Below, one piece after another: positions 1 to 64,000 of a stretch of 64,000 bases of DNA; position 1 is the stretch's first letter; each line of letters begins with the position of its first letter. The stretch covers positions 6,200,001 through 6,264,000 of the forward strand of contig NZ_CP113910.1 in the NCBI RefSeq assembly GCF_024701375.2. Direction: 5' to 3'. The translations under genes and the position numbers were made by a program. Below the pieces are notes generated by a model. The model was not told where the DNA came from and searched no databases. It worked only from the letters and a program-made list of their open reading frames with translations. The stretch is from Streptomyces sp. KMM 9044. Lineage in GTDB: Bacteria; Actinomycetota; Actinomycetes; Streptomycetales; Streptomycetaceae.

Positions 1-1713
1 GTGCTGCTGACCCACCACGACGATCATGAGCGGGCCTGCCGGGAGTTCTCTTGGCCCCGGCTCACCGCCTTCAACTGGGCCCTCGACTGGTTCGACGTGG
101 TGGCGCGCACACCCGAGCGCCGCGATGCGACCGCGCTGCACGTGATGGACCTGGCGGCCGGCACGGGCGGTGACACGTCCCTGACGTACGCCGAGATGTC
201 CGAGCGCTCCGGCCAGGTCGCCACCTGGCTGGCGGAGCTGGGCGTACGGCGGGGCGACCCGCTGCTGCTGATGCTGGACAACCGGGTGGACCTGTGGATC
301 ACCCTGCTGGCCGCGCTCAAGCTCGGCGCGGTGGTCGTCCCCGCCACCACCCTGCTCGGCGAGGACGACCTGAGCGTCCGCATGCGGCAGGCCGGCGTGC
401 GGCACGTCGTGACAAGGGCCGCCGACACCCCGAAGTTCCGCCGCATCCCGGGAATCCGGACGAGGATCGTCAGCCTGTCCGCCACTGACGGCCGCGCCCC
501 CGAGGGCTGGCACGACCTGGCCACGGCCCCTCGGGTCGGCTCCGCCTTCCGGCCCGAGGGGACGACCCTCGCCACGGACCCGCTCTTCCGGTACTTCACC
601 TCCGGCACGACCTCCCGGCCGAAGCTGGTGCAGCACAGCCACGCCTCATACCCCGTCGGTCAGCTGACGACCATGTACCTCGTCGGCCAGCGCTCCGGCG
701 ACACGCACACGACGATCGCCCAGCCCGGCTGGGCCAAGCACGCGTGCAGCATGGTCTTCGCGCCGTGGTCCGCCGAGGCGGGCGTACTGGCCCTCGCGCA
801 GCCCCGCTTCGACGTCGAGGCGACACTGGACGCGCTGGTCAGGGGCGAGGTGACCACGTTCTGCGCGCCGCCGACCGTCTGGCGCATGATCGTGCAGCAG
901 CCACTGGACCGGTGGAAGGTCTCGCTGCGCGAGGCCGTCTCCGCCGGCGAACCGCTCAACGCGGAGATCATCGAACGGATCCGGAGGGCCTGGGGGGTGA
1001 CCGTCCGTGACGGCTACGGGCAGACGGAGGCCACCGGACTGGTGGGAAACCCACCGGGCCTCCCGGTCAAGCCCGGGGCGATGGGCCGCCCGCTGCCCGG
1101 CTACCGGGTCGAACTGCTGGGCCCGGACGGACTCCCCGCAGAGGAGGGAGAGATCTGCCTCGACGTCACCGAGCGCCCGCTGGGCCTGCTGACCGGTTAC
1201 GCCGACGACGAGGGACAGCCGCTGGACCCCTGCGCCGGGCGGTGGTACCGCACCGGGGACGTGGCCCAGCGGGACGTCGACGGCTACTACACCTACGTGG
1301 GGCGGCAGGACGACGTCTTCAAGTCCTCCGACTACCGCATCTCACCGTTTCAGTTGGAGAGCGTGCTGCTCCAGCACGAGAGCGTGGCCGAGGCCGCGGT
1401 GGTGCCCGCGGCCGACGAGAGGCGACTGGCCGTGCCCAAGGCCTACGTGACCCTGGCCGCCACCGCCGAACCGTCGCGCGAGACGGCCACCGAGCTGTTC
1501 ACCTTCCTGTCCACGCGCCTGGCTCCTTACCAGCGCATCCGCCGGATCGAATTCGCGGAGTTGCCGAAGAACTCCTCGGGCAAGATCGAGCGCTCCGTGC
1601 TGAAGGCCTTCGAGACGTCGTCCGGGCAGCGGAGGGACACCGAGTTCCGCGAGGAAGACCTGCTGAACCGACGCCTGCCGCAGCAGGACTCATCACCCGT
1701 CGTACCCAACTGA
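1..1713 (+). CDS. AMP-dependent acyl/aryl-CoA ligase (may begin upstream of window)
   Basis: Member of the ANL superfamily, which activates a carboxylic acid as acyl-AMP and usually transfers it to CoA. The P-loop-like motif YFTSGTTSRPKLVQ lies near residues 198-211, YGQTEATG near 338, YRTGDV near 415 and the C-terminal catalytic lysine context KNSSGKIE near 523. At 570 residues the length and N-terminal style fit medium-chain or benzoate-type acyl-CoA synthetases rather than an NRPS A domain, since no carrier domain follows. The first codon is GTG at base 1, so the true start could lie outside the window. It is followed 26 bp later by an O-methyltransferase gene. The first C domain of the NRPS resembles EntF, which accepts an aryl starter, so supply of a starter acid is a reasonable but unproven role. 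Confidence 0.85.
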   Translation: MLLTHHDDHERACREFSWPRLTAFNWALDWFDVVARTPERRDATALHVMDLAAGTGGDTSLTYAEMSERSGQVATWLAELGVRRGDPLLLMLDNRVDLWITLLAALKLGAVVVPATTLLGEDDLSVRMRQAGVRHVVTRAADTPKFRRIPGIRTRIVSLSATDGRAPEGWHDLATAPRVGSAFRPEGTTLATDPLFRYFTSGTTSRPKLVQHSHASYPVGQLTTMYLVGQRSGDTHTTIAQPGWAKHACSMVFAPWSAEAGVLALAQPRFDVEATLDALVRGEVTTFCAPPTVWRMIVQQPLDRWKVSLREAVSAGEPLNAEIIERIRRAWGVTVRDGYGQTEATGLVGNPPGLPVKPGAMGRPLPGYRVELLGPDGLPAEEGEICLDVTERPLGLLTGYADDEGQPLDPCAGRWYRTGDVAQRDVDGYYTYVGRQDDVFKSSDYRISPFQLESVLLQHESVAEAAVVPAADERRLAVPKAYVTLAATAEPSRETATELFTFLSTRLAPYQRIRRIEFAELPKNSSGKIERSVLKAFETSSGQRRDTEFREEDLLNRRLPQQDSSPVVPN

Positions 1714-1739
1714 TCCACGAAATGAAGAGGGGGAACTCC

Positions 1740-2516
1740 GTGTTCCATCGCAAGGACGTAGTTTTCAAGAAGCCGTCGATCTTCCGGCCGGGAATCGAGG
1801 AGTACGCGGAGGCTCATTCGACGCCGTCGTCCGAGGACCTGGAGGAGCTGCACGCCGACACCGAGCGGCTCTGCCCGGAGTGGGCGGACATCGCGACGTC
1901 GTCGGCGCAAGTGTCCTTCCTGTCGATGCTGGTCGACACGGTCGGCGCCAGACGCATCCTGGAGATCGGCACGTTCACCGGCCACGCCACCATCGGACTC
2001 GCCGCCGCGCTGCCGGACGACGGTGAACTCGTCACCGTCGACAGCTACGTGGCCGACGAGCGGGCGCGGGACCTCGCCCTCAAGGCCTTCGCGCGCAGTG
2101 CCCACGGCCACAAGATCAAGCTCGTGGAGGCCGACGCGCTGGAGACCCTGCGTACCCTGGAGGGCCCGTTCGACTTCATATTCGTCGACGCGGACAAGCC
2201 GAACTACGCCCAGTACTTCGACACGATCCTCGAACGCGGGCTGCTTGCCGACAACGGGATCCTCGCGATCGACAACACCCTGTGGGGTGGCATCGTCGTG
2301 GACTCGCTGACCCAGAAGTCCGAGGACGCGGACCGGATCCTCGCCGCCGGGGACGAGCAGCAGGCCGTCAGCGGTGACGAGTGGCTCTCCACCATGCTCA
2401 CCGAATGGGGCGCCTATGTGGTGGCCTTCAACGACAAGGTGGCCAAGGACCCGCGGGTGCGGGCCGTGATGCTGACGGTCAAGGACGGCATCACGCTGGT
2501 CCGGCACGCCCGCTGA
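1740..2516 (+). CDS. SAM-dependent O-methyltransferase, CCoAOMT/catechol type
   Basis: About 258 residues and homologous to the caffeoyl-CoA / catechol O-methyltransferase family, which is Mg-dependent and methylates vicinal hydroxyls. The SAM-binding motif I LEIGTFTGHATI and the metal-binding FDFIFVDADKPNY segment are both present, followed by LAIDNTLWGG, typical of the family. GTG at 1740 is chosen because AGAGGGGG at about 1726-1733 sits at good spacing. An in-frame ATG at 1722 precedes the ribosome-binding site and is less likely. It is probably co-transcribed with the ligase upstream. A catechol or other activated aromatic is a natural substrate, but nothing in the sequence fixes which. 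Confidence 0.88.
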   Translation: MFHRKDVVFKKPSIFRPGIEEYAEAHSTPSSEDLEELHADTERLCPEWADIATSSAQVSFLSMLVDTVGARRILEIGTFTGHATIGLAAALPDDGELVTVDSYVADERARDLALKAFARSAHGHKIKLVEADALETLRTLEGPFDFIFVDADKPNYAQYFDTILERGLLADNGILAIDNTLWGGIVVDSLTQKSEDADRILAAGDEQQAVSGDEWLSTMLTEWGAYVVAFNDKVAKDPRVRAVMLTVKDGITLVRHAR

Positions 2517-2530
2517 GACCCCCAGGACAT

Positions 2531-2565
2531 CGATGCCTCGGGCCCCGCGCGGGCCCGAGGCATCG
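2531..2565. terminator. bidirectional hairpin terminator
   Basis: A perfect 15-bp inverted repeat (2531-2545 and 2551-2565) with a 5-nt loop stands between two convergent genes, the O-methyltransferase ending at 2516 and the KAS III-like gene ending at 2580. It lacks a T-run, as is usual for Streptomyces terminators, and would serve both strands. Confidence 0.8.
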
Positions 2566-2579
2566 ACATGCCGGCCGGC

Positions 2580-3617
2580 CTACCAGCCGGGCGCCCGGAG
2601 CACCTCGAAAACCGCCGCCGTCCACAGATAGCCGATGCCCACCCCGATGGTGAGGATCAGGTCGCCCCGGTCGGCGCGCCCGCCGGCGAGCAGGTGATCG
2701 AGGCCCGCGAACTGGTCGCCCGCGCCGAGATGACCGTAGTCCTGCGCCCAGGCGTAGACGGTGCGCTCCGGGGCGATGCCCAGCTGGGCGACGTAGGAGT
2801 ACTCCACGATGGTCCGCCCGATGGCCGGGTGCACCACGAACGCCACCTCTTCCAGCTTGGTGTCGGCGTCGGCGAGCGCCTCGCGTACGACCAGCTCCAG
2901 GCTCTCGCCGGTCCGGGCGATGACCTCGTCGTAGCGGAACGGGTCGGCCAGCAGGTAGTCCCGGGTGCGGGTGCGCAGGTCGACGGGCCACTCGGCCGGG
3001 TCGGGGCCGGCGGACCAGCCGCCCGTGCCCCGGTACACAGGCTCCAGCGCGGGCACGGAGCGGGAGGCCGTCGACCGCAGGCGCGCGACACCCTCCCGGC
3101 GGGACAGCACCACGGCGGTGCCGGCGTCGCCGTACACCTGCTGGTTCTCGGTGCGCCAGCGGTCCACGTAGGGCAGCCGGAAGGCGTCGCCCGTGGTGAT
3201 CAGCGCGGCGGTCGCGTCGGGCCGGGCGGTCAGCTGCGCGGCGGCCAGCTCCAGCGCGGCGAGGCCGCCGTTGGAGCCCTGCCGGATTTCGACCGCCGGA
3301 CCGTGCCCGCCGACCGTCTCCCGCTGCACGTAGTGGGCCGGGGTCCAGAAGTCCCGCCCCTGGTAGCCCATGCACCCGTGCAGCACCCACGCGAAGTCCT
3401 CGGCGGCGTGCCCCGAGCGCTCCACCGCCCGTTGTCCCGCCCGCGCCGCCAGGACGGCCGGCGCCTCGTCCTTTCCGGCGGTCCGCACCGCGCGGATGCC
3501 GTTGGACGCGTGCTCCTCGGCGGAGTAGCGCCCCGCCGCGATCGCCTCCTCCGCACTTTCCGCGTGCTCGGGGAAGTACGCCCCGGTGCCCGCCAGATAG
3601 AGATGGTTCCAGCGCAT
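2580..3617 (-). CDS. KAS III-like protein with Ser in place of catalytic Cys
   Basis: 345 residues with the thiolase fold of 3-oxoacyl-ACP synthase III. The position that holds the nucleophilic Cys in condensing enzymes reads IRQGSNGG, so it is Ser at about residue 115. The usual PHQAN histidine is kept in VVHPAIGR, while the GNTSAAS asparagine region reads YGHLGAGD. In the known family, Cys-to-Ser members such as DpsC act more like acyltransferases than decarboxylating condensing enzymes, so ester or amide acyl transfer is a plausible inference here. ATG at 3617 follows GGGAGGTCGCT. The gene lies 14 bp after the fused E1 dehydrogenase, so the two are one transcript and likely partners. Confidence 0.85.
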   Translation of the reverse strand: MRWNHLYLAGTGAYFPEHAESAEEAIAAGRYSAEEHASNGIRAVRTAGKDEAPAVLAARAGQRAVERSGHAAEDFAWVLHGCMGYQGRDFWTPAHYVQRETVGGHGPAVEIRQGSNGGLAALELAAAQLTARPDATAALITTGDAFRLPYVDRWRTENQQVYGDAGTAVVLSRREGVARLRSTASRSVPALEPVYRGTGGWSAGPDPAEWPVDLRTRTRDYLLADPFRYDEVIARTGESLELVVREALADADTKLEEVAFVVHPAIGRTIVEYSYVAQLGIAPERTVYAWAQDYGHLGAGDQFAGLDHLLAGGRADRGDLILTIGVGIGYLWTAAVFEVLRAPGW

Positions 3618-3631
3618 AGCGACCTCCCGGG

Positions 3632-5794
3632 TCAGTGGGCCTTCAGCAGTTCGTGGACCGCGGTGACGATGTCGGCGGTGCCGATGACCGCCTGCTGCTC
3701 CAGCACGGGTGTCACCGGTTGTACGTCGGCGCAGGCGAGGTACGACAGGCGGTGGACCCCGGCCTGCCGGCCCACGAGGTCGGCGATGAGCCGCGGCGCG
3801 ATCGACTGGCCACGTGCCGCGGGGTCGACGAACAGACCGTGTCCTCCGGTGCGGGCCAGGGACGACTCCAGGGTGGCCCAGTCCGTCGAGAGGGTGTCGA
3901 GCGCCCGCAGGTCCACGACCTCGGCCGAGCGGCCCGCCGCCGCCAGCTCGTCGGCGGCCGCCCGCGCCCAGTTCACCCCGATGCCGTACGAGAAGATGCT
4001 GACGTCGGTGCCCTCGCTGACGACCCGTGCGCCCTCCAGTGGCAGGCGGCGGGTGAAATCGTCCTCGGAGAGTTCGAAGACCTCGTCGTACAGCGAGGCG
4101 AACTCGATCAGCAGGACCGGGTCGTCGCACCGCAGCGCGGAGTTCAGCGTGCCCAGATACTCCCGGGGGTCGGTCGGGGCGTACACGCGCCAGCCCGGGA
4201 ATGAGGTGAACAGGCCGGCCGGATTCAGTCCGTGCTGCGGTCCGTAGCCGCGTCCGATCGGCACCTTGGCCCGCACGATCACCGGCGCCTGTGCCGTGTT
4301 GCCGTACAGCGCGCGGATCACGCCGATGTGGTTGAACAACTGGTCGGCGGCGATCAGGGCGAAGCTGCCGTACATCAGCTCCACGACGGGGCGCACGCCC
4401 GCCATGGCGGCCCCGCAGGACATGCCCACGAAACCGGCCTCGGAGATGGGCATGTTGACGATGCGAGAGCCGACCAGGGTCCGGTCGAGACGGCCGGCCT
4501 GCCAGAGCAGACCGCCGGGGTTGGCGACCTCCTCACCGAGGAAGACCACGTCGGGCGAGTGCCGCAGGGCGCCGGCTATGCCCTCCGCGATGGCGTTCTT
4601 GAAGGTCCACTTGGTGCGCGGTGCCTGCTCCTCCGTGCTCGCCCGCTCCTCGCGCTCCTCGCGCTCCTCGCGCTCCTCTCGCGCCTCCCGCGCGGGGCCG
4701 CGCAGCAGAGTGCGGACGTCCAGGACCGGCGGGACCGTGCTCGGCGCCGGCGTGGCGTCGAAGGCCCGCTCGACGAACGCCGTCGCGGCCGCGCGGATCG
4801 CCTCGTCCTCGTCGGCCGTCAGCAGTCCGTGGGCCATCAGCGTCCTCGGTAGCGAGGCCATGGGGTCGCGTTCCAGCCAGACGTCCTCCTCGGCCGCGCT
4901 GCGGTACCCGACGGCGCTGCCCCGCTCGGGGCCGGTGTGGTCGAAGTGCCGGTACGTCTCCACCTCGATGATCGCGGGCCCCGCTCCGCGCCGCATCGAG
5001 GAGAGGAGGTCCTCGGCCGTCCGGTGCAGCCCGGCGTGGTCACCGCCCCCGACGGTCGCGGCCCGCAGCCCGTGGGCGAGGCCCTGGGAGGCCAGCGGCA
5101 GGACGGCCGACGCCTCCTCGGGCCGGGTCGCCTCGGCGTAGCCGTTGTTCTCCATGACGATGAGGAGGGGCAGGCCCAGGACGCCCGCGAGGTTGGCCGT
5201 CTCGTGGAACGTGCCCTGGTTGACCGCGCCGTCGCCGATGAAGCAGACCGCGCAGGCGCCGGTTTCCCGGAGTCGGTTCGCGTACGCCAGACCGGCGGCG
5301 AGGGGTATCCCGCCGCCGACGATGGCGCTCGACCCCATGAAGCCGACCTTCTCGTGGCGCAGGTGCATGGAACCGCCCACGCCGTGGTTCACCCCGGTCG
5401 GGCGGCCCAGGATCTCGGCGAACGCCGAGGTCAGCAGCGCCTCCGCAGCCGCGGGCGGGGCGTCAGTGAGGGGGTTCCAGGCGTCCGCGACCGTACGGGC
5501 CAGTCCCTGGGCCAGGAAGTGGTGGTGGGAACGGTGGGTGCCGACCACCTGGTCGCCGTCCCGCAGGTGCCGGCAGACCGCCACGGCCACTCCTTCCTGG
5601 CCTATGGAGGTGTGCAGGGGACCGGAGACCTCGCCCCGGTCCGCGCACTGGAGCAGCCGCTGCTCGAAGGCGCGGATCGTGGCCATGTCGAAGAGCGTGC
5701 GCCGAAAGGCGGCCCGTCCGATGTACCGGAGGTCGGACGGCTCGCCGTGCTGGTGGGCGACGCGCCCCGAGGCCTCGATGTATTCGTTCCGCAT
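3632..5794 (-). CDS. fused E1 alpha/beta thiamine-diphosphate 2-oxoacid dehydrogenase
   Basis: 720 residues combining the alpha subunit (about 1-350) and beta subunit (about 395-720) of a pyruvate/acetoin/branched-chain dehydrogenase E1. The ThDP motif runs from FIGDGAVNQG to ENNGYAEA in the alpha half, and the beta half opens with TKWTFKNAIAEG and contains FLGEEVANPGG. The halves are joined by a charged linker made of repeated EER units, encoded by a 9-bp DNA repeat around 4645-4685. No E2 or E3 gene lies nearby. Split homologues such as AviB1/AviB2 use this chemistry to attach an acyl unit from a keto acid to a carbonyl instead of feeding a lipoyl complex, so carboligation is possible. ATG 5794 follows GTGAGGTCATCCTT. 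Confidence 0.88.
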   Translation of the reverse strand: MRNEYIEASGRVAHQHGEPSDLRYIGRAAFRRTLFDMATIRAFEQRLLQCADRGEVSGPLHTSIGQEGVAVAVCRHLRDGDQVVGTHRSHHHFLAQGLARTVADAWNPLTDAPPAAAEALLTSAFAEILGRPTGVNHGVGGSMHLRHEKVGFMGSSAIVGGGIPLAAGLAYANRLRETGACAVCFIGDGAVNQGTFHETANLAGVLGLPLLIVMENNGYAEATRPEEASAVLPLASQGLAHGLRAATVGGGDHAGLHRTAEDLLSSMRRGAGPAIIEVETYRHFDHTGPERGSAVGYRSAAEEDVWLERDPMASLPRTLMAHGLLTADEDEAIRAAATAFVERAFDATPAPSTVPPVLDVRTLLRGPAREAREEREEREEREERASTEEQAPRTKWTFKNAIAEGIAGALRHSPDVVFLGEEVANPGGLLWQAGRLDRTLVGSRIVNMPISEAGFVGMSCGAAMAGVRPVVELMYGSFALIAADQLFNHIGVIRALYGNTAQAPVIVRAKVPIGRGYGPQHGLNPAGLFTSFPGWRVYAPTDPREYLGTLNSALRCDDPVLLIEFASLYDEVFELSEDDFTRRLPLEGARVVSEGTDVSIFSYGIGVNWARAAADELAAAGRSAEVVDLRALDTLSTDWATLESSLARTGGHGLFVDPAARGQSIAPRLIADLVGRQAGVHRLSYLACADVQPVTPVLEQQAVIGTADIVTAVHELLKAH

Positions 5795-5863
5795 AAGGAT
5801 GACCTCACCCGTGGTGGCTGACGTGGATGGTGTGAAGAGGACCGAGCTCGGGGGTGGGTCGGT

Positions 5864-6616
5864 TCAGTCCTGGCGCAGTTGCTCGGTGATGTCCGCGACG
5901 AGAGCCTTCTCGCGCGGCACCACGTAGAAGTGGTCGCCTTCGAAGACCCGGAGGCGGAAACCGGCGGCGCTCACCGCGCTCCAGCCCTCCACGTCCGCCG
6001 TGGAGACCTCGGGGTCGGCGTCACCGCTGTACGCGGTGATCGGGCTCTTGACGGTCCGGACCTCCCGTGGCTGGTAGTCGCGCACCAGGCCGTAGTCCGC
6101 GCGGATCGCGGGAAGGACCAGCTCGCGCAGGGCCAGGTCGTCCAGAGCGGCGCCGCTGTTGCTGTCCAGCCGCCGTACGTCGGCGACCAGCGCCTCGTCG
6201 TCCAGGTCGAAGTGGTAGGCGGGCAGCAGCTGGGGGGCGGGGCGCGCGGAGACCATGAGCCGGTGGAGCGTGAAGCCGCGCCGTGCTTCCAGGCGGACGG
6301 CCGTCTCGTGGGCGATCGAGGCGCCCATGCTGTGCCCGAAGAAGGCCAGCGGCCGGTCCAGCAGCGGTGTCACCGCCTCGGCTATCGCGTCCGCGAGCGG
6401 CTCCATCGTCTTGATGAAGGGTTCGGCCAGGCGGTCCTCGCGGCCCGGGTAGCGCAACGACAGCACCTCCACGTCGGAGGGCACCTGTTTCGGCCAGTTG
6501 CGGAAGAAGCTCGCGGTGCCGCCGGCGTGCGGGAAGCACAAGAGCCTGATCCGAGGATCGCCGACCGGCAGATGGCGTCGGATCCAGCGGCTGGCGGGGC
6601 CGGTCGAAACGATCAT
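5864..6616 (-). CDS. type II thioesterase (NRPS/PKS editing hydrolase)
   Basis: About 250 residues of alpha/beta-hydrolase fold in the GrsT/TEII family, which remove aberrant acyl groups from carrier proteins. It shows LLCFPHAGG near the N-terminus, the nucleophile elbow GHSMGA around residue 95, YSGDADPEV and the C-terminal catalytic histidine in EGDHFYV. ATG at 6616 has GGAG seven bases upstream. It lies in the minus-strand operon with the FAD enzyme upstream (55 bp gap) and the fused E1 downstream (69 bp gap). No integrated thioesterase is seen in the NRPS, so this is the only hydrolase of that class in the visible part of the cluster. Confidence 0.93.
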   Translation of the reverse strand: MIVSTGPASRWIRRHLPVGDPRIRLLCFPHAGGTASFFRNWPKQVPSDVEVLSLRYPGREDRLAEPFIKTMEPLADAIAEAVTPLLDRPLAFFGHSMGASIAHETAVRLEARRGFTLHRLMVSARPAPQLLPAYHFDLDDEALVADVRRLDSNSGAALDDLALRELVLPAIRADYGLVRDYQPREVRTVKSPITAYSGDADPEVSTADVEGWSAVSAAGFRLRVFEGDHFYVVPREKALVADITEQLRQD

Positions 6617-6671
6617 GACGGGACTCCGGGAATCGGTGGGTTCGAGGCGGATACGGCTGCGGTGCCGGCGA

Positions 6672-7856
6672 TCAGTAGAGGAGGTCCAGCAGATCGGGCG
6701 TGTACAGATCCTCCGTCGCGCAGTCCCCGGCCACGGCGGCGAAGTAGCGCTCGGTGAACTCCGGCTTGCTCGCCACCGCCCGGAGCATGGCCAGCCGGTC
6801 CTTGCGCACGGTCAGCGCCGCGGTGAACAGCGTGCTCTGGTAACCGTCGACGAGCAGGTCCTCATGGCCTTCCGCGTAGGTCCGCAGGGCCTCCTCCAGC
6901 CGCGCCGGTTCGCGCAGGTCCTCCCCTACCGCCCCGGCGAGTGCCTCGGCCTGGAGGAAGGCGTCGGTGATGCCCTTCGCGGTGATGGAGTCCTTGTGGT
7001 GGGCGGCGTCCCCCACCAGGGCCCAGCCGGGGCCCGCTGCCCTGCGGAAGAAGTTCCGCTGGTCTCCGCTGCCGTAGAACTTGTCCGCCCGCTCCTGGCC
7101 CGCCATCCGGTCGTACAGCGTGGGGGCCGTGGTCCGTACGGCGTCCAGGTAGGCCGTCTCGACATCCGCCCGGACCCGGTTGAACTCGGCCTGCGGGAAG
7201 TACGAGGCGACCAGGGTCAGTCCGTCGTTCGTCGGGATCACGCCGATCCAGCGGCCGGGCGTCTCGTGCAGCTCGAAGTGGTCGGACACGCCTTCCCAGT
7301 AGGTGTAGTACGCGCAGGTCATGAGCGGGTCCTCGGCGACGAAGGGCGCCTTGACCGCCTCGGCCACCCGGGAGCGCATGCCGTCCGCGCCGACCACCAG
7401 CGCGGCGCGCTCCTCCATCACCGCGCCACCGGAGGTGCGGCAGCGCACGCCCACCACGCGGTCGTCCTCGAAGAGCACGTCCTCGACGGTGCAGCCCTCA
7501 CGGAACTCCGCGCCCGCCGCGACGGCAGCACGCGCGAGGATCGTGTCGAGGTGGTGGCGCCGCGGGGCGTACGCGGCGCGCTGCCCGGCCACCGGCCAGG
7601 AGCAGCCGGAGAGTTCGACGTCGGCGACCCGGTAGGTGACCCGGTCCAGCGCGGGGGCTCCCGTCGCGACGATGTCGTCCAGCACATCCCACTGGGCGAG
7701 CCGGGCGACCCCTGGCTGATGGATGTAGAGGGTGGACAGCGTGTCCCGGGGGAACGTGGCCCGGTCGACCATCAGTACACGGTGGCCCGCCCGTGCGAGC
7801 AGAAGGGCCGTCGAGGCGCCGGCGCATCGGGCGCCCACCACTATCACGTCATACAC
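6672..7856 (-). CDS. FAD-dependent monooxygenase-like oxidoreductase
   Basis: About 394 residues with a Rossmann FAD-binding start (VIVVGARCAGAS), VVGADGMRS in the middle and the second FAD motif GWALVGDAAHHKDS near residue 275. This is the architecture of class A flavin monooxygenases and geranylgeranyl-reductase-like proteins. GTG at 7856 is chosen because the FAD motif starts immediately after it and GAAGG precedes it, and a GTG 36 bp earlier lacks a ribosome-binding site. Hydroxylation or dehydrogenation of a precursor is the family role, and the substrate is unknown. It is distinct from the halogenase further right, because it lacks the WxWxIP motif. Confidence 0.85.
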   Translation of the reverse strand: MYDVIVVGARCAGASTALLLARAGHRVLMVDRATFPRDTLSTLYIHQPGVARLAQWDVLDDIVATGAPALDRVTYRVADVELSGCSWPVAGQRAAYAPRRHHLDTILARAAVAAGAEFREGCTVEDVLFEDDRVVGVRCRTSGGAVMEERAALVVGADGMRSRVAEAVKAPFVAEDPLMTCAYYTYWEGVSDHFELHETPGRWIGVIPTNDGLTLVASYFPQAEFNRVRADVETAYLDAVRTTAPTLYDRMAGQERADKFYGSGDQRNFFRRAAGPGWALVGDAAHHKDSITAKGITDAFLQAEALAGAVGEDLREPARLEEALRTYAEGHEDLLVDGYQSTLFTAALTVRKDRLAMLRAVASKPEFTERYFAAVAGDCATEDLYTPDLLDLLY

Positions 7857-8033
7857 GGCGTGCCGCCTTCGGATCCGATGGGATGAGTTCACTGAGGTGT
7901 TGGAGAGGTGCGCGGAGGTCGGGCCGAGCGTGAGCCGGCGAGGGGCCGCTCCGGGCCCGGTCCGGCGGGGCGGTTCCCGCTGGAGTTGATCATTCGCGCG
8001 AGAAGGTCATCCTCCAGGGGGAGTTGACGGGGG

Positions 8034-8912
8034 TCAAGTAGCTTCGGCCGGCGTCGGTGTGACGACCCGGGCGCGGTCCACGGCCGCCCGCACCGCCTCG
8101 GCCATGTGGTCCGACACGCCGTGACTCATCAGCGAGTCGATGCCTGCGGCCGTGAGCCCGCCGGGGGTGACCAGGGATGCCCAGGGTTCGGCCGACGCGG
8201 GGCCCGCCTGCCGGAGGAGGGCGGCGGCGCATTCGAGGGCCTCCACCGTGAAGAGCAGGGCGTGCTCCGGTGCGACGCCGGCGGCGCTCGCCGCCTCGCG
8301 GACGCCGGCGGCCGCGAGGGCGAGGAACGCCGCCCCGCTGCCGAGGGTCGACGCGGCCGTGTCCTGCTGGGACTCCGGAAGGGGCACGAAGGTGCCCAGA
8401 GGGCGCAGGGCGGCCGTGACGTGTTCCAGAGACTCGGCGGGGCTGGACGGCGCCGTGGAGACGGCCAGCACCCCGGACTTCTCCAGCGCCGCGACGTTGG
8501 TGGCCACACGGAACGCGTGCACCGGCGTGGGGCCCGCGGCCGACGTCAGCCGTGCCAGTGAGAAGCCCGCCACGAAGGAGACGACGTATCGGGCCGGCTC
8601 CGCCACCCGCAGCGCCTGGGCCAGGACGGCGTCGGCCTGGTCCGGGCGTACAGCGAGGACCAGGATGTCCGCCCCCGAGGCCGCCTCGGCGTTGTCCTCG
8701 CCGGTCGCGATCCCGTATGCGGCGGCGATTTCCGCAGCGTGAGCGCGGGACCGGGTCGTGGCTCGGAGGCGGGACGGGGGATGTCCGCCGGCGAGAAGCC
8801 GGGCCACCACGGTGCCGCCGATGTGGCCCGCTCCGAGAACCGCGACAAGCGGTACCCGATCATCGGTAAACGGAGTCCGATCATCCGTAAGTATGCAGCT
8901 AGTCTGCGACAT
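8034..8912 (-). CDS. pyrroline-5-carboxylate reductase-like protein (ProC family)
   Basis: About 292 residues. The N-terminal NADP Rossmann motif VAVLGAGHIGGT lies near residues 23-34, DILVLAVRPDQ follows, and the C-terminal ProC signature TPGGLTAAGIDSL is complete. The known reaction is reduction of a cyclic imine to proline. A dedicated copy in an NRPS cluster usually makes a substituted proline or other cyclic imino acid. The third A domain has a DVQ specificity core resembling proline-activating domains, so this enzyme may supply that residue. ATG at 8912 with GGGGGAT upstream is used, because longer readings run over the divergent acetyltransferase gene. Confidence 0.88.
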   Translation of the reverse strand: MSQTSCILTDDRTPFTDDRVPLVAVLGAGHIGGTVVARLLAGGHPPSRLRATTRSRAHAAEIAAAYGIATGEDNAEAASGADILVLAVRPDQADAVLAQALRVAEPARYVVSFVAGFSLARLTSAAGPTPVHAFRVATNVAALEKSGVLAVSTAPSSPAESLEHVTAALRPLGTFVPLPESQQDTAASTLGSGAAFLALAAAGVREAASAAGVAPEHALLFTVEALECAAALLRQAGPASAEPWASLVTPGGLTAAGIDSLMSHGVSDHMAEAVRAAVDRARVVTPTPAEAT

Positions 8913-9021
8913 TGATCCCCCATCAGTTGAGGTCCGAGTCTCCCACGACCGTGAAGCGGGGACCGGCGCAGGAGGTAGGCTCGCCGGTGAAACAAGGCGG
9001 TCCAGCAGGGGAAGTTCACTG

Positions 9022-9639
9022 GTGACGACGTACCGGGAAAAGATGACCGCGGGTGACCTCTTCGTATATGGCGACGAACAGCTGGCGGACGACCGCCTTC
9101 GCGCGGCGCTTCTCGTCGAGCGGTACAACGCGACCAGTGTCGGTGACTCGGGCGGACGCCGGAAGATTCTCGAGGAACTCCTCGGCTCCGTGGGCGAGGA
9201 CATCGAGGTGCGTTCTCCGTTCCACTGCCTGTACGGCCGCAACATCTCCCTCTCCGACAAAGTGTTCGTTAATTTCGGGGGCGTGTTCCTGGACACGGCC
9301 CCCATCCGGATAGGCGCCCGGACCCTGATCGGCCCGAACGTCCAGCTGCTCACCGCGACCCACCCGCTCGAACCCGGACTGCGCCGGCAGGGGTACGAGT
9401 TCGGCGAGGAGATCGTCATCGGCGGCAACGTCTGGATCGGCGGCGGTGCCATCGTCTGCCCCGGCGTGACCATCGGCGACGACGCGGTGGTGGGAGCCGG
9501 CAGCGTGGTCACCCGGGACGTGCCGCCCGGTGTCCTTGTGCGCGGGAACCCCGCCCGGGTCGTCGGCCCGTTGCCGTTGGGGGACGATTCCGACGCCTGG
9601 ACCCGGCGGCCGGCGCGCGACGACGACGCCACCCCGTAG
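9022..9639 (+). CDS. maltose/nodulation-type hexapeptide acetyltransferase
   Basis: About 205 residues with the maltose-acetyltransferase N-terminal cap (YREKMTAGDLF, RLRAALLVERYN) followed by the left-handed parallel beta-helix of hexapeptide repeats (IVIGGNVWIGGGAIV, TIGDDAVVGAGSVV). The active-site histidine context ATHPLEP is present. Relatives acetylate hydroxyls of sugars and related substrates with acetyl-CoA. GTG at 9022 follows AGGGGA at good spacing. An ATG at 9043 is the alternative. It is divergent from the proC-like gene and heads the plus-strand block that continues into dnaN. A role in modifying the peptide or a precursor is only inferred from position. Confidence 0.85.
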   Translation: MTTYREKMTAGDLFVYGDEQLADDRLRAALLVERYNATSVGDSGGRRKILEELLGSVGEDIEVRSPFHCLYGRNISLSDKVFVNFGGVFLDTAPIRIGARTLIGPNVQLLTATHPLEPGLRRQGYEFGEEIVIGGNVWIGGGAIVCPGVTIGDDAVVGAGSVVTRDVPPGVLVRGNPARVVGPLPLGDDSDAWTRRPARDDDATP

Positions 9640-9718
9640 CTTGAGCGCCACGGGGCCGGTCATGCTTGACTCGGTCCCCTGACAGAGAACGTGAACGACC
9701 CAGAGGTAGGGGGGCACC

Positions 9719-10849
9719 ATGAAATTCCGAGTGGAGCGCGACGAGATTGTGGAGGCGACGGCGTGGGCGGCGCGCAGTCTGGCCTCCAGGCCGACAGTGC
9801 CGATCCTCGCCGGCATTCTGCTGAAGGCCGACGAGAGGCTGACGCTCTCCGGTTACGACTACGAGGTCTCCACCCGCGCCGAAGTCGACGTCGAGGTCAT
9901 CGAGCCCGGCACCGCGCTGGTCTCCGGCCGTCTGCTGGCCGAGATCATGCGTAGCATGCCGCCGGGCGTCATCGAGCTGGTGGGCGACGCGACCAGGGTC
10001 ACGTTGGAGGGGAGCGGCACCCGCTTCACCCTCCAGACGCTGCCCGTCGAGGACTACCCTGCCCTGCCGGTCGTACCGGGCCTGGCGGGTACGGTCGCCG
10101 GTGACGCCTTCAGCGCCGCGGTCGCGCACGTCGCCCTCGCCGCCTCGCGCGACGAGTCGGTCCCCATCCTCACCGGCCTCCACCTGGAGGCCAAGGGCGA
10201 TGTGCTCACCCTGGCCTGCACCGACCGCTACCGCATCGCCATGCGGGAGCTGAAGTGGAACCCCGTCGATCCCGACGTGTCGCTCAGCGCCGTCATACCG
10301 GCCAAGGCGATCGCGCAGACCGCCAAGTCCATGCCGTCCGGGGCCGCCATCTCGCTCAGCCTCAGCGGGAACAGCGAGTCCGGCGGGGCCGAGACCATCG
10401 GATTCGAGTTCCAGGGCCGGCGGGCCACCTCGCGCCTCATCGGTGCCGAGTTCATCAACTACCGGCAGCGGCTGCCCCGCGAGTTCGCCACCCGCGCCGC
10501 CGTGCGCACCGCGCCGTTCATGGACGCCATCAAGCGGGTGTCGCTGGTGGCCAACCGGAACTCCCCGGTGCGGCTGAGCTTCCAGGGCAGTGAGGTGATC
10601 CTGGAGGCGGCGACCGGCGATGAGGCCCAGGCCATGGCGTCGATGGACGCGCACATCGACGGCGAGGACATCGCCATCGCCTTCAACCCGCAGTTCCTCC
10701 TCGACGCGCTCAGCGCCGTCGAGACCGAGGTGGCCGTGCTCAACTGCCAGGCCCCGCTGAAGTCGGCCGTGCTGACCGGGCGGACCGCCGACGGCGAGGA
10801 CGTGGCGGACTACCAGTGCGTCATCATGCCAGTCCGGATGTCCTACTAG
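9719..10849 (+). CDS. dnaN: second DNA polymerase III beta clamp (DnaN paralogue), likely self-resistance
   Basis: 376 residues, the full length of the Streptomyces sliding clamp, with all three clamp domains. Examples are TLQTLPVEDYPALP near 100-113, ACTDRYRIAMREL near 166-178, APFMDAIKRVSLVANRNSPVRLSF in domain III and a C-terminal IMPVRMSY. In ordinary clamps the last motif reads MPVRL or MPMRL and borders the peptide-binding pocket, so the final M is a change worth noting. The chromosomal dnaN normally sits near oriC with dnaA, recF and gyrB, none of which are here. Inside an NRPS cluster the best parallel is griR, the clamp that protects the griselimycin producer. ATG 9719 follows GAGGTAGGGGGG. 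Confidence 0.95.
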   Translation: MKFRVERDEIVEATAWAARSLASRPTVPILAGILLKADERLTLSGYDYEVSTRAEVDVEVIEPGTALVSGRLLAEIMRSMPPGVIELVGDATRVTLEGSGTRFTLQTLPVEDYPALPVVPGLAGTVAGDAFSAAVAHVALAASRDESVPILTGLHLEAKGDVLTLACTDRYRIAMRELKWNPVDPDVSLSAVIPAKAIAQTAKSMPSGAAISLSLSGNSESGGAETIGFEFQGRRATSRLIGAEFINYRQRLPREFATRAAVRTAPFMDAIKRVSLVANRNSPVRLSFQGSEVILEAATGDEAQAMASMDAHIDGEDIAIAFNPQFLLDALSAVETEVAVLNCQAPLKSAVLTGRTADGEDVADYQCVIMPVRMSY

Positions 10850-10868
10850 AAACCGGAGCCCCTGGAAC

Positions 10869-11225
10869 ATGACCAGCAGCCAGGAACCCAAGCCGCAGAG
10901 CGATCCGGCACACTTCTTCTCGATCGACATCCGGGTCGGCCGGGTCGTGTCGGTAGAACCCTTCCCGGAGACGCGCAGGCCCGCCTGCAAACTCCGCGTG
11001 GACTTCGGCCCGTCGATGGGGGAGCTGTCGACCAGCGCGCAGGTGACCGACTATCCGGCCGACGAGCTGAAGGACCGTCTGGTGGTGGGCGCCGTCAATC
11101 TCGGGAGAAAGCGCATCGCCGGATTCGCCAGCGAATTCCTGCTCCTGGGGTCGTACGACAAGGACGGGAGGGTCCTCCTGCTGTCTCCTGATCCAGGGGC
11201 CGGCCCCGGTGACGTCGTCGGTTGA
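10869..11225 (+). CDS. csaA: CsaA-like tRNA-binding OB-fold protein
   Basis: 118 residues covering a single EMAP-II/CsaA-type tRNA-binding OB fold: FFSIDIRVGRVVSVEPFP at 15-32, PACKLRVDFG, SAQVTDYP and VVGAVNLGRKRIAGFASEFL. The family binds tRNA and, in Bacillus, has also been linked to protein export as a chaperone. Nothing else is attached. It starts 19 bp after the extra dnaN and is probably co-transcribed with it. Whether it is part of the protection mechanism, a delivery helper or a passenger cannot be told from sequence. Confidence 0.85.
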   Translation: MTSSQEPKPQSDPAHFFSIDIRVGRVVSVEPFPETRRPACKLRVDFGPSMGELSTSAQVTDYPADELKDRLVVGAVNLGRKRIAGFASEFLLLGSYDKDGRVLLLSPDPGAGPGDVVG

Positions 11226-11466
11226 TCTCCGGCGTCGAGTCGCGTACTGAGGCCTGTCAAGGGTGAGTTGACAGCATGTCAGGTCCCTTGATCGCTTACT
11301 CGGCGACCAGTGGATATGCCAAGATGACCCTGTCGCACAAGAATGCGGAAGATGCCGGGCGTGACGGGGGAGACGCGGTTCGGCCGGGCGCCCTCGGTGA
11401 CGCCCTCTCTCCCTCGTCCCCTTGGCTCGTCCTTCGCGGCGCGAGCCAGGAAGCAAAGGAGTGTCA

Positions 11467-12798
11467 GTGGCGAATCCGGATGCGAACACTTTCGATGTCG
11501 TCGTCGTGGGCGGTGGCCCCGCGGGGTCGTCCGCCGCGGTGACGATGGCCCGCAAAGGACTCTCCGTCCTCGTCCTGGAGCGTGCGGCGTTTCCTCGGTT
11601 CCACATCGGTGAGTCCATGCTCACCTACACGTCCGCGATGCTGGACAAGCTGGGCGTGACCGAGAAGGTGAAGGCCGAGGGCTTCCCGGTCAAGACGGGC
11701 GCGGAGTTCTGTCACACCGGCGAGGGTTTCCACCGGGTCGACTTCACCGACCAGGGCACGGGCCGCGCCCTGACCACCTTCCAGCTGGAGCGCGCCGACT
11801 TCGACGTGATCATGCTGGACCATGCCGCCGAGTGCGGGGCCACGGTCGTCCAGGAGGCGCGGGTCACCAAGGTCGACATGGAGGGCGACCGGGTCGTCGG
11901 CGTCACCTACACCGCCCAGGGCACCGAGCACAGCGTCCGGGCGCGCCGGGTCATCGACGCCAGCGGCCGCGCCGGCCTCATCACCAAGAACGTGCTGCGC
12001 AGCCGCAAGTACCCCCAGACCACCCGGACGGTCGCCGTCTTCCGCCACTACACCGGTGTCGACGAGGCGACCAACCCCGGTGTCGAGGGCGACATCCAGG
12101 TCGGCGCCCACGCGGACGGCTGGCTGTGGGCGATACCCGTGCGCAAGGACAAGCTCAGCGTCGGCACCGTGGTCCCCGCGAGCATGCTGCAGAGCGTCGA
12201 GTCGCCCGACGCCCTGTTCGAGGAGCACGTCAGCCGCGTCCCCCGCATCCGGCAGCGCATCGAGGGTGCCGAGCACGACGGGACCCTCGTCGAGAGCGAG
12301 TTCACGTACTACTCCGACCAGGTCGCGGGCCCCGGCTTCTTCGTCGTCGGCGACGCGGGCGCCTTCGCCAACCCGATCTTCTCCGCTGGCGTGTACCTCG
12401 CGCTCGTCTCCGGCACCCACGCCGGTGAGCTGACCGCCGGGCTGTTGAGCGGCGAGCGGGAGGAGGAGTCCACCGTCGACGAGTACCAGCGCTTTTACAA
12501 GACGGGCTACGACACCTACACCCGGCTGATTCACGGTTTCTACGACCATGACTACAACCTGGGCAAGTTCCTCAAGAGCACGGGTGCCCGCGTGGCCCCC
12601 ATGTGGGTCGCCCGGCTCCTGGGCGGAGACTTCTGGAGCGAGAAGAACCCGCTCGGCCGTCACCTGCGCGACCTGCCCGACAACAGCACCTTCTCCCCGT
12701 ACGAGCCGATGTACGGGTGCCCGGTCTACCCCGGGCTCGACTCCACCGAGCCGGCCGACACCAAGCTGCACGAGCCGCTGACCACGGCGCTCGACTGA
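11467..12798 (+). CDS. flavin-dependent halogenase-like protein
   Basis: About 443 residues. The FAD motif [13 protein letters not shown] (residues about 10-22) is followed by [10 protein letters not shown], a signature shared by PltA/CmlS-type FADH2-dependent halogenases, and by GWLWAIPV near 220, which satisfies the WxWxIP halogenase motif. [18 protein letters not shown] is the second FAD-binding motif. The family chlorinates or brominates activated aromatic groups, often while bound to a carrier protein, using FADH2 from a separate reductase, and no such reductase is seen here. GTG at 11467 is preferred because AGGAG ends five bases upstream. The GTG at 11461 overlaps that ribosome-binding site. 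Confidence 0.87.
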
Positions 12799-12830
12799 TC
12801 TGAGGCCCGAGGTCCTTGTCAGGGCCGTAA

Positions 12831-12860
12831 CGGCGCCGGCGCTCCACCGCGCTGGCGCCG
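12831..12860 (+). terminator. hairpin between halogenase and NRPS
   Basis: The arms CGGCGCCGGCGC (12831-12842) and GCGCTGGCGCCG (12849-12860) pair with one mismatch around a 6-nt loop. It could end or attenuate the halogenase transcript before the NRPS gene. No T-run follows. Confidence 0.5.
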
Positions 12861-12925
12861 CTTCGTACGCATGCCCTCGCGCGGCGACGCGGAGGGGCCG
12901 ATCGTCTAGGGGAACGAGAACCAGG

Positions 12926-15900
12926 ATGTCCGAATCGCAGAGCACCTCGCACTCGCTGCTCGCAGCGCAGACTGGTATCTGGATGGGGCAGTCCCTCGAT
13001 CCATCGAGCCCCGCCTACCTGTGGGGCAACTACCTCGAGTTGCACGGCCCGATCGACGTCCCCCTGTTCCAGGCGGTCGTGGCCCGCGTGGTCGCCGAGA
13101 GCGAGACACTGCACGCGCGTTTCGTGGACGGCCCCGACGGACCGCGTCAGATATCCGTTCCGCCCACCGACTGGACCCTGCCCGTCGTCGACGTGAGCGA
13201 CGGGCCCGACCCCCTGCGGACCGTCGACGCCTGGGTGCGCGACGACCTGGCGGCCGCACCGGACCTGCGCGACGGGCGTCCCTTCCGCCAGGTGCTCTTC
13301 CGTGCAGCGCCCGACCGGTTCTTCTGGTACCAGAGCTACCACCACATCGTGCTGGACGCCTACGGGTCCGCCCTGATCAACCGCCGGGTGGCCGACCTCT
13401 ACAGCGCCCTGCGGGCAGGCGCCGAGGTCTCCCCGGACAATCCGTTCGGTTCCATGGCCGCGCTCCTCGCCGAGGAGCGGTCCTACCTCGCCTCCCCGCA
13501 GCACCAGGCGGACCAGGAGTTCTGGAGCGAGCGCTTCGCCGACCGGCCCGAGCAGATCAGCCTCACCCGCGCGTCCGCCGAGCCGCAGAACCGCTTCGTC
13601 CGCTACCGCCACGAGATGACCGCGGACGCCACCCGGTCGCTGACGGAGGCCGCCGGTGCGTTCGGCACCCGCCCGTCACGCCTGCTGATCGCCTCCACCG
13701 CCCTCTACCTGAGCCGCCTCACGGGCAGCCGGGACGTCGTCCTCGGCCTGCCGGTCGCCACGCGTCTCGACCCGGAGGCCCGGCGCACCCCCGCCATGAC
13801 TGCCAACGTCGTGCCCCTGCGCGTCACCGTGCACCCGGCCATGACCGCCGCCGAACTCGTCGCCCAGGTCTCCGGCGAGCTGAGGTCGGCGCTGCGCCAT
13901 CAGCGGCGCCGCGGCGAGGACATCCGGCGTGACCTTCAGCTGCCGGGCGCCCCGAGGCGATTCTTCGGCCCCGTCCTGAACGTCATGCGCTTCGAGACGC
14001 TGCGGTTCGGCGAGTGCGCCAGCACGATGCACAATCCCGCGGCCCCGCTGCTCGAGGACCTGTCGATCGTCGCCTACGACCGCCCCGACGCCGAGGGCCT
14101 GCGGATCGACGTCAACGGCAACCCGCGGCTGTACACCGCCGACGACCTCCACGCGCACGGCTCCCGGCTCATCACCACCCTGCGCACCCTCGCGGACCAC
14201 CCCGACCGGCCGACGGGCCGCCTGGACGTGATGTCCGCCAACGAGCTCGGCCGGGTGCTGCCCTCGGCGGCCCCCGGGCCCCGCGCGGCCACCCCGCGCA
14301 CCCTCCCGCAGACCTACGCCGCCGCGCCCCGAGACCCCTCGGCAACGGCCGTGGTCTGCGGCGGCACCACGCTGACGTACGCCGAACTCGACGCCCGGAC
14401 CAACCGGCTGGCCCGGCTCCTGATCGAGGCGGGCGTGGGCCCGGAAACGGTGGTGGCGCTGGCGCTGCCCCGGTCTGTGGAGACCGTCGTCGCGGCGCTC
14501 GCCGTGAGCAAGGCCGGCGGCGCGTACCTGCCCATCGACCCGTCCCTGCCCGCGGACCGGATCGCCTTCATGGCCGCCGGCACCCGGCCCGTCGTGGGGC
14601 TCGCCCTGTCCGCCACGCGGGAGACCCTTCCCGCCTCGCTGCCGGTGCTCGTCCTGGACGATCCCGGCACCGCGCAGCGGGCGGCGGCCTTCGGCCCCGC
14701 CGACATCCGCGACGAGGAGCGGCGCGGGGTGCTGCGGCCGGAGCACCCGGCGTACGTCATCTACACCTCGGGGTCCACCGGAACACCCAAGGGCGTCGTG
14801 GTCTCCCACCACAACGTGCGGCGGCTCTTCACCGGCACCGCGCGGCAGTTCGCCTTCGGCCCCGACGACGTCTGGACGCTGTTCCACTCCTACGCTTTCG
14901 ACTTCTCTGTCTGGGAGATGTGGGGCGCGCTCCTGCACGGCGGATGTGTGGTCGTCGTGCCCTTCGACGTGAGCCGGTCGCCCGACGACTTCCTGCGGCT
15001 CCTCGCCGACCAGCGGGTCACGGTGCTCAACCAGACCCCGTCGGCCTTCTACCAGCTCGTCGAGGCCGGCGGCCGGGACCCCGAGGCGGAGCGCCGGCTC
15101 GCGCTGCGCTGGGTCGTGTTCGGCGGCGAGGCGCTGGAACCCGCCCGGCTCGCCGGGTGGTTCGCCCGGCGTGGCGACACCGTGCCCACGCTCGTGAACA
15201 TGTACGGCATCACCGAGACGACCGTGCATGTCACCCGGCTGCCGCTCGTCGTCGCGGACGCCACCGGCCCGGAGCCCTCCCGGAGCCCCATCGGCTTCGC
15301 GCTGCCCGACCTCTCCCTGTACGTACTGGACGGCGCGCTGCGTCCGGTGCCGGTGGGCGGGACGGGCGAGCTGTACGTGTCCGGCGACGGTGTGGCGCGC
15401 GGCTACGCCGACCAGCGGGGCCTGACGGCGGAGCGGTTCGTGGCCGACCCGTACGGGCCGGCGGGTTCGCGGATGTACCGCACCGGTGACGTCGTGCGCC
15501 GGCGGGCGGACGGCGGGCTGGAGTACTTGGGGCGTGCGGACGACCAGGTCAAGATCCGTGGCTTCCGCATCGAACTGGGTGAGATCGAGGCGGTGCTCGC
15601 TCGGCACGCCGGCGTCCGGGGCGCCGTCGTCCTGGCGCGGGAGGACACGCCGGGTGAGGTACGGCTGGTCGCCTATGTGATCCCCGGGGAGGACGTCGAG
15701 GCCAACCCCCGGGAGCTGCGCGGGTTCGTCGGGGAGCGGCTGCCGGAGTACATGGTCCCGGCGGCCGTCGTCCTCCTCGACGCTTTCCCGCTGACCTCGA
15801 ACGGGAAGGTGGACCGGCGGGCGCTGCCCGAGCCGCGTTTCACCACGGACGGCCGCCGCCGGGCGCGCAGCCCGCGCGAGGACATCCTGTGCGAGCTGTT

Positions 15901-18900
15901 CGCCGAAGTGCTCGGCGTGCCCTCGGTCGGTGTGGAGGACAACTTCTTCGACCTGGGCGGGCACTCCCTGCTGGGTACGCGGTTGATCAGCCGGATCCGG
16001 GCCGTGCTGGGCGCGGAGGTCTCGATCCGGGCGCTGTTCGAGGCCCCGACCGTGGAAGGGCTGGCCCGGCGGCTGGACACCGAGACGCAGGTCCGTCCGC
16101 CCGTGACGCGCGGGACACGTCCCGGGGTGCTGCCGCTGTCGTTCGCCCAGCGCCGCCTGTGGTTCCTGCGCCGCCTGGAGGGCATCAGCGCCACCTACAA
16201 CATGGTCACCGCCGTCCGGCTCTCCGGGGCGCTCGACGTCGAGGCGCTGCGGACGGCCCTCGGTGACGTGATGGCCCGGCACGAGAGCCTGCGCACGGTG
16301 TTCCCCGAGATCGACGGGGTGCCATGTCAGCTGATCCTCGGCCCCGCCGAGGCCGGGGACCGGTTCGCCTTCTCGCTCACGGACGTGACGCCGGAGGAAG
16401 TGGACTCCGCACTGGCGGCCTCCGCCCGGCACGGCTTCGACCTGGAGCGTGAGCTTGCGCTGCGGGTGGAGGTGTTCTCGGTGGGTCCGCGGGAGCATGT
16501 GCTGTCGCTGGTGCTGCATCACGTCGCCGGCGACGGATGGTCGCTGGCCCCGCTCACCCGGGATCTGGCGCAGGCGTACGGTGCGCGGTGCCGCGGTGAG
16601 GCGCCGGTGTGGGAGCCGTTGCCGGTGCAGTACGCGGACTACACGTTGTGGCAGCGGGAGTTGCTGGGCGCACAGGACGACCCGGACAGCCTGCTCAGCA
16701 CCCAGCTCGCCTTCTGGAAGGAGGCGCTGGCCGGACTGCCCGAGCAGCACTCCCTCCCCACCGACCGCCCCCGCCCCGAGGTGAGCTCCTACCGGGGGGA
16801 CGGCCTGGAGACCTGCTTCGGCGCCGCCGTCCACCAGGGTGTCGCCGACCTGGCCCGCCGGTGCGGGGTCAGCGTGTTCATGGTGTTGCAGGCATCGCTG
16901 GCGGCGCTGTTCACACGGCTGGGCGCCGGCACGGACATCGCGCTGGGCACCCCGGTCGCGGGGCGCACCGACCAGGCCTTCGACGACCTCGTCGGCTACT
17001 TCGTCAACACCCTCGTGCTCCGCACCGACACCTCCGGCGACCCGACGTTCCGTGACCTGCTGGAGCGGGTGCGGGAAGCCGATCTGGCCGCGTACGCCCA
17101 CCAGGACGTGCCGCTGGAGAACGTGGTCGAGGTCCTCAACCCGCTGCGGTCCCTCGCGTACCACCCCCTCTTCCAGATCATGCTGGTGCTCCAGAGCGCC
17201 ACGGGCGAACTGGCGGCGTTCGACGGCCTGCGGACCCGGTACCGCCCGATGGGCAGCGGTGGCTCCCGCTTCGACATGGCGCTGAGTCTGTCGGAGACCC
17301 GCGACGCGGACGGCTCCCCGGCCGGCCTGGACGTGGTCGTTGAGTTCGCCACGGATCTGTTCGACCGGGGGTCGGTGGAGTCTTTGGTGGCGCGTTGGGA
17401 GCGGTTGCTGGGGGAGTTCGTGGTGGCTCCGGACCGTCGGATCGGGTCGGTTGATGTGCTGTCCCGGGATGAGCGGCGTGCGCTGCTCGACGGGGTCGGT
17501 GATGGTGGTGCGGCGGTGCCGTGGGTGTCGTTGGCGGGGATGGTGGAGCGGCGGGTGGCGGTTGATCCGGGCGCGCTTGCTGTGGTCTGTGGTGATCAGC
17601 GGTTGTCATATGGGGAGTTGGACGCGGCGGCGAGCCGGTTGGCGGGGTTGTTGGTGGGGCGGGGTGTGGGGCCTGAGTCGTTGGTGGCTTTGGTGTTGCC
17701 GCGGTCGGTGGAGATGGTCGTGGCGGTGTTGGCGGTGAGTAAGGCGGGTGGTGCGTATCTGCCGGTTGATCCGTCGTTGCCGTTGGACCGGGTGGCGTTC
17801 ATGGTGGCTGATACGCGGCCGGTGGTGGGTGTTGTGCTGTCGGGGACGCGGGGGGTGGTGCCCGTTGGTCTGCCGGTGGTGGTGCTGGATGATCCGGAGA
17901 CCGTGGCGGGTCTCGCGGGTATGGGGTTTGGTGAGGTGCGGGGTGGGGTGGTGCGGCCGGAGCATCCGGCGTATGTGATTTATACGTCGGGTTCGACGGG
18001 GATGCCGAAGGGTGTGGTGGTGCCGTCGGCGCAGTTGATGAGTTTCGCGTCGGTGATGGCGGATCGGTTCGGGGTGGTGCCGGGGCAGCGGGTGCTCATG
18101 GTGGCGTCTCCGAGTTTTGACGCGTCGGTGATGGAGTTGTTGATGGGGTTGCCGTGGGGCGCCGCGTTGGTGGTGGCTCCGGCGGGTGTGGTCGCGGGTG
18201 AGGAACTCGCCGCGCTCCTACGCGAACACCACGTCAGTCACGCACTGCTGCCGACCGCCCTCATGGCCACCGTCCCCGACGACGACCTGCCCGATCTCGT
18301 CTCCGTGGTCACCGGGGGCGCCGCGGTGGGGGAGGAGCTGTCGCGGCGTTGGGCGGCGGGGCGGGCGATGTTCAATGCCTACGGGCCGACCGAGGCGACG
18401 ATCTGTGCCACGCTGAGCGAGCGGCTGGAGTCGGGTGGTACGCCTCCGATCGGGGGTCCGATCAAGGGGCAGCGGGCGTATGTGCTGGACGAGGCGGTGC
18501 GGCCGGTTCCCGTCGGGGTCGTGGGTGAGCTGTATCTGGCCGGGCCCGGTCTGGCGCGTGGTTATGTGAACCGTCCCGGTCTTACGGCGGAGCGGTTCGT
18601 GGCCGATCCCTTCGGTCCGGCGGGTTCGCGGATGTACCGCACCGGTGACTTGGTGCGCTGGCGCGCGGACGGCCAGCTGGACTACGTCGGCCGCATCGAC
18701 CACCAGGTGAAGGTCCGCGGCTTCAGGATCGAACTCGGCGAGATCGACGCCGTACTGGCGGAGCACCCCGGTGTACGGGACGCGGTCGTCCTGGCGCGGG
18801 AGGACAGAGCGGGCGAGGCGATGCTCGTCGCCTACGTGGTCCCCGAGGGCGGCGCCGAGGCAGACCCCCGGGAGCTGCGCGGATTCGTGGGGGACCGGCT

Positions 18901-21900
18901 GCCGGAGTACATGGTCCCGGCTGCCGTCGTCCTCCTGGACGCCTTCCCGTTCAACTCCAACGGAAAGCTCGACCGGGCCGCGCTGCCCGTCCCGGTGCTG
19001 GAGGGCAGCGGCGAGGGCCGTGCGCCGCGGGGGCCGTACGAGGAGACGCTCTGTGCCCTGTTCGCCGAGGTGCTGGATGTGCCCTCGGTCGGTGTGGAGG
19101 ACAACTTCTTCGACCTGGGCGGGCACTCCCTGCTGGGTACGCAGCTGATCAGCCGGATCCGGGCCGTGCTCGGCGCCGAGGTCTCGATCCGGGCCCTCTT
19201 CGAGGCCCCGACCGTGGAAGGGCTGGCCGCCCTGCTCACGGGGAGCCAGGACGACGCCGAACCCGCAGGCCCCGTCCGGCTCTCCCTGAGCGCCGTCGAG
19301 CGCTCCGACCCGGTGCCCCTGTCGTTCGCCCAGCGCCGCCTGTGGTTCCTGCACCGCCTCGAAGGCGCCACCTCCACGTACAACGTCTCCTTTGTCCTAC
19401 GGCTCACCGGCCGCCTCGACCGGGAGGCCCTGCGGGCGGCCCTGGGCGATGCGGTGGCCCGGCACGAGAGCCTGCGCACCGTCTTCCCCGAGGACGACGG
19501 CACACCACGTCAGCACATCCTCGATCCCGCCGAGGCCCACCTCGCCTACACGGTGCGCGCGGCCGACCCCGGCCGCCTCGACGCGCTGCTCGCCGAGGCG
19601 GCTGGCCGTGGATTCGACCTGGAGCGGGACATCCCGATACGGGCTCACGTCTTCGAGCTGGCCCCGGACGACCACGCCCTCCTGCTCGTCCTGCACCACA
19701 TCGCGAGCGACGGCTGGTCCATGGGCCCGCTCACCCGGGACCTGGCGCGGGCGTACGCGGCCCGGTGCCAGGGGGCGGCTCCCGACTGGGAGCCGCTGCC
19801 CGTCCAGTACGCCGACTACACCCTGTGGCAGCAGCGCCTGCTCGGCGACCAGGACGACCCGGACAGCGTGCTCACCCAGCAGGTCGAGTACTGGAAGGGC
19901 GCCCTGGTGGACCTGCCCGAACAGCTCGCCCTGCCGACCGACCGGCCACGCCCGCCCGTCAACTCGTATCGGGGCGACGTCCTGCCCCTCTCCCTGTCCG
20001 CCGACGTCCACCGCAAGCTCACGGAACTCGCCCGTACCAGCGGCGTCAGCGTTTTCATGGTCCTCCAGGCCTCCCTGGCGGCCCTGCTCACCCGCCTCGG
20101 CTCAGGCACGGACATCCCCCTCGGCACCCCGGTGGCCGGCCGCACCGACCAGGCCCTGGACGACCTGGTCGGCTTCTTCGTCAACACCCTCGTGCTGCGC
20201 ACCGACACCTCCGGCGACCCGGCCTTCCGCGACCTGCTCGCCCGCGTCCGGGACACCGACCTCGCCGCGTACGCGCACCAGGACCTGCCCTTCGAGCACC
20301 TGGTCGGGATCCTCAACCCGCAGCGCACCGTGGCCCACCACCCGCTGTTCCAGATGCTGCTGGTCCTCCAGAACACCCCACGGGCCCGGTTCGACCTGCC
20401 CGGCCTGAGCCTCAGCTCCCGGCAGCACATCGAGGGCGTCTCCCGGTTCGACCTGTCCGTGAGCCTGGCGGAACGCCACGACGCCGACGGCGCTCCGGCC
20501 GGCCTGGACGGTGTGTTGGAGTACGCCATCGACCTGTTCGACAGGTCGTCCGTGGAGGTGCTGGCCGCACGGTGGCTGCGTCTGCTGGAACAGGCGTTGG
20601 CCGACCCCGGCCGCACCATCGGTGCACTGGAGATCCTGACCGCCGACGAGCGCCGCGCGCTCCTGGAGGAGACCAACGACGGCGGCCCCGTGGCGCCGTG
20701 GGTCCCCATGGCCGAGAGCGTCGAGGCGCAGACCGCCCGCCACCCGGACGCGGTCGCGGTGGCCGACGGCACCCAGTCGCTCACGTACCGCGCGCTCAAC
20801 TCCCGCGCGAACCGGCTCGCCCGGGTGATGGCCGGCCGGGGCGTGCGCCCCGACACCGTCGTGGCGATGGCCCTGCCCCGTTCCGCCGACGCGATCGTGA
20901 CGCTGCTTGCCCTGCTCAAGTGCGGCGCGGCCTATCTGCCACTCGGCGCCGAACACCCCGCCGAACGCGTCTCCTTCATGCTCTACGACGCCCGCCCCGT
21001 GCTCGCCGTGACGACGACGGAACGGGCGGGAACGCTGCCCGCCTGGGCGCCGCTGCTGGTGCTGGACGACTCGGCGACGCTCAGCGAACTGGCCGCCTCG
21101 CCCGACACGGACCTGTCCGATGCCGAACGCGGCTCGGCGCTCCACCCGGACCACGGCCTGTTCGTGATCTACACATCGGGGACGACCGGCACCCCCAAGG
21201 GTGTCCTCATGCGCGCGGGCGCCGTCGCCAGCATGCTGGAATGGCACGCCCGGGTGGTCGGCGGCGGTGCCGGCCGGCGGGTGACGCAATTCACCGCGCT
21301 GACCTTCGACGTGTCCGTCCAGGAGATCTACTCCTCCCTCCTCGCGGGCAAGGAACTGTGGCTGCCGTCCGAGGAGGTGCGCCGCAGCGGTGAACTCCTG
21401 GCCCGTTGGCTGGACGAGAACGGCATCGCCGAGCTGTACGCACCCAACCTCGTCGTGGAGGCGGTGTGCGAGGCGGCCAACGAGCAGGGACTCGCGCTGG
21501 GATCGCTGCGCCTCATCTCGCAGGCCGGCGAGGCGCTGACGCTGAGCCACCACATCCGCAGGTTCTTCGGCGAGCGGCCGGGCGTGGAGCTGCACAACCT
21601 CTACGGACCGGCCGAGACCTGGACGGTTTCCGCGCACCTTCTGCGAGGCACCGCCGACACCTGGCGGGCGCCGGTGTCGATCGGCGTACCCATTCCCGGT
21701 CAGCGGGTCTACGTCCTGGACGCGTGGCTGCGGCCGGTCCCGGCTGGCGTGCCCGGAGAGCTGTACGTCACTGGCGCCGGGATGACCCGCGGTTATGTGC
21801 ACCGGCCCGGCCTGACGGCGGAGCGGTTCGTGGCCGACCCGTACGGTCCGGCGGGTTCGCGGATGTACCGCACCGGTGACCTGGTGCGCTGGCGCGCCGA

Positions 21901-23380
21901 CGGCGAGCTGGACTACCTCGGCCGTATTGACCACCAGGTGAAGATCCGGGGCTTCCGGATCGAACTAGGCGAGATCGAGGCCGTACTGGCCGGCTGCCCG
22001 GGCGTGGGCCAGTCGGTGGTCGTGGTCGACGAGGACAACGGTCCGGCCCGGCTGGTCGCCTACGTCGCGTCCTCGGCCGGAGCCGCCATCGAGGAGCCGA
22101 CCACACGACAGTGGCTGGCCGCCCGCCTGCCCGACTACATGGTGCCGTCCGCGATCATGGTTCTGGACGAGTTGCCACTGACGACGAACCGCAAGGTGGA
22201 CCGGCGGGCGTTGCCCAGGCCCCGGCTCGAGAGCGCCGACCGCCGCCGGGCGCGCAGCCCGCGCGAGGAGATCCTGTGCGAGTTGTTCGCCGAGGTGCTC
22301 GGTGTGCCCTCGGTCGGTGTGGAGGACAACTTCTTCGACCTGGGCGGGCACTCCCTGCTGGCGACGCGGCTGATCAGCCGGGTGCGCAGGGTGCTGGGCG
22401 CGGAGCTGCCGATCCGTACGCTCTTCGAGCGGCCGACGGTGGCGGGGCTCGTGGGGGCGCTGGACGACGGGGGCGAGGTGCGTCCGCCGCTGCGGGCCGT
22501 ACGGCGGCCCGAGGTCGTACCGCTGTCGTACGCGCAGCGTCGGCTGTGGTTCCTCCAGAAGCTGGAGGAGACCTCGACGGCGTACCACCTGCCTCTGGCC
22601 CTGCGGTTGTCGGGGGAGCTGGACCGGGAGGCGATGCGGGCGGCGCTGGGTGATGTGGTGGGCCGGCATGAGAGTCTGCGGACGTTGTTCCCGGAAGTAG
22701 ACGGTATTCCGGCCCAGTTGGTGCTGACCGGTGTGCAAGTCGCCTGTGCTGTGCAGGATGTGACACAGAAGGAGTTGACCGCGGCGTTGGCGGCTTCGGC
22801 TCGGCGGGGGTTCGACCTGGAGCGTGAGCTTCCGCTGCGGGCGGAGGTGTTCGTGGTGGGTCCGCGGGAGCATGTGCTGTTGTTGTTGCTGCATCACATC
22901 GCTGGTGACGGCTGGTCGTTGGGGCCGCTGACGCGGGATCTGGCGCAGGCGTACGGTGCGCGGTGCCGGGGTGAGGTTCCGGTGTGGGAGCCGTTGCCGG
23001 TGCAGTACGCGGATTACGCGTTGTGGCAGCGGGAGTTGCTGGGGTCGCAGAGTGATCCGGGGAGTTTGTTCAGTGCGCAGGTGGCTTTCTGGCGGGATGC
23101 GTTGGCGGGGTTGCCGGAGCAGGTGAGTCTGCCGTTCGACCGGCCGCGTCCGGCGGTGGCGTCGTCGCGGGGTGAGGTGAGTCCGTTCGTCCTCGGTGCG
23201 GGTGTGCACGGGGTGTGGTGGCGCTGGCGCGTGAGTGTGGTGTCAGTGTGTTCATGGTGTTGCAGGCGTCGTTGGCGGCGTTGTTCACGCGTCTGGGTGC
23301 GGGGACGGACATCGCGTTGGGTACGCCTGTGGCGGGGCGTACGGATCAGGCGCTGGATGAGTTGGTCGGGTTCTTCGTGA
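12926..23380 (+). CDS. non-ribosomal peptide synthetase, modules 1-3 and start of fourth C domain (frameshifted)
   Basis: Domain order by residue: C1 1-440, A1 455-975, T1 about 1011, C2 1070-1500, A2 1530-2030, T2 about 2066, C3 2130-2560, A3 2600-3085, T3 about 3140, then C4 from 3196. C1 opens like EntF ([16 protein letters not shown]) and carries HHIVLDA, so its final G is A. C2, C3 and C4 have intact HHxxxDG. Carrier sites read GGHSLL. The A1 specificity code reads DFWNVGMVH(K), the threonine pattern. A2 reads DAMLVGAIC(K), and A3 begins DVQY as in proline-type domains. There are no epimerase, methylase or MbtH elements. Homology jumps to the +2 frame near 23,211, so the last roughly 57 residues to the stop at 23,380 are out-of-frame. 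Confidence 0.93.
17272..19227 (+). repeat. direct repeat copy 1: end of C2, A2 and T2 of NRPS
   Basis: This segment recurs 6,374 bp downstream (23646-25601) with long runs of identity by eye. Bases 17272-18236 look identical to 23646-24610, and 18284-18675 differ by one base or so. Divergent patches are 18237-18283, about 18673-18830 and 18945-18978. The constant offset means the two module segments have equal length. Such identity between non-adjacent modules indicates recent duplication or gene conversion. Confidence 0.9.
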
Positions 23381-26300
23381 ACACGCTGGTGCTGCGGACG
23401 GATACCTCCGGTGATCCCTCGTTCCGTGAGTTGCTGGGCCGGGTGCGGGAGGTGGATCTGGCGGCGTACGGGCATCAGGATCTGCCGTTCGAGCAACTAG
23501 TGGAGGTGCTCAATCCGCAGCGGTCCCTGTCCCATCACCCGCTGTTCCAGGTCTCTCTGGTCCTCCAGAACACCCCGCAGGACCAGCCCGGTCTCCCCGG
23601 TCTCCAGGTCGATCCGCAGCCGGTCGGCACCGGCAGCGCTCGGGCCGACATGGCGCTGAGTCTGTCGGAGACCCGCGACGCGGACGGCTCCCCGGCCGGC
23701 CTGGACGTGGTCGTTGAGTTCGCCACGGATCTGTTCGACCGGGGGTCGGTGGAGTCTTTGGTGGCGCGTTGGGAGCGGTTGCTGGGGGAGTTCGTGGTGG
23801 CTCCGGACCGTCGGATCGGGTCGGTTGATGTGCTGTCCCGGGATGAGCGGCGTGCGCTGCTCGACGGGGTCGGTGATGGTGGTGCGGCGGTGCCGTGGGT
23901 GTCGTTGGCGGGGATGGTGGAGCGGCGGGTGGCGGTTGATCCGGGCGCGCTTGCTGTGGTCTGTGGTGATCAGCGGTTGTCATATGGGGAGTTGGACGCG
24001 GCGGCGAGCCGGTTGGCGGGGTTGTTGGTGGGGCGGGGTGTGGGGCCTGAGTCGTTGGTGGCTTTGGTGTTGCCGCGGTCGGTGGAGATGGTCGTGGCGG
24101 TGTTGGCGGTGAGTAAGGCGGGTGGTGCGTATCTGCCGGTTGATCCGTCGTTGCCGTTGGACCGGGTGGCGTTCATGGTGGCTGATACGCGGCCGGTGGT
24201 GGGTGTTGTGCTGTCGGGGACGCGGGGGGTGGTGCCCGTTGGTCTGCCGGTGGTGGTGCTGGATGATCCGGAGACCGTGGCGGGTCTCGCGGGTATGGGG
24301 TTTGGTGAGGTGCGGGGTGGGGTGGTGCGGCCGGAGCATCCGGCGTATGTGATTTATACGTCGGGTTCGACGGGGATGCCGAAGGGTGTGGTGGTGCCGT
24401 CGGCGCAGTTGATGAGTTTCGCGTCGGTGATGGCGGATCGGTTCGGGGTGGTGCCGGGGCAGCGGGTGCTCATGGTGGCGTCTCCGAGTTTTGACGCGTC
24501 GGTGATGGAGTTGTTGATGGGGTTGCCGTGGGGCGCCGCGTTGGTGGTGGCTCCGGCGGGTGTGGTCGCGGGTGAGGAACTCGCCGCGCTCCTACGCGAA
24601 CACCACGTCAACCATATGATGCTCCCCCCGGCCCTGCTGGCCACCCTGCCGGACACCGACCTGCCCGATCTCGTCTCCGTGGTCACCGGGGGCGCCGCGG
24701 TGGGGGAGGAGCTGTCGCGGCGTTGGGCGGCGGGGCGGGCGATGTTCAATGCCTACGGGCCGACCGAGGCGACGATCTGTGCCACGCTGAGCGAGCGGCT
24801 GGAGTCGGGTGGTACGCCTCCGATCGGGGGTCCGATCAAGGGGCAGCGGGCGTATGTGTTGGACGAGGCGGTGCGGCCGGTTCCCGTCGGGGTCGTGGGT
24901 GAGCTGTATCTGGCCGGGCCCGGTCTGGCGCGTGGTTATGTGAACCGTCCCGGTCTTACGGCGGAGCGGTTCGTGGCCGATCCCTTCGGTCCGGCGGGTT
25001 CGCGGATGTACCGCACCGGTGACTTGGTGCGCTGGCGCGCGGACGGCCAGCTGGAGTACCTGGGGCGTGCGGACGACCAGGTCAAGATCCGTGGCTTCCG
25101 CATCGAGCCGGGTGAGATCGAGGCGGTGCTGGCTCGGCACGCCGGCGTCCGGGGCGCCGTCGTCCTGGCGCGGGAGGACACCCCGGGTGAGGTGCGGCTG
25201 GTCGCCTACGTGGTCCCCGAGGGCGGCGCCGAGGCAGACCCCCGGGAGCTGCGCGGATTCGTGGGGGACCGGCTGCCGGAGTACATGGTCCCGGCTGCCG
25301 TCGTCCTTCTGGACGCCTTCCCGCTGACCTCGAACGGGAAGGTGGACCGGCAGGCGCTGCCCGTCCCGGTGCTGGAGGGCAGCGGCGAGGGCCGTGCGCC
25401 GCGGGGGCCGTACGAGGAGACGCTCTGTGCCCTGTTCGCCGAGGTGCTGGATGTGCCCTCGGTCGGTGTGGAGGACAACTTCTTCGACCTGGGCGGGCAC
25501 TCCCTGCTGGGTACGCAGCTGATCAGCCGGATCCGGGCCGTGCTCGGCGCCGAGGTCTCGATCCGGGCCCTCTTCGAGGCCCCGACCGTGGAAGGGCTGG
25601 CGCGCAGGCTGGAGGCCTCGGCGGACACGATTCTGCGTCCACCGGTGGTTCCCATGAGACGGCCCGAGTCGCTACCCCTGTCGTTCGCCCAGCGGCGCCT
25701 GTGGTTCCTCCAGCGCTTCGAGAAGTCGTCCACCTATCACATTCCCATTGCGCTCCATCTGAAGGGAGAGCTGGTCGTCGAGGCGCTGCGCTGGGCCCTG
25801 GACGATGTGATGGCCCGACACGAGAGCCTGCGCACCATCTTCCCCGAGGTCGACGGCGCACCTGTGCAGCAGATCCTCTGCCCGGCCGAGGCGGCCGTCG
25901 ACTTCGCGGTCGTACCCGCCAGCGCCGACACCGTGGAGAACTTGGTCGGGGAGGAGTCCCGCCGGCCGTTCGATCTGCGCAAGGAGCCGCCGCTGCGCGC
26001 CCGGGTGTTCACGATCGACGGGAACACCCATGTGCTGCTCCTGGTGCTGCACCACATCGCCGGTGACGGCTGGTCGATGGGTCCGCTCACCCGGGACCTG
26101 GCGCGGGCCTACGGGGCGCGGTCCATGGGGGCCACTCCCGACTGGGAGCCGCTGCCGGTGCAGTACGCCGACTACACCCTGTGGCAGCGGCGGCTGCTCG
26201 GCGACCAGGGCGAACCGGACAGCGTGCTCACCCAGCAGGTCGAGTACTGGACGAAGACCCTGTCCGGGCTGCCGGACCGCATCTCGCTCCCCGTCGACCG

Positions 26301-27045
26301 GCCGTACCCGGAAGTCAGCTCCTATCGGGGCGCGTGGCGGTCGTTCGGTCTGGACGCCGACGTGCACCGGGGGGTCATCCGGATGGCCCAGGAATCCGAC
26401 GTCACGCTGTTCATGGTGTTGCAGGCGTCCTTGGCCGCGCTGCTCACCCGTATGGGCGCCGGTTCGGACATCCCGCTGGGCAGTCCGATCGCGAACCGCA
26501 CGGACCGGGCGCTGGAGGATCTGGTCGGGTTCTTCGTCAACACGTTGGTGCTGCGCACCGACACATCGGGTGATCCGACGTTCCGGGAGTTGCTGGACCG
26601 GGTGCGCCAGGTCGATCTGGCCGCCTACGCGCACCAGGATCTCCCCTTCGACCTCGTGGTGGAGCGGCTCAATCCGCAGCGGACTCTCTCCCACCACCCC
26701 CTGTTCCAGGTCATGCTCGCGCTGCAGAACACCGCGCAGGGGCGGCTGTCCCTGCAAGGGCTGTCCGCCACCTACCAGAAGGTGGACACGGGGACGTCGA
26801 GGTTCGACCTCTTCTTCAGTCTCTGGGAGCGGTTCGAGGAGGACGGCGATCCGGCCGGTATCGACGGCACGATCGAGTACTCGGCGGATCTCTTCGAGAC
26901 CGCGACCATCGACGCGCTCGTGCGGCGGTGGGCCACGGTTCTCCAGCAGGTGGTGGCCGACCCGGACCTGCGCATCGACGCGATCGAGATCATGACCGAA
27001 GAGGAACGACAGTGGCTGCTGGGTGACTGGTCACAGGGTGACTGA
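23215..27045 (+). CDS. non-ribosomal peptide synthetase, rest of C4, module 4 and terminal C domain
   Basis: Continues the preceding reading frame after the apparent one-base deletion. It contains the rest of C4 (1-180), A4 (about 210-700), T4 with GGHSLL near 760 and a fifth C domain (819 to the end, with HHIAGDG intact). The protein ends in an ordinary post-C sequence with no A, T or thioesterase domain after it. The A4 code reads DAMMVGAIC(K), identical to A2 except at position 278 (M for L). Its A8 motif has [10 protein letters not shown] where the others have [14 protein letters not shown] at 23,215 would allow separate translation, but that start lies inside a C domain and has no obvious ribosome-binding site. 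The terminal C domain could release the peptide by condensation or hand it to another protein. Confidence 0.92.
23646..25601 (+). repeat. direct repeat copy 2: end of C4, A4 and T4 of NRPS
   Basis: Partner of 17272-19227. Where it departs from that copy between about 25,050 and 25,200, it instead matches the equivalent stretch of module 1 (about 15,518-15,670). Module 4 therefore looks assembled from pieces of modules 2 and 1. The patch 24611-24657 replaces 18237-18283 and changes the residue at adenylation code position 278. Confidence 0.88.
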
Positions 27046-27052
27046 CGCACCA

Positions 27053-27088
27053 GGGCCCCTCCTTCGCCAAGGGGTGAAGGAGGGGCCC
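27053..27088. terminator. strong hairpin terminator between NRPS and leuD
   Basis: A perfect 13-bp stem, GGGCCCCTCCTTC (27053-27065) with GAAGGAGGGGCCC (27076-27088), encloses a 10-nt loop. It starts 8 bp after the NRPS stop and faces the convergent leuD end at 27,143, so it can serve both transcripts. Confidence 0.85.
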
Positions 27089-27142
27089 TCGTCATCGTCT
27101 CGCGTACCGGACCGCGACACCGCCTGCCGGCGGTGCGAACCG

Positions 27143-27730
27143 TCATGACGTCAAAGGCAGATGGGTCCGGCGCCCGCGTTCGTATGCCGCGATCTCCTCC
27201 GCGTGGGAGAGGGTGGCGGCGATGGGGTCGAGCCCGGTCATCAGCCGGCGCCGTATCTCCGGGTCGAAGGTGAAGGACTGGGTCCGGTCGAGCCAGCGCA
27301 CCTCCAGCCGTTCGAGGTCCACCGTGACCTCGGTCACTGGGTCGGCGGTGGCAGCCGCCCACAGCGACTCCACCACCTCGGTGGGGACGACTACGGTCAG
27401 CAGGCCGTTGAGCGCCGCGTTCCCCCGGAAGATCTCCCCGAAGCGGGGGGCGATGACGGCCCGTATGCCATAGTCCTGGAGTGCCCAGACCGCGTACTCG
27501 CGTGAGGAGCCGGTGCCGAAGTCGGTTCCGGTGACGAGGACCGACGCCCCCTGGTGCTCCTGTCGGTTGAGGACGAACGACGGATCGTCGCGCCAGTCCG
27601 CGAACAGCGCGTCCGCGTGGCCGTGTCGGGTGGACCGGGTGCAGAAGCGGACCGGGATGATTTGGTCCGTGTCGACGTTGCTGCGGCGCAGCGGTACCGC
27701 GGCGCCCCGGTGGACGGTGAACCTGGCCAT
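27143..27730 (-). CDS. leuD: 3-isopropylmalate dehydratase small subunit-like
   Basis: 195 residues of the aconitase swivel domain: NVDTDQIIPVRFC at 18-30, GTDFGTGSSREYAVW at about 69-83 and VIAPRFGEIFRGNA. With LeuC it isomerises 2-alkylmalate to 3-alkylmalate. It starts 6 bp after leuC stops, so the two are translationally linked. The location beside an NRPS and the absence of leuB suggest a second, pathway-specific pair that lengthens a 2-keto acid rather than the housekeeping leucine enzymes, which is inference. Confidence 0.93.
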   Translation of the reverse strand: MARFTVHRGAAVPLRRSNVDTDQIIPVRFCTRSTRHGHADALFADWRDDPSFVLNRQEHQGASVLVTGTDFGTGSSREYAVWALQDYGIRAVIAPRFGEIFRGNAALNGLLTVVVPTEVVESLWAAATADPVTEVTVDLERLEVRWLDRTQSFTFDPEIRRRLMTGLDPIAATLSHAEEIAAYERGRRTHLPLTS

Positions 27731-27736
27731 GGCCGC

Positions 27737-29146
27737 TCAGCCCCTTTCTTCCAGGTCGGCGGGCACGGCCAGTCGGCCGGCGACGGCGGTGGCCGCGGCG
27801 ACCGCCGGGGCGACGAGGTGGGTACGGGCACCCTTGCCCTGGCGTCCTTCGTAGTTGCGGTTGGTGGTCGACGCGGCACGTTGGCCGGGGCCGAGCCGGT
27901 CTTCGTTCAGGGCGGCGCACATGGAGCAGCCGGCCGCTGCCCGGAAGTCGGCCCCGGCCTCCCCGAAGACGAGGTCCAGCCCCTCGGCGAGGGCCTGTCT
28001 CCGCACCTGAGCCGAGCCCGGGACGATGATCACGCTGACCTCCTCGGAGACCGTGCGGCCCCTCAGTACCTCGGCCACGACCCGCAGATCCTCGATGCGC
28101 CCGTTGGTGCAGGACCCGATGAAGACCGTGTCGACCCGGATGTCACGCATCCGGGTGCCGGGCTTCACGTCCATGTACTCCAGAGCACGTTCGGCCGCCG
28201 CGCGCTCCTCCTCGTTTTGGATGGCGGCGGGGTCCGGAACGGTGTCGTGCAAGGGCACGCTCTGCCCGGGGTGCGTCCCCCAGGACACATAAGGGCTCAG
28301 CTCGGCGGCGTCCAGGACGACCTCATGGTCGAAGACCGCGTCCTCGTCCGTGCGCAGCGACTCCCAGAAGGCGGTCTCGGCCTCCCAGTCGGCGCCCTGA
28401 GGCATGCCGGGACGGTCGCGCAGAAACGCGAAGGTGGTCTCGTCGGGTGCGACGAGACCGGCCCTGGCCCCCGCTTCGACGGACATGTTGCACAGCGTCA
28501 TCCGCCCCTCCATGGAGAGGGAGGTGATCGCCTCACCCCGGTACTCGATGATGCTGCCCCGGCCGCCCGCCGTACCGATGCGGGCGATCAGGGCCATGGC
28601 GAGATCCTTCGCGGTCACTCCGGACGGAAGCGCGCCGTTCACGGTGACCGCCATGGTGCCCGGCCACCGCAGCGGGAGTGTCTGGGTGGCCAGTACATGC
28701 TCGACCTGACTGGTACCGATGCCCAGGGCCAGGGCCCCGAACGCGCCGTGGGTGGTCGTGTGCGAATCGCAGCAGACGATGGTCATCCCCGGACGGGTCA
28801 GGCCCAGCTCCGGCCCGATGACGTGGACGATGCCCTGCCCCGGATCCCCGAGGCGGTGCAGCGGGATGCCGAACTCTTGGCAGTTCGCCCGCATGAGCGC
28901 CGACTGCTCCACCGCCCGGGGGTCCCGGACGGCACGGTCGACGGAGATGGTGGGGGTGTTGTGATCCTCGGTCCCGACGGTCAGGTCGGGCCTGCGAACC
29001 GTGCGCCCCGCCGCGCGCAGCCCGTCGAACGCCTGAGGCGTGTTGACCTCGTGCAGCAGGTGCAGGTCGATGTAGAGGAGGTCGTCGCCCCCCATGGATG
29101 CCACCCGATGGAGATCCCAGATCTTCCTGGCCAGTGTGGTGCCCAT
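27737..29146 (-). CDS. leuC: 3-isopropylmalate dehydratase large subunit-like
   Basis: 469 residues from ATG 29,146 ([15 protein letters not shown]), the usual family start, with AGGGA upstream. A GTG at 29,173, directly after the upstream stop, would add nine residues. The [4Fe-4S] cluster cysteines are visible in [14 protein letters not shown] and in [12 protein letters not shown]. The substrate region [12 protein letters not shown] and the double-histidine context [13 protein letters not shown] are normal. It follows the short leuA-like gene and precedes leuD. It should handle whatever alkylmalate the upstream synthase makes. Confidence 0.93.
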
Positions 29147-29173
29147 GCGTACGCGTCCCTCGGCCGGCGCCAC

Positions 29174-30343
29174 TCAGGCCCGGGCCGCGGCGCCGTCACG
29201 CTCGGCAAAGGCCATGCCGAGTCGCTCTTTGAGGACGTCCAGGCCCTCGCAGTCAGCGTTCACCCGCTCGGCTATGTGGACCCGGTACAGCTCGGCCAGC
29301 TCCGCGTCGTCGACCTCGACCCCAAGCTCTCCCAGGAGGTGACGCAGCACGGCGCGCCCGGAGTGGCGCCCGATCAGCAGGGAGCGCTCACGGCCGAACC
29401 TGGTCGGCTCCACGTACTCGTACGTCGCCGGGTTGCGCAGCACGCCCTGCTGGTGGATACCCGCTGCCGTGCCGAAGGCGTAGGTGCCGAAGACGGCCTT
29501 GGTCCGCGGCTCAGGCAGCCGGATCACGTCACGGAGCGCGGAGTAGGCCGCGTACATGTCCTCGGTTGTGATGGTGGTGTAGAACCCGTAATGGTCCTTC
29601 TTGTAGAGGAGCAGAGCGGCCAGCTCCTCCAGGGGGGTGTTGCCCGCCCGTTCCCCGATGCCGCCCAGGGTGACCTGTGCCTCGTCGGCACCGGCCTGAA
29701 GACCGCTCACCGCGTTGGCGAGGGAGAGCCCGAAGTCGTTGTGACAGTGGGTGGAGACCCCCACCGACGGCGGCGCCCATTCCCGGAAGGCGGCGATGAC
29801 GTCGGCGTACTGGTCCGGTGTCGAGTACCCGCAGGTGTCCGCCGGTACGAGGCGTGTGGCGCCGGCCTCGACGGCACCCTCCGTGTAGGCCCGCAGGAGA
29901 TCGTGCTCGCCGCGACTGGCGTCCTCGATCGCGAGAGCGATGGACTCCACGCCGAGGGAGCGTGCGTAGGCCACGGCATCGACGACCTCACGGATGCCTT
30001 CGCGACGGCTGATCCCGCGCTTGTGTTCCAGGTGCAGGTCGCTGCCCGAGACGAGCACCTGGATCTCGTGCCGCTCCGTGCCGCCCGCCCGTACGGCGGT
30101 CTCGACATCCTCGCGGACCGCTCGGGAGAGGGTGGCGAATTGCGCCGTCGTCAGGTGCTGGGAGATTAGTTGGGCGGCTTCGAAGTCGCTGGGGGAGGAA
30201 GCCGGGAAACCCACTTCGATACGGTCGACGCCGAGCTTCTCCAGGAGGAGCGCGATATTCAACTTCTGCTTTGGAGACATGGCGTTTCCCGGCGCCTGTT
30301 CGCCGTCCCGCAGTGTTGTGTCAAAGGTGGTTATTCGGCGCAT
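29174..30343 (-). CDS. short alpha-isopropylmalate / homocitrate synthase-like enzyme
   Basis: 389 residues of DRE-TIM metallolyase: FDTTLRDGEQAPG at 6-18, GVSTHCHNDFGLSLAN around 195-210 and GGIGERAGNTPLEE. These enzymes add acetyl-CoA to a 2-keto acid. The protein stops just after the communication region and lacks the C-terminal regulatory (leucine-sensing) domain of full-length LeuA, as NifV/homocitrate synthases and dedicated chain-elongating paralogues do. It would therefore be feedback-insensitive. ATG at 30,343 follows GGGAGACCACCCC. It heads the leuA-leuC-leuD operon. Candidate substrates are aromatic or branched keto acids for an unusual NRPS residue, and the sequence alone does not decide. 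Confidence 0.87.
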   Translation of the reverse strand: MRRITTFDTTLRDGEQAPGNAMSPKQKLNIALLLEKLGVDRIEVGFPASSPSDFEAAQLISQHLTTAQFATLSRAVREDVETAVRAGGTERHEIQVLVSGSDLHLEHKRGISRREGIREVVDAVAYARSLGVESIALAIEDASRGEHDLLRAYTEGAVEAGATRLVPADTCGYSTPDQYADVIAAFREWAPPSVGVSTHCHNDFGLSLANAVSGLQAGADEAQVTLGGIGERAGNTPLEELAALLLYKKDHYGFYTTITTEDMYAAYSALRDVIRLPEPRTKAVFGTYAFGTAAGIHQQGVLRNPATYEYVEPTRFGRERSLLIGRHSGRAVLRHLLGELGVEVDDAELAELYRVHIAERVNADCEGLDVLKERLGMAFAERDGAAARA

Positions 30344-30466
30344 GGGGTGGTCTCCCTCGGTGAGCTCCGGCGTGCGGTTGGGGGAACGGCCGACGAACAC
30401 CCTGGACGGAGAGTCGCCCTGGCGCCGCGTCTGTGGGCGGGGCGTGAACTTGATCAAGGGTAGCCC

Positions 30467-30479
30467 ATCTCATTGAGAT
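30467..30479. promoter_or_regulatory. 13-bp palindrome upstream of the leuA-like operon
   Basis: ATCTCA-T-TGAGAT is a perfect inverted repeat about 125 bp upstream of the leuA-like start, in an AT-richer stretch than its surroundings. It could be an operator or part of the promoter region. The rest of 30,344-31,088 shows no gene that I can support. Confidence 0.35.
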
Positions 30480-31088
30480 ATTAGCTGAAGTCCTTGTTCT
30501 GGACAGCGACTTGATGATGGATCCCCGCCGTACTCGGTCGAGGGACGGCTGCGTGGGAGGCGGCGGAGGACACCGGCCACTTGAACTCACCGCCTCGCGC
30601 CGACGCAGGGGAGGGTCTGGCCCATACAAGTTTGTCCTTGCAGGATCGGCGTCCCAGAGCGGCAGGAAAAGATCTGCTACCGAATACCGCAACCTTGGAA
30701 TAGGTACCTGGTTCCAGCTGTCCGGGCGAAACTGGATCCGATGGTAGTTACGAGGCTCGGCGAAGCCCGAGAAGACAGAAGCTCGCGACCCTGGTTGTTA
30801 CCGCCCCAGGCGGGTGTCGTTGGCGGAGATGCCGTGCGCCCGCATGCCGAGATACTGATGGTCGTCCTTGTGGAGCAAGGCGCTCAGTCGTCGGCGATCT
30901 GAGGAGCCGGCGTGAAGTGCTCGCCGTCTGTCCCTGCGAGCAGGCTGTCGGACAGCATCGAGTGACCCACTCCGACGCGCACGCCCGGGGTGCGCCCATC
31001 TCGGCTGAGACGTGGGCAATCGGTCTCGTCCGGCAACGCTCGACCAGGCGACGGCGTCCCTCGACGGTGAGGGGCGCGTTCCGGTGTG

Positions 31089-31598
31089 TCAGGCAGTGGG
31101 GCCGGGCGCGGAGGGCCGTTTGGTGGTGTCCCGCTCGGAGATGGCCTCTGCCACCTCATCAAGGGCGGTGCGCAGGAAGGCGCCATATGCGTCCTGACGG
31201 AGGTTGGGGGCGTGCTCCTTGGCCGCGTTGATGTGGTCGGTGGCCGCATCGAAGGACCCGAGTCGGCGGTAGTTGTCGGCCAGGTTGAGGTGGAGGGAGG
31301 GGTAGAACCCGGCGATGCTGAGGCTGGCGTGGTGCTCTTGGACGCGCTGCTCGGTCACGGCGCCGGCAGCGTCCAGGGCTCGGACGTCCCAGGCGAGGGC
31401 CTGGGCAGGATCTTCGTAGAGATCTGCCAGATAGTGGGCGACTGAGCAACGGTGCAGCGGGTCGCCGGTGACGCCGATCACCGACCACAGGTGCAGAAGC
31501 TTCTGTCGGGCGGAAAGAGTGTTGCCCGTTCGGCCTTCGGTAACGGCCTGGCCGATGGCTTCCATGGTCGGGTCGGGACTGGCGGGTGCGGTAAGCAT
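31089..31598 (-). CDS. tetratricopeptide-like hypothetical protein
   Basis: 169 residues rich in helical repeats. LHRCSVAHYLADLYEDPAQALAWD and FYPSLHLNLADNYRRLGSFDAATDHINAAKEHA have the size and Ala/Leu/Tyr spacing of TPR units. There is no signal peptide or enzymatic motif. Small TPR proteins of this kind are common in Streptomyces and have no firmly known role. ATG 31,598. It is isolated, with a long untranslated stretch upstream and transposon debris beyond that. Nothing ties it to the peptide cluster. Confidence 0.6.
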   Translation of the reverse strand: MLTAPASPDPTMEAIGQAVTEGRTGNTLSARQKLLHLWSVIGVTGDPLHRCSVAHYLADLYEDPAQALAWDVRALDAAGAVTEQRVQEHHASLSIAGFYPSLHLNLADNYRRLGSFDAATDHINAAKEHAPNLRQDAYGAFLRTALDEVAEAISERDTTKRPSAPGPTA

Positions 31599-31934
31599 GA
31601 AGTGTTCCTCGTTGTCGTTCTGAGGATGAGTGGTCGACCTTGACGGGCATGGCCAGGGCGGTGAGATCGCCGCGGTCGGCGGAGCGGATGGTGACGGGCC
31701 CGTCGTGTCCCCGCGGGGTTGCGCAGTACGTCGGGACCGATGGCTGTGCTCACGGCGGGATAGAGCGTGGTCATCTCGAACCGGATATGGAGAGCCCCGC
31801 CCGTCACGGTGGCGGGGAGCTGGACACTAGGTGGCTCGTCGTTCGGGGCCGGACGTTCACTCCGTGATCGGAGACGTACAGCGCCACGCGTTCGCCGCGG
31901 TGTTCTTCCAGAGCGCGCAGCAGAAGATCATTAA

Positions 31935-32833
31935 GAGGTCCTAACAAGGGCGTTGGACGAGTCGGTGGGTGATGGGCCGGTGGCGAGACCGAGGAAGGGT
32001 TCCTGGATGTCATCGCGTCGTTCCCAGCGGATGCGGATGCGGATGCGGAAGTGTGGGAAGCCGTGGAGCCAGGGCGATGGTGCGCTCGCCCCCCCAGCGG
32101 TGAACGCCGAGGCCGGAGCCGTGCGGCACTCCGCGGCGGGCGATGACCGGTTTGATGCCTTGAGCCCGGACCAGGCGGCGGTACTCGTCGTGGTCATAGC
32201 CGCGGTCGCCGAGAAGGACGTCAGGCCGCTGACGTGGTCGTCCGACAAGTCCAGGGACGGAGGGAGTCTTCGTCCGGAGGGGCATCAGCTGGGAGACGTC
32301 GTTGCGGTTTCCGCCGGTCAGGGAAATCGCGAGTGGGATGCCCTGCCCGTCGACGAGGATGTGGTGCTTGCTGCCCGGCCGTGCGCGGTCAACCAGGCTG
32401 GACCCGCTTTTGGGCCTCGCCGAGCGGCCCGCACATGGGAGGAGTCGATCACCGCCCGCGACCAGTCCAGCCGTTTCGCCGCTCGCAGCCTTGCCAACAG
32501 CACGACGTGGAGCCGGTCCCAGACGCCAGCCTCGTTCCAGGCCGTAAGCCGACGCAAGCATGTCATGCCCGAACCGAAGCCCGTCTCCTGCGGCAGGAAC
32601 CTTCACTGGGTCCCCGGTATGCAGCACAAACAGGATCCCGCACAGCGCTTGGCGGTCAGGCATTCTCGGCCGACCGGTCACCAGTTTCGGCCCCGCATTA
32701 GGCAAAAAAGGCTCGATCAGCGACCACGGTTCATCCGAGGCGACCCACAGACGCGACTCTCTCTTCCCCACGAACAACCCAACGAGCATCCAAGTCAACA
32801 GTCACAGCACCAGCGACTTCTGTATGGGATCTC
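31935..32833 (-). mobile_element. IS5-family (IS427-type) element, decayed
   Basis: About 899 bp bounded by imperfect inverted ends (GAGGTCCTA at 31935, and GGGATCTC ending at 32833), with TAA on both sides (31932-31934 and 32834-32836), fitting a TNA target duplication. It carries the broken transposase described separately. It directly abuts the ISAzo13-family element on its right. Confidence 0.7.
31953..32789 (-). pseudogene. IS427-type transposase, multiply frameshifted
   Basis: The order of recognisable pieces on the minus strand is EPWSLIEPFLP, LPQETGFGSGMTC, AVIDSSHVRAARRGPKAGP, VDRARPGSKHHILVDGQGIP, DVLLGDRGYD and RWERRDDIQEPFLGLA. They lie in different frames. An extra base near 32,608 and another near 32,082 break the frame, and a hexanucleotide GCGGAT repeat near 32,030-32,047 has expanded into RIRIRIRW. 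The change at CCCAAAAGC near 32,408 is the usual programmed -1 frameshift of this group and is not damage. The protein is therefore inactive. Confidence 0.75.
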
Positions 32834-32850
32834 TAAGGGCTTGCCGGGAA

Positions 32851-33339
32851 TCAACACGTCGGTTTGATCTTGTTTTTGTCGAGGTCGAGGTATCTCGCGA
32901 TGTCAGTCGGTGTGCGGAAGCGGGCGGTCGAGGCGGGGATGTGAACTCCGTGGGCTTCCAGGATCGGGCGGACGTCTTTCGCTGCGCGGCTGATGGTCAT
33001 GGCGGTGGTGTTGAAGAGCTGGCCCAGAAGGTCCATGGTCGCGAGTTTTCGCAGGTGGAGCACTGTGGCGAGGACCTGGTCGGCTGAGGTGAGCTTGGGT
33101 TTGGCGCCTGTGCCGGGGGCCACCAGGCGTTCGTGGCCTCTGCGGGTGCGGAGCACTTGCTCGCGTTGAATCTCCATCGCTGGAGTCAGCACGTCGATGA
33201 GTTCGTTGAGCTGCCGGCGGGTCATCCCGGTCAGTTCCGGGTCCTGTAGCGAACGCCGCGTGAGGCGGGCCGGTCCGTCCGCCAGGGCCTCGTCCTGTGT
33301 GCTGGTGGTGGTCGCCGTGTCCGTCGGGCGCTGGGGGTG
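32851..33339 (-). CDS. ISAzo13-family transposase, 3-prime exon
   Basis: C-terminal 162 residues beginning HPQRPTDTATTTS and ending DKNKIKPTC. The region MTRRQLNELIDVLTPAM and KPKLTSADQVLATVLHLRK form the C-terminal extension normally continuous with the DDE domain. Joined at codon level with the 5-prime exon (…WNYTL + HPQ…), it gives a transposase of about 560 residues. The open frame has no start of its own at this boundary. ATG 33,225 could give a truncated product. Confidence 0.75.
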   Translation of the reverse strand, partial: HPQRPTDTATTTSTQDEALADGPARLTRRSLQDPELTGMTRRQLNELIDVLTPAMEIQREQVLRTRRGHERLVAPGTGAKPKLTSADQVLATVLHLRKLATMDLLGQLFNTTAMTISRAAKDVRPILEAHGVHIPASTARFRTPTDIARYLDLDKNKIKPTC

Positions 33340-33399
33340 GTGAAGTCGGCCCGAAGCGCGGTCTCATCTTTCGATTGAGCCGTTTCTTCGGGCCGCTTC

Positions 33400-33438
33400 C
33401 CGCACCCGGCGTGCCACTCTCATGGCACCGGGCGCTCC
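33400..33438 (-). ncRNA. group II intron domain V hairpin
   Basis: The minus-strand sequence folds as GAGCGCCCGG-TGCCA, loop TGAGAG, TGGCA, CG bulge, then CCGGGTGC. This is the domain V shape with the AGC catalytic triad at its base and a two-base bulge. A second hairpin with arms CGGCCCGAAG and CTTCGGGCCG (about 33347-33396) is domain VI, which carries the branch-point adenosine in this class of RNA. Confidence 0.75.
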
Positions 33439-33469
33439 ACAAGTCCCGCTTTGCTGTCGATGATCGTCC

Positions 33470-34909
33470 TCATGCCATGGTCGGCCAGGGGGAAGGGATA
33501 GCCGCGCCCCGGTAGCGGTAGCGCGTTGTGCGCACCTTTCCGGGATCGAACAGCGTCCGTTCCTCCCCAGTCGGCCACCAGCCTCCCCCGCAGTAGCGGC
33601 GGCGGAGGTCCTTCCAGGTGATCCGGCGATGTTTGCGGCGCAGCCATTTCATGACCTGGCTCCATGTGTACGAGCTCAGGTATTGGAATGTCGCGCTGGA
33701 CACGCCGGGTCGGAAGTAGGCGCACCAGCCCGGCAGCATCCGGTTGAGCTGGATGAGCTGGATGAGCAGGGTGTCAAGCGGCTGGTTTGTGGCCATCTTC
33801 CGGCACGTCGTCTTGGCCTTGCCCATCACAGCCGCGAGGGCCTTGCGTGAGGGGTAGGTGTAGACGTAGTACCGGCTGGTTCCTCGTTTGCGGTGGCGCT
33901 GGATGTGCCACCCGAGGAAGTCCAGTCCCTCATCGATGTGGGTGATCAGGGTCTTCTCCGGGGACAAGCGCAGGCTCATCGTGGACAAGACCCCTGCGAT
34001 CTCCTCGCGCAGGGCTTCGGCATCGCCCTCGGTGCCGTGGACCATCAGGCACCAGTCGTCCGCATACCTGGAAATACGGTAGTTGGGAAGACCTTGACGG
34101 CGACGCTGTTCCCGCCCCAGCTTGCTGCTTCCGGGTCCTCCCGGCCCCTGGGCGACGTACTCGTCCAGGACCGACAGGGCCACGTTGCTGAGCAACGGCG
34201 ACAAGATCGAACCCTGCGGGGTTCCGGCGCTGGTTTCTCGCAGCACGCGATCCTCACCGAGGATGCCTGCCTTGAGGAACGCCTTCACCAGGTCAAGAAC
34301 GCGTTTGTCCCCGATCCGAAGCCGCACCCGGTCCAGCAGGGCCGGATGCGAAATCTCGTCGAAGCAGGCTTTGATGTCACCTTCCACGATCCACTCATAT
34401 CCGTGGGACGTGAAGTGGCGGACCTCGGCCACCGCGTCGTGAGCCCGGCGGTTCGGACGGAACCCGTAGGAGCACGGGAGGAAATCCGCCTCGAAAATCG
34501 GCTCCAGCACCAGCTTCAAGGACGCCTGCACCACCCGGTCGGCGATTGTCGCGATCCCCAGGCGGCGCAGCTTGCCGCCCGTCTTGGGGATCATTCGCTC
34601 CCGCACCGGCAGCGGACGGAAACTACGATCCTTGATCGAGCCTCGTAGTGCGTCGAGGAACTCCTCAACGCCCGTCCGCTCCGCGATGGACGCCGCTGTG
34701 CGGCCATCCACCCCGGCGGTCTTGGCACCCTTGTTAACCCGCACCCGATCCCACGCGACCAGCAAGAACGCGGGATCGGCACAGAGGTTGAAGAGGTCAT
34801 CGAACCTGCGATGAGGATCATCACGGGCCCAACGGTGCAGCTTGGCCTGGATCTCCAGTACCCGGCGCTCCGCCTCATACGTGGCGTGCTCCAGTTCGTC
34901 GGTATTCAC
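33470..34909 (-). CDS. ltrA: group II intron-encoded reverse transcriptase/maturase
   Basis: 479 residues from GTG 34,909, preceded by GGGAGGTCATC. RT motifs in order: NKGAKTAGVDG, YGFRPNRRAHDAV, IVEGDIKACFDEI, GTPQGSILSPLLSNV and the catalytic YADDWCLMVHG near 295. The maturase (X) domain follows, with SRKALAAVMGKAK and NRMLPGWCAYFR, and the protein ends with a basic region WLRRKHRRITWKDLRRRY. There is no HNH endonuclease domain, so the intron would move through nicked or replicating DNA rather than second-strand cleavage. All motifs look intact. Confidence 0.92.
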   Translation of the reverse strand: MNTDELEHATYEAERRVLEIQAKLHRWARDDPHRRFDDLFNLCADPAFLLVAWDRVRVNKGAKTAGVDGRTAASIAERTGVEEFLDALRGSIKDRSFRPLPVRERMIPKTGGKLRRLGIATIADRVVQASLKLVLEPIFEADFLPCSYGFRPNRRAHDAVAEVRHFTSHGYEWIVEGDIKACFDEISHPALLDRVRLRIGDKRVLDLVKAFLKAGILGEDRVLRETSAGTPQGSILSPLLSNVALSVLDEYVAQGPGGPGSSKLGREQRRRQGLPNYRISRYADDWCLMVHGTEGDAEALREEIAGVLSTMSLRLSPEKTLITHIDEGLDFLGWHIQRHRKRGTSRYYVYTYPSRKALAAVMGKAKTTCRKMATNQPLDTLLIQLIQLNRMLPGWCAYFRPGVSSATFQYLSSYTWSQVMKWLRRKHRRITWKDLRRRYCGGGWWPTGEERTLFDPGKVRTTRYRYRGAAIPSPWPTMA

Positions 34910-35507
34910 CGATGACCTCCCGGTCTTCCAGTTCCTCGACTGCTGAGTTGCTGGCCCCCTTCGCCATGTGCGCGCCATTAACACGCTCGGACTACTACGG
35001 GGCCTCCGCCACGTCCTGGCATCGTCAGCCGACGACGGGCCTTGCCCTCCGCCTGGCTGGATGCCAGACGGGAAGGGCGACACCAGGACGCTTCCCACGT
35101 TCACCACCAACCGGTTGACGAGCGAGCCGTCCAGCTCTACCCCGACAGCATCGCCACGCCTACGCCGCAGGCTTTCAACGTGGCCTCCCCACCGACACCC
35201 TGAAGTCGGCTTCGGAGTCGCCTCCCGAAGGAGGCGTGCGCTGCACCCGGCCCATATCCTCCAGATTGGAGCCGGTGGAACTCTTACGGGGCGTCAGGCA
35301 CTGGTTCCTCTCGTACGGCGTCTCGTCTTGCTTGCCGGACCCGCGCCGTCTGGAAGTACCGACGCGTCCCGTCGTTGTCAGGGCTGCTCCCACCTCCGCG
35401 TGCATCTCCATGCATCGGCTGCCCTCAGCTTCACCAGCCTGATGCGACAGGCCGGCGGTAGGGGTCTTTCACCCCTACCCGGTATCAAGTGGCGCCTCGT
35501 GGCGCAC

Positions 35508-36701
35508 GAGGGTGTAGTTCCAGTCGCCGTGGAAGCGGTGGCGGGTGATGGGCAGGGCGGCGATCTCGTCGTCGCTGACGCGGATGCCGGTGGGGTACCC
35601 ACCGGCATCCAGTTCGGCCTGGACCGTGAGGCCGGTGCGGCTGGTGGTCGCGGCGATGGTCTGGAGCATGACTTCGTGGCTGGTCAGGGGCCTGCCTCGC
35701 CAGTTCATGGTGATGTGGGAGAACAGCCGGTGCTCGATCTTGTTCCACTTCGAGGTGCCGGGCGGAAGGTGACACACCGTGATCTCAAGGCCGGTCTCGG
35801 CGGCGAGGTCGGCGAGCTGGGTCTTCCAGCCCCGGGTGCGGTAGCCGTTGGAGCCGCCACCGTCAGCGGTGATCAGCAGCCGGCGGGCGCCGGGGTAGTC
35901 GTGCCGGCCGACCGCCTGCCACCAGCGGCGGATCGAGGCGACGGCGTACGCCGCCGTGTCGTGATCGGTGCCGATGCTGACCCAGCCGGTGTTCGCCGTC
36001 ATGTCGTAAATTCCGTAGGGAACTGCCTTGGCGGCCTGGCCGGGGAAGTCGTGCGCCTTGACCCTCACGGGCTGTCCTGCGGGCTGCCATTCATGGCCGG
36101 CGTTCTTATAGTGGCCGATCAGTTCCTTCTTCTTGCTGTCCACGCTGATCACCGGGTCACCGGCGTCCCTGTGCTCTCGCGCCTGCTCGTTGAGGTAGTG
36201 AAACTGGGCGTCCCTGTCGGGGTGCTGCGCGCCTTCGATGGTCTTGGCGTTGGCCTGCAGACTGAAGCCCTCCTCCCGCAGCAGGCCGGCGACCGTGTCG
36301 GCGGAGACCCGGTGCCCCTGCCGGGTCAGCTCCGCCGCCAGCTTCCGGGTCGACTTCGTCGTCCACCGCAGCGGCGACATCGGATCACCCCGCTCATCGG
36401 GCTCTACCAACGCAAGCAGAGCCGGACGCAGCCCCGGATCAAGGTCCACGGCCTTCTCCCGGCCTCCACCAGGACGACGAACCCGCCCCAACAGAGCTTG
36501 ACCCGAAGCTAGTTCAGCCGCACCGCGCGAGACCGTGCCCTCCCGAACGCCGGCCGCGGCAGCGACCAGTCTCATCCCACCATGCCCCAGCGACAGTGCT
36601 TCCGCCCCTATGGCCAGCCGACGCTGACGCTCGTCCAGATGCGGCAACAACACCTGGAACTTCGCCGCCAGGACATCCTCGGCCCCCTCCGGTCTCCCCA
36701 T
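35508..36701 (-). CDS. ISAzo13-family transposase, 5-prime exon
   Basis: About 398 residues carrying the DDE catalytic core: PVISVDSKKKELIGHYKNAG, ITADGGGSNGYRTRGWK, and PPGTSKWNKIEHRLFSHI. The last exon codons give HRFHGDWNYTL, at the intron boundary. Unspliced reading continues 11 residues into the intron to a stop at 35,475. ATG 36,701 (MGRPEGAEDV) is chosen, though an upstream in-frame start at 36,734 is possible and no strong ribosome-binding site decides. Confidence 0.82.
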
Positions 36702-36758
36702 ACCAGAACAACGAGCCCGCCTGCCGGAAGCCACGACTTGTTTCCCGGCAAGCCCTAA

Positions 36759-37656
36759 GAGCTCGTAACACGATCATGATTGGGCCTTCTTGAGTCGTCT
36801 CCAGCAGATGAGGCTGCAGGCGAGGGAGACGAAGGCGTCGTGGAGTTCAGTTCGGCGTTCCCAGCGGACTGCGAGGCGTTTGAAGTGGTGGAGCAGGGCG
36901 AAGGTCTGCTCCACGACGTAGCGGAGCTTGCCGATGCCCTTGATGTTGGGTGATCCCTTGCGGGAGATTACGGGCAGGATCCGCCGGTGACGGAGCTCGT
37001 CGCGGTGTGCGTTGGAGTCGTAGCCCTTGTCGCCGAGCAGGGCGTCGGGCCGTCGGCGGGGGCGGCCTGGACGGCCCGAGACGGGAGGGATCCCGTCGAC
37101 CAGCGCGAGGGTCTGGGTGACATCGTTAACGTTGGCCGCGGTCGTGATGACTTTGAGCGGGATGCCGCGTCCGTCGCAGATCAGGTGGTGTTTGCTGCCC
37201 GTCTTCCGCCGGTCGACCGGCGACGGACCGGTGTCGGCGCTCCCTTTTTCGCGCGGATGTGGGAACCGTCCACACACGCACGTGACCAGTCGAGTTGGCC
37301 GGCCGCGTTCAGCTCAGCGAGCAGGACTCGGTGCAACTGGTCAAAGACCCCTGCCTTCTGCCACCGGTCCAGCCGGTGCCAGCACGTCTGTCCCGAGCCG
37401 AACCCCAGCTCCGAGGGCAGGAGTTGCCAGGCTATGTCGTTGTGGAGGACGAACAGGATGCCCTGCAGGCAGAGCCGGTCCGACACCGGCCGCGGCCCGG
37501 GCGACCGCTCCGGCCCCGGCGGCAGCAACGGTTCAATCAGAGCCCACAACTCATCGTCCACGATCCACGGTCGAGTACCCACACCTCACGAACGGCCGAA
37601 TCATCACACCGGTCACGGCCTACCCGGCCGTTTCAACAAGATCGTGTTACGAGCTC
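36759..37656 (-). mobile_element. IS427-type (IS5 family) insertion sequence, apparently intact
   Basis: 898 bp with perfect 17-bp terminal inverted repeats (GAGCTCGTAACACGATC at 36759-36775 and its complement at 37640-37656). The left flank is TAA and the right flank TCA, so no matching target duplication remains. It encodes one transposase in two overlapping frames. Its right end interrupts a hypothetical gene at 37657. Confidence 0.85.
36774..37582 (-). CDS. IS427-type transposase made by programmed -1 frameshift (orfA 37181-37582, orfB 36774-37277)
   Basis: OrfA (133 residues, GTG 37,582) contains DELWALIEPLLPPG, LGFGSGQTCWHRL and LDWSRACVDGSHIRAKKG. OrfB continues with DTGPSPVDRRKTGSKHHLICDG, DALLGDKGYDSNAHRDELR and YVVEQTFALLHHFKRLAVRWERR. 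The frames overlap at GCGAAAAAGGGAG, a typical slippery run where a -1 shift joins RAKKG to GSADTGPSP and supplies all DDE residues. No further frame damage was seen, in contrast to its relative at 31,935. Confidence 0.85.
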
Positions 37657-38056
37657 TCAGGAGTGGACGCCCGGGGGCAAGGTCCGTGACGGCGTGGAGA
37701 CGTCGTGGGACAAGGGCAGCGTCGGGGGCTGGATCCAGACGTTCGGCGGTGGGGCGGTCAGCGTCTCGTTCTTCGTCTGGATCCGCGACGTCGACGAGTC
37801 GGGCTACTTCGACGACCTGGATGCCGTCTACGAGCAGGGGGAGCAGGTGCTGGCCAACTTCCTCCCCGAGATCGAGGAGTCCCCGCTTGCCGGCCACCTC
37901 ATCGAGGCCGAGGTGACGGAGGCGGACAGGGACGAGTTCATCAAGCTGAAGAAGTGGACACTCGACGTCCGGATTCTGACCGCCGGTGTGATCCAGCATG
38001 ACACCGATCTTCCGGTGATGGTCATGGTGGTGCTGGAGGAGCCCGGCGCTGCCTGA
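37657..38056 (+). pseudogene. 3-prime remnant of a hypothetical gene cut by the insertion sequence
   Basis: An open frame runs from the edge of the insertion sequence to the stop at 38,056 and encodes about 130 residues, with GGWIQTFGGGAVSVSFFVWI, DESGYFDDLDAVYEQGEQVL and LDVRILTAGVIQHDTDLP. I recognise no family. The frame continues leftward into the insertion sequence without a plausible start, so the N-terminus is lost. A GTG at 37,694 could still start a short product but has no ribosome-binding site. Confidence 0.45.
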
Positions 38057-38351
38057 CTGAGCCTGTACGCCAGGGCGCCCGCGTCTCCATCCGATGCCGG
38101 GCCCGCCCTGGCGTACGCGAATCATGGTGGCGAGACCGGGCATCTAAAGACGAGGCTTCGCCGCTGCGGACCGATGCGATGGCGTTGCAGACGATCCCCG
38201 GAGCACAGCGTTGTCGGGCGAGGAGAACGTCAGGGACGGCGTCGGAGAGTCGGACGTCGTAGCTGCAGCCTGCAGCCCGCGGGCAAGGGGGCGGGCGCAG
38301 GTCATCCAGACGGAGGTCTGGCGTCCCCTACGAGTAGGACTTCGTCTTTCG

Positions 38352-38756
38352 CTATCGGGAGATATAAGGGCTCGATGCCCCGTGCCAGCTGATGCGGTGG
38401 GCGTCGCGGGCGCGGGTGGCGACGAAGAGGAGGGACCGGGCCTTGTGTACCTCGCTGGCGTAGCGCTGAGGGTCGGATTCGCGGTATCGGTCGATGGCTG
38501 CGGTGCGGGGGATGACACCGTCGCGGGCGCCGACGATGGCGAGTTTCTGGTATTCGAGGCCCTTGAACCGGTGCATGGTGCCGACGTGGACTTCGCCGTC
38601 GCCCTTGACGCCGTCCTTGGTGAGCTCGGCTACCGTGATGCCGGCCTCGGTGGCGAGGTAAAACATGACCTGGTTGACGGAGTCACAGTCGGCGATATTG
38701 CCGCGAGGGTCGCGGCGCGGGTTGTTGCCACCGTCGCCGGAGGTGAGTTCCTCGCG
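38352..38756 (-). pseudogene. UvrD/Rep-type helicase, C-terminal fragment
   Basis: About 135 residues of helicase superfamily I C-terminus. VGTMHRFKGLEYQKLAIVGA is motif V, and RSLLFVATRARDAHRISWHG is motif VI followed by the usual tail. The upstream portion (Walker A/B and motifs I-IV) is missing and the frame ends at the boundary with an unrelated plus-strand fragment. This is a relic, probably of a Streptomyces DNA helicase similar to those carried on mobile islands. Confidence 0.7.
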
Positions 38757-39066
38757 CGAGACACTCGTCGCCAGCTACGTCTGGGGACAGGGTGACATCG
38801 GCTACGGGGCCCACCGGCTGGGTGAGACCCTGCGCTCAGCGCCGGTTGAGGCGGTGCTGGCACAGGCTGTTGCGCTGCTGGCGACCGATGGCGCCGTGGC
38901 GGGCTACCGCAGGCCTTGGACCGGCGTTCCTTACCAAGTTCCTCTACTTCGCCGGCGGCGCCGTAGTGGATGCGCCGGGGCCGCGCCCGCTCATCCTCGA
39001 CCAGCGCATGGCTCGTGTCCTGCGCGCGTACATGACACGACTGGTGGCTGGCCAGCGTGCACACTG
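38757..39066 (+). pseudogene. OGG-fold 8-oxoguanine glycosylase-like fragment, frameshifted
   Basis: The first part reads ETLVASYVWGQGDIGYGAHR and AVALLATDGAVAGYRR. The second, in the +1 frame from about 38,915, reads PAFLTKFLYFAGGAVVD and RPLILDQRMARVLRAYM. Together they match the OGG-fold DNA glycosylase family, but the N-terminus is missing and the frame is broken. It meets the helicase fragment head to head at about 38,757, marking a rearrangement joint. Confidence 0.6.
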
Positions 39067-39195
39067 GCCGACTCGTGGTCCGAATCGCAAGCGCGGGGCC
39101 GAGGGTGACGCCGGTGATGGCGAGTTCCTTGCGGAGTCCGCTTGTGCTCGCGAGGCAGTTGGTATGAACAGTCCATTTAGGGGGAGCGGAGCCTC

Positions 39196-39921
39196 ATGGC
39201 CGACGGGATCAAGTACGAGCATAAGACCGTGCAGACAGTTCGCGGCACCGACGGCTTGGTGATCTCGAAGCTGGAGAAGGACGGCTGGGAGCTCGTTGAA
39301 CAGACCCAGGGCGTGCTTCGCTCCACCCTCACATTTCGTCGGCCGAAGAAACCGCAGCCGTGGCTCCTGATCGGCTCGGCAGCCGCCGTCCTCGTGATCC
39401 TGGCCGTCGTCATCGGCGCTGCCTCTGTGCTCAGTGACGGAGACGGGAAGAAGGACGATGCAGGCAAGTCGATGACTGCTGCGACCGAGAAGCCTTCCAC
39501 TACGCCGACGCCGACCGCGGCCAAGTCGGCTGCCGCCGAGGTGATCACGCCCGAGAACAAACCGGAGTTCGCGGCATTGCTGAAGGCGGACTCGTGCGAT
39601 GACGTGAACCTGGACTTCGCGACGAGGTATGAGGGCCAGACGGTCGCGTTCAACGGTTTGATCAGGCACATGGTGCCCCACGGTGACTACGAGACCCGCT
39701 ACGACTTCCTTCTGGGCCCAGGCGACGAGGGGTCGAACACGACGATCGGCCCGGCCTTCAAGTACGAGGACGTCAACACCGGGAACCTGAACCTGACCGG
39801 CAAGAAGATCCCCGCCACCGTCGGCGTAGGCGACAAGTTCCGCTTCATCGCCGAGGTACGCGAATTCAACGCGGCCCAGTGCCTCTTCTTCCTCGATCCG
39901 ATCTCAACAGAAGTCCGGTAG
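39196..39921 (+). CDS. DUF4839 membrane-anchored protein
   Basis: 241 residues. Residues 1-45 resemble a small DUF4177-type domain (KYEHKTVQTVRG, LEKDGWELVEQ). One transmembrane helix spans about 55-78 (WLLIGSAAAVLVILAVVIGAA), followed by a Thr/Pro/Lys-rich stretch and a DUF4839 domain (about 115-241: ITPENKPEFAALLKADSC, GPAFKYEDVN, CLFFLDPISTEV). The C-terminal domain is likely outside the membrane. Function unknown. ATG 39,196 follows GGGGGAGCGGAG. It is the first intact gene after the debris and looks complete. Confidence 0.75.
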   Translation: MADGIKYEHKTVQTVRGTDGLVISKLEKDGWELVEQTQGVLRSTLTFRRPKKPQPWLLIGSAAAVLVILAVVIGAASVLSDGDGKKDDAGKSMTAATEKPSTTPTPTAAKSAAAEVITPENKPEFAALLKADSCDDVNLDFATRYEGQTVAFNGLIRHMVPHGDYETRYDFLLGPGDEGSNTTIGPAFKYEDVNTGNLNLTGKKIPATVGVGDKFRFIAEVREFNAAQCLFFLDPISTEVR

Positions 39922-40734
39922 CCGAAATGGGCAGCCACGTCAGCACGGGGCAGTGTTCCCGACCGGCTAGCGCCTTCTTCCGCAGCGTCCTGACGGCCTA
40001 CACACTCGGCCACGTCCCTTGTCCTGGCCGCCGGTAGTTACGCCGCATCAGGCCGGGGACAATTCGACCCGCCGACGCTGACGCGCATCCTGCTGCGTGG
40101 CTGGTCCGATCACCCGCCTTACGGTGTCCAGCCCGAGCACGTCCCTGCGGCACACGGGACGCATGTACTTCCCGTAGCGCGCGGACCACGTCGACTCTCT
40201 GAGCCAATGAGCCAACGAGCCGCCGGACTGCAGTGCCCATGCTTTCCCAGGCGCGGACAGTTGTGGTGAGTCGCCGCGCCGCCCGGAGGGGGCCGTCGCA
40301 GAGTCAGTGAGGGCGAAGGGGAGCGCGGACCCCTCTGGACGTGCCGACACGGGACATCATGAACGCTTTTAGCTAGTGCCTTCTGACCAGGCGAAACGAC
40401 ACCTGGCGGCACTCCCGCGCTGTGTGTCAGGATCGCTCGCGTACTCGCAATGCGTAGGTCCCGGGTCTGAGCCGCCAGGGACTTGTCAGGGACCTTCAGC
40501 TCTGTCGGAGGGACATCCGGGGGAGTTTCCGCAGTACAAGCACGGAAGGCTGCGACAGCGGTGAAAGGCTCAGAGCTTCGGGCCCGCGCATTCGTGCCGT
40601 CGCCCCGTAGCGCTCCGGCGCGGCGTCGGGTTGGCAGTGGCAGAGGAGGTCTTCGGGCCGCACACGGTCCTGACCTCGGGGAACGTGCCCCGGCGGGCCC
40701 GGCTGCGTGAGCGCCGAGCCCGCCGGTAGGACAC
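39922..40734. other. 813-bp stretch with no supported gene
   Basis: Several short open frames exist on both strands, but none has a recognisable domain, a good ribosome-binding site or normal codon-position bias. No tRNA, clear attachment site or strong terminator was seen. Confidence 0.5.
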
Positions 40735-41592
40735 TCAGTAGGGGTAGAAGCCCGAGCCCGTCTTGCGGCCCAGCCGGCCCGCGTCGACCATCCGCTGCAG
40801 CAGCGGGGGAGCGGCGTACAGCGGCTCCTTGTACTCCTCGTACATCGAATACGCGACCGAGGCCACCGTGTCCAGGCCGATCAGGTCGGACAGCTTCAGC
40901 GGGCCCATCGGGTGGGCGCAGCCCATCTCCATGCCGTTGTCGATGTCCTCGCGGCTGGCGATGCCCGACTCGAACATCCGGATCGCGGAGAGCAGGTACG
41001 GGATCAGCAGCGCGTTCACGACGAACCCGGAACGGTCCTGGGCATGGATCGCGTGCTTGCCCAGCACCTTCTCGGCGAAGAGTTGCGCCCGGCTGATCGT
41101 GCCCTCGGAGGTGGTGAGCGCCGGGATCAGCTCGACCAGCTTCTGCACGGGGGCCGGGTTGAAGAAGTGGATGCCGATGACGTGGTCCGGCCGCGAGGTG
41201 GCGACCGCCAGCTTCACCAGCGGGATGGAGGAGGTGTTCGAGGCCAGGATCGCGTCCGGCCGGGTCACCACCTGGTCGAGGACCAGGAAGATCTCCGCCT
41301 TGACCTGCTCGTTCTCGACGACGGCCTCGATCACCAGATCGCGGTCCGCGAACTCGCCCAGGTCCGTGGTGAAGCTCAGCAGGGCCTGGGTGGCCTCCAG
41401 CTCCTCAGCCGTGATCTTGCCGCGTTCGGCCGCCTTCGTCAGCGAGTTGAACAGCCGGGTGCGGCCGATCTCCAGGGCCTCGCCGGTGGTCTCGGCGACC
41501 ATCACGTCCAGTCCGGCGCGGGCGCACACCTCGGCGATCCCTGCGCCCATCTGACCGCAGCCCACCACTCCGACGCGTTCGATGTCGGTCAC
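40735..41592 (-). CDS. 3-hydroxybutyryl-CoA dehydrogenase
   Basis: 285 residues. The NAD-binding VGVVGCGQMGAGIAEV lies at 7-22, the catalytic His in GIHFFNPAPVQKLVE near 139, the catalytic Asn region RSGFVVNALLIPYL near 187 and GMEMGCAHPMGPLKLSDLIG in the C-terminal domain. It oxidises (S)-3-hydroxyacyl-CoA to 3-oxoacyl-CoA, in fatty-acid degradation or supply of ethylmalonyl-CoA precursors. GTG 41,592 is the start. It is a standalone housekeeping-type gene with no evident link to its neighbours. Confidence 0.95.
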   Translation of the reverse strand: MTDIERVGVVGCGQMGAGIAEVCARAGLDVMVAETTGEALEIGRTRLFNSLTKAAERGKITAEELEATQALLSFTTDLGEFADRDLVIEAVVENEQVKAEIFLVLDQVVTRPDAILASNTSSIPLVKLAVATSRPDHVIGIHFFNPAPVQKLVELIPALTTSEGTISRAQLFAEKVLGKHAIHAQDRSGFVVNALLIPYLLSAIRMFESGIASREDIDNGMEMGCAHPMGPLKLSDLIGLDTVASVAYSMYEEYKEPLYAAPPLLQRMVDAGRLGRKTGSGFYPY

Positions 41593-41795
41593 ATCGTCCC
41601 TTTCGCTTCCTGGCGCGGCACGGATCCTTCTGGCCTGCGCTGTCTACGACTCCTGGCAGGAGTACCGGGTTTCGGCCGCCTGCTCCGTTCGTGCACGTTA
41701 CCCGGAAGTATCGATGATCGATCGCCGGGGGAGGGCATTCTGGCCGGGGAGCGGTCCGCGCTCGGGCGGATCGCGGCTTTTGTGACGGGTGTGAA

Positions 41796-43067
41796 ATGGG
41801 ACGAGTGTCACGCAGGGCGTTCGCGGCGGCGGCGCTGTCGGCGGTGACGATGATGACGGCCGCGTCGTCCGCCCCGGGTCGGCCGATGTCCGGACCGGTG
41901 GGAGCGGCGGGCGGCCGGGGCACGGCCGCCGGTGCGATGCGGGGCGTGTGGCTGGCGACCGTCGCGGGCCGGGACTGGCCGTCCCGCCCGGGGCTGAGCG
42001 CCGCCGGACAGCGGGCCGAGCTGATCGCCCATCTCGACGCGGCCGTCCGCAGCCGTCTCAACACCGTGATCCTCCAGGTGCGGCCCACGGCCGACGCCCT
42101 GTGGCCGTCCCCGCACGAACCCTGGTCCGCCTGCCTCACCGGCACCCAGGGTGTGCACCCCGGCTGGGACCCGCTCGGCACCGCCGTCACCGAGGCCCAT
42201 GCCCGTGGCCTGGAACTGCACGCCTGGTTCAACCCGTACCGGGTCGCTGCGCACACCGACCCCACCCGGCTCGCCGCCACGCACCCGGCCCGCAGGAACC
42301 CCGGCTGGGTGGTTCCGTACGGCGGGAAGCTCTACTACAACCCCGGTCTGCCCGAGGTCCGTGCCTTCGTCGAGGACGCCATGCTCGACGCGGTGCGCCG
42401 CTATCCCGTCGACGCGGTCCACTTCGACGACTACTTCTACCCGTACCCGGTGGCGGACCAGACCTTCGACGACGACGCCGCCTACAACACCCACGGCGGC
42501 GCCTTCCCCGACCGGGCGGCCTGGCGGCGGGACAACATCGACCTGCTGGTGCGCGAGACGGCGGCGCGGATCAGGGAAACCAGGCCCGGCACCCGCTTCG
42601 GCATCAGTCCCTTCGGGGTCTGGCGCAACGCGGCGACCGATCCCCTCGGCTCGGACACCCGGGCGGGCGTGCAGACCTACGACGACCTGCACGCGGACAC
42701 CCGCCGATGGGCGCGGGAGAACTGGATCGACTACATCTGCCCGCAGCTGTATTGGTTGACACAACCGCTTGACCGGCAGGTTCCTGCGAACTACGCCGTC
42801 CTGGTCGACTGGTGGAGTCAGGTGGTTCGGGGGTCCGGCACGAAGCTCTACATCGGGGAGGCCCTCTACAAGGCGGGCGACCCGGCGCAGCCCGCCGCCT
42901 GGCAGGACCCGGCCGAGCTGTCGCGGCACCTCACGCTCGCGACGTCCTGCCCGCAGGCGCGGGGGCACGTCTTCTTCGCCGCCCGGGAAGTGGCCGCCGA
43001 CCGGACCGGCGCGATGGCCCGCGTGGTCGCCGACCACTACGGGCAGCCGGTACCGCCCCTGCCCTGA
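41796..43067 (+). CDS. Tat-exported GHL10-family glycoside hydrolase
   Basis: 423 residues. The N-terminus RVSRRAFAAAALSAVTMM is a twin-arginine signal. The mature part has the GHL10 (formerly DUF187) TIM-barrel motifs MRGVWLATVAGRDWPS, LNTVILQVRPTADALWPS, HAWFNPYR, VDAVHFDDYFYPYP, FGISPFGVWRN and IDYICPQLYW. Family members are secreted glycosidases acting on polysaccharides, and the substrate is not predictable here. The acidic pair in HFDDYF is a candidate for the catalytic site. Start ATG 41,796. Confidence 0.9.
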   Translation: MGRVSRRAFAAAALSAVTMMTAASSAPGRPMSGPVGAAGGRGTAAGAMRGVWLATVAGRDWPSRPGLSAAGQRAELIAHLDAAVRSRLNTVILQVRPTADALWPSPHEPWSACLTGTQGVHPGWDPLGTAVTEAHARGLELHAWFNPYRVAAHTDPTRLAATHPARRNPGWVVPYGGKLYYNPGLPEVRAFVEDAMLDAVRRYPVDAVHFDDYFYPYPVADQTFDDDAAYNTHGGAFPDRAAWRRDNIDLLVRETAARIRETRPGTRFGISPFGVWRNAATDPLGSDTRAGVQTYDDLHADTRRWARENWIDYICPQLYWLTQPLDRQVPANYAVLVDWWSQVVRGSGTKLYIGEALYKAGDPAQPAAWQDPAELSRHLTLATSCPQARGHVFFAAREVAADRTGAMARVVADHYGQPVPPLP

Positions 43068-43099
43068 CAGGGCGAAGGAGCGGCGGGCCGGTCCTTCGC

Positions 43100-43294
43100 C
43101 TAGTGCTGGTGGTTCCTGTGCCGGATCTCGGAATCCGGGCCGGGTGAGCACACGGCCTCGTGCCCGTCCTCGAAGCGGACGCGGTAGGGCGGATCGCCCT
43201 GCCTGCCCATCACCTCGACGATCTCGGCGACCTTGTCGTGCTGACCGACCAGCCTGCCGTGCTGGACAAGCTGGTCGCCCACGGTTGCGTGCAT
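43100..43294 (-). CDS. DUF1918 small protein
   Basis: 64 residues, beginning MHATVGDQLVQHGRLVGQHD and containing VAEIVEVMGRQGDPPYRVRFEDGHE, the whole of the DUF1918 domain, an SH3-like fold of unknown function that is very common in actinobacteria. ATG 43,294 has GGAGAC seven bases upstream. Earlier in-frame starts lack that signal. It is convergent with the glycosidase gene. Confidence 0.88.
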   Translation of the reverse strand: MHATVGDQLVQHGRLVGQHDKVAEIVEVMGRQGDPPYRVRFEDGHEAVCSPGPDSEIRHRNHQH

Positions 43295-43421
43295 CGGGGT
43301 CTCCTCACCACGTGCGGGTGCAGCGGTCCGTGGTATCGAGTCTACGGCGGGCCGGGCCACCCGGCAGGACGTCCGACGGGCGGCCCGGCACTTCGCCGCC
43401 CGGTGCGTGCGGCGGGGCTCC

Positions 43422-44570
43422 TCAGCCGCGGGCCCGCTGGGTGACGGCGATGCACACCAGTACCGCCGCCGCCGTCAGCGGGGCGGCCGCGGTCAGGTGC
43501 TCGCCCAGCAGGAGCACCGACCACACCAGGGTGAGCAGCGGCTGGGCGAGCTGGAGCTGACTGGCCCGGGGAATGCCGATCGCCGCCATGCCCCGGTACC
43601 AGGCGACCAGCCCCAGGAACTGGGACCCCGCCGCCACCCACAGCACTCCGGCCACGCTGTGCGTGGTCAGCCGCACCGGCTCGAGGGCCAGCGCCAGGGC
43701 CGCGGCCGGTACGGCGAGCGGCAGGCACAGCACCAGCGCCCAGCCGATCACCTGCCAGCCCGGCATCACCCGGGCCAGCCTGCCGCCTTCCGTGTACCCG
43801 GCCGCGCACACCACCAGCGCCGCGAAGAGGTACAGATCGGCCGTGGTCAGCGCGCCGCCGCTCTGCCGCACCGTGAAGACCGCCACCGCGGCGGCACCGG
43901 CCAGCGCCGCAGCCCAGAAGGTACGTGACGGGCGGGAGCCGACGCGCAGGGCGGAGAACAGCGCGGTGGTGAGCGGGAGCAGCCCGACCACGACCGCCGC
44001 GTGCGCGGTGGTCGACGTCTGCAGGGCCAGTGTGGTCAGCAGCGGGAACCCGAGGACGACCCCGGCGGCGACCACCGCGAGCCCCGGCCGGTGCCTGCGG
44101 GCGGGCAGCGGCACGCCGCGCCACCGCGTCGGACCCTTCCGGCGGCGCGCCACGGCCCCCGCCGCTTCCGCCCCCGGGGCCTCCGCCCTCGCCGCTTCCG
44201 CCCTCGCCGCTTCCGCCCCCGGGGCCTCCGCCCTCGCCGCTTCCGCCCTCGCCGCTTCCGCCCTCGCCGCTTCCGCCCTCGCCGCTTCCGCCCTCGCCGC
44301 TTCCGCCCCCGGGGCCTCCGCCCTCGCCGCTTCCGCCCTCGCCGCTTCCGCCCCCGGGGCCTCCGCCCGCGTCCCCACCGCGAGCAGGCAGCCGCCGGCG
44401 ATCAGTCCTGCCAGCACGCAGCGCACGGCCACCAGCGACCAGGGACCGAAGCCCTCCAGTCCCCAGGCGGTGGCCGGGAAGGTGAGCGAGAAGGCGATGA
44501 CGCCGAGGGCGGCCTGCAGGGTGCCGAAGCCGGCCCGGTCCCGTCGGGCGGGGACCGCTATCGGGGGCAT
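43422..44570 (-). CDS. EamA/DMT-family transporter with an AARAE repeat loop
   Basis: About 382 residues with ten hydrophobic segments and two EamA halves. Examples are [40 protein letters not shown] and [20 protein letters not shown]. It is likely an exporter of small metabolites. Between the second and third membrane segments lies a long repeated Ala-Arg-Glu stretch encoded by a 15-bp tandem repeat, absent from normal family members. ATG 44,570 ([10 protein letters not shown]) is used. A start at 44,597 would overlap the start codon of the divergent regulator, giving nine more residues. It is probably controlled by that MocR-type regulator. Confidence 0.82.
44161..44370. repeat. 15-bp tandem repeat array in the transporter gene
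   Basis: About fourteen copies of a 15-bp unit of two kinds, GCCGCTTCCGCCCTC and a GCCTCCGCCCCCGGG-like variant, lie in mixed order. In the transporter frame they encode AARAE and APGAE pentapeptides. Because the unit is a multiple of three, copy-number change would alter loop length without breaking the frame. Confidence 0.85.
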
Positions 44571-44572
44571 GG

Positions 44573-44595
44573 CAGTAGCGCTACTCTGTGTTCTC
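44573..44595. promoter_or_regulatory. operator/promoter between MocR regulator and transporter
   Basis: A perfect 12-bp palindrome AGTAGCGCTACT occupies 44574-44585. It overlaps a -10-like TACTCT (44582-44587), which sits only 8 bp before the ATG of the regulator, so the regulator message may be leaderless. The palindrome is the obvious site for autoregulation and for control of the transporter. Confidence 0.55.
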
Positions 44596-46098
44596 ATGCA
44601 TGAGCGTAGCAGCGTTGCCGGACTGGTGGATCGGCTGCGGCAGGAGCTGGACCGCTACTCGCCAGGTGGAAAGCTCCCGTCGAGCCGGGCCCTCGTGGAG
44701 CGGTTCCGGGTGAGCCCCGTGACCGTCTCGCGGGCGCTGGCGCAGCTCGCCGCCGAGGGACTGGTGGTGACCCGGCCCGGCGCCGGCGCGTTCCGTGCCG
44801 CCGCCCGTCCCGCCTCCCCGGCCGCCACGGCCGGGGACACCTCCTGGCAGGAGGTCGTCCTCAGCGCCGAGGGTGCCGCCGATCTCGTCCCGCGCTCGGT
44901 CGACGCCTCCGGCGTCCTGGTCTCGCTCGCCGCCCCGGCGCCCGGCGTGATCGAGTTCAACGGAGGCTATCTCCACCCCTCGCTGCAGCCGGAGCGCGCG
45001 ATGGCGGCGGCGCTGTCCCGGGCCGGGCGCCGGCCGGGAGCCTGGGGGAGACCACCCGTGGAAGGGCTGTCGGAGCTGCGCGAGTGGTTCGCCCGCAGCA
45101 TCGGGGGCGCGGTCACCGCGGCGGGGGTGCTGATCACCGCGGGCGGCCAGTCCGCGCTGACCACCGCCCTGCGCGCGCTCGCCCCGCTCGGTGCCCCCGT
45201 TCTCGTGGAATCGCCCACCTACCCCGGCATGCTGGCCGTCGCCCGCGCCGCCGGACTGCGCCCGGTACCCGTCCCGGTGGACGCGGACGGCGTACGGCCG
45301 GAGCTGCTCGCCGACGCCTTCCGCGCCACCGGCGCCCGGATTTTCGTCTGCCAGCCCCTGTTCCAGAACCCCACCGGCGCCGTACTCGCCCCCGAACGGC
45401 GCGGCGAGGTACTGCGCATCGCACGCGAGGCGGGGGCGTTCGTCGTCGAGGACGACTTCGTCCGGCGCCTGGTCCACGAGGACGCGGGCCCGCTCCCGCG
45501 CCCGCTGGCCGCCGACGACCCGGACGGTGTCGTCGTCCACGTCTGCTCGCTCACCAAGGCGACCTCGCCGAGCTTCCGGGTGAGCGCCCTGGCCGCGCAC
45601 GGCCCGGTCCTGGAACGGCTGCGCGCCATCCAGATCGTCGACACCTTCTTCGTCCCCCGCCCTCTCCAGGAGGCCGCGCTCGAACTCGTCGGCTCGCCCG
45701 CCTGGCCACGCCATCTGCGTTCTGTCTCCGCCGAGCTGAGGGTCCGCCGGGACGCGATGACCGCCGCGCTCCGGCTCCGGCTGCCCGAACTGGCCCTGCC
45801 GCACGTCCCGGCCGGCGGCTACCACCTGTGGCTGCGCCTGCCCGACGGCACCGGGGGCACCTCCCAGGCTTTCGGCCCCGGGGGAGAGTCCGCCCTGACC
45901 GTGGCGGCCCTGCGCGCCGGCGTGGCGGTCACCCCGGGCCGCCCGTACTTCAGCGCGGAGCCCCCGGCCCCGCAGCTGCGGCTGAGCTTCGCGGCGGTCG
46001 CGGGCACCGGGGAGATCACGGAGGGCGTACGGCGACTGCGTGCCGCCTGCGACGAGGTACTGGAACAGGCGGGGCGCGGACGCAGGCGCTTCACGTGA
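44596..46098 (+). CDS. MocR-family (GntR HTH + aminotransferase fold) transcriptional regulator
   Basis: 500 residues. A GntR winged helix at about 1-65 ([45 protein letters not shown]) is joined to a class I aminotransferase-like domain. [22 protein letters not shown] and [10 protein letters not shown] segments and the PLP-lysine context [14 protein letters not shown] are present. MocR proteins sense PLP-linked metabolites and often control a neighbouring transporter or biosynthetic gene. ATG 44,596 begins in the shared CATG and no ribosome-binding site is visible, consistent with a leaderless transcript. The divergent EamA gene is the probable target. Confidence 0.9.
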
Positions 46099-46202
46099 CT
46101 TGTCCGGCATGCCCCGATCGGTGCCGCACCATCTGACGGACTCCGGGTAACGCCCTGGCTTTACCCCTTGATTTGCGTACTTCGGAGGCCGACCATCGCG
46201 GC

Positions 46203-46796
46203 ATGGCACTTCGGGTCACGTTCGTTGCCGCAGCGGGGAGCGCCTCGCGACTGACCGAGCGTTTCGAGGACGACCGGCCGCTGGATCATGCAGGGTGGGG
46301 CGATGTGCAGCGAGTGGCCCGTGAGCTGCTGCCGCTCGCCGCGGCCGATCTGCGCTACTGCTCGCCGAACCCGCGCAGCCGTGCCACCGGGGAAGGCCTC
46401 GGCTACGCCCCGCTGGTTCAGCTCGCCCTGCGCGACTGCGCCATGGGTCGCTGGCGAGGGCTGACCCTGGGGGAAGCCATGGCCAGCGAACCGGAATCCG
46501 TGGACGCCTGGCTCGCCGACCCGCGCGCCACCCCGCACGGCGGGGAGTCGCTTCTGGACTTCATCACCCGCGTCGGCAACTGGCTCGACACCCGGCCGGC
46601 CGAGGAGGACTGCCGGGTCGTCGCGGTGGCCGAACCGTCCGTCATCCGCGCCGCGCTGGTGTACGCGTTGAAGGCGCCGCCCGCGACCTACTGGAACATC
46701 GACGTCCGCTCGCTGTCACGGGTCGGCGTCACCGGACGGGCGGGCCGCTGGAGCCTGCGCATCGAAGGGGTCGCCGCCCGGTCGACGCGGATCTAG
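46203..46796 (+). CDS. histidine-phosphatase-superfamily protein lacking the RHG motif
   Basis: 197 residues with the fold signatures YCSPNPRSRATGEGLG, MGRWRGLTLGEAM, PHGGESLLDFITRVGNWL and VVAVAEPSVIRAALVYAL. The N-terminal motif that should read RHGxT/S is VAAAGSA, so the phosphorylated histidine is missing. The second catalytic histidine region reads AEPSV in place of the usual H. It may therefore be a non-catalytic member. ATG 46,203. Proteins with this substituted pattern recur in Streptomyces, but I know of no defined role. Confidence 0.75.
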   Translation: MALRVTFVAAAGSASRLTERFEDDRPLDHAGWGDVQRVARELLPLAAADLRYCSPNPRSRATGEGLGYAPLVQLALRDCAMGRWRGLTLGEAMASEPESVDAWLADPRATPHGGESLLDFITRVGNWLDTRPAEEDCRVVAVAEPSVIRAALVYALKAPPATYWNIDVRSLSRVGVTGRAGRWSLRIEGVAARSTRI

Positions 46797-46852
46797 GGTC
46801 CTCCCGCCGCCCGGGCGGCGGTGACCGTTCGACGGCCAGGGGTGGTGGCCGG

Positions 46853-47272
46853 TCAGCCGACGCGGACGTAGCCGGTGTCGAGTACGAGGTCCTTGGCCGG
46901 GCCGCGCACCCGCCAGACCGTCCGCCAGTGGTCCTCGTCGAGGAGGGTGGACTCGCCCCGGTAGAGGTCCGCGGCACAGCGGTGGTCGGCGACGCACCGG
47001 CCTGCCGAGAGGTCCAGACGGCGGAACGGTCGGCCGTCGTCGAACCGCACGTCCACCGCGCCGCCGGGGTGTGCCCCGCGGCCCGTCGCCGGCAGGAAGC
47101 GCAGGGTGCGTTCCGTGGGCCGGGGGACGCCCTGCCGGGTGAAGGTGCCGGACTCCTGGTGCAGCAGGCCGCCGTCCTCCGGTGGGCCGCCGCCCTTCAG
47201 CGGGCCGAAGAACGTGGTGCCCTCGAACCGTCCGAGGCCGCCGCCCGCCAGGTCCCGCACGGTCCGGGTCAC
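46853..47272 (-). CDS. DUF6314-family protein
   Basis: 139 residues: GRFEGTTFFGPLKGGG, LLHQESGTF, VDVRFDDGRPFRRLDLS, CAADLYRGESTLLDEDHWRT and VWRVRGPAKDLVLDTGYVRVG match the DUF6314 pattern, a lipocalin-like barrel of unknown function. GTG 47,272 is the first available start after an in-frame stop at about 47,310. The family usually has a little more N-terminal sequence (SWRV precedes this GTG in frame), so it could be slightly truncated. The next 300 bp (47,273-47,586) hold no supported gene. Confidence 0.65.
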   Translation of the reverse strand: MTRTVRDLAGGGLGRFEGTTFFGPLKGGGPPEDGGLLHQESGTFTRQGVPRPTERTLRFLPATGRGAHPGGAVDVRFDDGRPFRRLDLSAGRCVADHRCAADLYRGESTLLDEDHWRTVWRVRGPAKDLVLDTGYVRVG

Positions 47273-47586
47273 CCGCCAGCTTCCCCTCGGAAAGGCCGGT
47301 GCGTCCGGTACCGGTCAGAACTCGCCCATCCCGCAGCACTCCCGTCGTCTCCGTCGCGCACGAACCATTGACGTGCCCCTGTCTCCCCTCTATCTCACCG
47401 TTCGAAGTGCTGACTATCGCTCGAAATGCCGAACACATCTCGAGAATGCCGGGCGAAGCTCCGCCCCCTCCTGCCGAGAGCCGCGGAGTGCCCATGTCAC
47501 GCACCACCCGCACCCGTCCACCCGCCGGCGTCGGCGGTGATCAGCAACCGGGTTGCGTGTGGGTGGTGCACCCGTCCGCGGCGCTG

Positions 47587-48024
47587 TCACCAGCGGGGTA
47601 TGGACCCGACCGCGAACTCGGCGGTGTCATGGCCAGTTCCGACGTTGACCCAGCCGGTGCTGGTGGCGATGTCGTAGATCCCGTAGGGGATGGCGACGGG
47701 CTGGTCGCTGGTGGTGAAGGTGTGACAGCCGACTCTGATCGGGTCCTTGCCTGGCCGCCAGGTGCGGCCGGGCCGGTCGCGGTTGCCGAGCCATTCCCTG
47801 GCCTTGGTGTCGACGCTGATCACCGGCTGCCGGTCGTCGAGGAACGCGGTGGCCGTGGCGTTCAGGTGGGCGAACCGGGCGTCGCGGTCCGGGTGGCTGG
47901 CGCCTTCGGTGGTCTTGACGGTGCCCGGCAGGCTGTAGCCGAGGCCGTGCGGCAGACGCCCGAGGGTTGCGGCGCTGGCCCGGTGGCCCTGCGCCGTGAG
48001 AGTCGAGGTTAGGGCCCGCGACGA
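47587..48024 (-). pseudogene. ISAzo13-family transposase relic
   Basis: An internal fragment of about 145 residues: LTAQGHRASAATLGRLPHGLG, DRDARFAHLNATATAFLD, PVISVDTKAREWLGNRDRPG and VAIPYGIYDIATSTGWVNVG. It aligns with the middle of the intact copy at 35,508-36,701 but is clearly diverged from it, so it came from another element. Both ends are missing, including the rest of the DDE domain. Confidence 0.75.
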
Positions 48025-48359
48025 GTGCCAGTGTGACCGTCTCGGCGCGCGTGCGCTGATGAGGTGTTGGTGAAGGGCGACGGGTGAGTGGCTAGTTGCC
48101 AGGAGTCGCCGAACTTCTGCCATGGTGAGGGGTGTGAGGCAGGAACCGTTTCTGCTGCCCCCTTTGCCGCGGCACCGGCGTCCATGACGGCCAGGAAGGC
48201 ATGCGCCGGCATGGCCAGGGCGATGTGCCGCATCCAGCCGGTGTAGCGGCGGACTTCGTACTGGCCGAGGCCGCATTCGTTCTTCGCGACCTGGAAGGCT
48301 TCCTCGATGGCCCAGCGCATCCCGGCGACGCGGACGAGGTGCTCGATGGTGGTGTCGAG
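48025..48359 (-). pseudogene. IS701-family transposase relic
   Basis: C-terminal fragment containing [37 protein letters not shown] and [15 protein letters not shown]. After a frame change near 48,165 it continues [14 protein letters not shown]. The N-terminal two thirds are gone. Its left side abuts the ISAzo13 relic, and its right side cuts the GlxA-type regulator. Confidence 0.75.
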
Positions 48360-49080
48360 CGGTGCATCGGCGTGTACCCCGTGTCCTCGGTGAAGCGTCG
48401 CGAGAACGTGCGCGGCGACACCGCCGCATGCCGGGCGAGCGCTTCAAGGGTGAGGGCCTCGCCGAGCCGGTGCAGCGCCCACTCCCGGGTGGCGGCGAAC
48501 CGCTCGCCGGGCGGCTCGGGCACACTGCGCGGCACGTACTGCGCCGGACCGCCGCTGCGGTAGGGGGCCGCTACCAGGCGCCTGGCCGCGTGGTTCGACG
48601 CGGCCCCCCGAGATCGCCGCGCAGAATGTGCAGGCACAGGTCGATGCCGGAGGCGGCGCCGGCCGAGGTGAGCACGCTGCCCTCGTCGACGAACAGAACG
48701 TTCTCGTCGACCTGGACGAGCGGATGCTTCGCCGGGAGTGCCCGTGTGGAGTGCCCGTGTGTCGTGGCGCGCCTGCCGTCGAGCAGGCCCGTGGCGGCGA
48801 GCGCGAAGGCGCCCGTCGCCACGGCGGCGAGCAGCGCGCCCCGGTCGTGGGCGCCGGTCAGCGCGTCGACGACGGCCCGCTCAAGTGTGCGGAGGCCGTG
48901 GGCGACGTAGTGCGACGGGCCGTCGCCGCCGGTCACGAGACCGGATTCCGCGCCGCGCACCCGCACCTCGTACGGCATGCCCGCGCGGGTCGTGAACACC
49001 TGCGCGGGGCTACCGACATCGAGAGGCTTCGCACCCTCGAGCACGAGGACGGTGACGTGATGCGGGGACGGAGCGGGCAC
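48360..49080 (-). pseudogene. GlxA-type (DJ-1/PfpI + AraC) regulator, truncated and frameshifted
   Basis: The N-terminal DJ-1/PfpI-like domain (HVTVLVLEGAKPLDVGSPAQ, DRGALLAAVATGAFALAATG, TSAGAASGIDLCLHILRGDL) runs from GTG 49,080. Near 48,610 the frame changes to ARRLVAAPYRSGGPAQYVPR and the Ara[24 protein letters not shown]. The gene is cut after GYTPMHR by the IS701 relic, so the second HTH is lost. Intact homologues sense amides or metabolites. This copy cannot be functional unless the shift is an error. Confidence 0.75.
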
Positions 49081-49240
49081 GGGGAAGAGGGGACGCGGGG
49101 GTGCGGGGGCGCATCGGCCTGGTTGCGAAAGCCGGGCAGGGCAGCCGAGGGCTCGGCCCACCTGCGGGCCGGCTCGACCGCTCACGGGCCGCCTCGGGAA
49201 CCCGGTCGCCCGGCCGCACGGGACCGCGGCCCGACCCTCA

Positions 49241-51478
<2,238 letters not shown>

Positions 51479-51482
<4 letters not shown>

Positions 51483-52393
51483 GCACCACACGCAAGCACA
51501 CCGCCCTGCCCAAGGCGCAGATCCTCATCGAGGCGCTGCCCTGGCTGACCCGGCACCACGGGAGGACCGTCGTCATCAAGTTCGGCGGCAACGCCATGGT
51601 CAACGAGGAACTGAAGAACGCCTTCGCCCAGGACGTCGTCTTCCTGCGGCACGCCGGCCTCAAGCCCGTCGTCGTGCACGGCGGCGGCCCGCAGATCAGC
51701 GCCGCGCTCGACCGGCACGGCATCGTCAGCGAGTTCAAGGCCGGCCTCAGGGTGACCACCGAGGACGCCATGGACGTCGTACGGATGGTGCTGGCCGGGC
51801 AGGTGCAGCGTGAGCTGGTCGGACTGCTCAACCGGCACGGACCGTTCGCCGTCGGCCTCACCGGCGAGGACGCGCACACCATCACCGCGACCCGCCACCG
51901 GCCCGAGATCGACGGCGAGTTCGTCGACATCGGCCGGGTCGGGGAGATCACCGAGATCGACACCGGCGCCATCGAGGCCCTGCTCGCCGACGGCCGTATA
52001 CCGGTCGTCTCGTCCATCGCCCGGAGCAAGGACGACCACCATGTCTACAACGTCAATGCTGATACGGCGGCTGCGGCACTCGCTGCTGCTCTGGACGCCG
52101 AGACCCTCATGGTCCTCACCGACGTCGAGGGGCTCTACGAGGACTGGCCGAACTCCGACGAGGTGATCAGCCGCCTCACCGCGTCCCAGCTCGAGAAACT
52201 GCTGCCGGAGCTGTCCTCGGGCATGGTGCCGAAGATGGAGGGCTGCCTGCATGCCGTACGCAACGGCGTGACCACCGCCCGCGTCATCGACGGCCGGGTC
52301 CAGCACTCGATCCTGCTGGAGATCTTCACCGACGAGGGCATCGGAACCATGGTCGTGCCCGACGAGACACCGCACGCACAGGGGGAGTCATGA
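51479..52393 (+). CDS. argB: acetylglutamate kinase
   Basis: 304 residues of the amino-acid kinase family: [15 protein letters not shown] at 32-46, [14 protein letters not shown] near 65, [21 protein letters not shown] near 178 and [13 protein letters not shown] near 212. It phosphorylates N-acetylglutamate, the committed step and usual site of arginine feedback. The N-terminal extension before the first kinase strand is short but compatible with an arginine-sensitive form. It overlaps both neighbours by 4 bp. Confidence 0.98.
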
Positions 52394-53598
52394 GCAACGA
52401 GGAGCTGAGCGCCCGGTGGCAGGGCGCGCTCATGAACAACTACGGCACTCCGAGGCTGTCCCTGGTCGGTGGCGCGGGTGCCACCGTCCGCGACGCCGAC
52501 GGCAAGGAGTACACCGACTTCGTCGGCGGCATCGCCGTCAACGCGCTCGGCCACGCCCACCCGGCCGTCGTCGAGGCCGTCAGCCGGCAGATCGCCTCCC
52601 TCGGCCATGTCTCCAACCTGTTCGTCGCCGAGCCGCCCGTCGCGCTCGCCGAACGGCTCCTGAGGCTCTTCGGCCGCGACGGCCGGGTGTACTTCTGCAA
52701 CTCGGGCGCCGAGGCCAACGAGGCCGCCTTCAAGATCGGACGGCTCACCGGCCGGGCCCGCATGGTCGCCACCGACGGCGGCTTCCACGGCCGCACCATG
52801 GGCGCCCTCGCGCTCACCGGCCAGCCGGGCAAGCGGGAGCCGTTCGCGCCGCTGCCCGGGGAGGTCACCCACGTCCCCTACGGTGACGCGCAGGCCCTGG
52901 CCGCCGTGGTCACCGACGACACGGCGCTGGTGATCATCGAGCCGATCCAGGGCGAGAACGGGGTCGTGGTGCCCCCGCCCGGCTATCTGAAGGCCGCCCG
53001 CGCCATCACGGCCGCCACGGGCGCGCTGCTCGTCCTGGACGAGGTGCAGACCGGTATCGGCCGCACCGGCAACTGGTTCGAGTACCAGGCCCACGAAGGT
53101 GTCCTGCCCGACGTCGTCACCCTCGCCAAAGGGCTCGGCGGCGGGCTGCCGATCGGCGCGACGGTCGCCTTCGGGCGCGCCGCGGTCCTGCTGCACCCCG
53201 GCCAGCACGGCACGACCTTCGGGGGCAACCCGGTCGCCTGCGCCGCCGGACTCGCCGTCCTCGACACCATCGAGAACGAAGGACTGCTCCAGAACGTCAA
53301 GCGGCAGGGCGAGTGGCTGCGCGACGGGATCGAGTCCCTCGGCAACCCGTTGATCAGCCATGTCCGGGGCGCCGGCCTGCTCCTGGGTATCGTGCTCACC
53401 GAACCGCTCGCGCCCCAGGTGCAACAGGCGGCTCAGGACGCCGGTTTCCTGGTGAACGCGCCCGCCCCCGATGTCGTACGGCTCATGCCGCCGCTGATCC
53501 TCGGGGCCGACGCGGTGGACGCCTTCCTCGGGGCGCTGCCCGGCATCCTGGACACCGTCGACCGGGCGGCGGACGCGGAAGGACGAGCCGGACAGTGA
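52390..53598 (+). CDS. argD: acetylornithine aminotransferase
   Basis: 402 residues, class III aminotransferase. [19 protein letters not shown] lies near 100, [20 protein letters not shown] follows, [15 protein letters not shown] holds the PLP aspartate and [15 protein letters not shown] the PLP lysine. It converts N-acetylglutamate semialdehyde to N-acetylornithine and can also act in lysine synthesis. ATG 52,390 overlaps the argB stop. Confidence 0.98.
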
Positions 53599-53702
53599 GC
53601 CGGAGGACGAACCGGGCGAGACCCGCACGACGAGCAGGGCGATGAACCGGATCACGAGCCGTCCGGAGCATGCCCCGAGGACGACCGGAGAATGAGACGA
53701 CG

Positions 53703-54242
53703 ATGAGCCACGATCAGGACCACGGACAGCCTGCCGGGCCTGCCGTACCGCAGACCCGCACCGCGCGCCACCGCCGGATCGTGGACATCCTCAACCGGCA
53801 ACCCGTGCGCTCACAGAGCCAGCTGGCGAAGCTGCTCGCCGACCACGGACTGACCGTCACCCAGGCGACGCTCTCCCGGGACCTGGACGAGCTGAACGCG
53901 GTGAAGATCCGCGACACCGACGGCGACCTCATCTACGCGGTGCCGAGCGAGGGCGGCTTCCGCACTCCGCGCGCACCGCTCGGGGAGTCCGCGAAGGAGG
54001 AACGGATGCGGCGGCTCTCCCAGGAACTGCTGATCTCCGCGGAGGCGTCCGCCAACCTCGTCGTCCTGCGCACCCCGCCGGGGGCCGCGCAGTTCCTGGC
54101 CTCGGCGATCGACCAGGCCGAGCTGCACGACATCCTGGGGACCATCGCCGGTGACGACACCCTCATGCTGATCAGCCGCGATCCGGTGGGCGGACAGGCG
54201 CTGGCCGAGCACATGCTGAGGCTGGCGCAGAACGGGAACTGA
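53703..54242 (+). CDS. argR: arginine repressor
   Basis: 179 residues. The N-terminal winged [23 protein letters not shown] with [14 protein letters not shown] lies around 38-70. The C-terminal hexamerisation and arginine-binding domain includes [17 protein letters not shown], with the acidic arginine-contacting pair. It represses the arginine genes when bound to arginine, and ARG-box-like sites are visible before argC and argG. ATG 53,703 is chosen because family N-termini begin about here. The 104 bp after argD carry no other gene. Confidence 0.97.
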
Positions 54243-54285
54243 ACGGGCCGCAGGGCCGCCTGTGGTTTACGGGGCCCGGCGTCAC

Positions 54286-55086
54286 TCACCCCAGCCGGGA
54301 CGCCAGGCCCCCCGTGCAGCGCACCTCGTCGCCTGCGGTGATCAGCAGCGCCTCCACGCCGGGCAGGGTCTCCAACCACGCGAGGCCCTCCCTCGACCCC
54401 ATCGCGAAGGCGGCCGTGGCCCAGCAGTCGGCCCAGGTCAGCCTGGGCGCCACCACGGTCACCGCGACCAGGTCGGTGACCGCGGAGCGGCCGGTGCGCG
54501 GGTCGACGATGTGATCGCCGCGCTCGACGGTGCCCGAGGTGGCGACGGCCAGTTCGTCGGCCCCGGCGGCGGAGACGACGGCCGCGAGGCCGCCCGGACG
54601 GAGCGGGTCCGCCACACCCACCCGCCACGGCCGCCCGGCGCCCGGCGTACCCAGCAGCTGCACGTCACCGCCGCCGTTGAGACTCACCCCGACCGCCCCG
54701 GCCCGAGCGAGCCGTCGCGCGGCCCGCTCGGTCGCCCAGCCCTTGACGATGCCGGTCGGGTCGAGCCGGCCGTGGTAGCGCGTGCTGAACCAGCCGTCGC
54801 TCACCCGCTCCGCCTCCGCGGCCAGCTCCAGCACCTCGGCGACCTCGGGGTCGCATTCCCCGACCGTCAGCTCGCCGCGCGCCAGCCGCGAGATCTGCGA
54901 GTCGTCGCGGTAGGTGCTGAACACCTGGTCGACGCGGCGCAGCCCGGAGGCCGCATCCTCCAACGCCGCGTGCACGGCGGCGGGTTCCCCGCCGCGGACG
55001 TCGAAGGAGAAGACGGTCCCCATCGTCTCCTCCGTGCGACGCACCGCGGCGGGAGCCTGTGCGGACTCGGCCACCGTCTCAGCCAC
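54286..55086 (-). CDS. apbE: FAD:protein FMN transferase (ApbE family)
   Basis: 266 residues: RTEETMGTVFSFDV, LRRVDQVFSTYRDDSQISRL, GRLDPTGIVKGWATERAARR near 145, VSLNGGGDVQLLG, and IVDPRTGRSAVTD. The family uses FAD to attach FMN covalently to a Thr/Ser in target proteins, usually outside the membrane. No clear signal peptide is visible. It overlaps the stop of the FMN-binding protein gene by 8 bp, which is a direct clue to its substrate. Confidence 0.93.
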   Translation of the reverse strand: MAETVAESAQAPAAVRRTEETMGTVFSFDVRGGEPAAVHAALEDAASGLRRVDQVFSTYRDDSQISRLARGELTVGECDPEVAEVLELAAEAERVSDGWFSTRYHGRLDPTGIVKGWATERAARRLARAGAVGVSLNGGGDVQLLGTPGAGRPWRVGVADPLRPGGLAAVVSAAGADELAVATSGTVERGDHIVDPRTGRSAVTDLVAVTVVAPRLTWADCWATAAFAMGSREGLAWLETLPGVEALLITAGDEVRCTGGLASRLG

Positions 55087-56245
55087 CGGCCTGGTCCAGT
55101 GCGGACTGCAGCGACTTCTTGTATCCGGCGCTGGTGTACGTGGCGCCCGACACGGCGTCGATGTCCGCGCCGCCGGTCTTCACGACGGCCTGGTTGAGCC
55201 TCGGGACCGACAGGTTGGTGACCCGGTCGCTCTGGCCGCCCTTGGGCGCCTGCACGGCCTCGGTCTTGGTGATCCTCCCGCCCTCGACGGTGATCCGGAC
55301 CTGCACGGCTCCGTACTCCGTCTGCACCGCGTCACCGGTCACCGTGCCGTCCTCGAGGGAGGCCTGGGCGTTCCCGCCGCCCTCGCCCTGACCGCTCCCG
55401 TCGGAACTGTCTCCGTCGGAACCGTCTCCGATGGCGTCGCCCCCGCTCCCGGCGGCCCCGGCCGCTCCGGCTGCCTTCGCCTGGTCCAGTGCGGACTGCA
55501 GCGACTTCTTGTATCCGGCGCTGGTGTACGTCGCACCGGACACCGCGTCGATCTCGCCGCTCTGCGCGGCGACCGCGGCCTGGTTGAGTTTCGGTACGGC
55601 GTTGGCGTTGATCTGGTCGCTCTGGCCGCCTTCGGGGGACTGGACGGCCTCGGCCTTGGTGATCTTTCCGCCGCTCACCGTCAGGCGCACCTGCACCGCG
55701 CCGTACTGGGTGTCGACCGCGTCACCGGTGACCGTGCCGTCGCCGAGGGCCTGCGCACTCCCCGCGCCGCCCTCACCGGTCCCGCTCCCGGCCGCTCCGG
55801 CTGCCTTCGCCTTGTCCAGTGCGGACTGCAGCGACTTCTTGTATCCGGCGCTGGTGTACGTCGCACCGGACACCGCGTCGATCTCGCCGCTCTGCGCGGC
55901 GACCGCGGCCTGGTTGAGTTTCGGTACGGCGTTGGCGTTGATCTGGTCGCTCTGGCCGCCCTCGGGGGACTGGACGGCCTCGGCCTTGGTGATCTTTCCG
56001 CCGCTCACCGTCAGGCGCACCTGCACCGCGCCGTACTGGGTGTCGACCGCGTCACCGGTGACCGTGCCGTTCGCGATGGCCTGGGCGCCGCCCTGCGGGG
56101 ACTGCGCGGCCGCGGGCGGGACGGCGCCGGCCGCATCCGCCGAGCCCTGGTCGGAATCGGGCTTCAGCGTCAGCAGCAGCACGATCCCGGAGACGGTGGC
56201 GGCGGTGGCCAGCACGGCACGCCGGACGGGGTGGCTCTTCCTCAT
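55079..56245 (-). CDS. membrane-anchored protein with three FMN-binding (flavinylation) repeats
   Basis: 388 residues. The N-terminal membrane helix or signal at 9-27 (RAVLATAATVSGIVLLLTL) is followed by three FMN-bind domains of about 85 residues. Each carries the ApbE target motif AVSGATYTS, with likely FMN-threonines at 131, 241 and 371. The domains are linked by Ala/Gly/Ser-rich spacers. Repeats 1 and 2 are nearly identical and repeat 3 is diverged. Such proteins pass electrons outside the membrane. The upstream ferric-reductase-like flavoprotein is the plausible donor and the downstream ApbE the maturation enzyme. Confidence 0.9.
   Translation of the reverse strand: MRKSHPVRRAVLATAATVSGIVLLLTLKPDSDQGSADAAGAVPPAAAQSPQGGAQAIANGTVTGDAVDTQYGAVQVRLTVSGGKITKAEAVQSPEGGQSDQINANAVPKLNQAAVAAQSGEIDAVSGATYTSAGYKKSLQSALDKAKAAGAAGSGTGEGGAGSAQALGDGTVTGDAVDTQYGAVQVRLTVSGGKITKAEAVQSPEGGQSDQINANAVPKLNQAAVAAQSGEIDAVSGATYTSAGYKKSLQSALDQAKAAGAAGAAGSGGDAIGDGSDGDSSDGSGQGEGGGNAQASLEDGTVTGDAVQTEYGAVQVRITVEGGRITKTEAVQAPKGGQSDRVTNLSVPRLNQAVVKTGGADIDAVSGATYTSAGYKKSLQSALDQAGG
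55459..56073. repeat. 330-bp-offset direct DNA repeat within the FMN-binding gene
   Basis: Bases 55459-55743 match 55789-56073 with only about two differences seen by eye, an exact 110-codon offset. This points to recent in-frame duplication or gene conversion of one FMN-binding unit. The third unit (about 55,085-55,355) is clearly older. Confidence 0.85.
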
Positions 56246-56284
56246 CGTTTCTCAAGCTCCTGATGGGTGTGGATGACCCGTCGC

Positions 56285-57667
56285 TCACATCTCGAACGAC
56301 TCGTGGTGGATACGGCGGGCGGGGACCCCGGCGCCGCGCAGTGCGTCGTAGACCGACTGGGCGAACCCGGGTGGGCCGCACATGAAGACGTCGTGGTCGT
56401 CGATGTCGGGAATCTTGCGGCGCAGGCTCTCTGCGGAGATGTCGGGGCGTTCCCCCTCGGGGCTGTTCACCGCGTACATCAGACGGGCGCCGCGCTCGTC
56501 GGCGATCTTGGCCAGCTCGCTCCACAGGGCTAGGTCATGGGTGCTGTTGGCCCGGTAGAGCAGGGTGATGTCGCCGGAGGCGCCGGGCAGTGTCTCGAAC
56601 AGGGCCCGCATCGGAGTGATGCCCACACCGCCGGCGACCAGCAGCACCTTGCCGCGGCTGCGGCGCTGGGCGGTCAGCGCCCCGTAGGGACCCTCCGCCC
56701 ACACCCGGGTGCCGGGCTCCAGCTCGCGCAGCCGGGTGGTGTGGTCGCCGATCGCCTTCACCGTGATCCGCAGGATGTCGGGGCGGGGTGTCGCCGACAG
56801 CGAGTACGGGTGGGAGCTGAACCGCATCCCCGGCGCCAGGAACCGCCAGCGGAAGAACTGCCCCGCCTCGGCGCCGATCCGGTGCAGCCTGCGCCCGTTG
56901 ATCAGCACCGACACGATGCCCGGCGTCTCCTCGATGACCGCCTCGACCCGCATCCGGTGCCGCAGGTTCAGCCGGATCGGGGTAATCACCCGGTACCAGA
57001 GGACCAGCGCGGTGACGACGCCGTAGAGCCCGTACCAGAAGGTCTTCGCGGACGGCTCCACGGCGAACTCGTTGCCGGTGGTGATCTGGTGCCAGAACGT
57101 CAGGTACATCACCGCGTACGTCAGCAGGTGCACGTGGTACCAGCTGTCGTACGGCAGCCGGCGGCGGACCGGGCCGATCGAGAGGAAGGCGATCAGGAAC
57201 AGCAGACCCGTGCCGATGGCGGCCTTGCCCATGTCCGGCAGCTGATCGATCGAGGTGATCGTCTGCTGGACGATGTCGCCGAGGCCCTTGCCCGCCTGGA
57301 GGGCGTAGCCCCACATGATGAGGAAAACGTGGGCGACGACCAGGCTGACGGTGTAGCGCCCGCTCATCGCGTGCCAGCGGGCGACCCGGTCCGAACCCAC
57401 CCGGCGCTCCAGCGCGGGCACCCGGGCCATCTGCAGCACGACGAGGGCCATCAGATAGCCGCCCAGCAGACCGGTGATGCGGCCCGCGGCGATGATCCGG
57501 CCGGTGGTGTCCGAGATGGACGGTGTGTTGTTCCACCACAACCACAGCACGGCCACCGCGCCCGCCCCCACGGCGAGCAGCAGGGGCACGGCGGGGGAGC
57601 GGCGCGGACGGATGCGGCGCATCGTCTGGCGTCGGGCGGCACGTCCGCCTGCGAGCGTGGTGGTCAC
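56285..57667 (-). CDS. ferric-reductase-like transmembrane flavoprotein (NAD(P)H:acceptor oxidoreductase)
   Basis: 460 residues. Six membrane spans lie in residues 20-245, with paired haem-ligand-type histidines (RWHAMSGRYTVSLVVAHVFL, SWYHVHLLTYAVMYLTFWHQ). A cytosolic FAD-binding barrel (FSSHPYSLSATPRPD) and NAD-binding module (VLLVAGGVGITPMRALFE, DVFMCGPPGFAQSV) follow. This is the ferric reductase / NADPH-oxidase architecture. GTG 57,667 has GGAGGAACC upstream. It is first in an operon with the FMN-binding protein and ApbE, suggesting electron flow from cytosolic NAD(P)H through haem to the flavinylated partner. Confidence 0.92.
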   Translation of the reverse strand: MTTTLAGGRAARRQTMRRIRPRRSPAVPLLLAVGAGAVAVLWLWWNNTPSISDTTGRIIAAGRITGLLGGYLMALVVLQMARVPALERRVGSDRVARWHAMSGRYTVSLVVAHVFLIMWGYALQAGKGLGDIVQQTITSIDQLPDMGKAAIGTGLLFLIAFLSIGPVRRRLPYDSWYHVHLLTYAVMYLTFWHQITTGNEFAVEPSAKTFWYGLYGVVTALVLWYRVITPIRLNLRHRMRVEAVIEETPGIVSVLINGRRLHRIGAEAGQFFRWRFLAPGMRFSSHPYSLSATPRPDILRITVKAIGDHTTRLRELEPGTRVWAEGPYGALTAQRRSRGKVLLVAGGVGITPMRALFETLPGASGDITLLYRANSTHDLALWSELAKIADERGARLMYAVNSPEGERPDISAESLRRKIPDIDDHDVFMCGPPGFAQSVYDALRGAGVPARRIHHESFEM

Positions 57668-57777
57668 GGTTCCTCCGTGGGACTTGACCCTTGGCCCACA
57701 CATACGTGCCGTGAGACGGGAGCGTTCAGCGGTATCCGGAGGTAGAGGGCAGGAAGCGGGGCGGCAGCGTGCGGCCG

Positions 57778-58414
57778 TCACCCGTCCTGGGGTGTGGAGG
57801 CGGGTGTGGAGGCGGGTGTGGAGGAGGGGAACGGGGACGGAGGCAGCGGCAGGGGCAGTCCGGGGAGGCCGTCGAGGCTCGTCGCGACGTGGTCCTTCTT
57901 GGTGAAGTACGCGTCCAGCGAGGCGTCGTCCTCGCGTGCGAACCGCTTCCCGTGCAGGTCGCGGTCCGCCTCGTACGCCATGAATGGGGACGGCGTAGCC
58001 GCAGGTGTCGCGGATGAGGTCGGCGGTCACGACGACGACCGCGCGCAGGCCGTGGACCGCCGGATCGATGGCGGGGAAGCGGGCGAGCAGTCCCGGAAAA
58101 CGCGGGTCGTCCCGGAAGACGGGCTCGCCGCGGCCGTGCACGCGCACGATGGCGGGCGGCCCCTGGAAGGCGCACCACATCAGGGTGATGCGGCCGTTCT
58201 CCCGCAGATGGGCGATGGTCTCGGCGTTGGAACCGGCGAAGTCGAGGTAGGCCACGGTGAGTTCGTCGAGAACCGCGAAGGACCCCGTGAGGCCCTTGGG
58301 CGAGAGGCTGACCGCGCCGTCGACGGACAGGGGTGCGGTCGCGGTGAAGAAGACCGGCTGCGCCTCGATGAACGTGAGCAGACGGCCGTCTATACGCTCA
58401 TAGATCTTTCCCGT
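57778..58414 (-). pseudogene. PPOX-family (pyridoxamine-phosphate-oxidase-like) gene with lost start and frameshift
   Basis: The protein pieces match the small PPOX family: [55 protein letters not shown] and RITLMWCAFQGPPAIVRVHG. After a frame change come MAYEADRDLHGKRFAREDDA and KKDHVATSLDGLPGLPL. Where relatives begin MGK, this copy has ACG (58412-58414), and an extra base at about 57,985 shifts the frame (CCCATTCATGGC where CCCTTCATGGC is expected). Both faults together suggest a true pseudogene rather than one sequencing error. Confidence 0.7.
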
Positions 58415-58550
58415 GCCGCCGAGTATGGACCCGGTTCGTTCGCCTGTCTGAGGAAAAGGAAAGCGGTGGAGAGGGAGTCCGGCCGGTGCGGGGAACCCGC
58501 CCGTGGCCGCCCCGGCCGGCGTGTGCGGGACGGCCACGGCGCGTGTCACG

Positions 58551-58997
58551 TCACTTGGTGAGCGTGCAGGCGGCCAGGGAGCCGAGTCCGGCGGGGCGTT
58601 CGGCGGTGCGGCCGATGGCGGTGGCGATGCGGTTGATGACGGCGACGCGCTTGTCTTCCAGGGGGCCGAGGACGGCGTTCTGGACGAAGTCGGGTCCGCC
58701 CTGGCCGGCGGTGTCGACGAGGCGCCGGTTGGCTTCGTCGATCTGGGCGTCGAGCTGGCCGAGGTTGCGGTCGACCTCGGCCTGGGCGGAGGCAGGGATC
58801 GCGGGAAGCTCCGGGGCGACGGAGGGGCAGCTGACCGTGCCCGGTCCCGCGAGTGTCCGGGCGTTCGCCTCGTTGTCGTCGGACGACTCGCCGGCGAGGG
58901 CGGATCCGGCGATCACCGCACCGGACAGCGCCACCGCGGCGGCGCCGCCGATGAGACCGACGCGACGCTTGTTGTACTTCGGAAGAGCCCTGGACAT
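58551..58997 (-). CDS. small secreted protein of unknown function
   Basis: 148 residues. The signal peptide [21 protein letters not shown] ends in an SALA/GES-like cleavage region near residue 36. The mature part is helical with two cysteines ([11 protein letters not shown] and LAACTLTK at the C-terminus) that could form a disulfide. It has the look of small exported hemophore-like proteins, but I see no defining motif. ATG 58,997 fits a GAGG seven bases upstream better than the ATG at 59,003. Confidence 0.65.
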
Positions 58998-59185
58998 GCG
59001 CATGCCTCACTCGGTTCGGGTTCGGGGTTGCGTGGGGGAGGGCCGGTTGTGCCGACGCGGCGCCTGCGTCCGGCGGGAGATACGGGAAAGCGATTACCCG
59101 TGTTCAACCCTCCGCCGGATCAACCCCGGACTCCGCCCGAAATCGACCCTTCGGATCCGATTCGGGCCCTCCGGGCGGAGCTGGA

Positions 59186-59222
59186 TTGACGAATCATGCG
59201 CTCTTCTGCATACTCATGCATG
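59186..59222 (+). promoter_or_regulatory. argG promoter with overlapping ARG box
   Basis: TTGACG (59186-59191), 17 bp, CATACT (59209-59214) is the likely promoter. TGCATACTCATGCATG (59207-59222), preceded by a second CATGCGCTCTTCTGCAT half-site, matches ArgR operator style and covers the -10 region. Confidence 0.7.
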
Positions 59223-59250
59223 TCAGCGAATGCACTGTAAGGAGAATCCC

Positions 59251-60444
59251 GTGACCGAGCGCGTCGTACTCGCCTATTCGGGCGGTCTGGACACCTCCGT
59301 CGCCATCGGCTGGATCGCCGAGGAGACGGGCGCCGAGGTCATCGCCGTCGCGGTCGACGTCGGCCAGGGCGGCGAGGACCTGGACGTCATCCGCAAGCGC
59401 GCGCTCGCCTGCGGTGCCGTCGAGGCCGAGGTCGCGGACGCCAAGGACGAGTTCGCCGACGAGTACTGCCTCCCGGCGATCAAGGCCAACGCCCTCTACA
59501 TGGACCGCTACCCGCTGGTCTCCGCGCTGTCCCGGCCGACGATCGTCAAGCACCTCGTCGCCGCCGCGCACAAGCACGGCGCCGGCATCGTCGCCCACGG
59601 CTGCACCGGCAAGGGCAACGACCAGGTCCGTTTCGAGGCCGGCATCGTCGCCCTCGCCCCCGACCTGAAGTGCATCGCCCCGGTCCGTGACTACGCCATG
59701 ACCCGCGACAAGGCCATCACCTTCTGCGAGACCAAGGGCCTGCCGATCGCGACCACGAAGAAGTCGCCGTACTCCATCGACCAGAACGTGTTCGGGCGCG
59801 CCGTCGAGACCGGCTTCCTCGAGGACATCTGGAACGCGCCGATCGAGGACGTCTACGAGTACACGCAGAACCCCGCCGTGGCGCGCGAGGCCGACGAGGT
59901 CGTCATCACCTTCAAGGAGGGCGTGCCGGTCGCCGTCGACGGCAAGCCCGTCACCGTCCTCCAGGCCATCCAGCAGCTCAACGAGCGCGCGGGCGCCCAG
60001 GGCGTCGGCCGGATCGACATGGTCGAGGACCGCCTCGTCGGCATCAAGTCACGCGAGGTGTACGAGGCTCCCGGCGCCATCGCGCTGATCACGGCCCACC
60101 AGGAGCTGGAGAACGTCACCGTCGAGCGCGAACTCGCCCGCTACAAGCGGCAGGTCGAGCAGCGCTGGGGCGAACTGGTCTACGACGGCCAGTGGTTCTC
60201 CCCGCTCAAGCGCGCCCTGGACGGCTTCATCACCGAGGCCAGCCAGCACGTCAACGGTGACGTCCGGATGACGCTGCACGGGGGCCGGGCCGTCGTCACC
60301 GGCCGACGCTCCGAGTCGTCCCTGTACGACTTCAACCTCGCCACCTACGACACCGGCGACACGTTCGACCAGGCGGCGGCCAAGGGCTTCATCGACATCT
60401 ACAGCTTGTCGTCGAAGATCGCCGCCAAGCGCGATCTGGCCTGA
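59251..60444 (+). CDS. argG: argininosuccinate synthase
   Basis: 397 residues. The ATP pyrophosphatase loop [17 protein letters not shown] is at 7-23. [16 protein letters not shown] near 110 and [19 protein letters not shown] near 168 are complete. It joins citrulline and aspartate using ATP. GTG 59,251 has AAGGAG six bases upstream, and upstream in-frame extensions run through the promoter. It lies 128 bp before argH, separated by a hairpin. Confidence 0.98.
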
Positions 60445-60452
60445 CCGGCTGA

Positions 60453-62018
<1,566 letters not shown>

Positions 62019-62112
62019 ACCGGTCGCCGGGAGGCCGCCGGTCCGGTTCCGGAAGGGCATCGCGGGTTACGTTGGTCGGGCAGCCGCAAGGAGCCGATCG
62101 ATCGGAGCCCCG

Positions 62113-63084
62113 ATGCCCTTCGCCAAACTGGCTTCGGCCACCACCCCGACCTGCCACATCGGCCTGGGACTCGCCGCTGTCGGCCGGCCCGGCTACATCA
62201 ACCTGGGCCGCGACGACGACCTCGGCGGCGACCGCAGCGTCGAGGCCCTGCGCACCCGCACCCACGACCTCCTCGACGCCGCCTACGCCCAGGGCGTCCG
62301 CTACTTCGACGCGGCCCGCTCGTACGGCAGGTCGGAGGAGTTCCTCGCGGGCTGGCTGACGAAACGGCCCGACGCCGACGACGTCGTCATCGGCAGCAAA
62401 TGGGGCTACACGTACACCGCGGACTGGTCCACCGACGCCGAGCACCACGAGAGCAAGGAGCACTCCCTCGCCGCCTACGAGCGGCAGCGCGCCGAGTCCG
62501 ACGCGCTGCTCGGGGACCGGCTCGACCTCTACCAGATCCACTCGGTGACCCCGGACAGTCCCGCTCTCACCGACAAGGACCTCCACGTCCGGCTCGCCGA
62601 GGCGGCGGCCCGGGGCCTCACCGTCGGCTTCTCCACCAGCGGTCCGGCCCAGGCCGACGCCGTCCGCGCCGCGCTCGCCGTCACCGTCGACGGCGAACCC
62701 CTCTTCCGCACCGTCCAGTCGACCTACAACGCGCTGGAGACCTCCGTCGAGTCCGCACTGGCCGAGGCCCATGACGCGGGGCTCACGGTGATCGTCAAGG
62801 AGGGAATGGCCAACGGGCGGCTGGCCGGGGCCCACGCTCCCGACGCGCTCAGGTCCGTCGCCGAGGAGACCGGTCTGGCGTGCGACGCCGTCGCCCTCGC
62901 GCTCGTACTGCGCCGGCCGTGGGCGGGCGTGGTCCTCTCCGGCGCCGCCACCACCGCGCAGCTCGCCTCCAACCTGCACGCGGCGGTCGTCGACCTCGAC
63001 GACGAGCAGCTCGCCCGCCTCGCCGCGCTGCCCGAGGACCCGCACGCGTACTGGGAGCGGCGCGGACGGCTGGCCTGGCACTGA
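62113..63084 (+). CDS. aldo/keto reductase
   Basis: 323 residues of AKR barrel. The catalytic tetrad appears as D and Y in YFDAARSYGRSEEF near 63-76, K in VIGSKWGYTYT near 96 and H in LYQIHSVTP near 143. The cofactor-binding C-terminal part includes LALVLRRPWAGVVLSGAATT. The substrate is unknown. ATG 62,113, 94 bp after argH, and not obviously part of that operon. Confidence 0.92.
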   Translation: MPFAKLASATTPTCHIGLGLAAVGRPGYINLGRDDDLGGDRSVEALRTRTHDLLDAAYAQGVRYFDAARSYGRSEEFLAGWLTKRPDADDVVIGSKWGYTYTADWSTDAEHHESKEHSLAAYERQRAESDALLGDRLDLYQIHSVTPDSPALTDKDLHVRLAEAAARGLTVGFSTSGPAQADAVRAALAVTVDGEPLFRTVQSTYNALETSVESALAEAHDAGLTVIVKEGMANGRLAGAHAPDALRSVAEETGLACDAVALALVLRRPWAGVVLSGAATTAQLASNLHAAVVDLDDEQLARLAALPEDPHAYWERRGRLAWH

Positions 63085-63210
63085 GGAGCCCACCGCCCCG
63101 GTGTTCCTCCGACGACGGGCCGTCGCCAAAGCGGCCCGGTTCCCGCCGCGGGGCCGGGCGCCCGTGTGGTCGCGGCGCCCGGCCCCGCGGAAGTTCCGGG
63201 GCGCCGGGCG

Positions 63211-63933
63211 TCAGGCCGCCTTCGCCTTGCTGGCGTACATGTCCACGTACTCCTGGCCGGACAGGCGCATGACCTCGGTCATCACCGAGTCGGTCACGGC
63301 CCGCAGGACGTAGCGGTCGCGGTCCATGCCCTCGTAGCGGGAGAACTCCATCGCCTCGCCGAAGCGGACCGTGACCCTGCCCGGCCGGGGCAGGCCCGCG
63401 CCGCCCGGCTGGAGTTTGTCGGTGCCGATCATGGCGAACGGAACGACGGGCGCGCCGGTCATCAGGGTGAGCCGTGCGATACCGGTGCGGCCCCGGTAGA
63501 GACGGCCGTCGGGGGAGCGGGTGCCCTCCGGGTAGATGCCGAAGACCTTGCCCTCCTCCAGTACCTGACGGCCGGTCATCAGCGCCGCGACCCCGCCCCG
63601 GCCGCCGTCGCGGTCGACCGGGATCATGCCGACGCCGGTGAAGAACCAGGCCATCAGCCGGCCCTTGAGCCCCTTGCCGGTGACGTACTCGTCCTTGCCG
63701 ATGAAGAAGACCTGACGCCCGCAGACCAGAGGCAGGAACATCGAGTCGATGAAGGTGAGATGGTTGCCCGCCAGGATCACCGGACCGTCACCCGGGATGT
63801 GCTCCAGGCCCTCCACCCGTGGGCGGAACATCAGGCGCATGACCGGGCCGAGCATTGCCTTGATGAGCGCGAAGCGGGACAACGGGTCCTCCGGTGTCGG
63901 GGATGCGGTATGGGTCTGTGCAGGTAAGGACAT
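63211..63933 (-). CDS. 1-acyl-sn-glycerol-3-phosphate acyltransferase-like (PlsC)
   Basis: 240 residues. The acyltransferase motif I HX4D is NHLTFIDSMFLP near 56-67, and motif III is FGIYPEGTRSPDG near 130. GVGMIPVDRDGG and APVVPFAMIGTDKL are also typical. It transfers an acyl chain to lysophosphatidate or a related lipid at the inner membrane face. There is no transmembrane helix, and a hydrophobic stretch near 27-45 may associate with the membrane. ATG 63,933. Confidence 0.93.
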   Translation of the reverse strand: MSLPAQTHTASPTPEDPLSRFALIKAMLGPVMRLMFRPRVEGLEHIPGDGPVILAGNHLTFIDSMFLPLVCGRQVFFIGKDEYVTGKGLKGRLMAWFFTGVGMIPVDRDGGRGGVAALMTGRQVLEEGKVFGIYPEGTRSPDGRLYRGRTGIARLTLMTGAPVVPFAMIGTDKLQPGGAGLPRPGRVTVRFGEAMEFSRYEGMDRDRYVLRAVTDSVMTEVMRLSGQEYVDMYASKAKAA

Positions 63934-64000
63934 TACTCGCGGCGGAGGGGGCCCCGCACGCCGGGTTCACCTGGTATCGCACGATGTCCACGCATGTTCA

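What the first reader, a model, noticed from the sequence alone, without database searches (positions are those of the whole stretch)
9719..10849. Sliding-clamp paralogue inside an NRPS cluster predicts a DnaN-targeting peptide
Seen: a full-length, divergent DnaN lies between biosynthetic genes, with no dnaA/recF/gyrB nearby. Known: the griselimycin producer carries an extra clamp gene (griR) as self-resistance to its clamp-binding peptide. Inference: this cluster makes another beta-clamp inhibitor. The visible gene set (halogenase, proC-like, leuACD, fused E1, KAS III-like) and predicted module order do not match griselimycin, so the chemotype may be new. The C-terminal MPVRM motif borders the binding pocket.
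Basis: partly seen in the sequence, partly recalled or inferred. Interest (0 to 1): 0.88.

Follow-up and report, generated by a model that had tools for sequence, protein, structure and literature searches.

The report
Extra sliding clamp in antibiotic cluster
A soil Streptomyces carries a second, altered copy of the DNA sliding clamp among genes that seem to build a chlorinated peptide, which suggests that the peptide attacks the clamp of other bacteria and that the altered copy protects its maker.

Summary
Window 9719-10849 encodes a full-length beta clamp (250 bits to TIGR00663), heading a plus-strand run of clamp, CsaA-like, halogenase and NRPS genes. The genome also has the housekeeping clamp beside dnaA/recF/gyrB, 53% identical. 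Of 392 same-genus genomes only this one and CB02058 carry the cluster clamp; APSN-46.1 has an 85% copy, with collinear neighbours. dN/dS is 0.13. Best explanation: self-resistance by an altered second target, as with griR, so the product is probably a clamp-binding peptide. The assembly line is not griselimycin's: no methyltransferase domains.

Corrections: the C-terminal MPVR equals the housekeeping clamp's. The pocket changes I177, I242 and R247 are not unique: 16 of 16 second clamps read in another actinomycete family have I/V177, I/V242, R/W247; 10 of 10 with flanks show no NRPS domain nearby. A tree without pocket columns joins the cluster clamps to 8 of these (93/88), though raw identity is closer to housekeeping clamps. 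Recruitment from an older second-clamp lineage is likely, not proven. GriR, MypR and the product were unavailable.

The parts
9719..10849 (+). extra beta sliding clamp, 376 aa, proposed self-resistance target
   Evidence: pocket changes
10869..11225 (+). CsaA-like tRNA-binding-domain protein, 118 aa, 19 bases after the clamp gene (below NCBIfam cut-offs)
   Evidence: present in both relatives
11467..12798 (+). flavin-dependent halogenase-like protein, nearest NCBIfam model CmlS but far below its cut-off (open frame from 11422; 11467 is a likely start by eye)
12926..27045 (+). NRPS, C-A-T-C-A-T-C-A-T-C-A-T-C over two frames (12926-23380 and 23215-27045); change of frame near 23.2 kb
8034..8870 (-). 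pyrroline-5-carboxylate reductase-like (ProC), divergent from the clamp; start approximate
6672..7892 (-). FAD-dependent oxidoreductase
5864..6616 (-). thioesterase, probably type II
3632..5794 (-). fused E1 (alpha plus beta) thiamine-diphosphate dehydrogenase-like
2580..3650 (-). KAS III-like synthase; start approximate
1803..2516 (+). O-methyltransferase-like; start approximate
1..1713 (+). acyl-CoA ligase-like AMP-binding protein; the frame begins before the window
27143..27730 (-). leuD-like
27737..29173 (-). leuC-like
29174..30457 (-). leuA-like (2-isopropylmalate/homocitrate synthase type)

Best explanation
The gene encodes a working second sliding clamp that protects its maker. The surrounding NRPS cluster makes a modified, probably chlorinated peptide that binds the protein-binding pocket of bacterial clamps and blocks polymerase docking. 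The cluster clamp has a changed pocket (Arg at 247 where the others are hydrophobic, Ile at 242 in place of Pro, and others), so it would keep tethering polymerases while binding the peptide poorly. It is probably expressed together with the halogenase and NRPS because it heads that run of genes. Shown: full-length clamp, second copy, conserved position in three strains, purifying selection, pocket differences in the alignment. Inferred: co-transcription, resistance, the target and chlorination of the product, and the effect of the substitutions.
For: A housekeeping dnaN exists elsewhere, with dnaA, recF and gyrB. The clamp lies 19 bases before a small gene followed by halogenase-like and NRPS genes on the same strand. 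The region is collinear at about 97% DNA identity in CB02058 and about 78-84% in the aligned stretches of APSN-46.1. dN/dS of the clamp is 0.138 and 0.128, the lowest of 7 cluster genes tested in both comparisons. Of 109 other extra clamp loci from 101 Streptomyces genomes, 0 have an NRPS condensation domain in the fetched flanks (up to about 9.5 kb a side) and 1 has a weaker adenylation-like match; the same test is positive at the three cluster loci and negative at the own housekeeping and third-clamp loci. Position 247 is L or I in 218 of 225 reference clamps and hydrophobic in 109 of 109 other extra Streptomyces clamps, but Arg here. GriR, the known case, is reported at 55% identity to DnaN (PMC8625390 passage); this clamp is 53% identical to the own housekeeping one.
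Against: I177/I242/R247 are shared with second clamps of another actinomycete family that have no NRPS domain nearby, so they may be ancestral and unrelated to resistance. Enrichment of rare residues in the pocket is weak: 6 of 18 pocket columns against 51 of 351 others, one-sided p 0.043, tested after the pocket had been looked at; among columns conserved in the references 3 of 11 against 25 of 142, p 0.32. The product and its target are unknown. CB02058 was in a panel of 16 strains tested against M. smegmatis and is not among the four named as active (PMC10143065 passages). One NRPS frame is broken in this assembly. No structure model was made, so the pocket rests on alignment alone.
Confidence: 0.7

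Rival explanations
1. A second clamp of an old lineage that does another job in replication or repair, carried into the cluster by transfer and not a resistance gene.
For: The key pocket residues and a moderately supported tree place it with second clamps of one family, in which 40 of 40 sampled genomes have two or more clamps; 10 of 10 second copies examined with flanks lie away from dnaA/recF/gyrB and from NRPS domains.
Against: It heads the halogenase-NRPS gene run, is kept there in three strains, and is otherwise missing from the genus sample: 2 of 392 genomes, own included, have it.
Confidence: 0.17
2. The clamp is a resistance gene, but the product does not use the canonical pocket; it acts at another clamp surface or on clamp loading.
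For: 57 of 369 aligned positions carry residues rare in the references and shared by the three close cluster clamps; 51 of them lie outside the pocket list.
Against: Griselimycin and mycoplanecin A, whose clusters carry resistance clamps, were seen in the canonical pocket (PMC10817943).
Confidence: 0.08
3. A chance neighbour or decaying gene of no present use.
For: Transposase genes and a group II intron maturase lie beyond the leu genes, and one NRPS frame is broken.
Against: dN/dS of 0.13 and open clamp frames in three strains.
Confidence: 0.05

Closest known systems
GriR, extra DnaN of the griselimycin cluster (Streptomyces DSM 40835)
   Same: Second dnaN belonging to an NRPS cluster; similar distance from DnaN (55% reported, PMC8625390 passage; 53% here). 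Proline-type residues are predicted here (motif reading) and are present in griselimycin.
   Different: Griselimycin uses ten modules in three NRPSs, with methyltransferase domains, and griE/griF for methylproline (PMC5676206 passages). Here Pfam finds no methyltransferase domain in the two NRPSs and no griE/griF-type enzyme among the frames scanned, but a halogenase-like protein, ProC-like, fused E1 and leuACD. GriR's sequence was not compared.
MypR, extra DnaN of the mycoplanecin cluster (Actinoplanes awajinensis)
   Same: Second dnaN; that cluster also has KAS III, P450, radical SAM and leucine-type elongation genes (PMC10817943 Results parts 1 and 2), as here by family.
   Different: MypL is a LeuD-aminotransferase fusion and no leuC was found there; here leuA, leuC and leuD are separate. 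Mycoplanecin modules have four N-methyltransferase domains and the cluster has griE/griF homologues. Homology gene by gene was not tested.
   Same: I/V177, I/V242, R/W247 in 16 of 16 read; one clade with 8 of them when pocket columns are left out.
   Different: No NRPS domain or dnaA/recF/gyrB nearby in 10 of 10. Only 45.5-49.5% identical to P0001, against 52-55% for four f17 housekeeping clamps compared.

Membership tests
Bacterial beta sliding clamp (DnaN) | three clamp domains, family score above cut-off | tested here: met
   Pfam domains 1, 2, 3; TIGR00663 251 bits, cut-off 137.65
Cluster-borne self-resistance clamp (griR/mypR kind) | extra dnaN inside an NRPS cluster, besides a housekeeping dnaN | tested here: met
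Cluster-borne self-resistance clamp (griR/mypR kind) | association kept across producers | tested here: met
   three strains with collinear regions, (that they produce the compound is not known)
Cluster-borne self-resistance clamp (griR/mypR kind) | same lineage or pocket changes as GriR/MypR | not testable with these tools
   no protein named GriR or MypR, or from their producers, in the listed hits (lists capped at 120 in 21 and 78)
Cluster-borne self-resistance clamp (griR/mypR kind) | confers resistance to the product; product binds DnaN | not testable with these tools
   needs the compound
Griselimycin/mycoplanecin gene cluster | NRPS with N-methyltransferase domains | tested here: not met
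   Pfam at E 1e-3 finds C, A, T and TE/hydrolase domains only
Griselimycin/mycoplanecin gene cluster | griE/griF homologues for 4-alkylproline | tested here: inconclusive
   no 2-oxoglutarate dioxygenase or alcohol dehydrogenase domain among the frames scanned; GriE and GriF themselves were not used as queries
Second-clamp lineage of family f17 | I/V177, I/V242 and R or W at 247 | tested here: met
Second-clamp lineage of family f17 | common ancestry without pocket columns | tested here: inconclusive
   clade with 8 of 17 such rows at 93/88 (weaker, 80/85 with two such rows, in the 69-row tree); the 17 rows are not one clade; union of all not rejected, p-AU 0.364; tie to Streptomyces housekeeping clamps p-AU 0.056

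The most novel reading that the evidence does not exclude
The cluster makes a third family of clamp-binding natural peptides, with an assembly line unlike those of griselimycin and mycoplanecin, and its resistance clamp was taken from an ancient second-clamp lineage whose pocket is built differently (Arg at 247). The standing second clamp of that actinomycete family may itself be a natural shield against clamp-directed antibiotics.
Probability: 0.35. Interest if true: 0.85.

Novelty: new variant of a known kind. Interest (0 to 1): 0.7.

Why it matters
Griselimycins and mycoplanecins are the only natural clamp inhibitors with a cluster-borne resistance clamp that turned up in my searches. A third cluster with a different assembly line would give a new chemical starting point for a validated target. 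The work also points to a second clamp with an altered pocket in one actinomycete family (40 of 40 sampled genomes have two or more clamps; 16 second copies read), whose purpose is open and testable.

Tried and rejected
GriR and MypR were sought three ways without success: a general protein search, a search limited to a pocket-bearing stretch (only the two known orthologues) and a profile search; the lists show 120 of 4470 and 120 of 7986 hits, so they may be hidden. The idea that the cluster clamp is a recent duplicate of the host's own dnaN was set aside: it is only 53% identical and the Streptomyces housekeeping clamps form their own clade (99/96), though holding the two together is rejected only at the border (p-AU 0.056). 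The idea that it belongs to the common distant extra clamps of Streptomyces (29-47% identical) was rejected: in the trees the rows of that type that were included fall elsewhere. The C-terminal MPVR motif was dropped as evidence. A claim of strong pocket enrichment was dropped because it fails on conserved columns. Armentomycin-type leuACD plus halogenase chemistry was considered; the search listed one halogenase review, not read. Adenylation codes were read by motif and are only indicative: Thr-like, unknown, Pro-like, unknown, Thr-like, Pro-like, and Val-like for the free-standing A-T; the code meanings are recalled. The third A domain of the upstream NRPS lacks its core motif and a fourth is a remnant by eye. 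Structure prediction was not run.

Full report
What is there. The frame 9719-10849 (+) encodes a complete beta clamp of 376 residues. The genome, 7.43 Mb in 3 contigs and 99.9% complete, has three TIGR00663 matches: the housekeeping clamp at C1:3767353, this one, and a shorter one at C1:6865478 below the family cut-off. The housekeeping gene lies with dnaA, recF and gyrB; the same E. coli queries (dnaA in part) find nothing in 20 kb upstream of the window plus its first 35 kb.

Setting. From about 18 kb before the window to 30.5 kb inside it lie: radical SAM/B12 protein, DUF364 protein, an NRPS (four A stretches, three C, four T and a TE by Pfam; order A-T-C-A-T-C-A-T-C-A-T-TE from motif positions, with the last two A domains damaged or cut down), MbtH, a thioesterase-like frame, free-standing A-T, P450, acyl-CoA ligase, O-methyltransferase, KAS III-like, fused E1, thioesterase, FAD oxidoreductase, ProC-like reductase, the clamp, a CsaA-like protein, a halogenase-like protein with WLWAIP, a second NRPS starting with a C domain with the motif HHIVLDA, and leuD, leuC, leuA. 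The clamp, CsaA-like, halogenase-like and second NRPS genes follow each other on the plus strand. No methyltransferase domain was found in either NRPS. Gene starts and borders come from a simple composition-based caller and by eye.

Who else has it. In a sample of 392 genomes of the genus, own included, only the own genome and G053 have the gene at 98% or more; the next best match is 55%. A scan of 84,980 species genomes with six peptide patterns gave Streptomyces sp. APSN-46.1 (85%) and CB02058 (98%), then 50% or less among the 80 loci kept; records of the window's own genome may be left out there. G053 is CB02058: the contig length 30,367 agrees. The general protein search listed 98, 85 and 57% and then 55% or less among the best 120 of 4470. 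The region is collinear in both relatives as far as their contigs reach; in APSN-46.1 the stretch 7871-9036, which holds ProC, did not align as DNA but encodes a 61% identical protein. dN/dS of the clamp is 0.138 against CB02058 and 0.128 against APSN-46.1, the lowest of seven cluster genes in each comparison.

Background of extra clamps. The 102 genus genomes that I listed with two or more matches were searched again; one search scored only five candidates per genome, so others may have been missed. Their further copies are 109 loci from 101 genomes, after leaving out the two halves of a broken housekeeping gene in G145 and the CB02058 cluster copy; they are 29-47% identical to P0001. None of 109 has an NRPS C domain in the fetched flanks of up to about 9.5 kb (some contigs end sooner); one (L132) has an A-like match. 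Positive controls at the three cluster loci found C and A domains; the own housekeeping and third-clamp loci gave none.

Pocket. Pocket residues follow a review (PMC11139829, passages). The sequences were aligned with E. coli and 225 reference actinomycete clamps: 30 Streptomyces housekeeping, 78 from other named genomes, 117 from the protein search. The references are mostly but not purely housekeeping. P0001, P0003 and P0004 have V152, I177, I242, Q246, R247, L344, S346, V360. Position 247 is L or I in 218 of 225; the 7 others (P0006, P0009, P0048, P0067, P0068, P0079, P0105) have K, Y or R together with V/I242 and I/V177. P0005, 57% identical and of unknown setting, has I177, I242, H247, L344, V360. 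M362, P363, V364 and R365 are as in the housekeeping clamp, so the C-terminal motif carries no information. Rare residues are somewhat enriched in the pocket (6 of 18 against 51 of 351, p 0.043, one-sided, tested after looking), but not when only conserved columns are counted (3 of 11 against 25 of 142, p 0.32).

A second-clamp lineage. In a class-wide sample of 394 genomes, 40 of 40 genomes of family f17 have two or more clamp matches (counted from its table; 31 of them searched again). Both copies were read in 10 of them: the copy with dnaA, recF and gyrB has L177, P (8) or V (2) at 242 and L247; the other, with none of those genes and no NRPS domain in its stretch, has I/V177, I/V242 and R (8) or W (2) at 247. 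Six more second copies, from six other genomes and fetched without flanks, all have I177, I242, R247 with the string FIDYRxRL, close to FINYRQRL of P0001. So 16 of 16 second clamps read share the pattern; 24 of the 40 genomes were not read at this level.

Trees. A quick tree on all columns puts the four cluster-type clamps in one set with 11 f17-type second clamps and 6 polar-247 proteins (SH-aLRT 96; the tool warned of long branches). A careful tree of 69 rows without pocket columns no longer gave that whole set; the cluster clamps joined P0009, P0048, P0067, P0079 and two f17 second clamps at 80/85. With six more rows the cluster clamps (100/99) join P0009, P0048, P0067, P0079 and 8 f17 second clamps at 93/88, while 9 other f17-type rows fall elsewhere with weak support; Streptomyces housekeeping clamps are a separate clade at 99/96. 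AU tests on the 69-row tree did not reject all polar-247 clamps as one clade (p 0.364) and came close to rejecting the cluster clamps with Streptomyces housekeeping clamps (p 0.056). Against the second-clamp reading stands raw identity: P0001 is 52-55% identical to four f17 housekeeping clamps and 45.5-49.5% to ten f17 second clamps. A recent copy of the host's own clamp is unlikely; recruitment from an older second-clamp lineage is the better reading, and convergence at the pocket is not excluded.

Interpretation. A second target gene inside a cluster, kept in place and under selection in three strains, is the usual sign of self-resistance, and two clamp cases are known: griR (55% identity to DnaN, PMC8625390 passage) and mypR (PMC10817943, Results parts 1 and 2). 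The predicted assembly line differs from both. Adenylation codes suggest two Thr-like and two Pro-like residues, but these are motif readings. The strength of the case is the setting, not the pocket, because the pocket pattern exists where no such cluster is nearby.

Literature. Searches of the held library for griselimycin/DnaN/self-resistance, mycoplanecin or DnaN, sliding clamp with clusters, duplicated dnaN with genome mining, extra or second dnaN, and the two strain names showed, in the listed titles and abstract openings (at most 20 papers a search), no report of this cluster or of the f17 second clamp. CB02058 was one of 16 strains tested against M. smegmatis; four others are named as active (PMC10143065 passages). 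That is mild evidence against, or the cluster was silent.

Noticed in passing
f17 genomes, e.g. L266, L276, L285-L290: 40 of 40 sampled genomes of one actinomycete family have two or more clamps; 16 of 16 second copies read have I/V177, I/V242 and R/W247. Role unknown; recurrent flanking frames look PPOX-like and NUDIX-like (by eye).
   Followed up: partly
window 23100-23400: Change of reading frame inside a condensation domain of the second NRPS; sequencing error or real lesion not decided.
   Followed up: partly
window 10869-11225: CsaA-like tRNA-binding-domain gene directly after the clamp, present in both relatives (95 and 71% identical); role in the cluster unclear.
   Followed up: partly
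20.2 to 18.1 kb before the window (L042/L043): FkbH-like frame (named by eye from its motif) on the minus strand near the radical SAM gene; may belong to the cluster.
   Followed up: no
window 33470-37277: Group II intron maturase and two transposase genes beyond the leu genes at the right side of the cluster.
   Followed up: no
G000:C1:6865478-6866176 (L003, L006): Third clamp-like protein, 235 aa as read, matching only the second and third clamp domains, with P242 and L247.
   Followed up: partly
109 Streptomyces extra clamps (L128-L236): Many have S at 363, R at 346 and K at 365 (92, 92 and 73 of 109): another clamp type with an altered pocket.
   Followed up: no
L043 4935-15659: Upstream NRPS has one A domain without its core motif and one A remnant, while a free-standing A-T with a Val-like code and a P450 lie next door; loading in trans is possible.
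   Followed up: partly
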